From Stenotrophomonas sp. Marseille-Q4652 (GTDB taxonomy: Bacteria; Pseudomonadota; Gammaproteobacteria; Xanthomonadales; Xanthomonadaceae): DNA of 64,000 bases. The notes beneath the pieces were generated by a model that saw nothing but the letters and a program-made list of their open reading frames with translations, was not told the DNA's origin and ran no database searches. This document shows, one piece after another, positions 1-64,000 of the stretch. The position numbers and the translations under genes were made by a program. Position 1 is the first letter of the stretch; every line of letters begins with the position of its first letter. Where the stretch lies: contig NZ_CAKAKE010000001.1 of NCBI RefSeq assembly GCF_916618915.1, positions 1,178,001 to 1,242,000 on the forward strand, given 5' to 3'.

Positions 1-2
1 TC

Positions 3-599
3 GTGCCTCGTCTGACCAATCTGATTGACGGGCAATACCGGCTGGAAAACGGCCGCTTCGTCTTCGAGGCTGGCCGCTACGTGGAGAAGGACGCCGCCAC
101 GCGCAGCAAAGCCCAGCACGCGCAGATGTACCAGGACAGCACCGAATGGAGATTCATGCCCAGCAGCAAGCAGCACCTGTCCAGCGGCATGACGGCCGAG
201 GGCTTCCGAAAAATTGGCGTGCTTCAGCGCCTCCTCAGCAATGGCAGTCTTAACCCCGGCATCACTGGTCCACTGCTGTGGGATGAGCCCGAATCCAACC
301 TCAACCCCAAGCTGATGAAGGATCTGGTGCAGGTGCTACTGGAACTGGCTCGCAACGGCCAGCAGATCATCCTTGCTACTCATGACTATGTACTGCTCAA
401 GTGGTTTGACCTGTTGATGGACAAGGGCAAAGGGGATCAAGTGCGATTCTTCAGCCTTTATCGCGACTCCTCCACAAGAGACGTAAAAGCATCAACGACT
501 GACGATTATCTTCACATTACTCCCAACCCCATTGATGACACTTTCGGCTATCTCATCAATCAGGAGATCGAGAATGACATGGGGGATCTTGGGAAATGA
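3..599 (+). CDS. RecF/SMC-like AAA ATPase, C-terminal part (5' end outside window)
   Basis: The visible 198 residues are the C-terminal half of an ABC/SMC-type ATPase. A signature-like SSGMT segment is followed by a Walker B and D-loop (LLWDEPESNLNP), and then by an H-loop (ATHDY). The Walker A motif must lie upstream of the window, so the listed start is only where the window opens. The stop overlaps the start of the next gene by 4 bp (ATGA), so the two are translationally coupled. Lone ATPases of this fold paired with a nuclease-like partner are common in phage-defence cargo. This pair sits inside a BREX operon. I infer a role as an ATPase sensor or effector of an accessory module rather than a core BREX function, since core type 1 BREX (BrxA, BrxB, BrxC, PglX, PglZ, BrxL) has no such protein. 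Confidence 0.75.
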   Translation: MPRLTNLIDGQYRLENGRFVFEAGRYVEKDAATRSKAQHAQMYQDSTEWRFMPSSKQHLSSGMTAEGFRKIGVLQRLLSNGSLNPGITGPLLWDEPESNLNPKLMKDLVQVLLELARNGQQIILATHDYVLLKWFDLLMDKGKGDQVRFFSLYRDSSTRDVKASTTDDYLHITPNPIDDTFGYLINQEIENDMGDLGK

Positions 600-1150
600 A
601 GGTCGTTGTTGCCGATGGATTTGAGTTTCGCTTCTCTGATGCGATAGATGCCTATGTATTCGACGAGAAGGATAGCAGTAAGCCTACATTCCACGGTGCA
701 CCGATGAAGGGTGTCGATATCGTCGCAGAATTCGATGAGGCATACGTTTACGTCGAAATAAAGGACTATGACGATCCGTCTGCGTATGACGTGGCGAAGG
801 CCGCGAATGATGATGAGCGCCAGGGACGCCAGGACAGTTTTAAGTGGCTTAAAGGCTACCTGAAATACAAATTCAGGGATTCGCATCTTTATCGTTATGC
901 CGAAGGGAAAGTCGATAAGCCTGTCCATTACATCTGCGTCCTGACATTCGACAATGCCCTAAATAGCAGGATGCTCAATGAGCTAAAGCGCGAGCTCCCC
1001 GTCGGGAAAAAACCTAGGCGCTGGACTCAAGCGCTGGCGAAAAGTTGTCAAGTGGTGAATCTGGAAAAGTGGAACGAAGTATTCCCAAAGTGGCCTGCGA
1101 GTCGCGTCATGCCAGCCGCACCTATACCAGAGGAGGCTGGATATGCTTGA
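596..1150 (+). CDS. Hypothetical protein with PD-(D/E)XK-nuclease-like core
   Basis: This 184-residue protein is not one I recognise by name. Its N-terminal half contains GVDIVAEF, followed about 10 residues later by YVYVEIKDY. The arrangement D...E-x-K between predicted beta strands is the usual signature of a PD-(D/E)XK nuclease fold, although I cannot confirm it without a profile search. It overlaps the upstream ATPase gene by 4 bp and the downstream small gene by 8 bp, so it belongs to the same operon. The working call is the putative nuclease or effector partner of the ATPase, with function unproven. Codon use is less GC-rich than in pglZ and brxL downstream, which suggests a separate origin. 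Confidence 0.6.
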   Translation: MKVVVADGFEFRFSDAIDAYVFDEKDSSKPTFHGAPMKGVDIVAEFDEAYVYVEIKDYDDPSAYDVAKAANDDERQGRQDSFKWLKGYLKYKFRDSHLYRYAEGKVDKPVHYICVLTFDNALNSRMLNELKRELPVGKKPRRWTQALAKSCQVVNLEKWNEVFPKWPASRVMPAAPIPEEAGYA

Positions 1151-1367
1151 TTACATCAGTGGTTTGTTCAGGGGGAGTTGGACGCGCGATGCGCTGAGCA
1201 TCAAGGGCGGCGTCACCGACCATTGTGTGATCGGCGAGATCGACGTGAAGGCGCTGCGCCAGTTCCAGAGTGGCTACCGCTCGCGGGACAAGCCATTCAA
1301 GCCGGTGCCGGATGGATTCGAAATTGATGTTGGCCGCAAAGTGTTGCCGGCGGGAGAAGCAGAATGA
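1143..1367 (+). CDS. Small hypothetical protein (74 aa) in the BREX operon
   Basis: A short frame of 74 codons overlaps both neighbours (8 bp upstream, 4 bp ATGA downstream), which supports its being translated as part of the operon. The product has no signal peptide, membrane segment or motif I recognise. It may be a third member of the ATPase/nuclease-like module inserted ahead of the pglX remnant, or a linker gene created when pglX was rearranged. There is no basis for a function. Confidence 0.5.
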   Translation: MLDYISGLFRGSWTRDALSIKGGVTDHCVIGEIDVKALRQFQSGYRSRDKPFKPVPDGFEIDVGRKVLPAGEAE

Positions 1368-3133
1368 GCAGAAATCAGAACAGCAGCCGTGAGCAGGGGG
1401 TGGAGAAGTATTTCTATCGAGCTTCAGCTGTTGATTTTAAGAAAATTCCGTCCAATCCAATTGCTTATTGGGCAAGAGAAGGAATCCTTGAGTCATTTGA
1501 TAAAGACAAACTGATTGAAGATGTCGCTCAAGTAAAGATTGGAATGGGCACCGGGCGAAATGCGATATTTGTTAGAAACTGGTGGGAGGTAGGTCAAAAT
1601 TTGATCGACTTCTCTTTGACTGATGTCACGCAATTGGAAGGCAGCAAGGCGCGATATTTTCCTTACAACAAAGGGGGGGACTTTAGGCTTTGGTATGGAA
1701 ATCAGCAACACGTGCTCTGGTTTGATTCTGCTGGTCGCAACTACATGGATACCATGTCCGGGCACAGAGAGAATGGCGGATGGAGTCATTACTTTAGACA
1801 AGGATTGACGTGGTCATTCATCAGTTCATCTAAATTTGGAATTCGCTTCCTTCCAACGGGTTTTGCTTTTGATGTTGCAGGCTCCACACTTTTTCTTGAT
1901 GCAAGAGATATTAAATATGTCCTTGGTTTCCTGTCTTCAGTGGTTTGCTTTGAAGTGCTCGCACTTCTTAATCCAACGCTAAATTATCAAGCTGGAAATT
2001 TAAAAAGCCTACCTATCAAGGTGGAAAATGAATCACGCGGGAAGGTTGAGAAAAATGTTGACAGCAATATTTCGTGCTCTCGCAGTGATTGGAACGCCTA
2101 CGAAACCTCCTGGGACTTCACCGCCTTCCAACTACTGCATCCCGACTACCGCCAGTCGACTCTACAAGCCAGCTATCAATCCTTACGCACTCACTGGCGC
2201 GAGATGACGCTGGAAATGCAGCGTCTGGAAGAAGATAACAACCGCATCTTCATCGACGCCTACGGCCTGGAGGATGAACTGACGCCCGAGGTGCCGTTGG
2301 CGGAGATCACGCTCACCTGCAACCCACACTACCGCTATGGCGGTGACAAGAGCGAAGACGAACTGGAAGCCCTGTTGCTGGCCGACACCATGCGCGAGCT
2401 GGTGAGCTATGCCGTGGGCTGCATGTTCGGCCGCTACAGCTTGGACAAGCCGGGGCTGATCCTGGCCAACCAGGGCGACACGCTGGCTGATTACCTGGCC
2501 CAGGCGCCGCAGCCACGCTTTCCCGCCGATGACGACAACGTGATCCCCATGCTGGATGGCGACTGGTTCCCGGATGACGTCACGCTGCGGGTGCGCCAGT
2601 TCCTGCGCGTGGCGTTTGGCGACGCGCATTACGAGGACAACCTGGCGTTCATCGAGCAGGCGCTCAACATCAAGGGCAAGCGCAACTACGGCCTGCGCGA
2701 TTACCTGCTGGGCGAGTTCTATGCCGAGCATGTGAAGCGCTACAAGAAGCGCCCAATTTACTGGCTGTTCTCCAGCCCCAAGGGCAGCTTCAATGCGCTG
2801 ATCTACATGCACCGCTACCGCCCGGACACGGTGAGCGTGGTGCTGCGCTACCTGCGCGACTACCGCGAAAAGCTTGTCACCGAGAAAGAACGCCAAGCCG
2901 CCATCAGCATCAACCCGGCCATTAGCCAGGGCGACAAGACCCGTGCCTTGAAGGAAACCGATCGTCTGGCCAAGGTGCTGGCCGAACTGGAAGGCTACGA
3001 GCGCGATGTCCTCTACCCGCTGGCCACCCAGCAGGTACCGATCGACCTGGATGACGGGGTGAAGGTGAACTACCTCAAGTTCGAGGGTGCGCTGAAGAAG
3101 ATTCCGGGCCTGGCCGCCAAGGACGAGGACTGA
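1364..3133 (+). CDS. pglX: BREX-1 PglX, C-terminal half only (lacks the methyltransferase domain)
   Basis: PglX is the adenine-specific DNA methyltransferase that marks self DNA in BREX and is normally about 1200 residues. This frame has 589 residues. It begins near the conserved segment FKKIPSNPIAYWAREG, which in full-length PglX lies after the catalytic domain, so the SAM-binding and NPPY-type motifs are absent. What remains is the target-recognition region (about residues 20-230) and the conserved C-terminal helical region (about 240-589). The start is an ATG with a 4-bp overlap to the preceding gene, so it appears to be expressed as an independent protein. Bases 1364-2080 are distinctly AT-rich compared with the GC-rich remainder, as if the recognition segment was exchanged. 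It is either a remnant or a separate subunit/TRD donor for a full pglX upstream of the window. Confidence 0.8.
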   Translation: MSRNQNSSREQGVEKYFYRASAVDFKKIPSNPIAYWAREGILESFDKDKLIEDVAQVKIGMGTGRNAIFVRNWWEVGQNLIDFSLTDVTQLEGSKARYFPYNKGGDFRLWYGNQQHVLWFDSAGRNYMDTMSGHRENGGWSHYFRQGLTWSFISSSKFGIRFLPTGFAFDVAGSTLFLDARDIKYVLGFLSSVVCFEVLALLNPTLNYQAGNLKSLPIKVENESRGKVEKNVDSNISCSRSDWNAYETSWDFTAFQLLHPDYRQSTLQASYQSLRTHWREMTLEMQRLEEDNNRIFIDAYGLEDELTPEVPLAEITLTCNPHYRYGGDKSEDELEALLLADTMRELVSYAVGCMFGRYSLDKPGLILANQGDTLADYLAQAPQPRFPADDDNVIPMLDGDWFPDDVTLRVRQFLRVAFGDAHYEDNLAFIEQALNIKGKRNYGLRDYLLGEFYAEHVKRYKKRPIYWLFSSPKGSFNALIYMHRYRPDTVSVVLRYLRDYREKLVTEKERQAAISINPAISQGDKTRALKETDRLAKVLAELEGYERDVLYPLATQQVPIDLDDGVKVNYLKFEGALKKIPGLAAKDED

Positions 3134-3134
3134 C

Positions 3135-5642
3135 ATGAGCAACAGCCGAATCCACGAGGCGTTGGCCAACCTGTTCGACAAGCAGCGCATCGTGTTCTGG
3201 TATGACACGCGCCGGGAATTCCGTAGCGCGTTCGAAACGCTGACGCTGCCCGAGGTGGAAAAGATCGAACTGGCCAACAACGAGTTCGGCGTGAAATACC
3301 GCGTGCTGCGTGAGCAGGCGCAGCAGAAGTTCCTGCTGTACCGGGAGGGGCCCGAGCCGGCCCATCTGGATAATTGGCTGCTGGACGTGCAGTTGGCCAG
3401 CGGGCGGATCTTCCAGACCGATCAGGTGGCCCTGTGGCTGGCGGAATTGGGCCTGGGGCCCAACGACTACACGCTGGTGGAAACGCACCAGGTCTTCTTT
3501 GAGTCTGCCAAGCGCCGCGACGCCCTGATGAAACTGCTGCAACCGGGCGATTCGCAAACACAGTTGCAGCGCAAGATGCTGGCCGTGTGCACGGGCGGCG
3601 AGCCTCGCCTGGATGCCATTCTGGAAACCTTGCTGGCCGAGCTGGCCCAGGGGCGTGATACCTGCATCAAGCTGATCGAACGCAGTCAATTGAATGACTA
3701 TCTGTGGCAGCAGATCAAGCGTGCCTATGGTTATGACTCGCCGCAGCCGGGCCTGCAGGACTTTGTGATCGAGCTGTTCAAGAACAGCTTCCTGACCGGC
3801 ATCGACCCTTCCTGCGTCAGCACCTTGTCCTCCGAGTCGCTGGTGTTCCTGCGCCGCTGGAAAGACAGCCGCTCGCACAAGGCCAGTTTTGAGGCGCTCT
3901 CCGGGCAGTGTGCGCAGCTCCTGCAAATCGACGAGAAACTGCAGGCGTTGGACTATCGAAAGTTGGCAGAACTGGATTACTTCGAGCTGATCGACCGCAA
4001 GGTTCTCAGCGAGTTGGTGCATGCGGTAGTGGCGCGCACCATCACCGCCGCCGAGGTGGAGCAATGGGTGCGCCTGCGCCGGCAGAGCCATTGGTTCGAG
4101 AACTTCGAACATGTGTACTTGGCACTGGAACACGCGGCCCAGTTCATGCATCTGCTGGACACCACGTCGCTGGAGATGCGTTCGCTGGATGATGGCGTGC
4201 GCAAGTACGCGGCCCACTGGTTCCGGCTGGATCAGCGCTATCGCAAGTTCATCTATCACATGCGCGAATCCGGACAGGCGTCGCTGCTGGGGCAACTGGC
4301 AACCAGCGTCGAGAACTTCTACAGCACCAACTATCTGACCCACCTCAACAACCAGTGGCAACAGCATGTGGACGCCGCGCAGCATTGGAAGGTGGAGTCG
4401 GTACCGCTGCAGCGTGACTTTGCCAAACGTTATGTCCAGCCTTTTCTGGAGCGCAAGGCCAAGGTATGCGTGCTGATTTCCGATGCTTTCCGTTACGAGG
4501 TGGGTGAAGAGCTGCAGAGCCTGATCCGGCAGGAAGACAAGTACGAGGCCAGCCTGGAGCCGATGCTGTCGATGTTGCCCAGCTACACGCAACTGGGCAT
4601 GGCGGCGCTGTTGCCGAACACGCGCCTCGCACTGGCCGACGGCGACAGCGGTGATGCGCTGGTCGATGGCCAGAGCGCACAGGGTTCGGCTAACCGGCGC
4701 AAAATACTGGCCGCTGCAGTACCGGCCTCGACGGTGGTGCTGGCCAAGGACGTGCTGGCCATGGGCAAGGAAGATTCCCGCGCCTTGGTACGCGACCATG
4801 ATGTGGTTTACGTCTATCACAACCTGATCGACAAGACCGGCGACACCCGGGATACCGAAGAGCGCGTGTTCGCCGCCGCGCAGGAGACGCTGGAAGAGCT
4901 GGTCGGGGTGATCAAGAAGCTGTTCAATGCCAATGCCAGCAATCTGCTGCTGACGGCAGACCACGGCTTCATCTATCAACATCACCCATTGCAGGAAAGC
5001 GACTTCCTCAGCAGTGAACCAGCGGGCGAGCAGATTCTTTATCGCGACCGGCGTTTCGTGCTGGGTAGGAGCCTGCGCGAAGGGCCGGGCTTCAAGACCT
5101 TCCGGCCCGCGCAACTGGGACTGGACGGCTCGTTGGAAGTGCAGATCCCGAAGTCCATCAACCGCCTGCGGCTCAAGGGTTCCGGCAGCCGGTTCGTGCA
5201 TGGCGGTGCCACCTTGCAGGAGGTAGTGATCCCTCTGCTGCACATCAACAAGAAGCGCCAGAGTGATGTTGGACGCGTGGAGGTGGATTTCATTGGTGAT
5301 GGGAGCAAGACCATCACCACGGGGCAATTGGCCGTGGTGCTGTACCAGCGTGAAGCCATCACGGAGAAACGCCAGCCTCGGCGTCTGCGTGCTGGCCTGT
5401 ACACGCTCACGGGTGAGTTGATCTCTGGTCAGCATGAGCTGTTGTTCGATTTCACCTCAGACAATCCGCGCGAGCGCGAATTGCCGTTGCGCCTGCTGCT
5501 CAGCCGCAAGGCGGATACAGCGAACAATCAGCAGGTGGAGCTACGACTTGAGGAGCCCGTCGAGGGCACTTCGCATCACACCAAGTACAAGGCGGTGCGC
5601 TACTCCATCCGCCGATCCTTCACCAGCGAATTCGATTTCTAG
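3135..5642 (+). CDS. pglZ: BREX-1 PglZ, alkaline-phosphatase-superfamily protein
   Basis: At 835 residues this is the normal length for type A PglZ, a core BREX protein of the alkaline phosphatase superfamily. The metal-binding motifs are visible: LISDAFRYE with its Asp at about residue 450, and LLLTADHGF with its Asp-His at about 609-610. The gene starts 1 bp after the pglX stop and ends 11 bp before brxL, so all three are co-transcribed. The C-terminal part (about 650-835) forms the beta-rich module usual for the family. PglZ is essential for BREX defence in characterised systems; its exact activity is debated. No damage is seen in the gene. Confidence 0.93.
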   Translation: MSNSRIHEALANLFDKQRIVFWYDTRREFRSAFETLTLPEVEKIELANNEFGVKYRVLREQAQQKFLLYREGPEPAHLDNWLLDVQLASGRIFQTDQVALWLAELGLGPNDYTLVETHQVFFESAKRRDALMKLLQPGDSQTQLQRKMLAVCTGGEPRLDAILETLLAELAQGRDTCIKLIERSQLNDYLWQQIKRAYGYDSPQPGLQDFVIELFKNSFLTGIDPSCVSTLSSESLVFLRRWKDSRSHKASFEALSGQCAQLLQIDEKLQALDYRKLAELDYFELIDRKVLSELVHAVVARTITAAEVEQWVRLRRQSHWFENFEHVYLALEHAAQFMHLLDTTSLEMRSLDDGVRKYAAHWFRLDQRYRKFIYHMRESGQASLLGQLATSVENFYSTNYLTHLNNQWQQHVDAAQHWKVESVPLQRDFAKRYVQPFLERKAKVCVLISDAFRYEVGEELQSLIRQEDKYEASLEPMLSMLPSYTQLGMAALLPNTRLALADGDSGDALVDGQSAQGSANRRKILAAAVPASTVVLAKDVLAMGKEDSRALVRDHDVVYVYHNLIDKTGDTRDTEERVFAAAQETLEELVGVIKKLFNANASNLLLTADHGFIYQHHPLQESDFLSSEPAGEQILYRDRRFVLGRSLREGPGFKTFRPAQLGLDGSLEVQIPKSINRLRLKGSGSRFVHGGATLQEVVIPLLHINKKRQSDVGRVEVDFIGDGSKTITTGQLAVVLYQREAITEKRQPRRLRAGLYTLTGELISGQHELLFDFTSDNPRERELPLRLLLSRKADTANNQQVELRLEEPVEGTSHHTKYKAVRYSIRRSFTSEFDF

Positions 5643-5653
5643 GCAGACCGGTC

Positions 5654-7732
5654 ATGACCCAGCTTGATGACAAGATCAACCAGCATTTTGCCGGTCTGGT
5701 GGTGCGCAAGGATTTGGTGAAAGCCGTCAAGGGCAACGCCATCGTGCCCACCTATGTGCTGGAGTACCTGTTGGGACAGTACTGCGCGACCAATGACGAG
5801 GCGACCATTCAGACCGGCATTGATACCGTCCGGGAGATCCTGCGCAAGCACTATGTGCACCGTAACGAAGCGGGCCTGGTGCGCTCGACGATCAAGGAAA
5901 AGGGCCGGCACAAGGTGATCGACCGCATCAGCGTGTCGCTCAACGACAAAGATGATGTCTATGAGGCCGAGTTCGCCAACCTTGGCATCAAAAAGGTATT
6001 GATCGACTCCGGCACAGTGAAATCGCACCAGAAATTGCTGGTGGGTGGCGTCTGGTGCATTGCCGATCTGGAATACGAATACACCGAGGACAAGTCCGCC
6101 TCGCCCTGGATACTGGCCTCGCTCAAGCCGATCCAGATCTCCCGTTTCGACCTGAACGGCTACCTGGAAGCCCGCCGGCAGTTCAGCACCGACGAGTGGA
6201 TTGACCTGCTGATCCAAAGCATCGGCTTCAACCCGCAGATGTTCGGCAAGCGCAACAAGTTGCTGCAACTGATTCGCCTGATTCCGTTCTGCGAACGCAA
6301 CTACAACCTGATCGAACTGGGGCCCAAAGGCACGGGCAAGTCGCATGTGTACTCGGAGTTTTCGCCGCACGGCATCTTGATCTCCGGTGGCGAGGTCACG
6401 GTTCCCAAGCTGTTCGTTCACAACGGTACCGGCAAGCTTGGACTGGTGGGTTACTGGGACGTGGTAGCCTTCGACGAGTTCGCCGGCAAGCAAAAGCGCG
6501 TGGACAAGGCGCTGGTGGACATCATGAAGAACTACATGGCGAACAAGTCATTCTCGCGTGGTGTGGAAACACTCGGGGCCGAAGCGAGCATGGTGTTTGT
6601 TGGCAACACCGACCACACCGTGCCCTACATGCTCAAACACAGTGATCTGTTCGATCCATTGCCTGAAAAATTCCACGATTCCGCCTTCCTCGATCGCATC
6701 CACAGCTACATCCCGGGCTGGGAGGTAGACGTGATTCGTGCAGAGATGTTCTCTGCGGGCTACGGGTTCGTGGTCGACTATCTGGCCGAGATCCTGCGCT
6801 CGCTGCGCAGCCACGATTACTCGGACCGCTACAAGGCGTTGTTCACGCTGGGTGACGATATCTCCACGCGAGACCGCGACGGCATCAACAAGACCTTCTC
6901 CGGGCTGATGAAGCTCTTGTTCCCTGACGGGCAGGCGAGCGATGCCGAGATCGAAGAAGTCTTGCGCTGCGCCATCGAAGGACGAAAGCGGGTCAAGGAC
7001 CAATTGCTGCGCATCGATGCGACCTATCCCAAGGTGCGCTTCGCCTATTCGGATGCTGCTGGGCAGGAGCGCCTGGTGCATACGCTGGAGGAAGACGAGT
7101 ATCCACACCAGTACCACCGCCGTGTGGCAGCCGATGATTCGGCCGAGGCAACAGCCGGTGCGCAAGGCGCTTCAGCAGCTGTCGAGCCTTCTCAAGGCGT
7201 ACCGGCAGTCGAGCAGCGACCTCGCTCAAAGACCACTGACAACCCCCTGAAAGAGCAACATCTGGTTTTTCAGGAGAACCAGCGTGGTGTGAGCTTTGAC
7301 AGCTTGTTCGGCCCGTATCTGGCTGGAGCTAAGCGGATCGTCGTGACCGACCCCTACTTGCGCATGTTCCACCAGCTGCGCAACCTGATGGAGTTGATGG
7401 AAACCATCAGCAAACTCCATGGCCCCGAGGATGAAGTCGCTGTGCATGTCGTTACCGTCGAAGACGAATTCAACGGGGATCGCCAGACGGAAAATCTGCA
7501 GAAAATCGCAGATGCCTGCGCGACCGTCGGCATTCAGTTCAGTTGGACCTACGACTCCACCGGTACCAAGCATGACCGGGACATCACAACCGACCAAGGG
7601 TGGAAGATCGTTCTCAGCCGTGGCCTCGACGTATTCCAACGCTTCGAGCTTAATGATGCGTTCAATTTCGCCAACAGATTGCAGCAGCAGCGGCAATGCA
7701 AGGAGTTCAATCTGACCTACGTTCGCCTGTAG
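5654..7732 (+). CDS. brxL: BrxL-like AAA+ protein with an MIT_C-like C-terminus
   Basis: This 692-residue protein is the last gene of the BREX operon. The N-terminal and central part is the BrxL AAA+ module, with Walker A GPKGTGKSH (about residues 223-231) and Walker B VVAFDEF (about 270-276). In most BREX-1 systems BrxL ends in a Lon-like peptidase domain. Here the last 150 residues lack that pattern. They follow a charged linker (about 490-535) and carry KHDRDITTDQGWKIVLSRGL, which resembles the MIT C-terminal (phospholipase-D-like) domain found in some BrxL variants. BrxL forms DNA-binding rings and is needed for phage restriction in several BREX systems. The call as BrxL is strong from position and the AAA+ core; the C-terminal assignment is from motif memory. 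Confidence 0.85.
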   Translation: MTQLDDKINQHFAGLVVRKDLVKAVKGNAIVPTYVLEYLLGQYCATNDEATIQTGIDTVREILRKHYVHRNEAGLVRSTIKEKGRHKVIDRISVSLNDKDDVYEAEFANLGIKKVLIDSGTVKSHQKLLVGGVWCIADLEYEYTEDKSASPWILASLKPIQISRFDLNGYLEARRQFSTDEWIDLLIQSIGFNPQMFGKRNKLLQLIRLIPFCERNYNLIELGPKGTGKSHVYSEFSPHGILISGGEVTVPKLFVHNGTGKLGLVGYWDVVAFDEFAGKQKRVDKALVDIMKNYMANKSFSRGVETLGAEASMVFVGNTDHTVPYMLKHSDLFDPLPEKFHDSAFLDRIHSYIPGWEVDVIRAEMFSAGYGFVVDYLAEILRSLRSHDYSDRYKALFTLGDDISTRDRDGINKTFSGLMKLLFPDGQASDAEIEEVLRCAIEGRKRVKDQLLRIDATYPKVRFAYSDAAGQERLVHTLEEDEYPHQYHRRVAADDSAEATAGAQGASAAVEPSQGVPAVEQRPRSKTTDNPLKEQHLVFQENQRGVSFDSLFGPYLAGAKRIVVTDPYLRMFHQLRNLMELMETISKLHGPEDEVAVHVVTVEDEFNGDRQTENLQKIADACATVGIQFSWTYDSTGTKHDRDITTDQGWKIVLSRGLDVFQRFELNDAFNFANRLQQQRQCKEFNLTYVRL

Positions 7733-7879
7733 GGACGGGGGCAGAGCTCTGTCGTGTGGCTGCCGATGACGCGCGTTCACTTCCGAGATGACCTGCTGAC
7801 CTTGTCCCTGCACTTTGGCTAGGTAAGTCGTTGAAACCTCGGGATTTAGTACTCTCCTCCATAAGGGCGCCCCCGGGGC

Positions 7880-7905
7880 AAAAAAAACCCCCGCACCAGC
7901 GGGGG
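7880..7905 (-). terminator. Rho-independent terminator of hisS
   Basis: On the minus strand a 7-bp GC stem (GCCCCCGC...GCGGGGG type) with a 4-base loop is followed by eight T residues. It lies 31 bp beyond the hisS stop. It also separates hisS from the convergent end of the BREX operon. Confidence 0.9.
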
Positions 7906-7935
7906 CTTCCTGCATCAGGCAGCTGCAAACGCGGC

Positions 7936-9336
7936 TCAGCGCGCCATCGCGCGGGCCTGCTCAAGCTCGACCTGCAGCGTGGTGGCCAGCTCCTCGCGGG
8001 CGACCTCGAACTGCTGCTCGCGCACCAGGTCCTTGACCGCGACCACGCCGCGGGAAATCTCGTCCTCGCCGGCCAGCACGACGAAGCGGATGCCGGCCTT
8101 GGCCGCGTACTGGAACTGCTTGCCTATCTTCTTCGGCTCCAGCTGCACCTCGGTGTTGATGCCACCGGCGCGCAGGCGGCGGGCGATGTCCAGCGACTGC
8201 ACCATGCCGGCCTCATCCATCAGCGCCACCATCGCCTGCACGCTGGATTCGGCAATGCCGGCAATCAGCCCGGCCTCGCGCAGCTGCCAGAAGAGCCGGG
8301 TCAGGCCAATGGAGATCCCCACGCCCGGCAGCTTGCTCTTGGTGTAGTGGCTGGCCAGGTCCTCGTAACGGCCGCCCGAGCAGATCGAGCCGATCTCCGG
8401 GTGGTCTGTCAGCTGCGTCTCGTAGACGGTGCCGGTGTAGTAGTCCAGGCCACGGGCAATGGAGAAGTTCAGGCGGTAGGCGGTCTCCGGCACGCCCAGG
8501 CCACGCACCAGCTCGATCACCTCGCGCAGTTCGGCCACGCCGGCACGCAGCATGTCGGTGGCTTCCGGAGCGGCGACCAGCGCGTCCAGCTGGGCCAGCG
8601 CATCGGCATGCCCGTTCGAACGCACGGCGATGAACTCCAGGATCTTCGCCACCCGCTCGGCCGGCAGGTTGAAGCCCTCGCCCATGAGCGTGTCGCGCAC
8701 GTAGTCGGCGCCGCGCTTGTCGATCTTGTCGACCTCGCGCAGCACGGCCAGCTGCAGCTCGCCCTCGGCCACGCCCTGCGACTCGAAGAAGCCACGCAGG
8801 AGCTTGCGGTTGTTCAGCTGCACGGCGAAGTCGCCGATGCCAAGCTCGGAGAACACCGCGTTGATCACCGCCAGCACCTCCGCGTCATAGCGGATGGACA
8901 GGGTGTCCTTGCCGATGACGTCAATGTCGCACTGGTAGAACTCGCGGAAACGGCCGCGCTGGGCACGCTCGCCGCGGTAGACGCGCTGCATCTGGTAGCG
9001 GCGGAACGGGAAGCTGAGTTCGTGCTCGTGCTCGGCCACGTAGCGCGCCAGCGGCACGGTCAGGTCGAAGCGCAGGGCCAGCTCGGGCAGCGACTTGTCG
9101 CCGGATTCGGCGGCGTTGGCCAGCGCGCCGGTGGACTGCACGAAATACACCTGGCGCTCGGTCTCGCCGCCGCTCTTGGTCAGCAGCACGTCGGAAAGCT
9201 CGAACACCGGGGTTTCCACCGGCAGGAACCCGAACCGCTCGTAGTTGCGGCGGATGACGTCCAGCATGCGCTGGAACGCGATCTGCTCGCGCGGCAGCAA
9301 CTCCATGATGCCGGCGGGCGTACGGGGCTTGATCAC
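7936..9336 (-). CDS. hisS: Histidyl-tRNA synthetase
   Basis: The product charges tRNA-His with histidine in the cytoplasm. Class II synthetase motifs are present: the motif 2 region [18 protein letters not shown], the HisRS signature [17 protein letters not shown], and motif 3 [12 protein letters not shown] chose the GTG at 9336-9334. It gives the conserved N-terminus IKPRTPAG and 466 residues, normal for the family, and an AGGAG ribosome site sits 8 bases upstream. The frame stays open further upstream, but that stretch is not conserved-looking. The gene is divergent from the Fnr-like regulator and is followed by a strong terminator. It is ordinary chromosomal backbone. Confidence 0.97.
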
Positions 9337-9446
9337 GGGTGAAACTCCTGCAAAACGGGGGAAGGACAGGGACGCAATTCTAGCCGCACCGGCGCTGCCC
9401 CAGCTCCATGAAGTATCATTGGCGCCTTCCCCGCCCCGCTGATGCC

Positions 9447-10205
9447 ATGACCCGGCCCTTTCCCGGCACCGCGACATCGCCTGCAGATTCCAGCTCCACG
9501 GAAGGCCCGGCGCTGCGCGAATGCCTGCATTGCCGTGTCCGGCACCTGTCGGTGTGCTCGGCGCTGTCCTGCGACGAGGTGCTGGCGCTTGAGAAGGTCA
9601 CCGTCTCGGTGCCGGTCGCCATGGGCACCACCCTGGCCCACGCCGGCGATGAACGGACCCACGTCTACACCGTGACCGAAGGTGCGCTGCGCATCGTGCG
9701 CACGCTGGCCGACGGCCGCCGCCAGGTCAGCGGCTTTTTACTGCCGGGCGACTATCTGGGCCTGTCGGGCAGCGACCACCACCGCCACGACATCGAGGCC
9801 ATCGCCGACAGCCGCGTCTGCCGCGTGGCCCTGTCGCACATGCGCGAGCTGCGCCTGCGCTACCCGCACCTGGAGCGCAAGCTGCTGCAGCGCGCCTGCC
9901 AGGAGCTGGATTCGGCCCAGGATGCCGCGCTGGCGCTGGCCCGCCTGCAGCCGACCGAGAAGCTGGCCGACTTCCTGCTGCGCCTGTCCGCACGCGAAGC
10001 CCTGCACGGCCATCCGGGCACCCGCGTGCCGCTGCCGATGGGCCGTGGCGACATCGCCGACCACCTGGGCCTGACCATGGAAACGGTGAGCCGCACCTTC
10101 ACCAAGCTGCGCCAGGCCGGGCTGATCGCCCTGCCCCACCTGAACGTGGTGGAGCTGCTGGACGTGCCTGCGCTGCAGAAGCTGGCCGGCAGCGAGCAGT
10201 ACTGA
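9447..10205 (+). CDS. Crp/Fnr-family regulator, FNR-like
   Basis: This 252-residue protein has a cyclic-nucleotide-binding-like beta barrel (about 40-150) and a C-terminal winged helix (about 175-235). The recognition helix reads [10 protein letters not shown], the E-x2-S-R pattern typical of FNR that reads TTGAT half-sites. Cysteines 26, 29, 37 and 125 sit where FNR carries its oxygen-sensing 4Fe-4S ligands, although the spacing C29-x7-C37 differs from the C-x2-C-x5-C of E. coli FNR. It therefore probably controls oxygen-limited metabolism. The start at 9447 was preferred to an in-frame ATG at 9408 because the extra 13 residues look non-conserved. The gene converges on thrC. Confidence 0.85.
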
Positions 10206-10373
10206 GTCCTGCCGGCCGCCCCGCACCGGCGCCCACAAGATCCCCGAAATCCTTGTGCCTTCGTTCCCACCTCGGGCGGCCGGGCCCTGCCGGTCTTTCC
10301 TCCCTGCCCGACCGGCTGGTGAAATTTTCACCATACCGTAGCGGATGCCCGGCACCGCTGGGCGGCCGGGCGG

Positions 10374-10419
10374 TTATCCACAGGCTTCCTGGACAACGCT
10401 CCACACCGGATGTGGACAA
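10374..10419. promoter_or_regulatory. Pair of inverted DnaA-box-like sequences
   Basis: The intergenic space between the Fnr-like gene and thrC contains a perfect TTATCCACA (10374-10382) and, in opposite orientation, TGTGGACAA (10411-10419, the reverse complement of TTGTCCACA), 28 bp apart. These match the 9-mer DnaA consensus. No replication genes are nearby, so if they are functional they are more likely DnaA titration or regulatory sites than an origin. Confidence 0.45.
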
Positions 10420-10433
10420 CCGTGGTGGCCGGC

Positions 10434-11738
10434 TCAGGCCCAGTTGACCAGCCTGTCGCGCAGCTCGGCGAATGACGGTTGGCACGGCTCGGCATGGGCC
10501 GGACGGCGCAGCAGCGCGGCCAGTGCAGGCGGCACCTCGAGCTCTCGGCCGATCAGCGGCTCGACCACGCTCTCGAACTTGGCCGGATGTGCAGTGGCCG
10601 CCACCGCCCAGTCCTCGCCGGAGGCTGCCTGCCCGCTGGCCCGCAGCCGTTCCAGCACCCGCACCGCCGTGGCCGTGTGCGGGCAGAAAACCTCGCCGTG
10701 GCGCTGGTAACGCTCGCGGATGGTGTCGCGGATCTCCCCGTCGTCCACCCCCTGCGACGTGAAAGCCGCGCGCAGCGCCGCGTCGTCACCGCGGTACAGC
10801 CAGCGCAGCCGCTCGAAGTTGCTGGGCGCGCCCACATCCATGGCATTGGCCAGGGTCGCCACGGTGGGCTGCGGCCGGTACTCGTCGCCGCCAAAGTAGT
10901 CCGGCAGCACGCGGTTGGCATTGGTCGCCAGCACGATCCGTCCCAGCGGCACGCTCAGCCCGCGCGCCAGGATCGCGGCCATCGCATTGCCTAGGTTGCC
11001 GGTGGGAATGACGAAGTTGAGCTTGCGTCCGGTGCGCGCATGGTGGCCGATGGCGGCGTGGGCGTAATAGGACATCTGCGGCAGCAGCCGGCCGAGACTG
11101 ATGCTGTTGGCCGAGCTCAGCGGCACATGCGCCTGCAGTTCCACGTCGCCCAGCGCCTGCTTGGCCATCGCCTGGCAGTCGTCGAAGGCGCCGGCCACGC
11201 GCAGCGCGCGGATGTTGTCCCCCAGGCAGCCGAGCTGGTGCGCCTGGCGAGGCGACACCCGGCCGTCGGGATACAGCACCAGCACCCGCAGGCCCGGCTG
11301 GCGGTGGAAGGCGGCAGCGACCGCGGCCCCGGTATCACCGGAGGTCGCCACCACGATGGTCAGCGGCCGCGCGTCGGCACGCGGCAGGCGCGCGAGGCTG
11401 CCGGCGAGGAAGCGCGCGCCGAAATCCTTGAACGCGGCGGTCGGCCCGTGGAACAGCTCCAGCACGTGGTCGCCCGGCGTGGCCAGCGGCTGCAGCGGCG
11501 CCGGGAAGTCGAAGGCCTGCTCGCAGATCGCCGCCAGCTCGGGTTCAAGCGCGTCGCCGGCAAAGAATGGCGTCAGCAGCGTGGTCGCGGTCCGTGCCAG
11601 CGAATCGGCCGGGGCCAGGGTGCGCGGCGCCGGCAGCGCCTCCGGCACGTACAGGCCGCCATCGGGCGCCAGCCCGGCGGCGATGGCCTGGCTGAGCGAG
11701 ACTGCCGGCGCGTTGTTGCGGGTGGAAACGAAGTTCAT
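10434..11738 (-). CDS. thrC: Threonine synthase
   Basis: ThrC converts O-phosphohomoserine to threonine using pyridoxal phosphate, the last step of threonine synthesis. The 434-residue product starts MNFVSTRNNAP and shows the PLP-binding lysine context AAFKDFGARF and a phosphate-binding glycine-rich loop near ATSGDTGAAV. The ATG at 11738 was chosen because the frame upstream (to 11936) is low-complexity and runs into thrB. It is the last gene of the thrA-thrB-thrC operon and lies 25 bp after thrB. Confidence 0.96.
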   Translation of the reverse strand: MNFVSTRNNAPAVSLSQAIAAGLAPDGGLYVPEALPAPRTLAPADSLARTATTLLTPFFAGDALEPELAAICEQAFDFPAPLQPLATPGDHVLELFHGPTAAFKDFGARFLAGSLARLPRADARPLTIVVATSGDTGAAVAAAFHRQPGLRVLVLYPDGRVSPRQAHQLGCLGDNIRALRVAGAFDDCQAMAKQALGDVELQAHVPLSSANSISLGRLLPQMSYYAHAAIGHHARTGRKLNFVIPTGNLGNAMAAILARGLSVPLGRIVLATNANRVLPDYFGGDEYRPQPTVATLANAMDVGAPSNFERLRWLYRGDDAALRAAFTSQGVDDGEIRDTIRERYQRHGEVFCPHTATAVRVLERLRASGQAASGEDWAVAATAHPAKFESVVEPLIGRELEVPPALAALLRRPAHAEPCQPSFAELRDRLVNWA

Positions 11739-11763
11739 CGGGACTCCAACGGATACGCCACGC

Positions 11764-12684
11764 TCAAAGTACGCAGGCGGCAGGGGAATTGAGCGGCGAC
11801 ACCCAGGCCTGGCTGTCGAACCCGGCCGCGGCAAAGGCCGCCTGCACCGGGGCGACAGCGGCCTCGGCCGCCTGGCGGGTCTGGAACCAGCCGAACACGC
11901 TGGGGCCGGCGCCGGAAATGCTCGCGCCCATCGCACCGGCGGCCAGGGCGGCCTGCTTGGCCTCGTTGAAACCGGCGATCAACGGTGCACGCCGCGGCTC
12001 GACCAGCACGTCGGCCAGGCCATCGCGCACCAGGTCGGCGCGCCCGGCATGGCAACCGGCCAGCACCAGCGCCAGGTTGGCGCTCTGCGCGACGAATTCC
12101 TTCAGCTCGTAGCTGCCGGCCAGTGCGGCGCGGGCACGGCGGGTTTCCAGCACCGCGTCCGGGTGCACCAGCAGGCTGTGCCAGGCATCGGGCACCGGGA
12201 TGCGCACGATCCGCTGCGCGGTGGCCAGCACCAGTCCGCCCAGCAGCATCGGGCCGAGGTTGTCGCCATGCTGGCCGCCGCTGGCCACCGCCTCGCCGAC
12301 CAGGGCGAAGGGATACAGGGCTTCGGGGGGCAGCGGCTGGTCCAGCAGCGCATTGGCCGCTACCAGCGCGGCCACGCACGAGGCGGCCGAGCCGCCCATG
12401 CCCGAACCGAGCGGGATGCCCTTCTCGATGCGGACCTCGAAGCCGTAGGGCAGTTCCAGCGCCTGGCGTAGTGCGATCAGCGCCGCACCAGCGGTATTGC
12501 CGACCGCCTCGCGCGGCAGGTCGACGGTGGCCCCGGTGATCGCGCTGATGCGCACCTCCGGCGCGTCGATCCGACGCACCGCCACGGTGTCGCCCACGCC
12601 CTCGATGCCGTGGCCGAGGATGTCGAAGCCCACCGCCACATTGCCGACCGAGGCCGGCGAGAACGCACGCACCCAACCACTCAC
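11764..12684 (-). CDS. thrB: Homoserine kinase (GHMP family)
   Basis: ThrB phosphorylates homoserine with ATP. The 306-residue product has the GHMP ATP-binding loop [12 protein letters not shown] at about residues 90-101 and the C-terminal motif [12 protein letters not shown] typical of GHMP kinases. It overlaps the end of thrA by 4 bp, so the two are translationally coupled. Length and motifs are normal. Confidence 0.96.
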
Positions 12685-15188
12685 AGGCGCGCTCCTTCAC
12701 CGGCGGCCACCCGCAGCACGTCGGCGAACACACCGGCGGCGGTGACCTCCGGACCGGCACCCGGCCCCTGCACCACCAGCGGGTTGTCGCAGTAGCGGCG
12801 CGTGGTGAACTGCACCACGTTGTCGGTCAGCTGCAGGTTGGCGAAGGCATGGCTGGCCGGCAGTTCCACCAGGCCGACACTGGCCGGGCCGGACGCCGGC
12901 AGCTGGGCGACATAGCGCAGCACGTTGCCGCGATCACGCGCGGCCTGCAGGCGCGTGGCGAACGCCGCGTCGACCCCGTGCAGATGCTCCATGAAGTCCT
13001 CCACGCTGGACCGGCGCAGCGATTCGGGCACCAGGCTTTCCACCTGCACGTCCTCCAGGCTCAGGTCACGGCCGGCCTCGCGCGCCAGGATCACCAGCTT
13101 GCGCGCCACGTCCACGCCGGACAGGTCATCGCGCGGATCCGGCTCGGTGTAGCCCATCGCCCGCGCCTGCGCGACCAGCGCCGAGAACGGCACGCTGCCG
13201 TCGTACTTGTTGAACAGCCACGCCAGCGTGCCGGAGAAGATGCCGGCAATCGCGGTGACCTCGTCACCGGTATCGACCAGGTCCCGCAGCGTGGTGATCA
13301 CCGGCAGGCCGGCACCGACCGTGGCCTCGTAGCGGAAGCGCGCGCCACTGGCGGCCGCTGCGGCGCGGATGGCGTGGAAGCGCGGCAGGGGACCGGCACC
13401 GGCCTGCTTGTTCGGGGTGACGACATGGATGCCGGCGGCCAGCCAGCCGGCGTAGCGATCGGCCACGTCGGCGCTGCCGCTGCAGTCGATGATCATCGCG
13501 TGCGGCAATCGCGCGGCAAGCAGGTGTTCGGTGAACTGGTCCAGGTCGGCCGGCGTGGTGCTGGCGGCAAATGCGCTGCGCCAGTCGCCCTCGACTGCAC
13601 GTGGCTCCAGCAGCATGCGCTTGCGTGACAGCACCGCGCGCAGGCGCAGGTCCAGCCGCGCCTTGGACAGCAGCTGCGGCTGCGCCTTGTGCAGCTGGTC
13701 CAGCAGCGCCGCGCCGACGTTGCCCGGGCCGATCACACCGACTGAAAACGTCTGCGGCGATAGCCAGAAGCCGGCATGGGCGGCACGCAGTGCCTTGGTC
13801 GCATCGCGGCTGTCGATTGCCACCGAGATGTTGCGCTCGGATGAGCCCTGGGCAATGGCCAGGATGTTGACCTGGGCGCGGGCCAGCGACTCGAACAGGC
13901 GCGCGGCCACGCCCGGCTGGCCGGCCATGCCATCACCCACCGCCGCCAGCACGCTGATCCCCGGGGTCAGCTGCACCCGCTGCACGTGGCCGAGCGAGAG
14001 TTCATGGGCAAAGGCATGCAGCAGCGCGTCGCGTGCGCGCCCGGCCTCGCCCTGGCGCACCACGCAGCAGATCGAATGTTCCGAGGAGCCCTGCGAGATC
14101 ATCACCACCGACACATGGGCGTTGCGCAGGGCGGCGAACACACGCTCGGCGGTGCCGGGCACGCCGATCAGGCCGGTACCTTCCAGGTTCAGCACCGCCA
14201 GGTCCGGGCTCAGGGTCAGCCCCTTGATCGGCCCGCTGGCGGTGGCACCGGCGGCGATGCGGGTGCCCGGATGTCCGGGCTGGAAGGTGTTGCGGATGAT
14301 GATCGGCAGCCCGCGCTCCATCGCCGGCGACATGGTCTGCGGATGCACCACCTTTGCGCCGAAGTAGGCCAGTTCGCAGGCCTCGTCGTAGCTGAGCGTT
14401 TCCAGCTGTACCGCCTCGGGCACGACGCGCGGGTCGGCCGAAAGCACGCCGTCGACGTCGGTCCAGATGTGCAGTTCGTCGGCATTGAACAGGGCCGCGA
14501 AGATCGCGCCGGAGTAGTCGCTGCCGTTGCGGCCCAGGGTGGTGATGCGGTCATTGCGGTCGCGGGCGACGAAGCCGGTCACCACCACGCGCGATTGCGG
14601 GTGCGATTGGCGCCAGGTAGCCAGGCGCTGCGCACTGGTTTCCCAGCCCACGTCGACGCCGAGCTCGCCGCGGTCCACCACCAGGACGTCGCGCGCATCG
14701 AGCACGGCGCAATCCTCGCCAAGCGCGCGGAAATGCGCGCCCAGCAGGTGGGCCGAATACACCTCGCCCAGGCCCTGCACGCGGTCGAGCACCTCGTTGG
14801 GCAGCTCGCCGATCACCGCCAGCGCCTCGAGGATGCGGGCCAGGTGGTCGAAACGGTCATCCAGCCACTCCACCGTCCCGCCGGCGTGCTCGCCCAGCAG
14901 CGACACCGCCGCACCACGATGGCGCGCCCGTAGTTCGTGCCAGTGTTCGCGCCAGCGGGCGTCGTCGCGTGACGCCAGCAGGGCCAGTTCGATCAGCGCG
15001 TCGGTCACGCCCTTCATCGCCGACACCACGGTGACCTGGGTCGACTCGCCACGGGCCAGCAGCAACTGCGCCACGTGGCGGTAACGGTCGGCGTCGGCGA
15101 CGGAGGTTCCGCCGAACTTGTGCACCACGGTGGCGGGCACGGCGGCGCTGGCGGAAGGAAGCGGTGCGGGTTCGACGGCGGCGGACAT
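12681..15188 (-). CDS. thrA: Bifunctional aspartokinase / homoserine dehydrogenase I
   Basis: This 835-residue fusion enzyme catalyses the first and third steps of the aspartate pathway to threonine. The N-terminal aspartokinase carries VHKFGGTSV at about residue 22. Paired ACT regulatory domains occupy about 310-470. The C-terminal homoserine dehydrogenase begins with the NADP-binding loop [12 protein letters not shown] at about 490. The length is close to that of E. coli ThrA (820). The gene is preceded by a leader peptide and attenuator-like structure, so threonine supply probably controls transcription, and the ACT domains suggest feedback inhibition of the enzyme. Confidence 0.97.
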
Positions 15189-15191
15189 CGG

Positions 15192-15267
15192 AAAAACCTC
15201 GGTTGGAGGCCCCGGCGCACCGTCAGGTTCTGGGGATCGCCCCCCGCATCCTGATCCGGGTGCGGGG
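15192..15267 (-). promoter_or_regulatory. Attenuator-like region between thrL and thrA
   Basis: On the minus strand a 7-bp stem (CCCCGCA...TGCGGGG, 15242-15267) is followed by a small hairpin (CCTC-CAACC-GAGG, 15197-15209) running into five T residues, directly before the thrA ATG. The GAGG of the second hairpin is also the best ribosome-binding site for thrA, so the structure could act on termination or translation. Together with the upstream leader peptide this resembles threonine-operon attenuation. The pairing alternatives were not folded computationally. Confidence 0.6.
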
Positions 15268-15284
15268 CCGTTGTGTTCGGGAAA

Positions 15285-15344
15285 CTACGCGAAGACGACG
15301 GGCCGCACCGGGCTAGTGGTGACGGTAAGGGTGGTAATGGACAT
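15285..15344 (-). CDS. thrL: thr operon leader peptide (19 aa)
   Basis: A 19-codon frame reads MSITTLTVTTSPVRPVVFA. It contains five threonine codons and one isoleucine codon in the first ten residues. Its stop lies 96 bp before the thrA start. Runs of regulatory amino-acid codons just ahead of a biosynthetic operon are the hallmark of ribosome-mediated attenuation, in which stalling at Thr codons under threonine starvation prevents termination. E. coli ThrL works this way on Thr and Ile. The valine codons near the end are probably incidental. Confidence 0.8.
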   Translation of the reverse strand: MSITTLTVTTSPVRPVVFA

Positions 15345-15663
15345 GGCACCAGTCGCGGCCAGCAGCGACTTCGGTCGCTGCGGAATGATGCTGGCGGTGG
15401 CGCGGACAGGCTGCATTGCCCAAGAGGACAACAGCGGTGAAGTCCGTGTCAAGTGCTGCGGCGCAAAAATCCCTTGCCGGGATCGTCAGTCAACGTGCCG
15501 GAAAAGTTGCAAATGTGATCATCTCGCGAACTTCCGGCATTTGACCCGCCGGACCACCGGAAGTGCGCGCAACGCGTTTGGAGCGGCTTCCAGGACCGAA
15601 GCGTCGAGCAGTGACGTCGGTGCCTCGTACCGACCGGGATGCAGGGCGCCAGTGCGCGGCCCC
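15345..15663. other. Intergenic region upstream of thrL
   Basis: There is no convincing gene in these 319 bases between thrL and the exporter gene. On the minus strand a perfect -35 hexamer TTGACA lies at 15452-15447, about 100 bp before the leader peptide, but the -10 position 17 bases on is poor (GTCCTC). The thr promoter is therefore only tentatively placed. Confidence 0.3.
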
Positions 15664-16608
15664 TCAGGCCGGGGTATGTACCGGCGGCGCCGGTCGGTGC
15701 GCTGCGGCGCACAGCACCACGCCCGCCACCAGGCAGACGATGGCCAGCACTTCCAGCGGGCTCGGCCAGCGCTGGTGCCACAGGAAGCCATAGAACAGCG
15801 CGAACAGCGTCTCGAACACGATCATCTGACCGCCCAGGGTCAGGGGCAGCATCCGGGTGGCGCGGTTCCAGCAGGCATTGCCGAGGATCGAGGCCAGCAC
15901 CGCCACGCCGGTGGCGACCGCCCAGAACATCGCCCACTGCCCCGGCGCATGCCCGCCTGATCCACCGACAAAGGCGAACGGGGCCAACAGCAGCGCCAGC
16001 GCGCCGGTAGCCACGCCGGTGAGCAACGACCAGTCGTGGCCGGAAATATCCGGGCAACGCGCCAGCCAGCGGGCATTGGCCACCGAGTACGTCGTCCACG
16101 ACAGCAGCGCACCCACGGCACACAACAGTCCCAGCGTGCGCCGCCACGGATCGCCGCCGGCATGCGAGCCGGCAACGGCCTCGTAGCCCATCAGCAACAC
16201 CCCGGCCAGGCACAGCAGCAGCGAGGGCGCCAGCCGCGGCAGCGCGATCGCCCCGGCCTGGCGGCTGCCGGCCAGCGACACCAGCACCGGCACCATGCCC
16301 ACGATCAGCGAGGCGGCGGCGCCGCCACTCCACTGCACGGCCATCGCCAGCAGCACGAAGTAGACGAGGTTGCCGAGCAGGCTCAGGCGCAGCAGCGCCA
16401 TCCACTCCACCCTGCCAACGCGCGAGCGCACGGCCCTCCAGCGCGGCAGCAGCAGGGCGGCGGCGATCAGTCCGTAGACCAGGTAGCGGGCAGCGGCCAA
16501 CTGCACCGGGGAAAACGCGGACAGCACCGCAGGCGCGAGGAACACCACGCCCCACAGGGCTCCGGAGGCCACTCCGTTGGCGATCCCGCCCCACATCCGA
16601 CTCGTCAT
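15664..16608 (-). CDS. EamA/DMT-family transporter
   Basis: This inner-membrane protein of 314 residues has about ten hydrophobic segments arranged as two repeats, as in drug/metabolite transporters of the EamA family. It begins MTSRMWGGIANGV and ends in a short polar tail. The start at 16608 was preferred to an in-frame ATG at 16656 because the hydrophobic repeat begins directly after it. EamA members export amino acids or metabolites. The location next to the threonine operon makes amino-acid export an attractive guess, but the substrate cannot be read from the sequence. Confidence 0.85.
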   Translation of the reverse strand: MTSRMWGGIANGVASGALWGVVFLAPAVLSAFSPVQLAAARYLVYGLIAAALLLPRWRAVRSRVGRVEWMALLRLSLLGNLVYFVLLAMAVQWSGGAAASLIVGMVPVLVSLAGSRQAGAIALPRLAPSLLLCLAGVLLMGYEAVAGSHAGGDPWRRTLGLLCAVGALLSWTTYSVANARWLARCPDISGHDWSLLTGVATGALALLLAPFAFVGGSGGHAPGQWAMFWAVATGVAVLASILGNACWNRATRMLPLTLGGQMIVFETLFALFYGFLWHQRWPSPLEVLAIVCLVAGVVLCAAAHRPAPPVHTPA

Positions 16609-16770
16609 TGCTGCCACGCCTGTTGCGACGTGATCTTCGATGCACGCCCTGACCAAACCACCACCCGGAGGAAGAAGCCCTCAAGCACGAGCCTGCGCGA
16701 TGCGCGCTGACGCCTTCCGGTCCCTGCCCGCGGGCACGCCGGACGCAGCAAAGGAAGGGAGGCAAGGCGA

Positions 16771-16847
16771 TGGCGGCCCCGACACGATTCGAACGTGCGA
16801 CCTGTCCCTTAGGAGGGGACCGCTCTATCCAGCTGAGCTACGGGGCC
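16771..16847 (-). tRNA. tRNA-Arg (anticodon CCT)
   Basis: The reverse complement folds as a 77-base tRNA: acceptor stem GGCCCCG/CGGGGCC, D-loop AGCTGGATAGAGC, anticodon arm with loop CTCCTAA (anticodon CCT, reading AGG), T-arm GTTCGAATC, and an encoded CCA end. tRNA genes often serve as integration sites, but no repeat of its 3' end was seen nearby. Confidence 0.96.
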
Positions 16848-16996
16848 TGAGACGCGCATTGTCGCACGAGCCCCCGCCAGCCTGCATCCCACGGCAACAG
16901 GCCGGCGCGTGCGCTCTGCTAAAATCGCCGTTCTGCACGCCGCTCCCTACGGTTGCCCCGCGGCTGCGCCCACAACGCAATGCATCAGGAGATTAC

Positions 16997-18529
16997 ATGT
17001 CCTTTGACCTGCTCAAGGCGCTCGGCCTCGCCGCTTCCAACGCGGGCACCTACCTCGGCAACGGCGAATGGTCCGCCGCCACCGGGGCTGGCGTGATCAA
17101 GCCGACCAACCCGACCACCGGCGAAGTCATCGCCGAGGTCCAGGCCACCACCGACGCCGATTACGAGACGGTCATCGCCCGCGCCCAGGAAGCCTTCAAG
17201 GTCTGGCGCACCACTCCGGCCCCGCGCCGCGGCGAGGCCATCCGCCTGTGTGGCGAGGCCCTGCGCAAGCACAAGGACGCGCTGGGTTCGCTGGTCGCGC
17301 TGGAAATGGGCAAGTCCAAGGCCGAGGGCGATGGCGAAGTGCAGGAGATGATCGACATCGCCGACTTCGCCGTGGGCCAGAGCCGCATGCTCTACGGCTA
17401 CACCATGCATTCCGAGCGCCCGGGCCACCGGATGTACGAGCAGTACCACCCGCTGGGTATCGTCGGCATCATCTCGGCCTTCAACTTCCCGGTCGCGGTG
17501 TGGAGCTGGAACAGTTTCCTGGCCGCGATCTGTGGTGACGTCTGCATCTGGAAGCCGTCCAACAAGACCCCGCTGACCGCGATCGCCTCGATGAAAATCT
17601 GCAACGAGGCGCTGAAGGAAGCCGGCTTCCCGGACATCTTCTTCCTCATCAACGACGCTGGCACCGCGCTGTCGGAGAAGCTGGTCGAAGACCGGCGCGT
17701 GCCGCTGATCAGCTTCACCGGCTCGACCCAGGTCGGCCGCATCGTCAACGAGAAGGTCGCCCGCCGCCTGGGCCGCTGCCTGCTGGAGCTGGGCGGCAAC
17801 AACGCCATCATCCTGGACGAGACCGCGGACCTGAAGCTGGCGGTGCCGGGCATCGTGTTCGGCGCGGTCGGCACCGCCGGCCAGCGCTGCACGACCACCC
17901 GCCGCCTGATCGTGCATGAGTCGATCTACGACAACGTGCTCGACACCCTGGTCAAGGCCTACAAGCAGGTCGAGGGCAAGATCGGCGATCCGCTGGATAC
18001 CGCCAACCTGATGGGCCCGCTCAACAGTGTCGAAGCCGTGCAGCAGTTCCTGGCCTCGGTCGAGAAGGCCAAGGCATCGGGCGGCACCGTGGTCACCGGC
18101 GGCGAGAAGCTGGACCGTCCGGGCCACTTCGTCCTGCCGACCATCATCACCGGCCTGCAGAACAGCGACGAGGTCGTGCAGCACGAGACCTTCGCCCCGA
18201 TCCTGTACGTGATGAAGTACTCCTCGCTGGACGAGGCCATCGAGATGCAGAACGGCGTGCCGCAGGGCCTGTCCTCGTCGATCTTCACCACCAACCTCAA
18301 GTCGGCCGAGAAGTTCCTGTCGGCTGCCGGTAGCGACTGCGGCATCGCCAACGTCAACATCGGCACCTCGGGCGCGGAAATCGGTGGCGCCTTCGGTGGC
18401 GAGAAGGACACCGGCGGTGGTCGCGAGTCCGGTTCGGATGCGTGGAAGGTCTACATGCGCCGCCAGACCAACACCATCAACTACTCCGATTCGCTGCCGC
18501 TGGCCCAGGGCATCAAGTTCGACCTGTAA
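16997..18529 (+). CDS. Aldehyde dehydrogenase, ALDH7 (aminoadipate-semialdehyde) type
   Basis: This 510-residue NAD-dependent dehydrogenase has the catalytic Glu in [11 protein letters not shown] and the nucleophile in [13 protein letters not shown]. The latter pattern is characteristic of the ALDH7 (antiquitin / piperidine-6-carboxylate dehydrogenase) branch rather than of betaine- or succinate-semialdehyde enzymes. It probably oxidises 2-aminoadipate semialdehyde in lysine breakdown. The ATG at 16997 follows CAGGAG with good spacing. The gene appears monocistronic. Confidence 0.9.
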
Positions 18530-18644
18530 GAAACCGGCGGGGGTCCGCATGGCGGGCCCCTGCCTTCTGGAATAACCGCCTGCATCGGCAAACCATCAGC
18601 ATGCGTTCCGGGCCAGGCTTGCCTCTTCGCGAAGGAACCCCGCA

Positions 18645-18926
18645 ATGAACCAGATCCGCCAGACCAGCACCCTCGCCATTGTCAGCCTGGTTGCCGGCCT
18701 CCTCGGCTGGACCCTGTTGCCGATGGTCGGCTGCATCGCCGCGATCATCACCGGCCACATGGCGCGTGCCGAGATCCGCCGCGAACCGGAGCGGCTGGAA
18801 GGCGACGGGCTGGCCATCGCCGGGCTGATCCTGGGCTGGCTGGGCATCGCCGTGTCGGTGCTGGCCGTCGTGGCGATCTTCATGCTCTTCGGCGGCCTGG
18901 CCTGGTTTGCGGCCATGCAGTCCTGA
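18645..18926 (+). CDS. DUF4190-type small membrane protein
   Basis: The product has 93 residues. Two long hydrophobic helices (about 8-32 and 60-90) flank a short loop with [19 protein letters not shown], the usual DUF4190 layout in which a membrane hairpin surrounds a conserved R-x-P-x3-x-G stretch. Function is unknown. The gene stands alone between the aldehyde dehydrogenase and pyrD genes. Confidence 0.75.
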
Positions 18927-19092
18927 GCCGGATGCCCGCCCTGCCCGCCAGTACCCGCTGCAGTGCCCGGGTCGCGGACCATGTCCGTGGCCATGGAACC
19001 GGAGCAATGCTGTCAGCCGCCCACGTACGCGACGGCCGTGCCACCCTCCAATACCGCACCCGTGCCGTTGCCGGTACGCCGACCTGATCGCC

Positions 19093-20148
19093 ATGTACTC
19101 CCTTGCCCGCCCCTTCCTGTTCTCCTTCGATGCCGAACGCGCCCATGGCCTCGGTCTGTCGGCCCTGGAGCTGGCCTACCGCACGGGCGCATCCTCCCTG
19201 CTGACCCGCCGGATCAAGCCGATGCCGACACCGGCGTTCGGCCTGAGCTTCCCGAATCCGGTCGGCCTGGCCGCGGGCCTGGACAAGAACGGCGAGCACA
19301 TCGATGCGCTTTTCGCACTGGGCTTTGGCTTTGTCGAGATCGGCACGGTCACTCCGCGCCCGCAGGCCGGCAACCCGCAGCCGCGGCTGTTCCGCCTGCG
19401 CGACCAGCTGGCGATCATCAACCGCATGGGTTTCAACAACGACGGCGTCGATGCGCTGGTGAGGAACGTCGAGCGCTCGCGCAAGCGCACCGGCCTGCTC
19501 GGCATCAACATCGGCAAGAACAAGGACACGCCCAACGAGAACGCGCTGGACGACTACCAGCACTGCCTGGAGCGCGTGTACCCGCTGGCCGACTACATCA
19601 CCGTCAACATCTCCTCGCCCAACACCGCCGGCCTGCGCGAGCTGCAGGAAGAACAGGCGCTGCGCCAGCTGATCGGCAGCCTGCGCGAGTCGCAGGAAAA
19701 GCTCTCGGCCCAGCATGGCAAGCGCGTGCCGATGCTGGTCAAGGTGGCCCCGGACCTCAACGACCGTGATATCGACGCCGCCGCACGCGTGCTGACCGAG
19801 CTGACCGTCGATGGCGTCATCGCCACCAACACCACCGTTGCGCGGCCGCTGCTGGAGGATGTCGCGGCGGCACGCGAAACCGGCGGCCTGTCCGGTGCGC
19901 CACTGATGGGCCAGTCCACCCTGGTGCTGCGCCGGCTGCGCGCGCGCCTGCCCGAGGCCATCCCGCTGATCGGCGTGGGCGGCATCCTGTCCGGCGCCGA
20001 CGCGGTGGCCAAGATGTCGGCCGGCGCCTCGCTGGTGCAGTGCTACACCGGCCTGGTCTACCGCGGCCCCGAACTGATCGGCGAGTGCGTGGAGGCAATC
20101 CGTCGCCGCCGCGAGGCCCCCAGCCGCGGAGCCGTTGCGCCGCTATGA
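19093..20148 (+). CDS. pyrD: Dihydroorotate dehydrogenase (quinone), class 2
   Basis: PyrD oxidises dihydroorotate to orotate, passing electrons to quinone at the membrane, in pyrimidine synthesis. The 351-residue product has the N-terminal membrane-association helix ([18 protein letters not shown]), the FMN-binding segments [15 protein letters not shown] and [17 protein letters not shown], the catalytic-loop region [14 protein letters not shown], and [13 protein letters not shown] near the C-terminus. It overlaps murB by 4 bp. The start follows a weak ribosome site but matches the family N-terminus. Confidence 0.96.
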
Positions 20149-21185
20149 CCACACCTGGCTGGTTGTTGACCGAAAACGCCTCGCTGCAGGGTCTCAATAC
20201 CTTCCACGTCGCCGCCACCGCACCGCGCCTGCTGGAGGTGTTCGACCCGGCATTGCTGCCGGAGGCGCTGACTGCCGTCGCCGGTGAGCCGTTGCTGGTG
20301 CTGGGCAGCGGCAGCAATGTGCTGCTGGCCGGTGATCCGCCAGGTGTGGTGCTGGTGTTCGGCAACCGCGACCTGTCCATCCTCGAACACCGTCCCGACC
20401 ACGCCATCGTCCGCGCCGGTGCCGGCGTCAACTGGCACCAGCTGGTGATGTGGTCGCTGCAGCAGGGCCTGTCGGGGCTGGAGAACCTCGCGCTGATTCC
20501 CGGCACCGCCGGCGCCGCGCCGATCCAGAACATCGGCGCCTATGGCGCGCAGGTCGGCGAGTTCATCCACGTGGTCGAGGCCTGGGATACGGCGCAACAG
20601 GCGTTCGCGCGCCTGACCGCCGAGGAATGCGCCTTCGCCTATCGCGACAGCGTGTTCAAACGCGAGGCCGACCGCTTCCTGATCACCGCCATCGAACTGC
20701 GGCTGCCGCTGCTGCACGAGCTGCGCCTGGACTACGCCGGCATCGATGACGAGCTCAAGGCCATGGGCGTGGAACTGCCCGGGGCGATCGACGTGGCCAA
20801 TGCGGTCATCGCCATCCGCCAGCGCAAGCTCCCGGACCCCGACGTGCTGGGAAACGCCGGCAGTTTCTTCAAGAACCCGATCCTGCCGGCCGCGCAGGTC
20901 GAGGCACTGCTGCAGGAGCACCCTGCCCTGCCGGTGTTCGCCACCGACGATCCGGGCCAGCGCAAGGTCTCGGCCGCCTGGCTGATCGAGGCCTGCGGCT
21001 GGAAGGGTCATCGCGAGGCCAGCGATGCCGGCGTCGCGCCCAGCCACGCGCTGGTACTGGTCAACCACGGCCAGGCCAGCGGTGCCGACCTGCTGGACCT
21101 GGCACAGCGGATCTCCGCCTCGGTGCAGGAAAGGTTCGGCGTGCCGCTGGAGCCCGAGCCGCGTCTGGTTGGCGCACGCTGGTGA
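20145..21185 (+). CDS. murB: UDP-N-acetylenolpyruvoylglucosamine reductase
   Basis: MurB reduces UDP-GlcNAc-enolpyruvate to UDP-MurNAc in peptidoglycan synthesis, with FAD and NADPH. The 346-residue protein is the E. coli-type (type I) enzyme. It has an N-terminal NTFHVAA segment, the FAD-binding [10 protein letters not shown], and [17 protein letters not shown]. The catalytic Ser region is NAGSFFKNP. The ATG at 20145 overlaps the pyrD stop. The frame is open further upstream, but only inside pyrD. Confidence 0.96.
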
Positions 21186-22105
21186 GCACCGGGCAGGAAA
21201 AACAGATGTCGGCGCCTCTGCGCGCCGCGCTGTTGATGCTGGCCAGCACGATGGCCTTCGGCCTGATGGCGGTGACGATCCGCCTGGCCACCGCCCATGT
21301 GCCGACCCAGGAAGTGGCGTTCTTCCGCAACGCCTTTGGCCTGCTGGCGCTGCTGCCGATGCTGATGCGTCCCGGCCGGTCGCCATTGCGGACCCAGCAG
21401 TTGCCACGTTACTTCCTGCGCAGCGCCATCGGCCTGGGCTCGATGCTGTGCGGCTTCTGGGCCGTCGGCCACCTGCCGCTGTCACAGGCGGTATCGCTGT
21501 CCTATTCGACACCCCTGTTCGTGACCATCGCCGCGGTGCTGTGGCTGGGCGAGAAGGTCCGCATCCGTCGCTGGGCGGCGGTGATCGTCGGCTTCATCGG
21601 CGTGCTGGTGATCGTGCGCCCGGGCCACCACGGCTTCGAGCCGGGCACCCTGATCGCGGTGCTGGCGGCCGTGCTCAGCGCGCTGGTCGCCATCCAGATC
21701 AAGCAGCTCACCCGCGTCGATGGCGCCGACACCGTGGTGTTCTACACCTATGTGTTCTGGGTACCGCTGTCGCTGGTGCCGGCCCTGTTCGTGTGGACCT
21801 GGCCGACCGGCATCGCCTGGCTGTGGCTGGTGGCCACCGGCATCTTCGGTACCGCCGGGCAACTGCTGTGGACCCGCGCCCTGCGCCTGGGCGAGGTCTC
21901 CGCGCTCACCCCGATCAGCTTCATGCAGTTGCCACTGGTGGCGGCATGCGGCTGGCTGCTGTTCGGCGAGACCCTGGACCGCTGGACCGTCATCGGCGCG
22001 GCCATCATCCTCGGCTCCAACGCCTACATTGCCCACCGCGAGGCGGTGCTGGCGCGCCGTACCGCCACCCAGTCGCCCAGCGCCGCCGCCAAGCCCATCG
22101 AATGA
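21182..22105 (+). CDS. DMT/EamA-family transporter
   Basis: This 307-residue integral membrane protein has ten hydrophobic segments in two EamA repeats. The listed GTG start overlaps the murB stop (GTGA), but the ATG at 21206 ([12 protein letters not shown]) is equally plausible and lies closer to the first helix. It is the third gene of the pyrD-murB cluster. The substrate is unknown. Confidence 0.83.
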
Positions 22106-22108
22106 GCC

Positions 22109-22822
22109 TTACAACAGCAGCGCCAGCAGCGGTGCCGCAGCGACGTTGACCAGGCCGGCCATCACCATCACCAGCCCGGCGATGGCGCCTTCGCTCTCCC
22201 CCAGCTCGCGCGCCTTGGACACGCCCATGCCGTGCGCGCCCATGCCGAACAGCGCACCACGCGCCATCGCGCTGCGTACCGGCAGCACCTTGAGCAGCAG
22301 TTGCCCGAACAGGGAGCCGCAGATGCCGGTGATCATCACGAACACAGCGGTCAACTCGGGGATGCCGCCGATGCGGCCGGACACGTCCATCGCGAACGGC
22401 GTGGTGATCGAACGCGGCGCCAGGCTCAGCCGCAGTTCCGGCGACAGGTGCAGGGCGGTGGCCATCCACCATGCGGCGGTGATGGCGATGCCACTGCCCA
22501 CCAGCACCCCGGCACCGAGAACCTTCCAGTGCCGTGCGATCAAGGCCCGCTGCGCGTGAATGGGCACCGCGAAAGCCACCGTCGCCGGACCCAGCATCGC
22601 CATCAGCCAATGGGTACCGCGCAGGTAGTCGTGGTAACTGGCGTGCAGCACCGAGGCCAGCGCCAGCAGCGCCAATGGCGCGACGATCAGCGGCGATGCC
22701 CATGCCCGACCGCTGCGCAGGTACAGCTGCTTGGCGCCAAGGTAGGCCATGATCGTCGCCACGGCCCAGAACACCGGCCACAGCCACTGCGCCAAGTACG
22801 CAAACCCAGGGTCAGTGTTCAT
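22109..22822 (-). CDS. LrgB/CidB-family membrane protein
   Basis: The 237-residue inner-membrane protein has about seven hydrophobic segments and the LrgB hallmarks: SITTPFAMDVSGRIGG in the centre and GALFGMGAHGMGVSKA near the C-terminus. LrgB/CidB proteins work with a holin-like LrgA/CidA partner in murein hydrolase control or in pyruvate and overflow-metabolite transport. It overlaps the upstream cidA-type gene by 11 bp, forming a two-gene operon controlled by the divergent LysR gene. Confidence 0.88.
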   Translation of the reverse strand: MNTDPGFAYLAQWLWPVFWAVATIMAYLGAKQLYLRSGRAWASPLIVAPLALLALASVLHASYHDYLRGTHWLMAMLGPATVAFAVPIHAQRALIARHWKVLGAGVLVGSGIAITAAWWMATALHLSPELRLSLAPRSITTPFAMDVSGRIGGIPELTAVFVMITGICGSLFGQLLLKVLPVRSAMARGALFGMGAHGMGVSKARELGESEGAIAGLVMVMAGLVNVAAAPLLALLL

Positions 22823-23231
22823 CCCGCTGGCTCCTGCGCAACAACAGTTCCACCGTCATCGCCGTAGCCGCCATCACCAGCAGCGTGCCGCCGACCACCA
22901 CTGCCAGCAGCTTCAGGCCCAGCCAGCCGAACATCTGCCGGTTGTCGAGCAGGATCATCGCGGCCGGTACGAAGAACAGCAGCATCTCGGCCAGCAGCCA
23001 GCGCGCGCCACCGTTGAGGGTACGCGGTGACAACCAGCCCTGGCCGAAGGCGAGCAACAGCACGCACAAGCCGACGATGCCGCCCGGCACCGGTACGCCC
23101 CACTGCCGCACCAGGGCATCGGCCAGCAACCAGACCCCGACCAGCGCCAGGATCTGCAGCACGCGGCTGCGCCGAAAGCCACGCCGCAGGCCTGCCCGGT
23201 GACGGCGCAGGGAAACAAGGAAGGTATCCAT
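22812..23231 (-). CDS. CidA/LrgA-family holin-like protein
   Basis: The product has 139 residues and four hydrophobic segments. The family pattern VPVPGGIVGLCVLLLAF and a FVPAAM segment place it in the CidA/LrgA group. The N-terminus carries an Arg-rich stretch (RRHRAGLRRGFRR) before the first helix. It is the promoter-proximal gene of the pair with lrgB and is divergent from the LysR gene with 70 bp between start codons. Confidence 0.87.
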   Translation of the reverse strand: MDTFLVSLRRHRAGLRRGFRRSRVLQILALVGVWLLADALVRQWGVPVPGGIVGLCVLLLAFGQGWLSPRTLNGGARWLLAEMLLFFVPAAMILLDNRQMFGWLGLKLLAVVVGGTLLVMAATAMTVELLLRRSQRDEH

Positions 23232-23274
23232 GCCTTCCGTGTACGCCTGCCCATTGCATAATTAAAATGAATTG

Positions 23275-23296
23275 ATTGAATCCAATAAATTCCAAT
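23275..23296. promoter_or_regulatory. Candidate LysR-type binding site between cidA and the LysR gene
   Basis: The AT-rich 70-bp divergent intergenic region contains the imperfect palindrome ATTG-AATC-CAAT (23275-23286), with another CCAAT at 23292-23296. LysR-type regulators usually bind dyads of this kind between their own gene and the divergently transcribed target. Confidence 0.4.
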
Positions 23297-23301
23297 CAAG
23301 A

Positions 23302-24195
23302 ATGGATATTCGCCAACTCCGGATGCTGGTCGAAGTGGTCCGGCGGGACGGTTTCTCCGCCGCGGCCGAGACCTTGTTCGCCACCCAGCCCACGGTCAGC
23401 AAGGCCATCCGCCAGCTGGAAGAGGAGCTGGGTGAAACCCTGCTGGAGCGCTCCCGCCACGGCGTGCGGCTGACGCCCGCCGGGCAGATCGTCTACCGAC
23501 GCGCCCTGGCCCTGCTCGGCGAGCGCGAGGACATGCTGCGCGAACTGGAAGAACTGCGCGGCCTGCAACGAGGCGCGCTTCACCTGGGCCTGGCCTCGCT
23601 GGGCAGCGACGTGTTGTTCGCGCCGGTGCTTGCACGCTTCCGCCAGCAGTACCCGCAGATCGAACTGCACGTGCAGCAGCGAGGCAGCGAGGCCCTGGAG
23701 GAAAGCCTGCGCGCCGGTGAGATCGAGCTGGCCGCCAGCCTGCTGCCCGTGGCCGACGACCTGGAATGGCAGGCCGTGCGCACCGAGCCGCTGGTCGCGC
23801 TGCTGCCGCAGGCGCACCCGCTGGCACGGCGGCCGTCGCTGCAGTTGCAGGACCTGGCGCAGGTGCCGTTCGTGCTGTTCGAAAAGGGCTTCATGCTCAA
23901 CCGCCGCATCGCCCAGGCCTGCCTGGCGCACGGCTTCACGCCACGCGAGGCCACCCGCAGCGGCCAACCGGATTTCATCATCGCCCTGGTCGCCGCCGGC
24001 CTGGGCGTGGCCCTGCTGCCGCGCATGATCGCCGTGGCCCGGCCACGCCCGGACGTGGCCATCGTGCCGCTGGACGCGCCCGAACTGGACTGGAAGATGG
24101 CCCTGACCTGGCGCCGCGGCGGTTACCTGTCCGCCGCCGCCCAGGCCTGGTTGCAGCTGGTCGCCGAACTCGCCCAGGAAGCCGGGCCCGGCTGA
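23302..24195 (+). CDS. LysR-family transcriptional regulator (CidR-like)
   Basis: The 297-residue protein has an N-terminal winged helix (ETLFATQPTVSKAIRQLEEEL, about 23-43) and a C-terminal co-inducer domain (about 90-290). The ATG at 23302 was chosen because it gives the canonical MDIRQLRMLVEVV start. By position it probably activates the divergent cidA-lrgB operon, as CidR does for cid genes in other bacteria. Confidence 0.9.
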   Translation: MDIRQLRMLVEVVRRDGFSAAAETLFATQPTVSKAIRQLEEELGETLLERSRHGVRLTPAGQIVYRRALALLGEREDMLRELEELRGLQRGALHLGLASLGSDVLFAPVLARFRQQYPQIELHVQQRGSEALEESLRAGEIELAASLLPVADDLEWQAVRTEPLVALLPQAHPLARRPSLQLQDLAQVPFVLFEKGFMLNRRIAQACLAHGFTPREATRSGQPDFIIALVAAGLGVALLPRMIAVARPRPDVAIVPLDAPELDWKMALTWRRGGYLSAAAQAWLQLVAELAQEAGPG

Positions 24196-24293
24196 TGCGA
24201 CGAGGCGGTGCCCGCACCGCATGGATTACCACGATGCCGCGACGCTCTCCGCGCGCACCCCGCGCGGGTCAGGCGACGCGTGTGCGGGCATCG

Positions 24294-24528
24294 AGACGGC
24301 TGTGCTTCGCACTGCACGGGCTGGGCATCGCCTACCTGCCAGACTTCGCCATCCGCGAGCCGCTGTCCGACGGACGCCTGCTGCCGTTGCTGGAAGACGC
24401 CATCGGCGCCACCGGCGTGTTCCACATCTCCTGGCCGGCCAGCAAGCACCCTCGCCGAAGCGGCGGGCACTGGTCGACTTCCTGAGCGAGCGGGTGTTCC
24501 CGGACAATCCGCAGACAGCGCGGCAATA
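24294..24528 (+). pseudogene. Remnant of a second LysR-type regulator (C-terminal end)
   Basis: The frame encodes ALHGLGIAYLPDFAIREPLS, the typical C-terminal co-inducer-domain text of LysR regulators, then shifts frame near 24446 and ends with ALVDFLSERVF. There is no helix-turn-helix, since the DNA-binding domain and most of the effector domain are gone. It lies directly after the intact LysR gene but is not its continuation. It is a decayed fragment. Confidence 0.65.
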
Positions 24529-24595
24529 GCGGGTAAATGCAACCGTCGCTGCTGCCGGCAACCAGGGACAGCGCGACGCACGGCGGCAATGGCCG

Positions 24596-25327
24596 TCAGA
24601 GATAGCGGACCACCATCGCGCCAAATACGCGGCACAACAACACGGTCATCGCAAAGGCGGCCGCGAAGGAAAACAGCCAGTTCGTCTCGGCCTGGAGCAA
24701 CCGCTTGCCTTCTTCGTCGAGCAGCCCGGCGTCGCGCCGCCGCATCTGGCGTGACAGCAGCAGCATGGAAAGCAACAGGAGCAGGACCAGCGGCACCCAG
24801 GCGAACAGCAGGGTCGCAAGGCTCCCTGCCGACGCCCATCCGGCGCTGTACCGTGCCAGGAAGCCGCTGATGGCCATCTGGTTCCCGAAGGGCAGGAACA
24901 CATGCAGCAACGTCGCCATGCCGATGACCCGCAGGACGCCATGGCGCAGGCGCAACCCCCACGGCCAGTGCACGGCCGGCGGCGGCAGTGCCCACGCGGC
25001 CTTCGACGGGAACGCGGTATCGACGGGGTGCATGCCGTCGACAGCGCGCTTGCGGTCCTGATGCCAGAACTGGCGATAGAGCGCGCGATGCAGCGCGAGG
25101 AACATGCAGGTCGCCATGAAGAAGACCAGCACGATATTGAAGGCAGCCGCCCCGGCATCACGATCGGTTGCCCCCCGCAGCAACGCGACGCCGATCCAGC
25201 CACCGAACAGCAGCGTCCATCCGCCCAGGAACATCCCCACGATGACCAGCCAACGTCGCTATTTCGGCCCACGCTGCCAGATGCGCAGGTGGTCTTCCTG
25301 CACGCCCGTGCCCCGTTTTTCGTCCAT
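24596..25327 (-). pseudogene. Hypothetical four-helix membrane protein gene with early in-frame TAG
   Basis: From a GTG at 25240 the frame gives 214 residues with about four to five hydrophobic segments. The same frame continues upstream as MDEKRGTGVQEDHLRIWQRG from an ATG at 25327, interrupted by a TAG at 25261-25259. Either translation starts at the internal GTG and the upstream match is fortuitous, or the gene has suffered a nonsense mutation after codon 22. I recognise no family. It is the last backbone gene before the mobile DNA. Confidence 0.5.
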
Positions 25328-25733
25328 CGCGCCTTCCTCGTGCGTGCCCCTGTCGCCTGCCCGCCCCCGCCGTTCCGGACGGAGGCGCAGGATAGCCATG
25401 CCGCGTCACGGCCCACAAACGGGAACGGGCATCGACCTATCGCCAATGCCCGCCCGATTCACCCACCAGTGCCCCGATCAACGCGGCTTCGCGCGGTTCA
25501 CTCCCACTCGATCATCAACAAGCCACGCAAGTCCGCGTGGTTAAAGGGTTTGGCTTTGATCGACATAGGCCCATACCGCCGCTTTTACCGTCAGGGAAAC
25601 ACGCCCTTTCCTGGCGCGGGTTTGCGCGGCATCGGCTCATCATCAATCAGCTTTAATCATACCGAACAAGGGGCCGAACTTCATCCTCTCGCCTCGCGCT
25701 GTGATTCCGCATACGAGAGCTTCTTTCGACCCA
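25328..25733. other. Gene-poor junction between backbone and mobile DNA
   Basis: No convincing gene lies in these 406 bases. A 22-codon minus-strand frame (25566-25498) ends LLMIEWE-stop, and its last 15 bases form the putative attachment core listed separately. Base composition changes from GC-rich to mixed near 25500. Confidence 0.4.
25498..25512 (-). other. Putative guaA-type attachment site core (island boundary)
   Basis: On the minus strand the 15 bases encode I-E-W-E-stop (ATCGAGTGGGAGTGA), which matches, from memory, the last codons of many guaA genes. guaA 3' ends are a well-known integration site for genomic islands, which leave a short copy of this sequence at the far end. The bases upstream do not encode guaA, as expected for the distal repeat. 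The intact guaA would have to lie beyond the right edge of the window. Confidence 0.4.
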
Positions 25734-25880
25734 TCATGCGATGCGATGCCGAACCCAAGTGGCTGCCTCTTCAACGGAAGACATGACCCGGCACGGGAAA
25801 TCGCGTTCGATGCTCAAGTGCCGCTGCGTCAGAAGCGTGTGCATAGGCCCGTCCGTCAAAAGGACATCGCAGTAGCCTAA
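25734..25880 (-). pseudogene. PIN-like protein gene, 3' piece
   Basis: This is the last part (47 codons plus stop) of a 374-codon gene split by two mobile elements. It contains YCDVLLTDGPM, the C-terminal acidic Asp pair of a PIN-like ribonuclease fold. Removing the IS5-group element at 25881-27030 and one copy of its CTAA duplication joins it exactly in frame to the middle piece (...HHAGAALG + YCDVLLTDG...). Confidence 0.8.
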
Positions 25881-27030
25881 GGATGCTCTGAACAATTCCT
25901 CGGCGACAATAGCGCAAGGTTCGACGGATGACGACGATGCAGCTGAGCTTCGGGGACGCGGAACACACGGGCAAGCGGAAGAAGACGCGACGCGAGATCT
26001 TCCTGGCGGAGATGGAGCAGGTTGTGCCGTGGAACGCATTGCTGGCGCTGATCGCACCGCACTACCCGAAGATGGGCCAGCGTGGCCGGCAGCCGTACGC
26101 GCTGGCGACGATGCTGCGCATCCACTTTCTGCAGCAGTGGTACGCGCTGAGCGACCCGGGCATGGAAGAGGCGCTGTACGAGATGCCGGTGATGCGCCGC
26201 TTTGCCCGCCTGAGTGGGCTGGACAACATCCCGGACGAAACCACGATCCTCAACTTCCGCCGGCTGCTGGAGACGCATGATCTGGCGCCGCAGCTCCTGG
26301 AGCGCGTGAACGCGCACCTGGCGCGCAAGGGCCAGAGCTTGAAGGCCGGCACGATCGTCGATGCGACGATCATTGCGGCACCGAGCTCTACCAAGAACAG
26401 GGACGGCAAGCGCGACCCGGAGATGCATCAGACGAAGAAGGGCAACCAGTGGCACTTCGGGATGAAGGCGCACATTGGCGTGGACGAGGAGTCGGGCCTG
26501 GTGCACCACGTGGAGTGCACGGCGGCGAACGTCAACGACGTGACGCAGGTGCACAAGCTGCTGCACGGCAAGGAAGACACAATCTGCGGCGACAGCGGCT
26601 ACACGGGCGCGGACAAGCGCGAGGAGCTGCAAGGCGTGGAGGCTGCGTTCTGGATCGCGGAGAAGCCGTCGAAGTTTCGTGCGATGAAGAACAAGCGTGA
26701 TCGCAAATACGCCGAACGCTGGGAGCACTTCAAGGCCAGCCTGCGGGCGAAGGTGGAGCATCCGTTCCGAGTGGTGAAGCGGCAGTTCGGTTACACCAAG
26801 GTGCGCTATCGCGGGTTGGCGAAGAACACGGCGCAGGTGTTGACGCTGTTCGCGCTGTCGAATCTGTGGATGGCGCGGCGACGTCTGTTGCTGCCGACGG
26901 GTTAATCCGTCTGTTGGACGGGGAAAGCCGTCGAAAAGCGCCAGAAGTGGCGAGAAAGTGATCACATCGAGGTCGATCAGGCGCCTTGGCGCTGAAATCT
27001 AGGCATCAGCGCGCTTTGATCAGACCTTCC
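25881..27030 (+). mobile_element. IS5-family (IS5 group) insertion sequence
   Basis: The 1150-bp element is bounded by imperfect inverted repeats (left GGATGCTCTGAACAA; right GGAAGGTCTGATCAA, read inward; 12 of 15 match). A 4-bp CTAA duplication flanks it (25877-25880 and 27031-27034), matching the CTAR preference of the IS5 group. It interrupts the PIN-like gene. Confidence 0.9.
25928..26905 (+). CDS. IS5-family transposase
   Basis: A single uninterrupted frame of 325 residues encodes a DDE transposase. The first Asp is in GTIVDATIIAAPSS, the second in TICGDSGYTGADK, and the Glu in RAKVEHPFRVVK, which satisfies the R-x3-E-x6-K signature. The N-terminal QLSFGDAEHTGKRKKTRREIFL resembles the DUF772-type start of Xanthomonad IS5 members. 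It appears intact and could be active. Confidence 0.93.
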   Translation: MTTMQLSFGDAEHTGKRKKTRREIFLAEMEQVVPWNALLALIAPHYPKMGQRGRQPYALATMLRIHFLQQWYALSDPGMEEALYEMPVMRRFARLSGLDNIPDETTILNFRRLLETHDLAPQLLERVNAHLARKGQSLKAGTIVDATIIAAPSSTKNRDGKRDPEMHQTKKGNQWHFGMKAHIGVDEESGLVHHVECTAANVNDVTQVHKLLHGKEDTICGDSGYTGADKREELQGVEAAFWIAEKPSKFRAMKNKRDRKYAERWEHFKASLRAKVEHPFRVVKRQFGYTKVRYRGLAKNTAQVLTLFALSNLWMARRRLLLPTG

Positions 27031-27735
27031 CTAACGCAGCGCCGGCATGATGAAAGTCGAATATGTCGTTGGCATTCAGCTTCTGCGTGCGATTCCAGCG
27101 TAGCGCCGCATGCAACAGAGCACCAACTTGCAGCGTGCGCAGAGCACGCCGACCGACTGGCTTCCGGACTGCTGCCCGTAGCAAGCCGAGACACTGCCTC
27201 GTGATTCCTTCCCGCTCATCTGCTGAAGGTTGGATGCCGAGGCCGAGCGACTTCACGGCCATGTCGTGCAGCACCTCGGCGGCGATCGGAGCTGCGAGTT
27301 CCAAGACACCATTAATCTCGTCGCGATAGACCTGCGCGAAGCTCTTCATCGACGGAGCGTGCGCCGCGTTGTCACGATTCAGCCGATCGGCAATGTCGAC
27401 GAATGGCGAGGCGGGCGGCCAAGCGTCCCCGATGGTCTCAACCATCGTCGATAAAGAAACCTCCCAGAGGTGGTCGAAGAACGCCTTCTGAATGACGAGT
27501 CGCTCATCCTCTGGGAAGGCTGTGGCCACTGGATGCTGGACACCCAGGATGTACGGGACCTTGGTCCAGACCAAGTGTTCCAATGGATGAACGCTGTGCC
27601 CAACATTCGCATGGAGGAAATGCGCCACTTCCGTTGCCACGCGCGTCGGTTCGGGACTAAGCGTGATGCCGCAGCTCAGCTCGTCAATCAGTTCGGCCGT
27701 TGCACCCCGGGTTACTGGGTCCGACTGCTTCATTA
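27031..27735 (-). pseudogene. PIN-like protein gene, middle piece
   Basis: This piece holds 234 codons, starting at the former internal Met (MKQSDPVTRG) and ending at ANDIFDFHHAGAALG, where the IS5 element cuts it. The FDFHHAGAAL segment is the conserved D-x2-H-x-A region seen before the C-terminal acidic pair of PIN-like proteins. Its upstream neighbour in the original gene is the piece at 54593-54871. The join is VLFLEL + MKQSDP. Confidence 0.8.
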
Positions 27736-28557
27736 GGGCGTGTTAACACTAATGGCGACGGCGACGATTGCGCCAGAAAATCTCCGACATGGAGATCACG
27801 CCCGAACAATTCGCTACCATTGAACACTGCCTGCCCAGGCAGCGTGGCAACGTCAGCCTGAGCAATCTGCAGGTGGTCAATGCGATCCTCTATGTGGCCG
27901 AACATGGTTGCAAGTGGCGCGGACTGCCCAAACGCTTCGGCAACTGGCACACGATTTACACGCGCATGAATCGCTGGACCAAAGCTGGCGTCCTGGATCG
28001 CATGTTCGAGGAGTTGCAGCGTGCGCAAGTCGTGCGTATCAGGATCGAAGCCGTCTCGCTGGACTCCACAAGCATCAAGGTCCATCCCGACGGCACAGGG
28101 GCACTAAAAAAAAGTCCGCAGTCCATCGGAAAGTCCCGAGGCGGATGGAACACCAAGATTCATATGGTTGCCGCGGATGCTCGAACGGCCGTGACGTTTT
28201 GCCTCTCGCCTGGGCAGGCGCACGACGCACCCGAAGGCCGGCGCCTGCTCAGCAGTCTTGGGCCGACCAGCAGACCGGTGCATTTGTTGATGGACCGTGC
28301 CTACGAAGGCAACGAGACACGGCAGCTGGCACTGGATCTGGGTTTCATTCCGGTGGTGCCACCAATGAAGACGCGGATCGAACCGTGGGACTACGACCGC
28401 GAGATGTACAAGCGCCGCAATGAGGTGGAGCGGTTGTTCCGTCGACTCAAAGGCTATCGCCGTATCTTCTCGCGGTTCGAGAAACTCGACCTCATGTTCC
28501 TGGGCTTCATCAGCTTCGTGCTCGTCGCTGATGGACTGAGGATGTGTTAACAGGCCC
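27736..28557 (+). mobile_element. IS427-type insertion sequence, left copy
   Basis: The 822-bp element has terminal inverted repeats GGGCGTGTTAACAC (left) and GGGCCTGTTAACAC (right, read inward) and TA on both sides, as in the IS427 group of the IS5 family. It carries one continuous transposase frame. Confidence 0.88.
27789..28550 (+). CDS. IS5-family (IS427-type) transposase, frame-fused
   Basis: The 253-residue DDE transposase starts [16 protein letters not shown]. The first Asp is in [13 protein letters not shown], the second in [11 protein letters not shown], and the Glu in [17 protein letters not shown] (R-x3-E-x6-K). Relatives make this protein by -1 frameshifting at an A-run. Here the run of eight A (28106-28113) is followed by two fewer bases than in the right copy, so both halves are read in one frame without a shift. 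It appears intact. Confidence 0.9.
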
Positions 28558-28619
28558 TAGTAAACGGCAGCGGATTTATCGAGCTTTGTTGGTTTTGCCC
28601 ACCAGAGGTGGGTAGCACC

Positions 28620-29514
28620 ATGAAGAAGGTGAACCACGGCATCACGTTGGCCACGCCGCCGTAGTCGCGGATCATGCGCGTGTGCATGCGGTCGTAGAGC
28701 ACGCCGACGCAGGAGAACATCGCGCCGGAGATGAAGCCGTGCGAGATCATCTGCACCATCGCGCCCTGCAGCCCCAGGCGCGCCGCATCCTCGCCGCCGC
28801 TCACGTCGCGCATCAGCGAGAACGCGATGAACGTGCCCAGGGTCACGAAGCCCATGTGCGAGACCGAGGAGTACGCGATGAGCTTCTTCATGTCCTCCTG
28901 GACCAGCGCCACCAGGCCCACGTACACCACCGCGATCAGCGACAGCGCGATCACCAGCCAGGCCCATTCGTGGCCGGCGTCGGGCGTGATCGGCAGGCTG
29001 AAGCGCAGGAAGCCGTAGCCGCCGATCTTGAGCATGATCGCGGCCAGGATCACCGAGCCGCCGGTCGGCGCTTCCACGTGCGCGTCCGGCAGCCAGGTGT
29101 GCACCGGGAACATCGGCACCTTCACCGCGAAAGCGGCGAGGAAGGCGAAGAACAGCCACATCTGCTCGGTCGAGGTCAGCCGCAGCGCGTACAGGTCCGG
29201 CAACTGCCAGCTCCCGGCCTTCAGGTACAGGTAGATCAGGCCGACCAGCATGAAGATCGAGCCGAGGAACGTGTACAGGAAGAACTTGATCGACGCGTAC
29301 ACGCGTCGCGGACCGCCCCAGACGCCAATGATGATGAACATCGGGATCAGCATGGCCTCGAAGAACACGTAGAACAGCAGCGCGTCCACGGCCGAGAACA
29401 CGCCGATCATCAGGCCTTCGAGGATCAGCATGGAACCGAAGTACTGGCTCACGCGCCGGTCGATCGAGGTCCATGCGCCCACCAGCACCAGCGCGGTGGT
29501 CAGCGCGGTGAGGG
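28620..29514 (-). pseudogene. nuoM: nuoM fragment (NADH-quinone oxidoreductase subunit M)
   Basis: About 295 codons of a complex I membrane subunit are preserved, including the conserved [17 protein letters not shown], the lysine-containing [16 protein letters not shown], and [17 protein letters not shown]. The N-terminus is cut exactly at the oriIS end at 29515. The C-terminus is lost near 28620, after PWFTFFMV, just before the left IS. It cannot make a working subunit. Confidence 0.9.
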
Positions 29515-31340
29515 TATAGGAAGTTCAACCGCCCTTTTTTGCGAGTCTGGCGGGTAGGAAGCGGCCGCGCAAGCGCCGCTTTGGGCACAGATCGGGCACA
29601 GATCGGGGGTTCATGCGTGGGTTTTCGACATCGCGGGGCCGCGCAGCGGCTCAGTGCGTAGCCATTTCTCACCGAATCCCGGCACAGGGCCGAGCGCAGC
29701 CCTGCGGGGTCGTGGCCGCATCGGATCGGACTCTGGCTTGGCTGCCGGCTGTGTGGCCGGCGCCTCATCACGCGGCGGGCGGCGGGGCGCGCGCTGCGGG
29801 CCGGTAGTGCGCTTGCTCCAGCGCGCCGTGTTTCTCGAAGTGGGCGAGGATGGCGCGAATGGCCTTGGGGTCTTCGATGCTGGCGACGATCCGCACCGCG
29901 CCGCCGCAGTGGGCGCAGGTGGTGACGTCGATGGAAAAGACCCGCTTGAGCCGTTGCGCCCAGCTCATCGCACGGCGCTTCTGCTCGGGGCTGCGCGGCT
30001 CGTCGTGGGCGCTGACGTCCACTGGCACCGCATCGCCCGCAGGCCGCTTGCCGCGCCCCGAGGGCGTCAGCTGCGCGCGCAGGTTTGCATTCGGGGCAAA
30101 CACACCGTGGAAACGGGTCAGGTGGGCGCGAGGTGGCGGGACCAGTGCGGCCAGTTTCGCGATGAAGTCGACCGCATCCCATTCGACATGGGTGGTGCCA
30201 TTGCGCCATGGCGTCTTGAGCTGGTAACGCACCCTGCCCTGTGGCGAGATCGATAGCCGCTGCTCGCTGATCGCCGGGCGCGTGATGTAGCGGCACAGCT
30301 TTTCGAGCTTGTGGCTTTCGTGTGCTTCCGCGGCCACGCCGGCATGCAGCGAGAAGCCGCCGACCTTGCCGGCGTCGCCCTCCAGCGAGCCTGCGTCACC
30401 GGGCAATGTTTGCAGCGTGACGACCTTGCGGCCAGCGTCGCGACCGGTGGCGATGCGGTAGGTCATCGAACTCATCCGCAGCCCATCCATGCCGTCGTCG
30501 CTACCCGCGCTGTCGGACAGGAACACGGATTCGTCTTCGCCTTCGAGCCAGCCGCGGCGCGACAGGTGCCGGCACACGCGATGCGCGATGGTGTTGGCGA
30601 GCTGCGTCAGTTGCGCAGAGGTGGGGGCGCGGCGCAGGCGCGGTTTGCGCCGCGGGGGCTCGACGTTCGCGTCGTACACGCCGTCGAGCCACAGCATGTG
30701 GAAGTGAACATTCAGGTTCAGCGCGCTGCCGAAGCGCTGGATCAGGGTCACCGCACCGCATTGCGCCGTATCCCGCGGCACGCCGGCCTGATCGGCAAGC
30801 CAACCGGCGATCACACGATGCACGATGCCCAGCACCGGGCTGATGGCCTCCGGCTTGCTGGCGAACAGGAAGCGCAACGGGTAGGGGAAACTCAGCACCC
30901 ATTGCCGCACCGGCCGCGGGCCGAACACCTCGTCCACCAGATGCCGCGCCGACTCGGCCATGCGCCGTGCGCCGCAGCTCGGGCACAGCCCGCGCTTCTT
31001 GCAGGAATACGCCACCAGCCTCTCGGCACGACAGTGCTCGCAGACCACGCGCAGGAAGCCGTGCTCGAGCACGCCGCAACGCAGGTAGGCATCGAACGCC
31101 TCGCGGACATATCCGGGCAGCGAGCGGCCCTCCGCTTCGATCCGTACAATGAAGTCCGGGTAGTGCGCCTCTACCAACGCGTACAGCAGCGTGCGCTCGG
31201 GCGCGTGGCGCGCGTACCGCGAACCGGTGTGGGCGGACGGCAGTGGCGCGCATCCCGCGGCTTGCCGCCGGGATGTGGCGAGGCGCGGCACGCAGCGCTC
31301 CGGTGCGGGGACGGCTGCTCAGTGTTGCGCCTGTGTTCGC
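29515..31340 (-). mobile_element. ISCR/IS91-type element, copy A (complete transposase)
   Basis: The left boundary is GTATAGGAAGTTCAAC, the reverse complement of an ISCR-type oriIS end (compare GCGTTTGAACTTCCTATAC), 253 bp downstream of the transposase stop. The sequence then runs through an intact transposase gene. The right (terIS) end is not sharply defined and is placed near 31340. This is the only copy with a complete transposase and is the likely source or driver of copies B-E. Confidence 0.8.
29768..31291 (-). CDS. IS91/ISCR-family rolling-circle transposase
   Basis: This is a 507-residue HUH-type transposase. An N-terminal zinc-ribbon region (CEHCRAERLVAYSCKKRG, CPSCGARRM) is followed by the HUH motif in LNVHFHML and by a catalytic tyrosine context LCRYITRPAISEQRLS. 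Only one tyrosine is seen in that motif, as in ISCR proteins rather than two-tyrosine IS91. The C-terminal VTTCAHCGGAVRIVASIE is a second zinc-binding segment. It nicks single-stranded DNA at oriIS and replicates through terIS, which when missed leads to capture of neighbouring DNA. Confidence 0.9.
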   Translation of the reverse strand: MPRLATSRRQAAGCAPLPSAHTGSRYARHAPERTLLYALVEAHYPDFIVRIEAEGRSLPGYVREAFDAYLRCGVLEHGFLRVVCEHCRAERLVAYSCKKRGLCPSCGARRMAESARHLVDEVFGPRPVRQWVLSFPYPLRFLFASKPEAISPVLGIVHRVIAGWLADQAGVPRDTAQCGAVTLIQRFGSALNLNVHFHMLWLDGVYDANVEPPRRKPRLRRAPTSAQLTQLANTIAHRVCRHLSRRGWLEGEDESVFLSDSAGSDDGMDGLRMSSMTYRIATGRDAGRKVVTLQTLPGDAGSLEGDAGKVGGFSLHAGVAAEAHESHKLEKLCRYITRPAISEQRLSISPQGRVRYQLKTPWRNGTTHVEWDAVDFIAKLAALVPPPRAHLTRFHGVFAPNANLRAQLTPSGRGKRPAGDAVPVDVSAHDEPRSPEQKRRAMSWAQRLKRVFSIDVTTCAHCGGAVRIVASIEDPKAIRAILAHFEKHGALEQAHYRPAARAPPPAA

Positions 31341-31384
31341 ACGTTCGTATCGGTGCGTTCTGATCTTCGCGTCAGACATTGCCG

Positions 31385-31549
31385 CGGCGACTCCCGCCTC
31401 GACCGCCTCGACACCCAGGTGCAGGGCGCGGCCCAGAGCGCCGAATCCGCCAATCAGGGCGCCCAGCGCGCCAACCAGCGCCTCGACCAGATCGAAGGCC
31501 GCGTGCAGCAGCTGGAATCGTCGCCGCGCCGCGTGCCGCGCGGGTGAGC
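31385..31549 (+). pseudogene. C-terminal fragment of a coiled-coil (alanine-zipper-like) protein
   Basis: The plus-strand frame ends LDRLDTQVQGAAQSAESANQ...LESSPRR-stop, a heptad-patterned segment like the alanine-zipper parts of outer-membrane lipoproteins or OmpA-type proteins. No start or signal peptide is present. It is a fragment lying between ISCR copy A and the next captured piece. Confidence 0.4.
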
Positions 31550-31603
31550 ACGCACTCCGCTTGACCGACCGGCGCGGGGATCCGTCGCCTGCGCGGCGCG
31601 GAT

Positions 31604-31746
31604 GAACGTTGAACACCCGGGCGAAGGCATCCCGCTTCAAATGCGCCAGCCGCCCGGTGCGGTACGCCTGATCAGGCTTCATCAGGCCCGAACCCGACGG
31701 CGTTCCGCTGCGCTGCGGATCGCATTCGACCAAGGCCACGAAGCCC
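31604..31746 (-). repeat. 143-bp exact copy of part of the ICE gene at 44862
   Basis: This stretch is identical to 44945-45087 over 143 bases. It encodes part of the ICE hypothetical protein (GFVALVECDPQRSGTPSG...). The flanks differ completely, so it is a captured or recombined fragment, in the same orientation as the other copy. Confidence 0.9.
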
Positions 31747-32316
31747 GTGCTCGGCGGCCTGGGCGGGGTGCTGTCCTTTATCCTCGGCGCCATCGCCTCG
31801 ACCCTGCTGGTCAACTATTCGCGGCGTCGTCGCCTGCACAGCGAGAACGCCCTGCCGCTGCTCTGCGAGGCCGCATTGCTGCTGTGCTTCGGTTTGCTCG
31901 GCGCCACCCTGGCGAGCATCGAAGGCCTGTTCGTGCCGCTGACGGTGATGCTGCTGTGTTTCATCATGGGCCTGCAGAACGCCCTGATCACCAAGCTGTC
32001 GCGGGCGGAGATTCGCACCACCCATATCACCGGCATCGTCACCGATATCGGCATCGAGCTGGGCAAGCTGCTGTACTGGAACCGCCACGGCGAACAGTTC
32101 GGCCGGGTCCAGGTCGACCGCCAGCGTCTGCAGGTGCTGAGCCTGCTGGCCCTGTATTTCTTTATGGGCGGGATTGCCGGGGCCTTTGGCTTTAACCGCC
32201 TGGGCTATGTGTCCACGCTACCGCTGGCCTTGCTGCTGATCAGCCTGGCCCTGGTGCCGATGCTGGATGACCTGCGCTCGGGCTGGCGGCGTTTTAGGCG
32301 CGCCCGTCAGATGTAG
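31747..32316 (+). pseudogene. DUF1275 (YoaK-like) membrane protein, N-terminally truncated
   Basis: About 188 codons of a DUF1275 protein remain. They begin inside the first conserved hydrophobic region (LGGLGGVLSFILGAIASTLL) and include MGLQNALITKLSRAEIRTTHITGIVTDIG, the family core, then run to the normal-looking stop. The start codon and roughly the first 40 residues are missing at the junction with the 143-bp repeat. Codon use resembles that of the RND genes downstream, so the two probably came together from one donor, perhaps a pseudomonad. Confidence 0.8.
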
Positions 32317-32397
32317 CAGGGAATAACAGCGGGTGGACAAGCTGTGCGTTGCCCACCCTACGCCACGTCACGCCAGCATAGGGTGGACAACCGCCCC

Positions 32398-35300
32398 TCA
32401 GACTTCTGCCTTGGTCTGCGCCTTGATCCCGTAGAACACGCAATAGAGCACCGGCAGCACCACCAGGGTGAGCAGGGTGGCGAAGCCCAGGCCGAACATG
32501 ATCACCACCGCCATGCTCTGGAAGAAGGCGTCGGTCAACAGCGGGCTCATGCCCAGGATGGTGGTCAGGGCGGCCATGGATACCGGGCGTACGCGGCTGA
32601 TGGAGGCCTCTTCCACGGCCTGCAGGGCGTCCTTGCCGCTGGCCAGCTGCAGCTGGATTTCATCCACCAGGACGATGCCGTTCTTCACCAGCATGCCGCT
32701 CAGGCTGAGCAGGCCGAGCAGGGCCATAAAGCCGAAGGGAATGCCGGTCAGCAGAAAGCCCAGGGTCACGCCGATCATCGCCAGGGGCACGGTGAGCCAG
32801 ATCACGGTGGCGCGCTTGAACGAGTCGAACAGCAGGATGGTGATCATAAACATCACCAGATAACCCAGGGGCAGGCTGCCGAATACCGCGCCCTTGGCAT
32901 TGCGCGAGCTTTCGTATTCACCGCCCCACTCCAGGCTGTAGCCCTCGGGCAGGGGGATGGCCTCGACCTCGGGCTTGATGCGCTGGAACAGCTGGGCCGC
33001 GGTTTCCCCGCTGAGCAGGGCCGGATCGGCCTGCACGGTGAGGGTGCGCTTGCGGTCCAGGCGCATGATCAACGGGTCTTCCCATTCGGTGGCAAAGCCC
33101 TGCAGCACCTGCTCGATGGGCAGATAGCTGCCCCGGGCGTTGCTCCAGATCTGCAGATCACTGAGGCTGTCGGCATTCAGCCGCTCGTTGTCCGGGGTGC
33201 GCGCGACAATCGGCAGCAGGCGGGTGCCGTCGCGGTACAGGCCCACGTTCATGCCGGAGAAGCTCATGCGCAACAGGTCATCCAGTGCACTCTTGTCCAC
33301 CCCCAGTTCACGGGCGCGGGCCTCGGCAAATTGTGGACGAACCAGCTTGGTGCGCTCGTGCCAGTCGTGCATCACCGCCGTGGCCACCGGGTCCTGGCGG
33401 ATACGGCGGATGGCCTCGCCACCCAGGCGGCGTAGCACTTCGGGGTCGGGGCCGCTGAAGCGCGCCTCGATCTTGCTGTCGTTGCCAGGGCCAAGCATCA
33501 GCTGCTTGAACTTGGGTTTGACCTGCGGGTACTGCTCGGCAACATGCAGTTCCAGCTGGTTGATCAGCGGCTCGATGCGCTCCAGGTTGTCGGTGCGCAC
33601 CAGCAGCTGGGCATAGTTGGGGTACTGCTTCTGCGGCGAGTAGGTGAGGATAAAGCGCAGGGCGCCCTGGCCGATGCTGCTGCTGACCGTGGTCACCCCT
33701 TCCTGCTGCAGTACATGCTGATCCAGCTCGGCCACCAGTTGCTCGGTGTAGCGGATATCGGTGCCCTGGGGCAGCCACAGGTCGATAAAGAACATCGGCG
33801 TGTTGGATGGCGGGAAGAAGCTCTGACGCACCTTGCCGAAACCGCCGATGGCCACCACCAGCAGCACCGCCAGCAGCCCGAGGGTCAGGCCACGGCGCTT
33901 GAGGGCAAAGTCCAGCAGGGCACGGTAGGCGGTGAAGATCACCCCGCCGTAGGGATCGCCCTGATCCTGGCTGGTCAGGGTCTGGTTATCGCGGAAGAAC
34001 AGGCTGGCGAAGAAGGGCGTCAGGGTGATGGCGGTGACCCAGCTGAGCAGCAGGGAGATCAGCAGCACCTGGAACAGCGACAGGCAGAACTCGCCGGTGG
34101 AGTCGTCGGACAGGCCGATGGGGGCAAAGGCGATGATGGCGATCAGGGTGGCGCCGAGCAGCGGCAGGTTGGTCTGCTTGACGATGGCCCGCGCCGATTC
34201 CAGAGTGCTCTGGCCACGCTGGCGGCCGACCAGGATGCCTTCGACAATTACAATGGCGTTGTCCACCAGCATGCCCAGGGCGATCACCAGGGCGCCAAGG
34301 GAGATGCGCTGCAGTTCGATGCCCAGCAGGCGCATAAAGATAAAGCTGCCGAGCACCGTCAGGGCCAGGATCAGGCCGATCAGCAGGCCGCTGCGCAGGC
34401 CCATGAAGACCAGCAGCACGACGATGACAATGACCACCGAGGCGATGAAGTTGATCACGAAGTCACGCACCGAGCTTTCCACTTCGGCGGCCTGATCGTA
34501 GAACACCTGCAGCTGCATACCGGCGGGGCGCTGGTTGTCCAGCTCGGCCAGACGTGCATTGATCGCCGCGCCCACGTCCACCACGTTGACCTTGGGTGCG
34601 AAGGACACGCCCAGGGTCAGGGCCGGCTGGCCGTTCATGCGGTAGAGGTTGCCCGGGGTTTCGCTGAAGCCACGGCTGACCTGGGCGATATCGCCCAAGG
34701 TGATCTGCTGCGGGCTACCCGGATCACTGATGACCAGGCGTTCAAGTTCGCGTACGTCCTGCAGTTCTCCCGTGGGGTGCAGGCGGATCGATTCGCTGCC
34801 GGCGAGGATACGCCCGGCGTTGGACACCACGTTCTGCTGGCTGAGCACCTGAGCCAGACGCTGCGGGGCGATGCCCAGGCTGCTCATCTTGCTGCGCGAG
34901 ATTTCCACCTGCACCTGTTCCTGGCGCACGCCGGCCAGGCTGACCTTGCCCACCCCCGGCAGCAGCACCAGCTCACGGCGCAGGTAGTCGGCGAAATCGC
35001 GCAGTTCCTGGGCGCTGTAGCCCTCGCCGGTGAGCAGCAGGAAGAAGCCGAATACATCGCTGAAATCATCCCGCACCTGCGGCGGGTTGACCCCCGGTGG
35101 CAGGTTGGGCTGCAAGTCGTTGATCTTGCGCCGCAGTTCATCCCAGATTTGCGGGATCTGCTCGGCCTTGTATTGGCTGTGCAGTTCCAGGCTGATCTGC
35201 GACAGCCCGGCACTGGAGATGGAGGTGACCTTCTTGATCGAGGGCAGCTGCTGGATGGCGTTCTCCAGCGGGTAGCTGACCTCTTCTTCCACCTGCTGCG

Positions 35301-35466
35301 GCGAGGCGCCGGGGTAGCTGGTGATGACCATGGCGTTCTTCAGGGTGAAGGACGGGTCTTCCAGGCGGCCGATTCCGAGAAAGGCCAGCAGCCCGCCGAT
35401 GCCCAGCACCAGAGTGACCAGCCAGCTGGTGACGCGACGCTGGATAAAGTAGCCGGCGATATCCAT
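32398..35466 (-). CDS. RND efflux transporter permease subunit
   Basis: This 1022-residue inner-membrane proton/drug antiporter of the AcrB/MexB superfamily has the usual twelve helices and two large periplasmic loops. The TM4 proton-relay motif is visible in ALGMLVDNAIVIVEGI, where D-N replaces the D-D of AcrB-type pumps, as is common in the MMPL/HAE-like subset. It is intact from start to stop and starts directly after the adaptor gene stop. Substrate specificity cannot be read from the sequence. An outer-membrane channel gene is not present here, so it must use one encoded elsewhere. Confidence 0.93.
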   Translation of the reverse strand: MDIAGYFIQRRVTSWLVTLVLGIGGLLAFLGIGRLEDPSFTLKNAMVITSYPGASPQQVEEEVSYPLENAIQQLPSIKKVTSISSAGLSQISLELHSQYKAEQIPQIWDELRRKINDLQPNLPPGVNPPQVRDDFSDVFGFFLLLTGEGYSAQELRDFADYLRRELVLLPGVGKVSLAGVRQEQVQVEISRSKMSSLGIAPQRLAQVLSQQNVVSNAGRILAGSESIRLHPTGELQDVRELERLVISDPGSPQQITLGDIAQVSRGFSETPGNLYRMNGQPALTLGVSFAPKVNVVDVGAAINARLAELDNQRPAGMQLQVFYDQAAEVESSVRDFVINFIASVVIVIVVLLVFMGLRSGLLIGLILALTVLGSFIFMRLLGIELQRISLGALVIALGMLVDNAIVIVEGILVGRQRGQSTLESARAIVKQTNLPLLGATLIAIIAFAPIGLSDDSTGEFCLSLFQVLLISLLLSWVTAITLTPFFASLFFRDNQTLTSQDQGDPYGGVIFTAYRALLDFALKRRGLTLGLLAVLLVVAIGGFGKVRQSFFPPSNTPMFFIDLWLPQGTDIRYTEQLVAELDQHVLQQEGVTTVSSSIGQGALRFILTYSPQKQYPNYAQLLVRTDNLERIEPLINQLELHVAEQYPQVKPKFKQLMLGPGNDSKIEARFSGPDPEVLRRLGGEAIRRIRQDPVATAVMHDWHERTKLVRPQFAEARARELGVDKSALDDLLRMSFSGMNVGLYRDGTRLLPIVARTPDNERLNADSLSDLQIWSNARGSYLPIEQVLQGFATEWEDPLIMRLDRKRTLTVQADPALLSGETAAQLFQRIKPEVEAIPLPEGYSLEWGGEYESSRNAKGAVFGSLPLGYLVMFMITILLFDSFKRATVIWLTVPLAMIGVTLGFLLTGIPFGFMALLGLLSLSGMLVKNGIVLVDEIQLQLASGKDALQAVEEASISRVRPVSMAALTTILGMSPLLTDAFFQSMAVVIMFGLGFATLLTLVVLPVLYCVFYGIKAQTKAEV

Positions 35467-36561
35467 TTACAGCCCCCGCTCGCGTACCCAGGGCCTTACC
35501 GCCTGGCCTTCCTCCAGCTCGGCGCCACCCACGGCAACGATCTGCTCGCCGGGTTCGATGCCGCTGAGTACTTCGATGCTGTTGCGGCTCAGCTGGCCCA
35601 CCTCGACCTGGCGGGCCGTCAGGCGTAGCACGCCGTCCTGCTCGCGAGCCACCCACACCTGCTTGACCTCGGGGCCGCTGTCGTCCGGACTGAACACCGC
35701 CTCCACCGGCACCAGCAGGCGGCTACCCAGGTCACGGCTGACCTGGGCCAAGTCAACCTTGACCGTGGCACTCATCCCCGGTAGCAGGTTGAGACCCTCG
35801 GGACGCGGCATGGACAGGGTCACCTGATAGGTCAGGGTCTTGGGATCAGGCTGGGTGCTGTGCTCCTTATAGACCGCCTCGAACTCGCGGCCGGGCAGGC
35901 TGTCGAGAATCACGCTGGGGTGATAGTCGCGGTTCTCTTCACGGCTGCGCAGGTTGGTCAGCAGGTTTTCCGGCATCTGAAACAGCACATCCAGCTGATT
36001 GCCGCTCTGCAGGGTGACGATGGGCTGCTTGGCCTGTACCACCTGGAAGTTGTCCACATGGGTATTGGCCACCACCGCGTCGAAGGGCGCCAGAATCCGC
36101 GTGTACTCCAGCTCCTGGCGGGCCAGGCTGAGGGCCGCGCTGGCCGAGTCCAGGTTGGCCTTGCGCTGGTCATGCTCGGCGCGGGAGATCATCTGCCGCT
36201 CCAGCAGCTTGGCGATGCGCTGGAACTGCACGTTGGCCAGGTCATAGCTGGCCTGGCGATCACGCAGGCGCAGGCGCTGGTCGGCGTCATCCAGGCTGGC
36301 AATCAGCTGACCGCGTTTCACCGGCTGTCCCTGCAGCACGTTGAGGGTCTTCAGCTGGCCGCCGATACGGAACGACAGCTCGGCCTCCTCGGTGGCCTTC
36401 AGGCGCGCGGGGAATTCGCGCAGGCGCGCCCCGGCCGGATCTTCCACGGTAAACAGCTTGACCAGGCGCGGCGCCTGTTCCTGGGGGGCGGGAGCCTGGT
36501 CGCAGGCACTCAGCAGCAGGCCGGCGGGCAGGCACAGAAAAAGCAGGGGACGAAGGTTCAA
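35467..36561 (-). CDS. RND efflux periplasmic adaptor (membrane fusion protein)
   Basis: The 364-residue lipoprotein has a signal peptide with lipobox LLLSAC (Cys at about residue 20). A lipoyl/biotinyl-like half-motif pair surrounds a helical hairpin (about 85-165, LRLRDRQASYDLANVQFQRI...), followed by a beta-barrel domain. It links the permease in the inner membrane to an outer-membrane channel. Only about 44 bp of sequence separate its start from the ISCR copy B end, so its native promoter is probably gone. Confidence 0.92.
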   Translation of the reverse strand: MNLRPLLFLCLPAGLLLSACDQAPAPQEQAPRLVKLFTVEDPAGARLREFPARLKATEEAELSFRIGGQLKTLNVLQGQPVKRGQLIASLDDADQRLRLRDRQASYDLANVQFQRIAKLLERQMISRAEHDQRKANLDSASAALSLARQELEYTRILAPFDAVVANTHVDNFQVVQAKQPIVTLQSGNQLDVLFQMPENLLTNLRSREENRDYHPSVILDSLPGREFEAVYKEHSTQPDPKTLTYQVTLSMPRPEGLNLLPGMSATVKVDLAQVSRDLGSRLLVPVEAVFSPDDSGPEVKQVWVAREQDGVLRLTARQVEVGQLSRNSIEVLSGIEPGEQIVAVGGAELEEGQAVRPWVRERGL

Positions 36562-36605
36562 GGTGGCTATCCCTAATCTGGCGAGATCAATAAAAAGGCA
36601 GCCGG

Positions 36606-36922
36606 GTATAGGAAGTTCAACCGCCCTTTTTTGCGAGTCTGGCGGGTAGGAAGCGGCCGCGCAAGCGCCGCTTTGGGCACAGATCGGGCACAGATCGGGG
36701 GTTCATGCGTGGGTTTTCGACATCGCGGGGCCGCGCAGCGGCTCAGTGCGTAGCCATTTCTCACCGAATCCCGGCACAGGGCCGAGCGCAGCCCTGCGGG
36801 GTCGTGGCCGCATCGGATCGGACTCTGGCTTGGCTGCCGGCTGTGTGGCCGGCACCTCGTCACGCGGCCGGCGGCGGCGCGCGCGCTGCGGGCCGGTAGT
36901 GCGCTTGCTCCAGCGCGCCGTG
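36606..36922 (-). mobile_element. ISCR/IS91-type oriIS end, copy B (truncated)
   Basis: It starts with the same GTATAGGAAGTTCAAC boundary and is nearly identical to copies A and E for about 317 bp. It stops in the C-terminal codons of the transposase (HGALEQAHY region), so no functional transposase remains. The right junction falls in a short stretch (CAGCGCGCCGTG) shared with the adjoining formylglutathione hydrolase fragment, which suggests microhomology joining. Confidence 0.85.
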
Positions 36923-36965
36923 CCCGCCCATCGAATGCCCGCTGATCGCGCGCGCGTCGGTCACC
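36911..36965 (-). pseudogene. Tiny S-formylglutathione hydrolase fragment
   Basis: On the minus strand these bases encode VTDARAISGHSMGGHGAL. This contains the GHSMGG nucleophile elbow that is typical of S-formylglutathione hydrolases. Only about 18 codons are left, and the frame runs on into the ISCR transposase tail. The identification rests on this motif alone. Confidence 0.5.
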
Positions 36966-37139
36966 GGGAAAGCCGCAGCGCTTGCCCATGGCGGCCGCGA
37001 CAACGGCGCGCCGGGCGCGCGGCCCTACCACCCCGGCTACTACGCCGCCTTCGTGCTCGACCCCGACGGCAACAATATCGAGGCGGTTTATCATGGCGAG
37101 GCAAGACGCAGCGCGCCGTCGGTGGAGATTGCGTTTTAG
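36966..37139 (+). pseudogene. C-terminal fragment of a VOC (glyoxalase-like) protein
   Basis: Fifty-seven codons read KAAALAHGGRDNGAPG... YYAAFVLDPDGNNIEAVYH to a stop. The D-P-D-G-N-x-I-E ending is the hallmark of vicinal-oxygen-chelate proteins, including glyoxalase and bleomycin-resistance families. The N-terminal two thirds are missing. Confidence 0.75.
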
Positions 37140-37196
37140 CGGGCTCGGACGGCCTGCCCTTCATCCGCCTGCCGGCAGCTTGCTCGGTCCCTGGCC

Positions 37197-37760
37197 CTAG
37201 TTCTGGTCGGCGGGCGGCGCCGGCGGCACGATATCCTTCGGCGCGGCGGTGAGGCGGGTGCGGATGTCTTCCGCCCAGTGTCGGGCGTCCTCGTCCCGGA
37301 AAAAGCCTCCGAGATGCACGGTCACGCCATCGGGCATTTTCAGCGTGATGATCGCCGCATCGTTTGCGGGATGGTCGGCCTTCAGCTCGACCTTGGCGAT
37401 CCGCACGGCCGCCAGCGGATAACGCGTCACGCGCGTGCGAAGGGGCGATTGCCGCCTAAGGATCGCCTCGGCCGAGCGGCTGTCCAGCCGCAACTCGATG
37501 CCGGCGCCGAGCAGCGCATAGCCGAGCAGAAGCCCCGAAAGGCCGAGGGGCAGGATCACGAGGCCGACGGTGGCCAGCACCGCGCCCGCGACCGGCGGGT
37601 CTGCCCAATCGACGGATTGCGCGCTGTCCAGGTAGAAGAGGATGAACGGGATGCACAGCAGCACCCAGGGCAGCAGGAAGATGCGCAGCCAGAGCGGAAA
37701 CCTCCGCTCATAGCTTATGCCATCGTTATCGCGGGTGATGGTTTCTTCGCTCTTCCGCAT
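37197..37760 (-). CDS. Hypothetical membrane protein with PH-like C-terminal domain
   Basis: The product has 187 residues: two hydrophobic segments (about 24-44 and 58-85) followed by a soluble region with ELRLDSRSAEAILRRQSP... and IITLKMPDGVTVHLG, like bacterial PH-domain membrane proteins. It appears complete, from ATG to stop, and is the only intact gene of this cargo segment. Function is unknown. Confidence 0.6.
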   Translation of the reverse strand: MRKSEETITRDNDGISYERRFPLWLRIFLLPWVLLCIPFILFYLDSAQSVDWADPPVAGAVLATVGLVILPLGLSGLLLGYALLGAGIELRLDSRSAEAILRRQSPLRTRVTRYPLAAVRIAKVELKADHPANDAAIITLKMPDGVTVHLGGFFRDEDARHWAEDIRTRLTAAPKDIVPPAPPADQN

Positions 37761-37831
37761 CGACTTCGGTTCGCCATGACCTCCGGATCCGCGGGGTCAA
37801 CGTTTCATCCACACGACATCCCTTTCCCGGA

Positions 37832-38726
37832 GTATAGGAAGTTCAAACGCTCTATTCGGGCAGTCTGTCGGGTAGCCGGCGGTCGCGCAAGCGCCGGTTC
37901 GGACACGGACTGGACGTTCGCAACGGGAACTTCGGCATAACGCGGACGCGCTGCCTCGCAATCCACGGCCGTTCGAACCGAATCCCGGCACAGGGCCGAG
38001 CGCAGCCCTGCGGGGTCGTGGCCGCATCGGATCGGACTCTGGCTTGGCTTCCGGCTGTGTGGCCGGCGCCTCATCACGCGGCGGGCGGCGGGGCGCGCGC
38101 TGCGGGCCGGTAGTGCGCTTGCTCCAGCGCGCCGTGTTTCTCGAAGTGGGCGAGGATGGCGCGAATGGCCTTGGGGTCTTCGATGCTGGCGACGATCCGC
38201 ACCGCGCCGCCGCAGTGGGCGCAGGTGGTGACGTCGATGGAAAAGACCCGCTTGAGCCGTTGCGCCCAGCTCATCGCACGGCGCTTCTGCTCGGGGCTGC
38301 GCGGCTCGTCGTGGGCGCTTGCGTCAACCGGCGCCGCATCGCCCGCAGGCCGCCTGCCGCGCCCCGAGGGCGTCAGCTGCGCGCGCAGGTTTGCATTCGG
38401 GGCGAATACGCCGTGGAAGCGGGTGAGATGCGCGCGAGGTGGCGGGACCAGTGCCGCCAGCTTGGCGATGAAGTCCACCGCATCCCATTCGACATGCGTG
38501 GTCCCATTTCGCCACGGCGTCGTGAGCTGATACCGCACCCTACCCTGCGGTGAGATCGACAGCCGCTGCTCGCTGATCGCCGGGCGCGTGATGTAGCGGC
38601 ACAGCTTTTCGAGCTTGTGGCTTTCGTGTGCTTCCGCGGCCACGCCGGCATGCAGCGAGAAGCCGCCGACCTTGCCGGCATCGCCCTCCAGCGAACCGTC
38701 GTCACCGGGCAGCGTTTGCAGCGTGA
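37832..38726 (-). mobile_element. ISCR/IS91-type oriIS end, copy C (truncated, mosaic)
   Basis: The boundary is GTATAGGAAGTTCAAACGC, an exact complement of the recalled ISCR oriIS core. The first 150 bp differ from copies A, B and E, but from about 37990 onward the sequence is nearly identical to copy A. It encodes the last 217 codons of the transposase, including the tyrosine motif but not the HUH motif. It ends near 38726 in the middle of the gene (LQTLPGDDG region). Copy C is therefore itself a recombinant of two lineages. Confidence 0.85.
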
Positions 38727-38882
38727 GCGAGGGATACCAAGACCAGCAGGGCGAGAAATGACTGGGTTTCGATTGTTTTGTACATAGACGCATCCAAGTG
38801 TCGCGAAGCGATCGCGGTAGAGGAGCGCTATCTTAACGTGAGCCCGATTTTTTTTACAGGCGCCGAAAATAAGTCTAAAGAA

Positions 38883-38914
38883 CCTTGCCCGCTGCGCGCA
38901 CGCAGCGGGCAAGG
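38883..38914 (-). terminator. Strong hairpin terminator downstream of mscS
   Basis: A perfect 14-bp stem (CCTTGCCCGCTGCG) with a 4-base loop lies 9 bp after the mscS stop on the minus strand and is followed by a short T-rich tract. Confidence 0.8.
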
Positions 38915-38922
38915 CTGCGACT

Positions 38923-39750
38923 TTATTCCTTTGGCAGCTTTTGTACGTGGACATCCATTTGCGGAAATGGAATTTCAATGCCGGTTTCATCAAAACGCTT
39001 TTTGATGGCCTCCATCAGGGCAAAGCGCACCGGCCAGAAGTCGGCTGTTCGCACCCATGGGCGCACGACAAAGTTGATGGAGGAGTCGGCGAAAGTCATG
39101 ATGCCGACGGTGACATCTTTATCTTTCAAGACGCGCTCGTCCTCACGAGTGACGGCCAGTAGTTCACGTTTTACCACTTCAATATCGGAGCCGTAACTAA
39201 CACCAATTTCCAGGTCGATACGTCTTTCTGCCTGCAGCGAATAATTGACAATGTTGCCATCGAGAATACCGCCATTCGGGACGGTTATGGTTTTGTTGTC
39301 CGGGGTGACAAAGGTCGAGGAAAAAATAGAAATTTATTTCACCACACCCGCTGTTCCCGCTGCTTCTATATAGTCTCCGGCGCGAAATGGACGAAACAGA
39401 ATCAGCAGTACGCCTGCAGCAAAATTTGCTAATGAGCCTTGTAAAGCGAGGCCGATAGCAAGGCCGGCAGCACCAATGACCGCAATAAATGATGCCGTCT
39501 GCACACCCAGTTGTCCGAGCGCTGCTACGGCCACCACAATCAATAAGCCGTAGTAGGAAATTTGGCGGAAGAAGCTGGATACCGCGCCATCGACACCTCG
39601 ATATTCGAGGCCTTTGCTGATCACTCGGGAAATGGTTTGTGCGAGCCATTTGCCGATAAAAAAGACGGCAAGGGCCAATAGGATTTTCATGCCGTACAAG
39701 GCGGTGAGTTCGGGAATTTGGTCAATAATGGCTTGGAAATTCTCTTGCAC
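38923..39750 (-). pseudogene. mscS: Mechanosensitive channel (MscS type) with an internal TAA
   Basis: The reading frame covers 275 codons with the MscS layout: three hydrophobic helices, the pore helix region AAGLAIGLALQGSLANFAAG, and a C-terminal soluble domain ending QMDVHVQKLPKE. A single in-frame TAA at 39336-39334, between GTAGVVK and ISIFSSTFVTPD, interrupts it. No bases are missing, so this is a nonsense change rather than a frameshift. Composition is less GC-rich than the surroundings, indicating a different donor. A truncated 138-residue product lacking the cytoplasmic vestibule may still be made. Confidence 0.85.
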
Positions 39751-39809
39751 GGGTTACCTCTCCGTTTGGTGGGGAATTGTCGTCTTCACCAGAAAACCCG
39801 GTGAAGACA

Positions 39810-39840
39810 GCCGATCGCGGAACTGGAGTCCGCGATCGGC
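39810..39840 (-). terminator. Hairpin terminator downstream of the OmpA-domain fragment
   Basis: A 12-bp stem GCCGATCGCGGA/TCCGCGATCGGC with a 7-base loop lies just after the stop of the OmpA-domain frame. A second, weaker hairpin (GTCTTCACC/GGTGAAGAC) lies next to it, closer to mscS. Confidence 0.7.
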
Positions 39841-39847
39841 AGCGGGA

Positions 39848-40126
39848 TCAACGCTTGATGGTTTCCACGTTGGCGCTGACTTTGGCAGTTACGCGACGGT
39901 TGCGTGCGCGGTTTTCGGCGGTGTCATTGCTGACGATGGGGCTGGATTCACCGTAACCGACAGAGCTCACCCGTGAGCGGTCGATACCAAAACGCTCAAC
40001 CAACACACCTGCCACCGCTGCGGCACGTTTTTCGGACAACTGTTGGTTATAGGCTTCGGAACCACGATCATCCGTATGGCCTTCGAGTACAACTTTAGTC
40101 AGTGGATATTCGCGCATAAATTGGGC
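39848..40126 (-). pseudogene. OmpA-family C-terminal domain fragment
   Basis: Ninety-two codons encode the peptidoglycan-binding OmpA domain, with VVLEGHTDDRGSEAYNQQLSEKRA and VGYGESSP, plus ENRARNRRV near the end. The N-terminal part is cut off by ISCR copy D at 40127. The frame runs on into the ISCR sequence without a stop, so a chimeric protein is conceivable. It has no signal peptide of its own. Confidence 0.85.
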
Positions 40127-40767
40127 GTATAGGAAGTTCAAACGCCCTTTTCGGGCAGTCTGCTGGGTAGGCGGTGGTCGCGCAAGCCCCGTTTTGGGCA
40201 CGGATCGGACGTCTGTGAGTGGGATTTCGGCATCGCGGGGCCACGCAGCGGCGTTGTCAGCAGCCATGCTTCGCTGATTCCCGACAGCGGGCCGAGCGCC
40301 GCCCTGCGGATCGTGGCCGCATCGGCTCGGATTCCGGTTTCGCCGTCGGCTGTGCAGCCGGCAGATCGTCACGCGGCTTGCACTGGCGGTGCGCGCGCTG
40401 CGGGCCTGTAGTGCGCTTCTTCCCGCGCGCCCTGCTTCACGAAGTGGCCAAGGATGGCGCGGATGGCGGCAGGTTCCTCGATGCTGGCGACGATCCGCAC
40501 GGTGCCACCGCAGTGGACGCAGGCGGTGACGTCGATGGAAAAGACCCGCTTGAGCCGTTGCGCCCAGCTCATCGCACGGCGCTTCTGCACGGGGCTGCGC
40601 GGCTCGTCGTGGGCGCTGACGTCCACTGGCGCCGCATCACCCGCAGGCCGCTTGCCGCGCCCCGAGGGCGTCAGCTGCGCACGCAGGTTTGCATTCGGGG
40701 CGAATACGCCGTGGAAGCGGGTGAGATGCGCGCGAGGTGGCGGGACCAATGCCGCCAGCTTGGCGAT
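40127..40767 (-). mobile_element. ISCR/IS91-type oriIS end, copy D (truncated)
   Basis: It starts GTATAGGAAGTTCAAACGCC and is the most divergent copy over its first 240 bp. It then encodes the last 130 or so codons of the transposase (SWAQRLKRVFSIDVTACVHC). It ends after CTTGGCGAT at 40767, where DNA-methyltransferase sequence begins. Copies C and D share the AAACGC form of the oriIS end. Confidence 0.85.
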
Positions 40768-41249
40768 ACCAGTGCCGCCAGTACTGGGTCCAGAAGATCG
40801 GCTCTCGTTTCGGAGCCCACCCAACCGTGCGTCGCTACAACAGCAGTCGAGTTTTTGAGACCTTCCCCTTTCCGGAGGGGCTGACGCTGGATATTCCAGC
40901 TAACAAAGCCAAGTCAAACCCCCATGCCGAGACGATCGCCATAGCTGCCAGGGCGCTGGTCGAAGCCCGCGACAGGTGGCTGAACCCGCCGGAATGGGTC
41001 GAATGGGTTACGACCAAGGAAGGGAAAGCGTCCAGCTTCCCGGCACGCCCTGTGGCAAAGCCTGGACATGAGGCGGACCTGGCTGGACGTACCATTGCCG
41101 CGCTTTGCAACGAAAAGCCTGCCTGGCTTGTCGCTTTGCAGGAGGATCTGGACCGCGCCGTGGCGAAAGCCTACGGCTGGGATTGGCCAATGGAACGCGC
41201 CGAGGTGCTCAAGCGATTGTTGGAACTCAACTTGGCCAGAAGCGAATGA
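40768..41249 (+). pseudogene. C-terminal fragment of a class I DNA methyltransferase
   Basis: About 160 codons include SSRVFETFPFPEGL, RALVEARDRWLNPPEWVEWV and AVAKAYGWDW. These are the C-terminal hallmarks of large SAM-dependent DNA methyltransferases found beside restriction or defence genes. Catalytic motifs are absent, and the 5' end is replaced by ISCR copy D. It is unrelated to the PglX fragment at 1364. Confidence 0.8.
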
Positions 41250-41304
41250 AACGCTTACTTGTGAGAGGGCCGCAGAAGCGGCCCTACGCACGAAATTGCA
41301 GCAA

Positions 41305-41706
41305 CTATTCCTTCCTTAGCCACACTTCCCCAGGCTGTTCTTCAAGTCGGATCTCAAAAAACTCCAACTCATCATTGGTCAGGCCAATGTTATTGATCCG
41401 GTCATAAGCCATTTCCCACGCTTCGTCTCGTGTCGCTGCTTCAACCGTGAAGTATCCCCGTACGAGGGCCGTACCTATGGCTTGGACGTTCCATGTGGGG
41501 AATTTACTTTCGTGTTGCTTCCCCAGCAGTTTCCTTGACGCATTCTTTGCACGACCTTTCTTTACGAGCTTCTCTTCTCCTCGAAGAAGACTGGCCAGTT
41601 CACCTTCTTCATCACACCTTCTTCCGGGTGGATCGATTGCCGCCGCGTCGCCGCTGAGCAGCAGCTTGCGGCGCAACGGCGCGTTGCGGCAGGACTCACG
41701 CAGCAT
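41305..41706 (-). CDS. Hypothetical protein (about 133 aa)
   Basis: A minus-strand frame ends NDELEFFEIRLEEQPGEVWLRKE and contains VRGYFTVEAATRDEAWEMAYDRINNIG. The second half looks like a small conserved alpha/beta protein, but I cannot name it. The N-terminal half is basic and low in conservation-like features, so the true start may be internal (41600 region). Confidence 0.4.
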   Translation of the reverse strand: MLRESCRNAPLRRKLLLSGDAAAIDPPGRRCDEEGELASLLRGEEKLVKKGRAKNASRKLLGKQHESKFPTWNVQAIGTALVRGYFTVEAATRDEAWEMAYDRINNIGLTNDELEFFEIRLEEQPGEVWLRKE

Positions 41707-41756
41707 CGCGCTGCCGGAGGCATGATGACGCCCCCTGTCCCGACTGCGAGATCGTG

Positions 41757-42371
41757 ATGAAGCTGTATTCCAAGCCCGGCGCCTGTTCAACGGCGGACCA
41801 TATCGTCCTGGAATGGGCCGGCCAACCGTATGCAACCGAGATCGTGGATGCCCAGCGGCTGAAGTCGCCGGAATTCCTGGCGCTGAATCCGGCCGGTTCG
41901 GTGCCGGTGCTGGTGGATGGCGATTTCGTGCTGACCCAGAACGCCGCCATCCTGGGTTACATCGCCGATTCGACGCCCGAGTCCGGCCTGGTCGGCGACG
42001 GCAGTCCGCGCCAGCGTGCCGAGGCGATGCGCTGGATCGCGTTCGTCAATTCCGATCTGCATCCCGCCTTCAAGCCGCTGTTCGGGCCGGGCATGTTCAT
42101 GCACGGCAGCGAGCACTACGACACGGTGAAACAGGTCGCGCGCGCACGCGTGCGCAAGCTGTTCGAGTCCGCGGATGCCCGCCTGGGCGTGACCGGCAAC
42201 TGGCTGGCGGGCTTCCGCAGCGGTGCCGATGCGTACCTGTTCGTCACCCTGCTGTGGGCCGACAGGGTCGGCGTGGACCTGTCCGGTCTGTCGCATCTGG
42301 ATGCATTCAGGCAGCGCATGCTGGCCGATGCGGCCGTGCAGAAGGTCCTGGAAGCCGAGGGGTTGGCCTGA
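41757..42371 (+). CDS. Glutathione S-transferase family protein
   Basis: The 204-residue protein has a thioredoxin-like N-terminal domain (MKLYSKPGACSTADHIVL, with the conserved cis-Pro segment GSVPVLVDGDFVLTQNAAI at about 50-68) and a helical C-terminal domain. GSTs conjugate or reduce electrophiles with glutathione. A GTG one codon earlier is an alternative start. The gene is intact and is the best-preserved gene of this captured segment, which otherwise looks like Xanthomonad chromosome. Confidence 0.9.
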   Translation: MKLYSKPGACSTADHIVLEWAGQPYATEIVDAQRLKSPEFLALNPAGSVPVLVDGDFVLTQNAAILGYIADSTPESGLVGDGSPRQRAEAMRWIAFVNSDLHPAFKPLFGPGMFMHGSEHYDTVKQVARARVRKLFESADARLGVTGNWLAGFRSGADAYLFVTLLWADRVGVDLSGLSHLDAFRQRMLADAAVQKVLEAEGLA

Positions 42372-42473
42372 TCGGAAGCCGAGCCTGCATCGAGGCTGCC
42401 GGTTGGTGGCACTGCGGGCTTCCATCGCATCCGCATCCAACATGAGTGCGATGTCGATGCGGACAGGAAGCGG

Positions 42474-42968
42474 TCAGTCGTGCTGGTCCGGCCGCGTCCA
42501 GTGCTGGTGCATTTCCAGATAGGTGAACGAGGCCGACCAGGTGATCAGCAGCAACCCGGTCACCGCTTCCATGCCGCTGACCAGGCGGATCGCACCGACC
42601 GGCGACAGGTCGCCCAAGCCCAGCGTGGTGTAGATGGTGGCCGAGAAATAGATCGCATCGAACAGGGTGCGGATGCCGTGTTCGCCGTGCACGAATCCCA
42701 TGTCCGGCTGGTGCTCCAGCCAGTAGTAGGCGATGCCGTAGCACCAGATTTCCAGCACGTGCAGCAGCAGCAGGGCGAAGATCAGGCCGATGAAGCCGCG
42801 CCGGTGGCGATGTCGTTCGCGGGCATGGTGGGTGCGCGGGCCGTAGCGGCGCGCCAACCATCGCAGTCCTTCGTAGTGCAGCAGCACCACCACGGCGGTC
42901 ACCGCGGCGGTGACCAGGGTCACCTTGACGTGCTCGTCCAGCGTGCCGGGCGGAATCAGCGGCATCAT
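42474..42968 (-). CDS. Two-TM potassium channel-like protein
   Basis: The product has 164 residues. A selectivity-filter-like motif TTLGLGDLSP (compare TVGYGD) lies between two helices, with a further pair of N-terminal hydrophobic segments. This matches the Ion_trans_2 family of small K+ channels. The gene appears complete. It lies between the GST gene and the prpC fragment on the same captured piece. Confidence 0.8.
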   Translation of the reverse strand: MMPLIPPGTLDEHVKVTLVTAAVTAVVVLLHYEGLRWLARRYGPRTHHARERHRHRRGFIGLIFALLLLHVLEIWCYGIAYYWLEHQPDMGFVHGEHGIRTLFDAIYFSATIYTTLGLGDLSPVGAIRLVSGMEAVTGLLLITWSASFTYLEMHQHWTRPDQHD

Positions 42969-42984
42969 CGTTTCGGCATCCGCG

Positions 42985-43234
42985 TCAGCGGCGCTCCAGC
43001 GGCACGTACGCGCGGTCTTCCGGTCCGGTGTAGTTCGCGCTGGGGCGGATGATCTTGCCGTCCTCGCGCTGCTCGATCACGTGCGCGGCACAGCCGGTGG
43101 TGCGGGCGATCACGAACAGCGGCGTGAACATCGGCGTGGGCACGCCCATCATGTGGTAGCTGGAGGCGCTGTACCAGTCCAGGTTGGGGGAACATCTTCT
43201 TGGTGTCCATCATCAGGTTCTCGATGCGGGTAGG
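42985..43234 (-). pseudogene. prpC: 2-methylcitrate synthase fragment with frameshift
   Basis: The C-terminal ~80 codons of a citrate-synthase-family enzyme end [20 protein letters not shown]. The first codons ([11 protein letters not shown]) are in another frame because of one extra base in a C-run at about 43188-43192. [17 protein letters not shown] is the typical text of 2-methylcitrate synthase. The fragment is cut by ISCR copy E at 43235. Confidence 0.85.
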
Positions 43235-43739
43235 GTATAGGAAGTTCAACCGCCCTTTTTGGCGAGTCTGGCGGGTAGGAAGCGGCCGCGCAAGCGCCGC
43301 TTTGGGCACAGATCGGGCACAGATCGGGGGTTCATGCGTGGGTTTTCGACATCGCGGGGCCACGCAGCGGCTCAGTGCGTAGCCATTTCTCACCGAATCC
43401 CGGCACAGGGCCGAGCGCAGCCCTGCGGGGTCGTGGCCGCATCGGATCGGACTCTGGCTTGGCTGCCGGCTGTGTGGCCGGCACCTCGTCACGCGGCCGG
43501 CGGCGGGGCGCGCGCTGCGGGCCGGTAGTGCGCTTGCTCCAGCGCGCGGTGTTTCTCGAAGTGGGCGAGGATGGCGCGAATGGCGGTGGGTTCCTCGATG
43601 CTGGCGACGATTCGTACCGCGCCGCCGCAGCGGGCGCAGGTGGTGATGTCGATGGAAAAGACCCGCTTGAGCCGTTGCGCCCAGCTCATCGCACGGCGCT
43701 TCTGCTCGGGGCTGCGCGGCTCGTCGTGGGCGCTGACGT
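43235..43739 (-). mobile_element. ISCR/IS91-type oriIS end, copy E (truncated)
   Basis: It starts GTATAGGAAGTTCAACCGCC and is close to copies A and B over about 500 bp. It encodes the last transposase codons and stops after CGCTGACGT, where a KfrA-like coding sequence begins. The oriIS side abuts the prpC fragment. Confidence 0.85.
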
Positions 43740-44286
43740 TGACCACTTCCGGGCCCAGGCGCAGGAGCAAAGGGCACGCGAGCAACGTCAGCACGAACAG
43801 GCCCTTCAGGCGTTGCAGGTCGAACTCCGCCAGGCCGCGGACCAGGTCACCGCCAAGAACGCGGAGCTGCTGAGACTCAATCGTGATAACGGCCGCCTGC
43901 TTGAACAGACCACGCACCAGCAGAAGGCGTTGACGGAGGCCGAACGCGAGGTCCGCAAAGCTCGTGAAGAACTGGAATCCTTGCGACCGCTTCCGGCACA
44001 AGTGACATCCCTCGAACAGCGAACGGCAAAGGCGATCACAGACGCAGAGGTGCTGCAGTCCCACCTGGACCAGGCGAGATCGCAACTTGAGCAAACGCGC
44101 CGAGAGCTACGCGATTCCGAACTCGAACGCGAGCGAACCCAGGCTCGGTTTGAAGGCATGCAGGCCGCGTGGGCTCAGCGTGATGCGACATTGACGCCGG
44201 CGACGGAGCCCGTCGAGCGCACCGGCAAGCGTCGCGTGCGTCCGCCTGCAGCCGAAGAGGCGACCCAAGACCTTCCTCTGAAGTAA
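43740..44286 (+). pseudogene. KfrA-like coiled-coil protein, C-terminal fragment
   Basis: About 180 codons form an almost unbroken coiled coil (heptads rich in Q, E, L, R), ending RRVRPPAAEEATQDLPLK. This is typical of the C-terminal region of KfrA-type proteins, which are DNA-binding plasmid/ICE segregation factors. The N-terminal DNA-binding part is missing at the ISCR E junction. This piece and the next come from an ICE or plasmid. Confidence 0.65.
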
Positions 44287-44861
44287 TGGGCGCCAGCGGC
44301 GCGGCGAAGGAACACAACGTCTCACTGATCTGCGGTGGCGAAATTGCTGCAGCGACAATCGGTTACCGAAGATTGTCGGACTTTTCCCGAATTAACGGCC
44401 AACCCTCGGTAACGGTGTTCATGTGAAATCTCCTGTCCCACAAGGGGACCTTGTTCAAACAATGGAAGACATAGTGAAAAGGTTGGGAAGTCAGTCGTTG
44501 CTGTGCATGGGCGCTCTCCTTGGGTGTTGGGCTCCGCAGGGGCCGCGAAGCCCTTCGCGGCCATGGGCAGCAGCTGGGGCCGGCGCGGGTGCGCCGTCAA
44601 GGGAGGAAGCGAAGGCGCTGGCGCGGCCCGCAGGCGCAGCCGAGGACACGGGCGCCGCAGCGGCCCTTGACGGGGGGAGCGCCCGCAAAGGCCAGGCAAG
44701 CCGGTGAAACCGGCGCGCAGGGGGTGCGAATCGCGCAGCACTGCCGGAGAGAAAGGGGTCGGCCCATTGGGTTGAGGGTCAACCCCAACAGCGCAGCACA
44801 GCATCAGAAAAGCGCCGCTCCCGCGATGTACGGGGCGGCGCCACAAGGCCTCAACGCAGCG
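44287..44861. other. Non-coding-looking ICE-type segment
   Basis: No credible gene is seen in these 575 bases. A 19-codon minus-strand frame (44422-44363, MNTVTEGWPLIREKSDNLR) and a very GC-rich stretch (44520-44720) are the only features. Open frames through the GC-rich part look like composition shadows. Confidence 0.4.
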
Positions 44862-45254
44862 TCAATCTGTCGCAGGCACCATCGCCTGCAGTTGTTCGAT
44901 CACGCCAAGCTCGACAAAGACACACGGCTGCTCGGCCGCGACCGGAACGTTGAACACCCGGGCGAAGGCATCCCGCTTCAAATGCGCCAGCCGCCCGGTG
45001 CGGTACGCCTGATCAGGCTTCATCAGGCCCGAACCCGACGGCGTTCCGCTGCGCTGCGGATCGCATTCGACCAAGGCCACGAAGCCCTCCGAAAACAGGC
45101 GCTGGTGCTTGGGACACAGCCCCCAGCCCGTCGTCGTGTGGTGCTTCATGCTCGCGCGCAGGCGCCGGTCGAGCAAGATGTTGCCGGTATCAAAAGCAGT
45201 GCCGCACACCAGACAAAGCTGCTGCTCCAGCGAAACGTGTGATTTGTCGTCCAT
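44862..45254 (-). CDS. ICE-associated hypothetical protein (130 aa)
   Basis: It begins MDDKSHVSLEQQLCLVCGTAF and contains CLVC and a CPKH, possibly a zinc site, and KPDQAYRTGRLAHLKRDAFARVFN. Proteins of this kind are recurrent in Tn4371-like and clc-like ICEs near antirestriction genes. The function is unknown. Part of it is duplicated exactly at 31604-31746. The start at 45254 was chosen over the ATG at 45302 because conservation-like sequence begins there. Confidence 0.6.
   Translation of the reverse strand: MDDKSHVSLEQQLCLVCGTAFDTGNILLDRRLRASMKHHTTTGWGLCPKHQRLFSEGFVALVECDPQRSGTPSGSGLMKPDQAYRTGRLAHLKRDAFARVFNVPVAAEQPCVFVELGVIEQLQAMVPATD
44945..45087 (-). repeat. 143-bp repeat, second copy
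   Basis: Identical to 31604-31746. It lies inside the intact ICE hypothetical gene, so this is the original copy. Confidence 0.9.
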
Positions 45255-45926
45255 GACCAACTCCGGTGATCGGGCGGGATTGCCCGAGACCGGAAACGGC
45301 ACGCCGCAGCGCAGCGGTCACAGGTTCGAAGACGGCCGAACGGCCGCCAGCGACCACAGGACGCGCAGACCTTGACAGCGAGAACGGTGTGCAAGGATGA
45401 AGGGATCAGCAAGCCAGCCCCACCACACAAGCAGGCACGAAACAGGCAAGCGCAGCGCGCAGGCCGGGGGCCCACCGACGGCCGGAGTGCGTCAGAGATC
45501 GGAGCCGAATGGCTGCGACCCGCAGGGGCGCGGGGCGCAGCCCGCAGAGCCCGACGGAGGTACGCCGAGACGCGAACGCCAATCTCTCGCACCAAACAAC
45601 ATCAAGTTCTGCGAGAACCACCGATGTCAAAGAACAAGCTACAAACGAAAGCAATGAATACACCTCGACCCAGCGGGCCAAAGCACAGTACGTACAGGTG
45701 GCGCCAGCCATGCGCTCGACCAAGGTTTCCCTCGTAGCCGCCTGCACCAGACCCCATATTGCCGGGGACTTCTATACCGACAACCAGTTCGTCAGTCTCG
45801 TCACCGAAACCCCCGCGACTTCGGTGTATGCATGCTCGTTGTTCAGAATAACTGGCAGCTTGATTTGAACGGCAGCAATTCAACGCTCTTGGCTGAGTTC
45901 AATCAGGCGCTGACGGAACACCTGTT
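45255..45926. other. Junction region between ICE-type DNA and the Mrp operon
   Basis: No solid gene lies in these 672 bases. A plus-strand frame (about 45700-45868) encoding YTDNQFVSLVTETP could continue after a one-base shift into MLVVQNNWQLDLNGSNSTLL (45832-45987), overlapping the 3' end of mnhG in antisense. This may be a decayed gene, but the evidence is thin. Confidence 0.3.
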
Positions 45927-46268
45927 TCAGTCAGGCGTTCCGTCCCAGTCCGTGTTGGAGACGAACTCCGCCGCGTCGACCGCTTGAGCCAGACCCCCTT
46001 CGCGCACTGCAGCCCGTGCCAGCAGGTGAGAAGCCACCGGCAAGGTCGCCAGCAGAAAACCCAGGATCAGCAGCAGCCGCCAGGTCCAGGCCGTGTCCTG
46101 GGCCACGAGCAAGGCGCCCACGCACACGAGCGTCAGCGCCAACGTGCCCGCCTTCGTCGCCGCGTGCTGGCGGGCCAGTGCATCGGGCAACACGATCACG
46201 CCCCAGGCTGCGATCACCAGCAACACCGCGCCAGCAGCAAGCAGCAGCCCGCCCAGGGTCGTCATCAT
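45927..46268 (-). CDS. mnhG: Mrp-type Na+/H+ antiporter subunit G
   Basis: The small inner-membrane subunit has 113 residues and three hydrophobic segments. GVIVLPDALARQHAATKAGTLAL is the MnhG/MrpG/PhaG signature. It is the last gene of the operon, and its start overlaps mnhF by 4 bp. Mrp antiporters exchange Na+ or other cations for protons as one large complex of seven subunits. Confidence 0.88.
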   Translation of the reverse strand: MMTTLGGLLLAAGAVLLVIAAWGVIVLPDALARQHAATKAGTLALTLVCVGALLVAQDTAWTWRLLLILGFLLATLPVASHLLARAAVREGGLAQAVDAAEFVSNTDWDGTPD

Positions 46269-46576
46269 CGCCGCTCCTCCTGCGTATCGGACGGCGCCGA
46301 CCGCTCGATCAAGCGTGCCCACCCCACCGTCCCCACGAAGCCGACCAGCGCAAGGCCGATGGCCACGTCGAGGAACACGGTGCGGCGGGTGGCCAGCGAG
46401 GCCGCAACGCACAGCGCCACGGCGGCCGCCAGGAAGATGTCGAGGGCCACCACGCGATCCGCATGCCGAGGCCCGCGCACGATGCGCACGGTGGCGATCA
46501 GGGTCGCGCACAGCGCCAGCAAGGTGAGCACGGCTGTGGCCCAGCCCACCGAGGCCGCGTTCAGCAGCCCGTTCAT
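46265..46576 (-). CDS. mnhF: Mrp-type Na+/H+ antiporter subunit F
   Basis: The product has 103 residues and three hydrophobic helices. The motif IVRGPRHADRVVALDIFLAA is characteristic of MnhF. It overlaps mnhE upstream and mnhG downstream by 4 bp each. Confidence 0.9.
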   Translation of the reverse strand: MNGLLNAASVGWATAVLTLLALCATLIATVRIVRGPRHADRVVALDIFLAAAVALCVAASLATRRTVFLDVAIGLALVGFVGTVGWARLIERSAPSDTQEERR

Positions 46577-46920
46577 GCCGACTCTCCAAACCAGGCCAGC
46601 AGCGGCGGCTCGAAGTCGCGCCGGATGGCGTCGACCTCAGCCGCCGCGTTGTTCGCGTCGAGCATGTGCAGCACCATCTCCCGGCGCACCAGGTCGATGT
46701 CGATCACCGTCGTCCCCGGCGTCAGCGAGATCATGCAGACCAGCAGCGCAGCGCCCTGTGGACTCATCGGCGCGAAGCCGATGCGCACGAAGGTCGCCGC
46801 AGGCGCCGTGCCGATAGCCAGGCCGCGCCGAACGATCGCGGCAACCGTTTGCACGCCCGAGGCGAGCATCGCCCAGCCAAAGCGCAGTGGCAAAAGGACG
46901 GCGGCGGTGAGCTTGTTCAT
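46573..46920 (-). CDS. mnhE: Mrp-type Na+/H+ antiporter subunit E (short)
   Basis: At 115 residues from the ATG at 46920 this is shorter than the usual ~160. The segment LVCMISLTPGTTVIDID and the C-terminal HMLDANN region match MnhE, but the usual N-terminal pair of helices is reduced to one. It may be a naturally short variant or may have lost the 5' end. It lies 34 bp after mnhD. Confidence 0.75.
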   Translation of the reverse strand: MNKLTAAVLLPLRFGWAMLASGVQTVAAIVRRGLAIGTAPAATFVRIGFAPMSPQGAALLVCMISLTPGTTVIDIDLVRREMVLHMLDANNAAAEVDAIRRDFEPPLLAWFGESA

Positions 46921-46954
46921 GCGGCACGGCAATTCATGTGGCGGCTCCTGCGGT

Positions 46955-48414
<1,460 letters not shown>

Positions 48415-48418
<4 letters not shown>

Positions 48419-48839
48419 GTGTCGGCCCTCTGCGGCCGCGCATCGTCGTCGGCATGGACGGCATCGAAGGCCAGCGGCGGCTTCACGGGGTCCGCCGGCT
48501 CGGGCTCCACCAGCCGCAGCGCCAGCGCATCGTCGGTGCCGACGCGCCGCACCAACTGCATGACCAGCACGAGCGCAAAGCACATCAGCGCGAACCCGAT
48601 CACGATGGCGGTCAGCACCAGCGCCTGCGGCAGCGGGTTGGCCGCCTCCTGCAGCACCCGGCCGCCCGCCTCGATCACCGCCGGCTGCGCCGACCCCAGG
48701 CGGCCCGCGGCCAGCAGCAGCAGGTTCACCGCGCTGCCCAGCAGCGCCAGGCCCACCACGCAGCGCAGCACGTCGCGCGACAGCGCCAGGTACAGCCCTG
48801 CGGTCAACGTGATCCAGAGCGCGAAGGCGACGGCCCAGA

Positions 48840-48843
<4 letters not shown>
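48415..48843 (-). CDS. mnhC: Mrp-type Na+/H+ antiporter subunit C
   Basis: The NuoK-like protein has 142 residues, three helices and the conserved Glu in ANPLPQALVLTAIVIG. The start MIWAVAFALW at 48843 was chosen because it overlaps the mnhB stop by 4 bp and gives the family N-terminus. A hydrophilic tail follows. Confidence 0.9.
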
Positions 48844-49279
<436 letters not shown>

Positions 49280-49283
<4 letters not shown>

Positions 49284-51571
49284 CGTCCGGCCTCCGTGTC
49301 GCGCCGGGTGCGCACAGCACGCAGCAACGGCACCGCCGCCAGCAGCGACAGCATCACGACCGTGATCTCGCCCAGCGTGTCCAGCGCTCGGAAGTCGACC
49401 AGGATCACGTTTACCACGTTGCGGCCCTGCGCGGCCGGCACACTGTGCTCGCCGAACCAGCGCGACAGCGTGTCGTCGAAGGGCAGCGCCACGGCGGCCA
49501 GCAGCAGCGCGGTCAGCACGGTGGCGAAGGCCAGCGACAGCACGAGCGCCATCGGGCGCCAGACCGGCTCGGGCACGCTCATGGCCTTGCCTTGGCGTTT
49601 CAACGCCAACAGCACCGCCGCAACGACGATGACGAACACCGTCTCAACGACCACCTGTGTGAAGGCGACGTCCGGCGCCCCCGCAAAGAGAAACAGCACT
49701 GCGCTGCCGTAGCCCACGAGACCGGCACCCAGCAGCAGCACCAGGCGGTCCTTCAGCGTGGCGGCCGCCATGGCGCCGACAGCGATCAGTAGCACGGCAC
49801 CGGCCACGCCCAATGGCGGCGCAGACCAGGCCGGCCAGGCCAGCGTGGGCGCGGCTGCCACCAGCGGGAGCCCGATGGCCAGCACCGCCGCGGCCGCCGC
49901 CACGGCCATGTAACCTGGCGAGCGTCCGTGCTGCAACGCCCGCGTACTGAACGCAGCGAGACGCGGAATCCAGTCCAGGGAACGTTCGTAGAGCCTGGCA
50001 AGGCCGAAGGTGGCTAGCCGCGGGGCAACCGCATCCACCATGCGGTGCAGCACGTCCCACAGCAGATAGACGATCGCACCCAGCGCCAGCGTGGTGGCAA
50101 AGGTCAGCGACTCTGCCAGCAGTGCCCGCGCCAGCGGCGCCAGCACAGGGTCGTCGCCGGCGGTCATGGCCACCCCCGCAGCTTCTACCATCGGCTGGGC
50201 CCAAGCCGGGAACAGCCCCAGCGCGACGCCGAAGGCGGCCAGCACCATGGGCGGCAGCACCAGCGCGGGACCGGCCTCATGCACGCCGGTGAGCGCGGGC
50301 TCGGGCGCGCTGTGCCAGAACACGCGCACGGCGGCGACACCGGCCACGGCCACCGCGATGGCCGAGAACACCGTGTTGGCCAGCGGCGCGAAAGCCAGCA
50401 CGTTGTCGGCCGCCTTGGCGTCGCCGATCAGGTCCTTCACCACGAAGCCGAACGACAAGGGGATGCCGGCCATCGACATGCCGGCCAGCGCCGCCGCCGC
50501 CGCGGTCCACGGCATGGCGTGGCGCAGGTTGCCCAGTCGGTCGATGATGCGGGTGCCGGTGCCATGATCGACATTGCCAGCGACGAAGAACAGCGGCGCC
50601 TTGTACAGCGCATGCGCCAGCAGCAGCGCGCCCACAGCCACCGCAGCACCTTCGCCTGGCATGCCCACCAGCGCCACCAAGGTGCCCAGCGTGGCCACCG
50701 TCGACCAGGCCAGGATGCGCTTGAGGTCGCGCTCGCGCAGCGCCAGCACCATGCCCCAGGCGGCGGTGATCGAACCCGCGCCCTGCAGCAGCACCTGCCA
50801 CAGCAGCCAGTCGTCGAGGCCGGCGTCCAGCCGCGCCAGCAGGTACACACCCAGCTTCACCATCGTGGCCGAATGCAGGTAGGCCGACACCGGTGTTGGC
50901 GCGGCCATCGCGTTGGGAAGCCAGAAGTGGAACGGGAACTGCGCGCTCTTGGTGAAGGCGCCCACGATCACCAACAGGACACCCGCCGTCAGCAGCGGGG
51001 TGGGCGCGGTGGCCGGCAGGCGTTCGACGATCACGCTGATGGTGCTGGTGCCCATCACCTGCCCGATCAGGATCAAGCCCGCCAGCAGCGCCAGGCCGCC
51101 GGTGCCTGTCACCAGCAGCGCCTGCTGCGCCGCCTTGCGGCTGACCGCGCGTTCATGGTGGAAGCCGACGAGCAGGAAGGACAGCACGCTGGTGGCTTCC
51201 CAGAACAGGAAGAGCGTGAACAGATTGTCAGCAGTGACGCAGCCGATCATCGCCACCATGAACAGCGTGAGCTGCACGAACAGCCGCCGTTGCCCCGGGT
51301 GGCTTGCGAAGTAGCCGCCGGCGTAGACGAATACCGCGCTGCCCACAGCCGTGATCATCAGCAGCATCAGCACCGCCAGGCCGTCGATGCGCCAGGCCAG
51401 CGAGATGCCCAGCGCCGGTATCCACTCGAGCGCACCACCCGTCGGCAGCTGCAGCCACAACAACATGCCCACCACGACGCCCAGCGCGGCCAGAGGCAGC
51501 GCCGTGAAGGCGGCACGAGAGGCCAGCCCCATGCCGCCATCGGCCGCCGAGCTCAGAAGCGGCGTGCCCAC
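49280..51571 (-). CDS. mnhA: Mrp-type Na+/H+ antiporter subunit A
   Basis: This 763-residue NuoL-like subunit has about 20 helices. Visible landmarks are LFLFWEATSVLSFLLVGFHH, KSAQFPFHFWLPNAMAAPTPVSAYLHSATMVK and, in the C-terminal extension, the FAGAPDVAFTQVVVET stretch specific to MnhA. It begins at a GTG 2 bp after the stop of the cation-antiporter gene. A separate mnhB follows, so this is a seven-gene (A, B, C, D, E, F, G) arrangement. Confidence 0.94.
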
Positions 51572-51573
51572 GC

Positions 51574-52659
51574 TCAGCGCCCCGCCCGCCGCAACATCGT
51601 CACGCCCAGCGTGACGATGGTCAGCGGCACCACGAACCCCAGCATCGCGTCGCCGAAGGCCTGGACGCCGTCATGGCGCTGCGCCGCCAGCACCAGGTAG
51701 GCCACATACGCGACGTAGTAGCCCAAGAACAGGCCGCCCTCCCAACGGGCGATCTCGCGACCGGTCAGGAAGACCGGCAGGCAAGCCACCAGTGCGGCGA
51801 GCATGACCCACAGATCAAACCGGGCCACGTCCGGCGGCAGCGGCAGCGCGGCACCGGTGCCCACAGCCGCCACGACGGCCCCCAGGCCAACGACGCCAAA
51901 GAGGTTGAACACGCAACTGCCCACCACGTTGCCCACGGCGATGTCGCGTTCGCCCTTGAGGCTGGCCACTACCGATGCCGCCACCTCCGGCAGCGAAGTG
52001 CCCGAGGCGACGATGGTCAGGCCGATGATCACCTCCGACAGACCGAGTGCACGCGCGAAGATGACTGCCGCCTGCACCAGCCAATCCGATCCCAGCACGA
52101 GCAGCACCAGCCCGGCGACGATCAGACAGAGCTGTGCCGGCAGCCGGGCGTCCCACCGCCCCGCCTTGGCCGGCTGCAGTGTGTCGGCGTACTCGTCGGG
52201 ACCGGTCGCGGCCGGCTCCGCGCGCGACTGCCGGACCAGGAACGCGGTGTAGGCCATCAGCAGGCCGAGCAGCAGCGATCCGTCGAACAGCCCCAACGAT
52301 CCGTCCAGGCCCAGGACGATGAGCAACACGGCGCCGCCGATCATGATCGGCGCCTCCTGGCGGATGACTTGCCGGTGCACCGCCAGCGGCGTGATGAGCG
52401 CGGCCAGGCCCAGGACGAACAGCACGTTGAAGATGTTGCTGCCCACGGCGTTGCCCACCGCCAGCCCGCCCTGCCCGGCCAGCACTGCGCCGGTTGTCAC
52501 GGCCATCTCCGGTGCACTGGTGCCAAAAGCCACCACCGTGAGACCCACCACCAGCGGCGACAGACCCAGGCGCAATGCCAGGAGCGACGCACCGCGCACG
52601 AGGATGAAGGCGCCGGCAACCAAGGCCAGGAGCCCCCCCGCGAACAGAAGAAAAGTCAT
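51574..52659 (-). CDS. Calcium/sodium antiporter (CaCA family, YrbG-like)
   Basis: The 361-residue membrane protein shows the two inverted alpha repeats of the CaCA superfamily: VVAFGTSAPEMAVT in the first half and IVASGTSLPEVAASVVAS in the second, with about ten helices. It exchanges Na+ and Ca2+ or related cations across the inner membrane. It lies directly upstream of mnhA in the same operon, which makes the unit a cation and pH homeostasis cassette. Confidence 0.92.
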   Translation of the reverse strand: MTFLLFAGGLLALVAGAFILVRGASLLALRLGLSPLVVGLTVVAFGTSAPEMAVTTGAVLAGQGGLAVGNAVGSNIFNVLFVLGLAALITPLAVHRQVIRQEAPIMIGGAVLLIVLGLDGSLGLFDGSLLLGLLMAYTAFLVRQSRAEPAATGPDEYADTLQPAKAGRWDARLPAQLCLIVAGLVLLVLGSDWLVQAAVIFARALGLSEVIIGLTIVASGTSLPEVAASVVASLKGERDIAVGNVVGSCVFNLFGVVGLGAVVAAVGTGAALPLPPDVARFDLWVMLAALVACLPVFLTGREIARWEGGLFLGYYVAYVAYLVLAAQRHDGVQAFGDAMLGFVVPLTIVTLGVTMLRRAGR

Positions 52660-52679
52660 TGCCGCAAAGTCGCCATGGC

Positions 52680-52913
52680 TCAGTTGCTCAAGGGAGGTTT
52701 CGAGGTGGCGCCGCGCACCCAGCTGCGAACCATGGACAGGAGCGTGCCTCCCGTCAGCATGCCCAGCACGTACACCGCCAGCAGCAGCAACGACAGCGGT
52801 AGCGTCAAGCTCGCAGACAGGAACTGCACGGTCACAGTGTCGAGGTTCTGGAACTTGAAGAGAAAAACGACAGCCGTCATGGCGAGCAGCAGGGCCAAGT
52901 AGACATGTTTCAT
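52680..52913 (-). CDS. LapA/DUF1049-type small membrane protein
   Basis: The product has 77 residues with two hydrophobic helices separated by FQNLDTVTVQFLSASLTLPL, the DUF1049 (LapA/YciS) pattern; GMLTGG follows. The ATG at 52913 was chosen over longer frames. It is the first gene of the antiporter operon, with a good promoter about 40 bp upstream. Confidence 0.8.
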   Translation of the reverse strand: MKHVYLALLLAMTAVVFLFKFQNLDTVTVQFLSASLTLPLSLLLLAVYVLGMLTGGTLLSMVRSWVRGATSKPPLSN

Positions 52914-52952
52914 GTTGTTCCTTCTTCGCACAGCAGACAAGCTGTTGCGGGA

Positions 52953-52980
52953 ATTATACCTTTGTTGGTCAGCTCGACAA
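52953..52980 (-). promoter_or_regulatory. Sigma-70-type promoter for the antiporter operon
   Basis: On the minus strand a TTGTCG -35 (52980-52975) and a perfect TATAAT -10 (52958-52953) are separated by 16 bases, 40 bp upstream of the LapA-like start. This is one of the clearest promoters in the window. Confidence 0.7.
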
Positions 52981-53065
52981 ACAACAAGGCCGACAGCGCT
53001 GCAGCGCGGCCGGCCTCGGGAATGGAGAATGGGGGAAGGGGAATCGCCTGATGCTTGATCGAACG

Positions 53066-53545
53066 TTAGCCCGGCATCGAGATGCCAGGGCGCGGCACCA
53101 CCTGAAAGTCGAGGCCGTAGACCAGTGGTTCGACACACTCCTGGTCTTCCATCGGCAGCACCCACCGCTCAAGTGCCGCGCGCAACAACATCGACTCGCC
53201 CGGGTGCACCTCGCCGTCGGCCTCGATGACTTGAGCGCAAAGCTTGATCACCAGCGCCTGCAACGCGACGTTATCGATCTCGTCCAGCCAGGCGGCGAGC
53301 GTCGGACCGTCGATCAGGATATCCCGCCCCGGGCGAACACCGGTCATCAGGTCCTGGCACAACTCGTCCAGAACGACATGCCATTGCAGGCCATGCAGAT
53401 CGAGCCGTTCGAAGGCCTGCGTGTCGGCCAGTCGCTGCCATTCGACATCCTTGATGTCGCCGTTGGCCAGCAAGGCGGTGGCCAGGATGCGCCCGGCGGC
53501 CTGAGGGCTGTTGCGGGGGTAGTGCCGGAAAACTGGGTGGTTCAT
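53066..53545 (-). CDS. TerB-like hypothetical protein
   Basis: This 159-residue cytoplasmic protein is all-helical in character. LLANGDIKDVEWQRL and CAQVIEADGEVHPGESMLLRAAL resemble the paired acidic repeats (x-D-G-x-h/x-x-E) of the TerB family. Function is unknown; TerB-like proteins are linked to stress and defence clusters. It lies 120 bp upstream of the antiporter promoter. Confidence 0.65.
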   Translation of the reverse strand: MNHPVFRHYPRNSPQAAGRILATALLANGDIKDVEWQRLADTQAFERLDLHGLQWHVVLDELCQDLMTGVRPGRDILIDGPTLAAWLDEIDNVALQALVIKLCAQVIEADGEVHPGESMLLRAALERWVLPMEDQECVEPLVYGLDFQVVPRPGISMPG

Positions 53546-53593
53546 TGGCTTGGTCCTCCTTAAGGGGCCATGGAGAGCGGTGGATGGCGGTGG

Positions 53594-53749
53594 TCAGCCG
53601 AGCCTGAACACCACGAAGACGGTCAGCGTCATGGCCAGCAGTGTCCAACCAGCGGCTCGCGCCGCGGGGTGCCAGCGGGTGACCGATGGCGTGATGGCGA
53701 TGGTGGTGGCACGTTGCTGCCGGGCGCGGTGGGAATGAAGATGGTGCAT
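53594..53749 (-). CDS. Small single-helix membrane protein (51 aa)
   Basis: The frame MHHLHSHRARQQRA... ends with a hydrophobic segment (AGWTLLAMTLTVFVVFRLG). No family is recognised. It lies between the TerB-like gene and the right IS copy and is oriented with both antiporter-side genes. Confidence 0.45.
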   Translation of the reverse strand: MHHLHSHRARQQRATTIAITPSVTRWHPAARAAGWTLLAMTLTVFVVFRLG

Positions 53750-53768
53750 CGTGAAGCTCCTGGAGTTA

Positions 53769-54592
53769 GGGCGTGTTAACACTAATGGCGATTTCTGCGA
53801 CTGCGCGGGACAATCTCTGGCATGGAGATCACACCCGAGCAATTCGCCACCATCGAGCACTGTCTGCCCAAGCAGCGCGGCAATGTCAGCCTGAGCAACC
53901 TGCAGGTAGTCAACGCCATCCTCTATGTGGCCGAGCATGGCTGCAAGTGGCGTGGACTGCCCAAACGGTTCGGCAACTGGCACACGATCTACACGCGCAT
54001 GAACCGCTGGACCAAGGCCGGTGTACTCGATCGCATGTTCGAGGTATTGCAGCGAGCCCAGGTCGTGCGCATCAAGATCGAGGCGGTCTCGCTGGACTCC
54101 ACCAGCATCAAGGTCCACCCAGACGGCACCGGAGCGTTAAAAAAAACGGCCCTCAGTCCATCGGCAAGTCCCGAGGCGGATGGAACACCAAGATTCATAT
54201 GGTTGCCGCGGATGCTCGAACGGCCGTGACGTTCTGCCTCTCGCCAGGACAAGCGCACGACGCACCTGAAGGCAGGCGTTTGCTCAGCAGCCTCGGGGCG
54301 ACAAGCCGACCCGTTCATTTGCTCATGGACCGGGCATACGAAGGCAATGAAACCCGCCAACTTGCTCTGGACCTGGGATTCATTCCGGTCGTGCCCCCGA
54401 CCAGCAAGCGCCTTGATCCTTGGGAATACGACCGGGCCATGTACAAGCGCCGCAATGAGGTCGAGCGACTGTTTCGTCGCCTCAAGGGTTACCGGCGCAT
54501 CTTCTCGCGCTTCGAGAAACTCGATCTCATGTTCCTCGGCTTCATCAGCTTCGTGCTTGTCGCAGATGGACTGAGAATGTGTTAACAGGCCC
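53769..54592 (+). mobile_element. IS427-type insertion sequence, right copy
   Basis: The 824-bp element has the same terminal repeats as the left copy and TA on either side (53767-53768 and 54593-54594). By eye the two copies differ at many third codon positions but are identical over a 68-bp stretch in the middle (28131-28198 and 54166-54233). Confidence 0.88.
53822..54585 (+). CDS. IS427-type transposase, two frames joined by -1 frameshifting
   Basis: The first frame (53822-54229) starts [16 protein letters not shown] and carries the first catalytic Asp. The second frame carries [22 protein letters not shown] and [13 protein letters not shown]. They overlap at a run of eight A (54139-54146), preceded by GTT. 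A -1 shift on A-AAA-AAA gives the full 254-residue DDE protein, the standard expression mode of many IS5-family members. All catalytic residues are present. Confidence 0.85.
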
Positions 54593-54871
54593 TAGTTCAA
54601 GAAACAGTACATCGCTGATGGGACACACCAACTGCCCGTTGGAGACACCAGCTACGAGGGCATCCAAAAGATCCGCCGCTCCCGGTGGACTCGACGCGAG
54701 CGTGCGTGCGGCGCGCAGGTGAATCCAGAAGCACTTGTCGAGGTAGATGCGGCCCCGCGCAGCCACCCACTCACCGAGTTCGATCACGCGGCGTCGCTCA
54801 TACTCATCGACCGTGATCTGTGGCGTAGAACGATGGAACGCAAATCGGTCGGCAATGCGGGGAGAAGTCAC
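54593..54871 (-). pseudogene. PIN-like protein gene, 5' piece
   Basis: Ninety-three codons start MTSPRIADRFAFHRS and end LVCPISDVLFLEL at the composite transposon. RIYLDKCFWIHL has the Asp (residue 45) and hydrophobic pattern of the first PIN strand. Joined to the middle and 3' pieces it would encode about 374 residues with all acidic positions. The start lies 55 bp after the abiEii stop in the same direction, so it may have been part of that defence operon. Confidence 0.8.
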
Positions 54872-54926
54872 TGGGTTTCGTGTCCATTTTTTAGCGGGTC
54901 AGGCCGGCTTGTGTTGAGGAATCCCC

Positions 54927-55838
54927 CTACCCCAACCTTGCGGCCAGCGCATCTGCTTGCTCGGCAAACTTCTTCGCATCGGCCTTCTGCAACTGCGCCA
55001 GGTTGTGCAGCTTCCAGCGGATGCCCGGCAGTTGTTCGAGGTGTGCGATGTCCAGCAATGACCACTCCGGCGTGCCAGCGGCCAGCGACAGCAGGAAGCG
55101 CCGCTCGTCGTCGTCCAAACCCTGCTGGATTTCGCGCACCATGCGTTCTCGCGCGTCGAGCAGCGCATCAAGCGGCACCGGCTCGGTCGTCATGCCTTGG
55201 AAGTTGTGCTCGTAGTCGTGCCGGATGTCTCGCAGCGGCGTGAACAACACTTCATGGATCGGCCGGTTGCTGCTGGCCAGATAGACCACGAAGGCGCGCC
55301 GGATGCCGGGCGTGATGCCCTCGTGCGCAAAGAGCTGCATCACGTCGAACAGATCACGCGGATGCTGCCGATCCAGCGCCGCCACCAGCTTGCCGCCGTA
55401 CACTTCTTCCAGCGACACCACCGGAATCTCCAGATCGGCCATCAACACGTCACGGGCCATCGGCGTCAGCAAGGCGCGGCGCACCGGCTGCACCGTGCCG
55501 CGCATGACGAAGTTGACTTCGACCTTGACCTGAATCGAGCCGCGACGCACCAGCAACTTGGTTTCCCCTGCTGCTGCCGCTGGCGCGTGTGTGTGGAATC
55601 CTCGCTTCTTCAACCGCTCCGCAGCTTGCCGGATGGCCTCGTTGATGCGCGCCAGTGCCTCGTCGCGCGGCAAGGTGTGATCGGGAAAAACCAGATCGAG
55701 ATCGACCGACAAGCGCGGCATGTCGCGCACGAACAGGTTGATCGTCGTACCGCCCTTCAGGGCAAAGGTATCGTCAACAAACACCAGCGGCGCGACCTGC
55801 GTCAGCAGGCGCGCGGTATCGAGATAGGTCTGGTTCAT
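54927..55838 (-). CDS. abiEii: AbiEii/AbiGii-type nucleotidyltransferase toxin
   Basis: The 303-residue product has the nucleotidyltransferase signature in FALKGGTTINLF (GG) and SVDLDLVFPD (D-x-D), followed by VEVNFVMRG and the central REMVREIQ region. AbiEii is the toxin of the type IV AbiE system and acts by modifying cellular RNA, probably tRNA, to stop growth on phage infection. It overlaps the antitoxin gene by 4 bp. The toxin appears intact. Confidence 0.9.
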   Translation of the reverse strand: MNQTYLDTARLLTQVAPLVFVDDTFALKGGTTINLFVRDMPRLSVDLDLVFPDHTLPRDEALARINEAIRQAAERLKKRGFHTHAPAAAAGETKLLVRRGSIQVKVEVNFVMRGTVQPVRRALLTPMARDVLMADLEIPVVSLEEVYGGKLVAALDRQHPRDLFDVMQLFAHEGITPGIRRAFVVYLASSNRPIHEVLFTPLRDIRHDYEHNFQGMTTEPVPLDALLDARERMVREIQQGLDDDERRFLLSLAAGTPEWSLLDIAHLEQLPGIRWKLHNLAQLQKADAKKFAEQADALAARLG

Positions 55839-56572
55839 GGCTTGAGTACCAGCAGGCCATCGGCCGATCGAGACACCCAGGGACGGTCGCTACCCGTCGG
55901 CAGCGCGGCCGGATCGAGCTTGGCCGCCCAGGGCAATGACGCCTCGCGGCCGAGTTGCAGGCACAGCCGCACGGTCTTGACGTTTGTGCAGTGTTGCAAC
56001 AGCTCGCGTAACACGTCGGGGCGCAGGCTATAGGCGCTCTCCACCAGTTCGCGGGCTTCCTGTAAGGGCTGGCGCACGCCAACCTCACTCAACAGTTCCA
56101 GCAAGGCGCGCTCCGGCGCGGACACCTGCGGCGCCCCGCTGCGCTTCTCGAACGCGCCAACGTGCAACAAGGCGGCCGGCTGCTCGTCGAACAGCCGTTT
56201 GCGGTGGTATTCAGCTGGGAATCGTTCCGTGAACCATTCCGGCAAGCGTGCGGCCTTCCAGCCATACAGATGCAGCACCGGCTGCTGCGCTACGTACTGC
56301 CGCACACCGTACCAGTCCAGCGCCGACTTGCCGCCGACGTGCAGCCCCTCGAACTGGCGCTGCAACAGCAGCAGGCTGGGATGAAGCGCCGGGGGATCGT
56401 TGGGGCGGCAGAACACCCCCCGCGCCAGGCGCTTGAGCCACCCTGCCCGGACGTAGTGAACAGCCAGGTCAGCAGAGATGCCCAACGCCGCCAAGTCCAG
56501 CGAGGTCAGCGGCGTTCCCGGTGCCAACCGGGTGTAGAGCACATTTAGTCTGCTTGAATTAGTCGTAGCCAT
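55835..56572 (-). CDS. abiEi: AbiEi-type antitoxin/transcriptional regulator
   Basis: The 245-residue protein has an N-terminal winged-helix domain (LTSLDLAALGISADLAVHYV, WLKRLARGVFCRP) and a C-terminal antitoxin domain. The ATG at 56572 (MATTNSSRLNVLY) was chosen because longer in-frame starts add a non-conserved, AT-rich N-terminus. AbiEi represses its own operon through inverted repeats and counteracts AbiEii without direct binding. Confidence 0.88.
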   Translation of the reverse strand: MATTNSSRLNVLYTRLAPGTPLTSLDLAALGISADLAVHYVRAGWLKRLARGVFCRPNDPPALHPSLLLLQRQFEGLHVGGKSALDWYGVRQYVAQQPVLHLYGWKAARLPEWFTERFPAEYHRKRLFDEQPAALLHVGAFEKRSGAPQVSAPERALLELLSEVGVRQPLQEARELVESAYSLRPDVLRELLQHCTNVKTVRLCLQLGREASLPWAAKLDPAALPTGSDRPWVSRSADGLLVLKP

Positions 56573-56577
56573 ACTAC

Positions 56578-56589
56578 GATATATATATC
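56578..56589. promoter_or_regulatory. 12-bp perfect palindrome upstream of abiEi
   Basis: GATATATATATC lies 6 bp before the abiEi start in AT-rich DNA. It overlaps a plausible -10 region and is a candidate operator for AbiEi autorepression. Confidence 0.45.
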
Positions 56590-56666
56590 TTTTCCAAGAA
56601 AACGTCAATTTGATATGGAACCACCAATCGTAGGCTGGATACGACAATGGAATCTAATCCAAACAA

Positions 56667-56927
56667 TCACCCTTTCGGCATAGCCGTGCGGGAAGAAGGT
56701 CGGGTGTCATCTCCCCTGCCCCGCCGGAATCCTCGATCCCCAGCGATAAACGCCTCCAGCATATGCGGGATCAGCGTCATGGCATCGACCGTCTCGCCAT
56801 ACGCCTGCGCGTGCAGCGCGGCGTAGCGGTCAAGGTCGGCTTTCAAGCTGACCGGGCACGCAAAGGTCAGCTTGATGCTCTCGGTCTTGGGCAGCGGCCC
56901 GAGCCGCAGCTTCTTGGTTGTGCTCAT
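56667..56927 (-). CDS. DUF2274 family protein
   Basis: The 86-residue protein has KLRLGPLPKTESIKLTFACP and a central helix (YAALHAQAYGETVDAMTLIPHML), the DUF2274 pattern. It overlaps trbI by 4 bp at the end of ICE trb operons, as in Tn4371-like elements. Function is unknown. Confidence 0.85.
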   Translation of the reverse strand: MSTTKKLRLGPLPKTESIKLTFACPVSLKADLDRYAALHAQAYGETVDAMTLIPHMLEAFIAGDRGFRRGRGDDTRPSSRTAMPKG

Positions 56928-58201
56928 TGCATCGCCCCCCGTTGGAAGAACATCGGCTGGTAAGGCCGCAACACCAAATCGCGGTTGACGATGATGCGCA
57001 CCGGCAGGCCCGGCCGCGTGGTCAGCGTCGGCTGGATATTCATGTTGCGCCGGGTGATCTCTTGGCCGACCTGATTGATGCTGTCCTGCGCGCTGTCGCG
57101 CCCGGCAATCACAATGCGGTTGCCGTCCTGCCGGTTCTCCGGCGCGGCCAGTTCGGCGCCCACGCCCAGCAGCGTCGTCAACACCGCGCCCGCAACGATG
57201 CGATTCCAGTGCCAGTTCACGTCATCCTCCAGGCCAGCGTAGCCGGCCGGATCGGTGCCCACTAGGTTGTCGAGCGTCAGCGAAGACGTGTCGGGCAAGA
57301 TGATCCGGTTCCACACTACTTGCACGCGGCTCTGCCCGTAGCTGACCTGGCTGTTGTAGCGCCCAAGGATGCGCGCCCCCTGCGGAATCAGCAGGAACTT
57401 GCCCGTGGCTGTGTCAAAGACTGGCTCTGTCACCGTGGCGATCACGTCGCCCGGCAAGTCCGACTTGATGCCTGTCACCAGCGCACCGGCGATCACCGTT
57501 CCGGCCATCACCTGATACGGCGACGCGGGCAGCGCCAGATTGCCGGAATTGCGGGTTTCCGTAGAACCGGCTTTCAGGAACGCCTCTTTCTGGTCTTGCC
57601 GGTTCTGCACGGCGGTCGGGTCGGCGGGCTGGGCCACCGTCGAGGCAGGTCCAGCAGCGAGCGGATCAAAGGCCGCAAGCGTGCTTGCAGCCCCCGGCGC
57701 CGCCTGCGCGACCGTGGCGTCGGTCTGCGCTTGGCCGCCCGAGCGGAAGAACACCGACGAGGCCGCCGCCGCGTCCGCCTCCTTGCGCAAGGCATCTTCG
57801 GGATCATGGCCTGGCGGCGAATAGCCTGGCGTCACCGGCTGCTGCGAAGCGACGATGGCCGGGCCAAGGTCGCCGGGCAACGGCGGCCCCAGCTCGGGCA
57901 CATCGGGCGGCAAGGCTGGCGGCAGCTTCGAGTAGTCCGTCGGTAGCGCATCCAGCCCTTCGGACTTCGAGACGCGATCGACGTTGTAAAGCTCGGTTTG
58001 CTCGCCCGTACCGCGCCGCTGCGGTTGCAGCGACCAGATCGTGGCCCCAAGGACGGCGACCGACAGGCCGCCGACGAGGATGGCCAGCGTGCGCCGGTTC
58101 AAGCGAGTGACCGGGCGCGGCTGGGCGCGCAGCGCCACCGCTTCCGGCGCGACCTTGCCTGCCTGCGGCGTGGCGAGGTCGGGGGTGTCGTCCTGGCTCA
58201 T
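56924..58201 (-). CDS. trbI: Conjugal transfer protein TrbI
   Basis: The 425-residue VirB10-like protein has an N-terminal cytoplasmic stretch, one TM helix (LAILVGGLSVAVLGATIW, about 38-55) and a C-terminal periplasmic VirB10 domain ending with NRDLVLRPYQPMFFQR. It spans the envelope and senses energy for the mating channel. It starts 2 bp after trbG. Confidence 0.94.
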   Translation of the reverse strand: MSQDDTPDLATPQAGKVAPEAVALRAQPRPVTRLNRRTLAILVGGLSVAVLGATIWSLQPQRRGTGEQTELYNVDRVSKSEGLDALPTDYSKLPPALPPDVPELGPPLPGDLGPAIVASQQPVTPGYSPPGHDPEDALRKEADAAAASSVFFRSGGQAQTDATVAQAAPGAASTLAAFDPLAAGPASTVAQPADPTAVQNRQDQKEAFLKAGSTETRNSGNLALPASPYQVMAGTVIAGALVTGIKSDLPGDVIATVTEPVFDTATGKFLLIPQGARILGRYNSQVSYGQSRVQVVWNRIILPDTSSLTLDNLVGTDPAGYAGLEDDVNWHWNRIVAGAVLTTLLGVGAELAAPENRQDGNRIVIAGRDSAQDSINQVGQEITRRNMNIQPTLTTRPGLPVRIIVNRDLVLRPYQPMFFQRGAMQ

Positions 58202-58203
58202 GG

Positions 58204-59196
58204 TCAGTTCCTCCGCGCAACGCCGTCCGTGCGCTCAATTCGCACCACGTCGCCCTTGTCCCCGCCCAGGCGCAGTTCGGCGGCACCGAACAGCCGATCC
58301 ACGATGTAGTACGGCGAGCGGAAGCGGTAGTTGACCAGTTGCCCGTCGCCTTCCGGCCCGATTACGAACAGCGGCGGCAGCTCGCCTTGCGCGATGCCGG
58401 CGGGGAACTGGATATAGACCTTCTGCCCGTCGTCGAAGGCGCGCAGCGGCTTCCACGGCGGGTTGCTACCGCTGACCGCGTAGCGGAAGCGCAGGTTTTC
58501 CAGCGACAAGCCGGAGTCCACCGGCGCGGCGGCGCTGGCCGCCTGCGCCTGGCGCTGCAAGGCCAGCATCCGGTCACGCGGATACTCCCAAGAAGCCGAG
58601 GCCATCCACGTCTTTTCCGTCGAAGCCAACTCCAGCAGGTACGTCCTGCGGCTGGTGGTGATGACGAGATTGGTCTTGAGGCCCGAGCGGATCGGCTTGA
58701 CCAGCACATTGACGCGCAGGTCAGCACCGCTGCCGCTCGACGTATCGCCCACGATCCAGCGCACGGTATCGCCCGCCGCCACCGTCACCAGTTCCTCGCC
58801 CGGCTGGAGTGAAACCACGGTCACGCGGCCCACGGCCGCATAGACTTGGTAGAGCGCGCCATCGGTGAAGGGCCACACCTGAATCGCGTTGACGTAGCCC
58901 TCGCGCGTGGGTGCGACGCGCGCCTCGGCATTGGCCCGTGAGACGCGCACCTTCTCGTCGGCTGGCTCCGGCGTGGGCTTGGCGTCCTCGGCTTCGGGCA
59001 ATGGCTTCAACTGCGCCGGCATCGGCAGCACCTCGGGCACCGCCACCACCTCCACCGGCGTGGGTGGCTCGGGTAGCGGCTGGGCCTGCACCGGCTCATC
59101 GAGCGAGATGGTCGGCGGTGGCTTGCCCTGCGTAGCGCAGCCCGCCAGGGCAAGCAAGATCACCGGCAAGGCGGATTTACGGAAAAGATCATTCAT
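58204..59196 (-). CDS. trbG: Conjugal transfer protein TrbG
   Basis: The 330-residue VirB9-like lipoprotein has a lipobox LALAGC at about residue 20 and the TrbG/VirB9 C-terminal beta domain ending FDDGQKVYIQFPAGI. The start at 59196 overlaps the trbF stop by 4 bp. It forms part of the outer-membrane core complex. Confidence 0.93.
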   Translation of the reverse strand: MNDLFRKSALPVILLALAGCATQGKPPPTISLDEPVQAQPLPEPPTPVEVVAVPEVLPMPAQLKPLPEAEDAKPTPEPADEKVRVSRANAEARVAPTREGYVNAIQVWPFTDGALYQVYAAVGRVTVVSLQPGEELVTVAAGDTVRWIVGDTSSGSGADLRVNVLVKPIRSGLKTNLVITTSRRTYLLELASTEKTWMASASWEYPRDRMLALQRQAQAASAAAPVDSGLSLENLRFRYAVSGSNPPWKPLRAFDDGQKVYIQFPAGIAQGELPPLFVIGPEGDGQLVNYRFRSPYYIVDRLFGAAELRLGGDKGDVVRIERTDGVARRN

Positions 59197-59897
59197 GGCT
59201 TGGCTCCTTCGGAAGAATCCAGTTCGCGGCTCCATGACAGGCCGTTGACGTAGATGCCCAGGGGGTTCTGGCGCAGGCGTTCTTCGGTGCGCGGCGGCTG
59301 GAGCACGATGGACACCACGGCCGTCCACCGCTCCAAGCCCGCCGCGGCGCCGTTGACGTAGCGGCGTTCCGTCCAGCGCACGTTGAAAGACGTGTCGCTG
59401 GCGCGCACGACGCTGGTGATCTGCACCGTCACCGACTCCTTGCCGATGCGCGCGAACGGGTCGTTGACCCGTGCGTAGTCGTTGAGCACGGCCGCGCCCT
59501 TGTCGGTCGTGTAGTCGTAGGCGTCCAGCCAGTTCTGGCGGACGACGATGGGGTCGATGGACAGCGAGCGCACCAGCGTCACGAAGCGCGCGATGTGGTG
59601 CGCGGTCTGCGCATCGTTGGGCCGGTATGGCGTGGCGGCTTCACCCACGGCGCGTACCTGGCCCGCGTTGTCCACCTCCACGACGTAGGGCGTCACGATG
59701 GATTGCGCCGAGCGCCACACCAGGCCGCCGGCCATCAGCAGCGCAAGCGTCAGGCAGCCGAAGGCCATCAGGCGCCAGTTCTTCGCCTGCACGCGCGGCG
59801 AGCCGATGCGCTCGTCCCACACTTGGCCGGCAGCTTGGTACGGCGTGGCAGGTTGCGGCGTGTCGGCGTAGCGCACCTGCGGTTTCTTGAATCGCAT
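59193..59897 (-). CDS. trbF: Conjugal transfer protein TrbF
   Basis: The 234-residue VirB8-like protein has one N-terminal helix (AFGCLTLALLMAGGLVW, about 46-62) and a periplasmic domain. The family segment NPLGIYVNGLSWSRELD is at the C-terminus. It lies 12 bp after trbL. Confidence 0.94.
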   Translation of the reverse strand: MRFKKPQVRYADTPQPATPYQAAGQVWDERIGSPRVQAKNWRLMAFGCLTLALLMAGGLVWRSAQSIVTPYVVEVDNAGQVRAVGEAATPYRPNDAQTAHHIARFVTLVRSLSIDPIVVRQNWLDAYDYTTDKGAAVLNDYARVNDPFARIGKESVTVQITSVVRASDTSFNVRWTERRYVNGAAAGLERWTAVVSIVLQPPRTEERLRQNPLGIYVNGLSWSRELDSSEGAKP

Positions 59898-59909
59898 GGT
59901 CAGTTCTCC

Positions 59910-61295
59910 TTATGAATCGGAATCGCGCAGGCTCGGCCCCTGGCCGGAGCCGCCGCCATCGCCACCGCGCAGCGCGTGGGCGGTGGTGGTCGCGGCGTGG
60001 GTGAGTTGCTGGCGGCGATGCAGGCGCTTGGCCCAAGCGGGCTGTTCCTGTGTCTGCGCCGTAGCGGCGCCGGATGCGGCCTCGCCTGCGGCACCCTGAC
60101 CGGATGCCGCACCCGCGCCGCCATCGGCAGCAGCGCCATTCCAGCCAGCGCGGAAGGGAGCGGCCATGCGTTGCCCGGCAGCGGAAGCGCGGGATGCAGC
60201 GCCTCGCCCGGCTGCCTGCGCGCCGGTCTTAGCGACGTTGCCCAGGCCCGCCATCGCGCCCTTTGCGCCGCCGCCAGCGGCGGCGGAACCGGCCTGGAAC
60301 GCCGACTTCGCACTGCTGGCCGCCGACGTGGCGGCGCGCGCACCGCTACCGGCCAGCTTGGCGGCAGCCGGGGCCATGCGCGCACCAGCAGCCACGGCGC
60401 TACCCACGCCCGTCGCGGCGGCGCCGATGGCGACAGCCGTGCCGGCAGCGCCGACAGCAGCACCGGCCATTGCGCCAGCGCCGAGCTGCGGCGCACCGGA
60501 CACGAGGCCCGTGGCGATGCCGGGGCCGAAGATCCCGAGCGCCAGCAAGGTGAGCGAGGCCAGCATGATGACCAGCGCGTGGTCGATAGACGGCTCGGCG
60601 GGATGGACTTGGAACTGAGCGAACAAGCCCGAGCCGATACCGACGATCACGGCCAGCACCAGAACCTTGACGCCGGAGGCCACTACGTTGCCCAAGACCT
60701 TTTCGGCGAGGAACGCGGTCTTGTTCCAGAGCGCGAATGGCACCAGCACGAATCCGGCGAGCGTGGTCAGCTTGAACTCGATCAACGTGATGAACAGTTG
60801 GATCGCCAGCACGAAGAAGCACAAGACCACGACCAGCCACGCGAGGAACATCACCACGATGGGGTCGAGGTTCACGAACACTTCGGGAAAGCCCGCCATC
60901 TCGCCGATCTGCTCCAGAATCGGCGCCCCAGCGTCGATACCGGTTTTCGCCAGCCGGCCCGGCTGCAAGAAGTTCTCCATCGTGATGGCCGAGCCGGTGG
61001 CGGTGATGCCCAATCCCGCAAACGAGCGGAACACGATGCTGGCCAGCCAGTTGAAGTTATTGATGATGTAGGCGAAGGCACCGACGTAGAGCACCTTGCG
61101 CAGCAGCTTGGCGATCACGTCCTCGCCCTGGCCGGTGGCATGGCTCATGGCCCAATACAGGCCGGCGATCGTCATGTCGATGACGATCAGCGTGGCCGTG
61201 AGGAACGCCACTTCGCCCCGCAGCAGCCCGAAACCCGAGTCGATATAAGCGGCAAAGGTGTTGAGGAATTGGTCGATGATGGTCACATCATTCAT
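59910..61295 (-). CDS. trbL: Conjugal transfer protein TrbL
   Basis: The 461-residue VirB6-like inner-membrane protein has about six helices in the N-terminal half, followed by an Ala/Gly-rich low-complexity tail (about 270-400) and a basic end. It is an inner-membrane channel component. It overlaps the trbK-type gene by 4 bp. The Ala/Gly repeat produces long spurious frames on the opposite strand. Confidence 0.93.
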   Translation of the reverse strand: MNDVTIIDQFLNTFAAYIDSGFGLLRGEVAFLTATLIVIDMTIAGLYWAMSHATGQGEDVIAKLLRKVLYVGAFAYIINNFNWLASIVFRSFAGLGITATGSAITMENFLQPGRLAKTGIDAGAPILEQIGEMAGFPEVFVNLDPIVVMFLAWLVVVLCFFVLAIQLFITLIEFKLTTLAGFVLVPFALWNKTAFLAEKVLGNVVASGVKVLVLAVIVGIGSGLFAQFQVHPAEPSIDHALVIMLASLTLLALGIFGPGIATGLVSGAPQLGAGAMAGAAVGAAGTAVAIGAAATGVGSAVAAGARMAPAAAKLAGSGARAATSAASSAKSAFQAGSAAAGGGAKGAMAGLGNVAKTGAQAAGRGAASRASAAGQRMAAPFRAGWNGAAADGGAGAASGQGAAGEAASGAATAQTQEQPAWAKRLHRRQQLTHAATTTAHALRGGDGGGSGQGPSLRDSDS

Positions 61296-61624
61296 GGCGT
61301 GTCCTCCGGTTCGGCGGGAACGGCCGGCGCCATGCCATCGGCCGGTTCCTCGAAGCTGGGTGGGATCGGCGGCAGGTCGGCCAGCGTCTGGTATTCATCC
61401 GGCCCGGCCTCGCCGGAAAAGAAGCGCCGCCGGAAGGCTTCGGCGGCGGCGCGGCAGGCGTCCTCGCCCGTGGCCTGCCGGTCGGTTGCGCATTGCGCGC
61501 GCAATGCGTTGAGCCGCACGGGATCGGCGACTAGGGCTTCGGCAAGGGGGGCGGCCGGCTGCTCGCTGCAAGCGGCCAGCAGCGCCACAAGCAGCGAAAC
61601 CGACAGGGCGAGGACGCATCGCAT
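61292..61624 (-). CDS. trbK: TrbK-like entry-exclusion lipoprotein
   Basis: The 110-residue lipoprotein has a signal peptide MRCVLALSVSLLVALLAAC with a lipobox Cys at 19. It is small and variable, as are TrbK entry-exclusion proteins, which block redundant transfer. It is placed between trbJ and trbL as in Tn4371-like ICEs. Confidence 0.75.
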   Translation of the reverse strand: MRCVLALSVSLLVALLAACSEQPAAPLAEALVADPVRLNALRAQCATDRQATGEDACRAAAEAFRRRFFSGEAGPDEYQTLADLPPIPPSFEEPADGMAPAVPAEPEDTP

Positions 61625-61636
61625 GGCGGCCTCCCG

Positions 61637-62362
61637 TCAGTTGCCGTAGAAGTTCACGGACTGCGGCGTGTACGGCGTGCCTTCGCCCAGGAAACGCCGC
61701 CGTACTTCGCGGGCGCGCTCCGTGGCCGCCGCCTGCCGCGCCAGCTCCAGCGACGCCGCCCGGTCTTGCGTGATCTGGAGCCGCTGCGACTGGATCGACT
61801 GCTTGGCCTGCAAGGCCAGCAACTGATTCATGGCCTGCATCGCCTGCAACGCACCTTCGGCCGACTGGCTCTTTCCCACGAGGTCGGCCAGCACGCTTTC
61901 GTCTTCACCCAGGTTCTGCGACACCTGGGCCTGCATCCGCATGGTGGTTTGCAGGCCATTGAGCGTGTTCCTCCAACGCTCCTGCGCGTCGCGGTACATC
62001 TGGTCGCCGCTCACGGTGGCGGCGTACTGCTCCGGGTACAGGCGCTGGAACTCCCGATCCAGATTCGTCACGTCGTAGGCCAAGCCGCGAGCCTGGGCGA
62101 TCAGTCGCTCGGTCGTCGCCAGGTTGGCGCGCAACTGGTTCACCACGCTAGACGGCAGGCTGGCGAGGTTGCGCGCCTGGTTCATCAGCATCTGCGCTTC
62201 GTTCTGGAGCTGCTGGATCTGGTTGTTGATCTGCTCCAGCGTGCGGATCGCGGTCAGCGTGTTCTGCACGAGGTTGGTGGGATCGACCACGACCCATTGC
62301 GCATGGGCAGTGGCGGTGCAAAGCATGGCCGCGATGGCAGCGGCGATAAGACGCTTCTTCAT
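61637..62362 (-). CDS. trbJ: Conjugal transfer protein TrbJ
   Basis: The 241-residue VirB5-like protein has a cleavable signal (MKKRLIAAAIAAMLCTATAHA) and a long helical hairpin beginning NLVQNTLTAIRTLEQINNQI. It is a minor pilus or adhesin component. It overlaps trbE by 4 bp. Confidence 0.93.
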   Translation of the reverse strand: MKKRLIAAAIAAMLCTATAHAQWVVVDPTNLVQNTLTAIRTLEQINNQIQQLQNEAQMLMNQARNLASLPSSVVNQLRANLATTERLIAQARGLAYDVTNLDREFQRLYPEQYAATVSGDQMYRDAQERWRNTLNGLQTTMRMQAQVSQNLGEDESVLADLVGKSQSAEGALQAMQAMNQLLALQAKQSIQSQRLQITQDRAASLELARQAAATERAREVRRRFLGEGTPYTPQSVNFYGN

Positions 62363-64000
62363 GGCAGGTTCTCCAGGGGTTGGTCAGCGAGGGAACCCGG
62401 CGCAAGGCCGGGGAACGAGGGCAGCAGCTCGGCCGCCCAATCGAGGCCGCGATGGCGCAGCCAGGCGCCCGCGAAGCCGGGCACGCCGGCGTCCAGCAGC
62501 ACGCGGTCTATGTCGCGCTGGTCTTGCGGCGTGGACGCGCCCGCAAACGCCAGCGCTGCCAGCCCCAGGTCGAGGTCGAACAGGCGGTTGCCGAGACGGG
62601 ATTGGTAGTAGTAGTCGCGCTTGGGCTGCGCGGTGGCGACGATTTCGATCTGCCGCCTGTTGAGGCCGAAGCCCTCGTAGATCGTGCGAATCTGCGGCTC
62701 GGTCGCCTGCGGGTTGGGCAAGAAAATCCGACTCGCGCAGCTCTCGATGATCGCGGGCGCGATGCTCGAATCCTTGATGTCGGCCAGGCTCTGCGTGGCG
62801 AAGATGACGCTGACGTTCTTCTTCCTGAGCGTCTTGAGCCACTGCCGGATGCGCGCGGCAAACACCGGGTCATCGAGGAACAGCCACGCTTCATCGAGGA
62901 TCAGCAGCGTGGGCGCACCGTCAAAGCGTTCATCGAAACGCGCAAAGAGGTAATGCAGCACGGCCATGACGGCGGCCTTGCTGTGCATCAGCTCCTCCAT
63001 CTCGAAGCACTGCACGTCGGCCATGCCCAGCCGGTCGTGGTCGGCGTCCAGCAGCTTGCCGTGGGCGCCACCCAGCACATAGGGCGACAGCGCCTGCCGC
63101 AGCGTATTCGATTGCAGCAGCACGGAAAGTCCCGTCATCGTGCGCTGCTCCACCGGCGCACCGGCGAGACTGCCCAGCGCCGACCAGATAGCCGCCTTCT
63201 CGTCGGGGCCGACCGCCACGCCTTCGTGCAGCAAACGGCCTTCGATCCATTCGGCGGCCCACGTGCGGTAGCCCTCACGGTCGATGCGCGCGAGTGGCTG
63301 GAAGGCGATTTCGCCATCCGTGCCCAGGTCGTAGTGTTCGCCGCCCAGGCCGAGGATGGCGGCCCGCATGGAGCGGCCCATGTCGAAGGCGAAGATGCGC
63401 GAGCCGTGATAGCGGCGGAACTGCATCGCCAGCGTGGCGAGCAAGACCGACTTGCCCATGCCGGTCGGCCCCGCGACCAGCGTGTGGCCCACGTCGCCGA
63501 TGTGCGTCACCAGCCGGAACGGCGTGGCGCCATCGGTGCGTGTGACGATCAGCGGCGGGCCGTCCAGATGCTCGTTCTTATCCGGCCCGGCCCATACCGC
63601 CGAAACCGGCATCATGTGCGCCAGGTTCAGTGTCGAGACAATGGGCTGACGCACGTTGGCGTAGGCGTTGCCCGGAAGCGATGACAGCCACGCATCCACG
63701 GCATTGAGCGTTTCGGGGATGGTCACGAACCCGCGCCCCTGGATGACGCGCTCCACCATGCGCAGCTTCTCGTCGGCTGCGCCAGCGTCCTCGTCCATGA
63801 CGGTGACGGTCGCCGTCAGATAGCCGAAGGCGACTTGATCGCTGCCCAGCTCCTGCAAGGCTGCATCCGCGTCCGCCGCCTTGTTGTTCGCGTCGGTATC
63901 GACCAGCGGGCTTTCCTGCTGGAAGATCGTTTCGCGCAGCAGCGCGATGACATTCTTGCGCTTGGCGAACCACTGGCGGCGCAGGCGTCCCAACTCCCGT
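62359..64000 (-). CDS. trbE: Conjugal transfer ATPase TrbE (5' end beyond window)
   Basis: The visible 547 codons are the C-terminal two thirds of a VirB4-like ATPase that energises T4SS assembly. The Walker A GPTGMGKS lies about 190 residues in, and the Walker B is seen as LLILDEAWLFLDD. The C-terminal half includes RQIEIVATAQPKRDYYYQS. The N-terminus continues past the right edge. Confidence 0.94.
   Translation of the reverse strand, partial: RELGRLRRQWFAKRKNVIALLRETIFQQESPLVDTDANNKAADADAALQELGSDQVAFGYLTATVTVMDEDAGAADEKLRMVERVIQGRGFVTIPETLNAVDAWLSSLPGNAYANVRQPIVSTLNLAHMMPVSAVWAGPDKNEHLDGPPLIVTRTDGATPFRLVTHIGDVGHTLVAGPTGMGKSVLLATLAMQFRRYHGSRIFAFDMGRSMRAAILGLGGEHYDLGTDGEIAFQPLARIDREGYRTWAAEWIEGRLLHEGVAVGPDEKAAIWSALGSLAGAPVEQRTMTGLSVLLQSNTLRQALSPYVLGGAHGKLLDADHDRLGMADVQCFEMEELMHSKAAVMAVLHYLFARFDERFDGAPTLLILDEAWLFLDDPVFAARIRQWLKTLRKKNVSVIFATQSLADIKDSSIAPAIIESCASRIFLPNPQATEPQIRTIYEGFGLNRRQIEIVATAQPKRDYYYQSRLGNRLFDLDLGLAALAFAGASTPQDQRDIDRVLLDAGVPGFAGAWLRHRGLDWAAELLPSFPGLAPGSLADQPLENLP

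Follow-up and report, generated by a model that had tools for sequence, protein, structure and literature searches.

A variable ICE slot bounded by ISCR27-group sequence in Stenotrophomonas and its probable filling by homologous recombination at an ISCR scar

The window analysed here, a stretch of 64,000 nucleotides from Stenotrophomonas sp. Marseille-Q4652, contains a stack of five ISCR-type ori ends that occupies one slot of an ICE of ~76 kb located at guaA. From comparison of this slot with its counterparts in three other ICEs, we consider it likely that the stack represents a variable slot bounded by ISCR27-group sequence, with a fixed ISCR scar at which rolling-circle units would have been docked and exchanged through homologous recombination.

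Results

A pattern scan of the window found exact copies of GTATAGGAAGTTCAA at 29514, 36606, 37832, 40127 and 43235, all on the plus strand, as an earlier note on this DNA had claimed, save that it placed the first one base further right. A chance origin is ruled out, since 0.01 copies were expected in the window at up to two mismatches and 0/100 shuffles contained five; exact matches across the 3.35-Mb Stenotrophomonas genome numbered five forward, none reverse and none for a reversed control pattern. The conserved ori end is 2 nt longer than GTATAGGAAGTTCAA, with no conservation further out. Among 84 flanks (at least 60 nt of left sequence required, only flanks unique over 20 nt counted), CCGC-type ends were preceded by GG in 57/60 cases and by TC in 3/60, and ACGC-type ends by GC in 19/24 (GG in three, AC and GA in one each). 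IS91 follows a target rule by which a GTTC/CTTG-type tetranucleotide adjoins ori; no such motif was fixed in the last 20 nt of these 84 unique flanks (top count 3).

Transposase sequence on the minus strand follows all five ori ends, and all five copies (c1 to c5) lie the same way, with a precise ori and only the opposite side cut. Copy c1 (29512..31387, minus strand) is a complete ISCR27-like element with oriIS on the left, the transposase gene at 29768-31291 and a probable terIS side at ~31387; several relatives part from the c1 sequence at element positions 1871-1876, the candidate terIS side. The other copies, likewise on the minus strand, match c1 up to positions 317 (c2, 36604..36922, the ori end plus 317 nt of element), 907 (c3, 37830..38726, a mosaic in which a diverged ori arm is followed by 272 columns identical to c1), 650 (c4, 40125..40767) and 505 (c5, 43233..43739, the ori plus 505 nt of element and then ICE DNA; also called the pad). 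This agrees with the earlier description of ori ends followed by the C-terminal part of a transposase, with four copies truncated at different points, and the claim of at least two element lineages is borne out by the copy alignments, in which c1, c2 and c5 are C-type, c4 is an A-lineage ori copy and c3 is mosaic. The c1 transposase ORF is intact, scores 1139 bits over residues 1-507 against the NCBIfam model NF052416 ('ISCR clade Ia', cut-off 925) and below the cut-off against the general IS91 model NF033538, contains the Pfam domains Y2_Tnp and Zn_Tnp_IS91 and carries an HUH-type motif (HFH at residue 196). The hallmark of IS91 is a pair of catalytic tyrosines, YxxxY; the 507-aa c1 transposase gave no Y...Y match and the IS91 target tetranucleotide is not fixed at ori, which sets c1 apart from IS91 itself. 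The exact published ISCR27 oriIS is present in reverse complement in c1, c2 and c5 (29513, 36605 and 43234), which supports the earlier assignment of the shared ends to ISCR oriIS, and c3 and c4 differ from it inside the 20-mer. The gap from oriIS to the transposase stop is 235 bp in c1 and 236 bp in published ISCR27 (PMC8894482), and the c1 transposase is 92.6% identical over 498 residues to that of the Providencia rettgeri plasmid pYPR31.

Five ends within 14 kb had been thought unusual, a claim that did not survive: a one-contig genome of the same genus (G008) has eight ori-end matches inside 41 kb, and such stacks are not unique in the element group. Similar arrays or junctions in G006 (another Stenotrophomonas), G008 and other relatives likewise rule out the stack as a private feature of the window genome. 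The array comparison covered 12 genomes picked by hand, not at random: three Stenotrophomonas for their genus-search matches, one for its ICE side (L026) and eight for their ori ends. No empty site for one complete G008 copy was found among 90 genus genomes, six of which, its own included, gave any match (three candidates scored per genome).

One end of the ICE is marked by the 17-bp direct repeat TTCACTCCCACTCGATC (25497..25513), of which a second copy lies beyond the window, at window coordinate 101451, at the guaA 3' end. Between the repeats at 25497 and 101451 lies a trb-type transfer module with TrbI (56924-58201), TrbG (58204-59328), TrbL (59910-61295), TraG, a relaxase and an integrase, the last two being Pfam calls whose NCBIfam matches fall below cut-off. 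Members of the Tn4371 ICE family proper have a Tn4371-type integrase, the att TTTTTCAT and the full backbone order; TTTTTCAT was absent from the 124-kb stretch scanned, window included, and att lies here at guaA. The ICE flank left of the stack (27030..28614) contains an IS5-family element (27733-28561), and an extra IS-type transposase gene lies nearby (25928-26905). To the right, ICE DNA extends from 43740 to 64000 and includes Mnh/Mrp-type antiporter genes (46955-51571) as well as the Trb genes; an ORF running out of c5 (43375-44286) has a coiled-coil look, with only SMC-type matches below cut-off. Both flanks of the stack thus belong to one ICE, a setting that the earlier note had missed.

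The cargo between the ori ends is of mixed character. Between the left ICE flank and c1 lies a nuoM-type fragment (Proton_antipo_M; 28615..29511, minus strand), which probably comes from another species because the nearest stretch of its own genome is only about 82% identical, and which is not at the matching place in the other three ICEs. Behind c1 is a 216-bp segment (31388..31603) that also follows near-identical elements in G008, Luteimonas padinae and Lysobacteraceae NML91-0213, from which the window departs after 31603; it is found at >90% in several genomes and one plasmid. Next come 143 bp of ICE DNA (31604..31746, plus strand), an exact copy of 44945-45087, and the RND unit (31747..36603, minus strand), comprising a DUF1275 gene remnant (31747-32316, plus strand) and the permease (32398-35466) and adaptor (35467-36561) of an RND pump, both on the minus strand. 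This unit with the start of c2 (31747-36923) is 99.96% identical to part of the G006 array, and the pump (32405-36577) is found at 93.9% in a Lysobacter MAG. The cargo between c2 and c3 (36923..37829) has a VOC/glyoxalase-like end, read by eye without a Pfam match, and a 187-aa ORF (37197-37760, minus strand) without a Pfam or NCBIfam match. Low-GC (0.52) cargo (38727..40124, minus strand) contains pieces of MscS channel sequence together with an OmpA domain that the ori of c4 cuts, and the cargo between c4 and c5 (40768..43232) contains a GST (41754-42371, plus strand), an ion channel (42474-42968, minus strand) and, as left neighbour of the ori of c5, a citrate synthase C-terminus (42985-43182, minus strand), together with an ORF without assigned identity (40737-41249). 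The different left neighbours given in the earlier note were recovered as nuoM-type, RND adaptor, OmpA and citrate synthase sequence; its 'PH-like' gene gave no Pfam match. The searches that were run turned up no known resistance gene in the stack, which does contain an uncharacterised RND pump.

The search for a donor of each cargo piece, which the same note had proposed, led nowhere: no cargo match of at least 90% outside the window's own genome was found when 31388-45300 was compared with 369 class genomes (E <= 1e-60, two candidates scored per genome), and the only cargo matches met above 90% were those of the RND unit (G006, Lysobacter MAG) and the 216-bp segment. Against plasmids, the RND piece matched at 72-74% in the pump, covering at most 21% of the query, and the ICE side gave only short matches among the matches listed.

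The same ICE side, with all or part of the opposite flank, is present in G006, a Hydrogenophaga MAG and the Lysobacter MAG, and the contents between differ; all but one of the four ICEs come from draft or MAG assemblies, in which repeats can be misjoined and contigs misbinned. The right-most ISCR fragment, the pad, ends at the same base in all four and lies on the same ICE side behind four different left flanks. The 1,524 ICE columns beside it show no difference in any of the six pairs, whereas the 516-column pad differs by 8, 14, 14, 91, 91 and 92 columns, gaps counted. Because the pad differs to this extent beside identical ICE DNA, we conclude from these alignments that its ISCR part has been exchanged by recombination inside ISCR, the neighbouring ICE remaining unchanged. 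The Hydrogenophaga pad is A-lineage, unlike the window's own C-type c5, and differs from c4 at 3/496 positions. The left edge in the other three ICEs reads CACCAGAGGT and then GG-ori, the ICE flank directly abutting ori in G006 and the Hydrogenophaga MAG and also in the Lysobacter MAG, whose left side shares only 27734-28614 with the window; the exception is the window itself, with its nuoM-type fragment. RND as the shared left-hand DNA is followed by element sequence to position 1081 in G006 and to 317 in the window (c2), and the 1081 right side comes after RND in G006 and after the ICE flank in Hydrogenophaga. Tracing the ori arm of a founder scar by identity was uninformative, because the C-type arms of the four ICEs differ at only 0-3/250 positions.

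Comparison of the ICE side with 397 genomes and of 31388-45300 with 369 class genomes brought up no ICE whose slot was empty or held a single copy; the ICE side matched in 27/397 genomes, at full length only in its own genome and G006 and in short stretches elsewhere. The undisturbed gene order without the repeat, which the earlier note had named as contrary evidence, was seen neither among the matches listed for 28540-45300 in 91 genus genomes (three candidates scored per genome) nor for 31388-45300 in the class genomes (two candidates scored per genome), and no single place in 72,556 plasmid records covered 80%.

Junctions were surveyed at loci L016-L124 and in the window, minus duplicates and unrelated loci (L024, L026, L033, L041, L048, L051, L063, L106 and L113-L118 were left out); of 121 ori ends that had >=30 nt of left sequence, 120 aligned, 39 were cut by contig ends and 81 were counted. 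Among these 81, 8/58 left classes were joined to at least two right classes and 9/50 right classes to at least two left classes, and reassortment of left and right sides was seen across species. A shared left flank with a different right side would be unexpected under plain transposition; for one of the eight such left classes (L038, L070, L099), intrusion of another element is part of the explanation. Only 505, 1081 and 1112 are clear internal truncations among the nine right classes with several lefts, and the other six may be element variants. Of the copies, 33 extended to position 1070 at >=88%, and among the 31 distinct ones informative sites lying within 100 nt of each other showed an incompatibility of 0.35 as against 0.60 when permuted, 0/2000 permutations being as low. 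Separately, each of the truncation points 317, 641, 782 and 1657 was seen again beside another right flank, giving four exact pairs among 31 hand-listed junctions (uniform placement would give 0.27; shuffle fraction 0.0004, or 0.011 with 1-nt tolerance); BLAST ends are fuzzy and a 14-nt repeat led to the c4 junction being re-read as 641, and we regard this exploratory count as a lead, not a result.

Repeated one-ended rolling-circle insertion, the reading of the earlier note, in which the transposase would have placed successive units at one site, each with its own donor-chromosome cargo, also predicts the same right junction with different left flanks, as at 505, 1081 and 1112, from transposition of ori-tnp-cargo units, and the precise ori ends and intact c1 transposase ORF fit it too. 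However, it would not exchange the pad's ISCR portion with 1,524 neighbouring columns left untouched, would not keep a left flank constant with changed truncation and cargo, and makes no mosaic copies, and we therefore consider it unlikely. Misassembly at ISCR repeats could lie behind some or all swapped junctions, given that G006 contigs C1 and C7 end within ISCR copies, that the Hydrogenophaga and Lysobacter records are MAGs, and that c4 and c5 are identical over 58 columns around the putative crossover, close to assembler word sizes. Yet the window genome, which itself holds the c3 mosaic, is assembled in two contigs with 100% completeness, the junction of RND and ori c2 is present in two assemblies, and stacks also occur in G008 and G052, each listed as one contig, so that this source appears quite improbable. 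Ordinary nested insertion of IS copies that arrived independently, with later deletions and inheritance of the common flanks, is the least credible explanation of all, for although some truncations elsewhere (L038/L070, L123) start with what we take to be other IS ends and the extra transposase gene and IS5 lie beside the stack, it explains neither the uniform orientation of five copies cut only opposite a precise ori nor the pad allele swaps, the pad comparison already disfavouring it.

Discussion

The reading that we favour, exchange of units at an ISCR scar, would begin with an ISCR copy reaching only position 505 that was left behind in the ICE; its ori end would have been preceded by CACCAGAGGT, and its cut transposase gene followed by the coiled-coil ORF. 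Elsewhere, ISCR copies, often truncated, would be served in trans by an intact transposase, and rolling-circle replication starting at oriIS would take neighbouring DNA along as ori-tnp-cargo units; in the resulting circle the cargo end would be joined to GGGTATAGG. Such units would then enter or be exchanged via homologous recombination in shared ori-tnp sequence, a step supported by the ICE comparisons, either at the ICE scar or at ISCR copies already present. Exchange of this kind would keep the outer junctions, add one ori per unit, swap scar alleles and reassort left and right junctions, and the five ends of the window would reflect several exchanges as well as one or more subsequent rearrangements on the left edge. 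Docking is supported by the identical right junction in four ICEs, the pad allele swaps, the A-lineage pad of Hydrogenophaga, the left edge common to the other three ICEs, the reassorting junctions, the low site incompatibility, the mosaic c3 and the intact c1 transposase ORF; counting against it in its simple form are the nuoM-type fragment between ICE flank and ori c1, which it does not predict, and the 143-bp ICE fragment inside the stack.

The earlier note had deduced at least four rounds of one-ended capture, which holds only in part. Its ISCR oriIS ends, mixed DNA and more than one lineage stand, but the number of junctions does not equal the number of capture events, because recombination between ISCR copies moves ready-made units, as judged from the RND unit in G006, the shared pad with four left flanks and the pad swapped beside identical ICE DNA. 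Counting capture rounds from ori ends is ruled out by that 99.96% unit and by the reassorting junctions. We tentatively extend this to a possible role of the ICE as a reusable cargo dock, its 505-bp ISCR scar forming an integron-like platform without an integrase at which any ISCR27-group unit could be exchanged by general recombination, and one ICE family might in this way carry content between beta- and gammaproteobacteria.

The mechanism as such is already known as a model. For ISCR1 complex class 1 integrons, the model of Toleman et al., as given in PMC7707992, has aberrant rolling-circle replication yield a circle, which then integrates one or more times through homologous recombination, and PMC10819877 proposes insertion of a circle into a single ISCR1 copy. 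The history proposed for the stack resembles these in circle and recombination. There, however, identical repeats are docked at qacE-sul1 or ISCR1, whereas here the docking sequence would be an ICE-borne ISCR scar of 505 bp and the cargo is unrelated from one unit to the next. Tn4371-family ICEs of P. aeruginosa harbour ISCR4/blaSPM-1 and ISCR24/blaNDM-1 composites, which are, by description, similarly ISCR-bounded cargo in ICEs with MPF-T transfer genes, but involve other ISCRs and cargo, and the part of PMC6299553 consulted does not describe exchange between ICEs. In Acinetobacter, ISCR2 forms composites with tet(X) (PMC7722449), and ISCR2/3/9/10 are described from S. maltophilia (PMC2725981). 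These cases are comparable in that arrays are ascribed to transposition plus recombination and ISCR is known in the genus, and are set apart, by their descriptions, as other ISCR lineages.

The entry of ISCR-carried DNA into a new place has thus previously been modelled, and the ISCR transposition mechanism is experimentally unproven according to the part of PMC13393415 used here. Four ICEs with an identical backbone beside an exchanged ISCR fragment offer a natural experiment, one with which homologous recombination can be better told apart from transposase activity. On resistance plasmids ISCR27 is found near blaNDM, on the downstream side of groL, and it is hypothesised to have been the first mobiliser of a blaNDM progenitor, and the part of PMC8894482 drawn on reports no evidence of its later mobility around blaNDM; the ISCR27 group here differs in occurring as multi-copy, reassorting arrays. 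A near relative of ISCR27 is thus seen forming and exchanging arrays in other settings.

Results

The stack of ISCR copies and cargo sits within an ICE. TrbI, TrbG, TrbL, TraG, a relaxase and an integrase are encoded between two copies of a 17-bp repeat, TTCACTCCCACTCGATC, at window coordinates 25497 and 101451, the latter being the end of a 521-aa ORF encoding GMP synthase (guaA). Mnh/Mrp-type antiporter genes (46955-51571) are carried by the ICE beside the stack. A caspase-domain (Peptidase_C14) gene, with a chromate transporter gene close by, lies inside the ICE (L115:4593-5567).

As the earlier note had claimed, all five oriIS (ori) ends are present, on one strand, and a pattern search found no further exact match in the genome. 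One of them belongs to a complete ISCR element (c1, 29512-31387) and each of the other four to a copy cut on its transposase gene (tnp) side, and the proposed truncation at different right-hand points was borne out by cuts after 317 (c2), 907 (c3), 650 (c4) and 505 nt (c5, the right-most copy, henceforth 'the pad'), in c1 numbering. The end sequence given previously is a real conserved end but falls 2 nt short: in a set of 84 unique left flanks, taken from this genome and others, the CCGC-type (C-type) end is preceded by GG in 57 of 60 and the ACGC-type (A-type) end by GC in 19 of 24, and no conservation was detected further out than this dinucleotide. As the dinucleotide varies with the lineage, it is most likely part of the element. 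Separately, truncation at the same tnp base recurs with different right flanks at positions 317, 641, 782 and 1657 (c1 numbering; c2 and c4 in the window, and L019, L020, L036, L068 and L123 elsewhere), and these could be preferred stops inside tnp.

In a profile search the c1 transposase scored 1139 bits against the NCBIfam model for ISCR clade Ia, and it shares 92.6% identity over 498 residues with that on Providencia rettgeri plasmid pYPR31. PMC8894482 places the ISCR27 oriIS, GCGGTTGAACTTCCTATACC, 236 bp beyond the stop of tnp. The window contains the reverse complement of this sequence, without mismatch, at 29513, 36605 and 43234, and the corresponding distance in c1 is 235 bp. c4 falls in the A-type lineage. 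In c3 the ori arm is diverged and the 272 columns after it are identical to c1, the pair differing at 92 of 910 columns. Shuffling the positions of the differences, a procedure that ignores uneven constraint, gave no run of this length in 20,000 trials.

The same ICE side is present in another Stenotrophomonas genome (G006; 43233-58569 at 99.5%, the extent of the stretch compared, falling to 96.2% over 27 kb further out), in a Hydrogenophaga MAG contig (G091; 43235-62590 at 96%) and in a Lysobacter MAG contig (G100; 43233-50264 at 99.7%, the extent of the 20-kb stretch compared). The left flank (27030-28614) is 100% identical in G006 and 99.9% in G091, and in G100 only 27734-28614 (an IS5 and 53 bp) is common with the window, at 100%. 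An IS-type transposase gene (25928-26905, DDE_Tnp_1) lies at 25881-27029 in the window; G006 and the Hydrogenophaga MAG lack it at the same place. Between the two ICE sides there are five ori ends in the window, three in G091, two in G100 and four in G006, the last spread across three contigs. The slot contents of G006 include the window's RND unit at 99.96%, and an RND pump in the G100 slot shares 93.9% identity with that of the window.

In all four ICEs the pad ends at the identical base against identical ICE sequence, and the adjoining ICE sequence shows no difference in any of the six pairs over 1,524 alignment columns. Across the 516 ISCR columns of the pad, differences (gaps counted) number 8 between the window and G006, 14 between Lysobacter and either of that pair, 91 between Hydrogenophaga and either of the same pair, and 92 between Lysobacter and Hydrogenophaga. 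The Hydrogenophaga pad is of the A lineage and differs from c4 of the window at 3 of 496 positions. From these comparisons, the junction most likely arose a single time, with later replacement of the fragment's ori side and of the DNA to its left. The pad is most plainly read as a product of recombination within the ISCR fragment, with the caution that draft or MAG assemblies underlie three of the four ICEs.

The pieces of the stack, which include nuoM, an MscS/OmpA piece and a GST/channel/citrate-synthase piece, range in GC content from 0.52 to 0.67 (ISCR and a 216-bp segment excluded). Two features of the window do not fit the docking proposed below. The left flank passes directly into an ori in G006, G091 and G100; the window alone of the four has a nuoM-type fragment between the flank and the c1 ori. 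This flank terminates (28610-28615) in GGGTA, the same five bases with which the ori end begins, and nuoM starts next, so that a deletion running from an ori end into a captured nuoM may have left a scar there. The second feature is a 143-bp segment within the stack, 31604-31746, which exactly repeats the ICE DNA of 44945-45087; it starts with GAAC and lies between two units whose continuations differ in other genomes.

Junctions were surveyed in 89 stretches, retrieved by ori pattern from among 84,980 species genomes, plus fetched genomes. Both junctions were visible in 81 copies, which fall into 58 left classes, 50 right classes and 68 combinations. Eight left classes pair with at least two right classes, one of the eight being common to G006 and the one-contig Stenotrophomonas genome G008; the left class of L038, L070 and L099 is accounted for in part by an apparent other IS. 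Nine right classes pair with at least two left classes; the clear internal truncations among them are 505, 1081 and 1112, and the remainder may be element variants. Among 31 distinct copies, incompatibility between nearby informative sites was 0.35 versus 0.60 when permuted (0 of 2000 permutations), and such greater compatibility of nearby sites is a standard sign of recombination.

The ISCR27-like element group was matched in 6 of 90 genomes of the genus, this one included (E <= 1e-40). In G008, a stretch of 41 kb contains eight matches, distributed over both strands, and a further genome, G052, has five, four of them inside 12.4 kb; the genomes scanned for stacks were hand-picked, so that no frequency follows. 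The five-end stack, which had been considered unusual, is therefore not unique among hosts of the element. The G008 stack (G008:C1:2730049-2770708; L122, L018, L019) is bigger than the window's, has both orientations and includes, flanked by two of its matches, DNA with ~70% similarity to the RND pump of the window. In Pseudofulvimonas gallinarii many contigs stop near the same ISCR ori region (L025, L040, L053, L055, L059, L060, L069, L077, L104), suggesting a genome rich in such copies.

Discussion

S. maltophilia is known to harbour ISCR elements (PMC2725981), and ISCR composites have been published in Tn4371-family ICEs (PMC6299553) and, as ISCR2 with tet(X), in Acinetobacter (PMC7722449). 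A literature search, with most subscription journals outside its coverage, found no paper describing this ICE slot. For ISCR1, a model of circles and homologous recombination is already published (PMC7707992, citing Toleman et al.), and circles inserted into ISCR1 have been proposed with the kind of recombination unnamed in the relevant text (PMC10819877); according to PMC13393415, experimental proof of ISCR transposition is still missing. Our comparisons revealed ori-precise left ends, internal truncations opposite them, replacement inside the pad and reassortment of junctions. We propose that cargo units would be mobilised by rolling circle, with the intact transposase serving in trans, and that the units would dock via homologous recombination.
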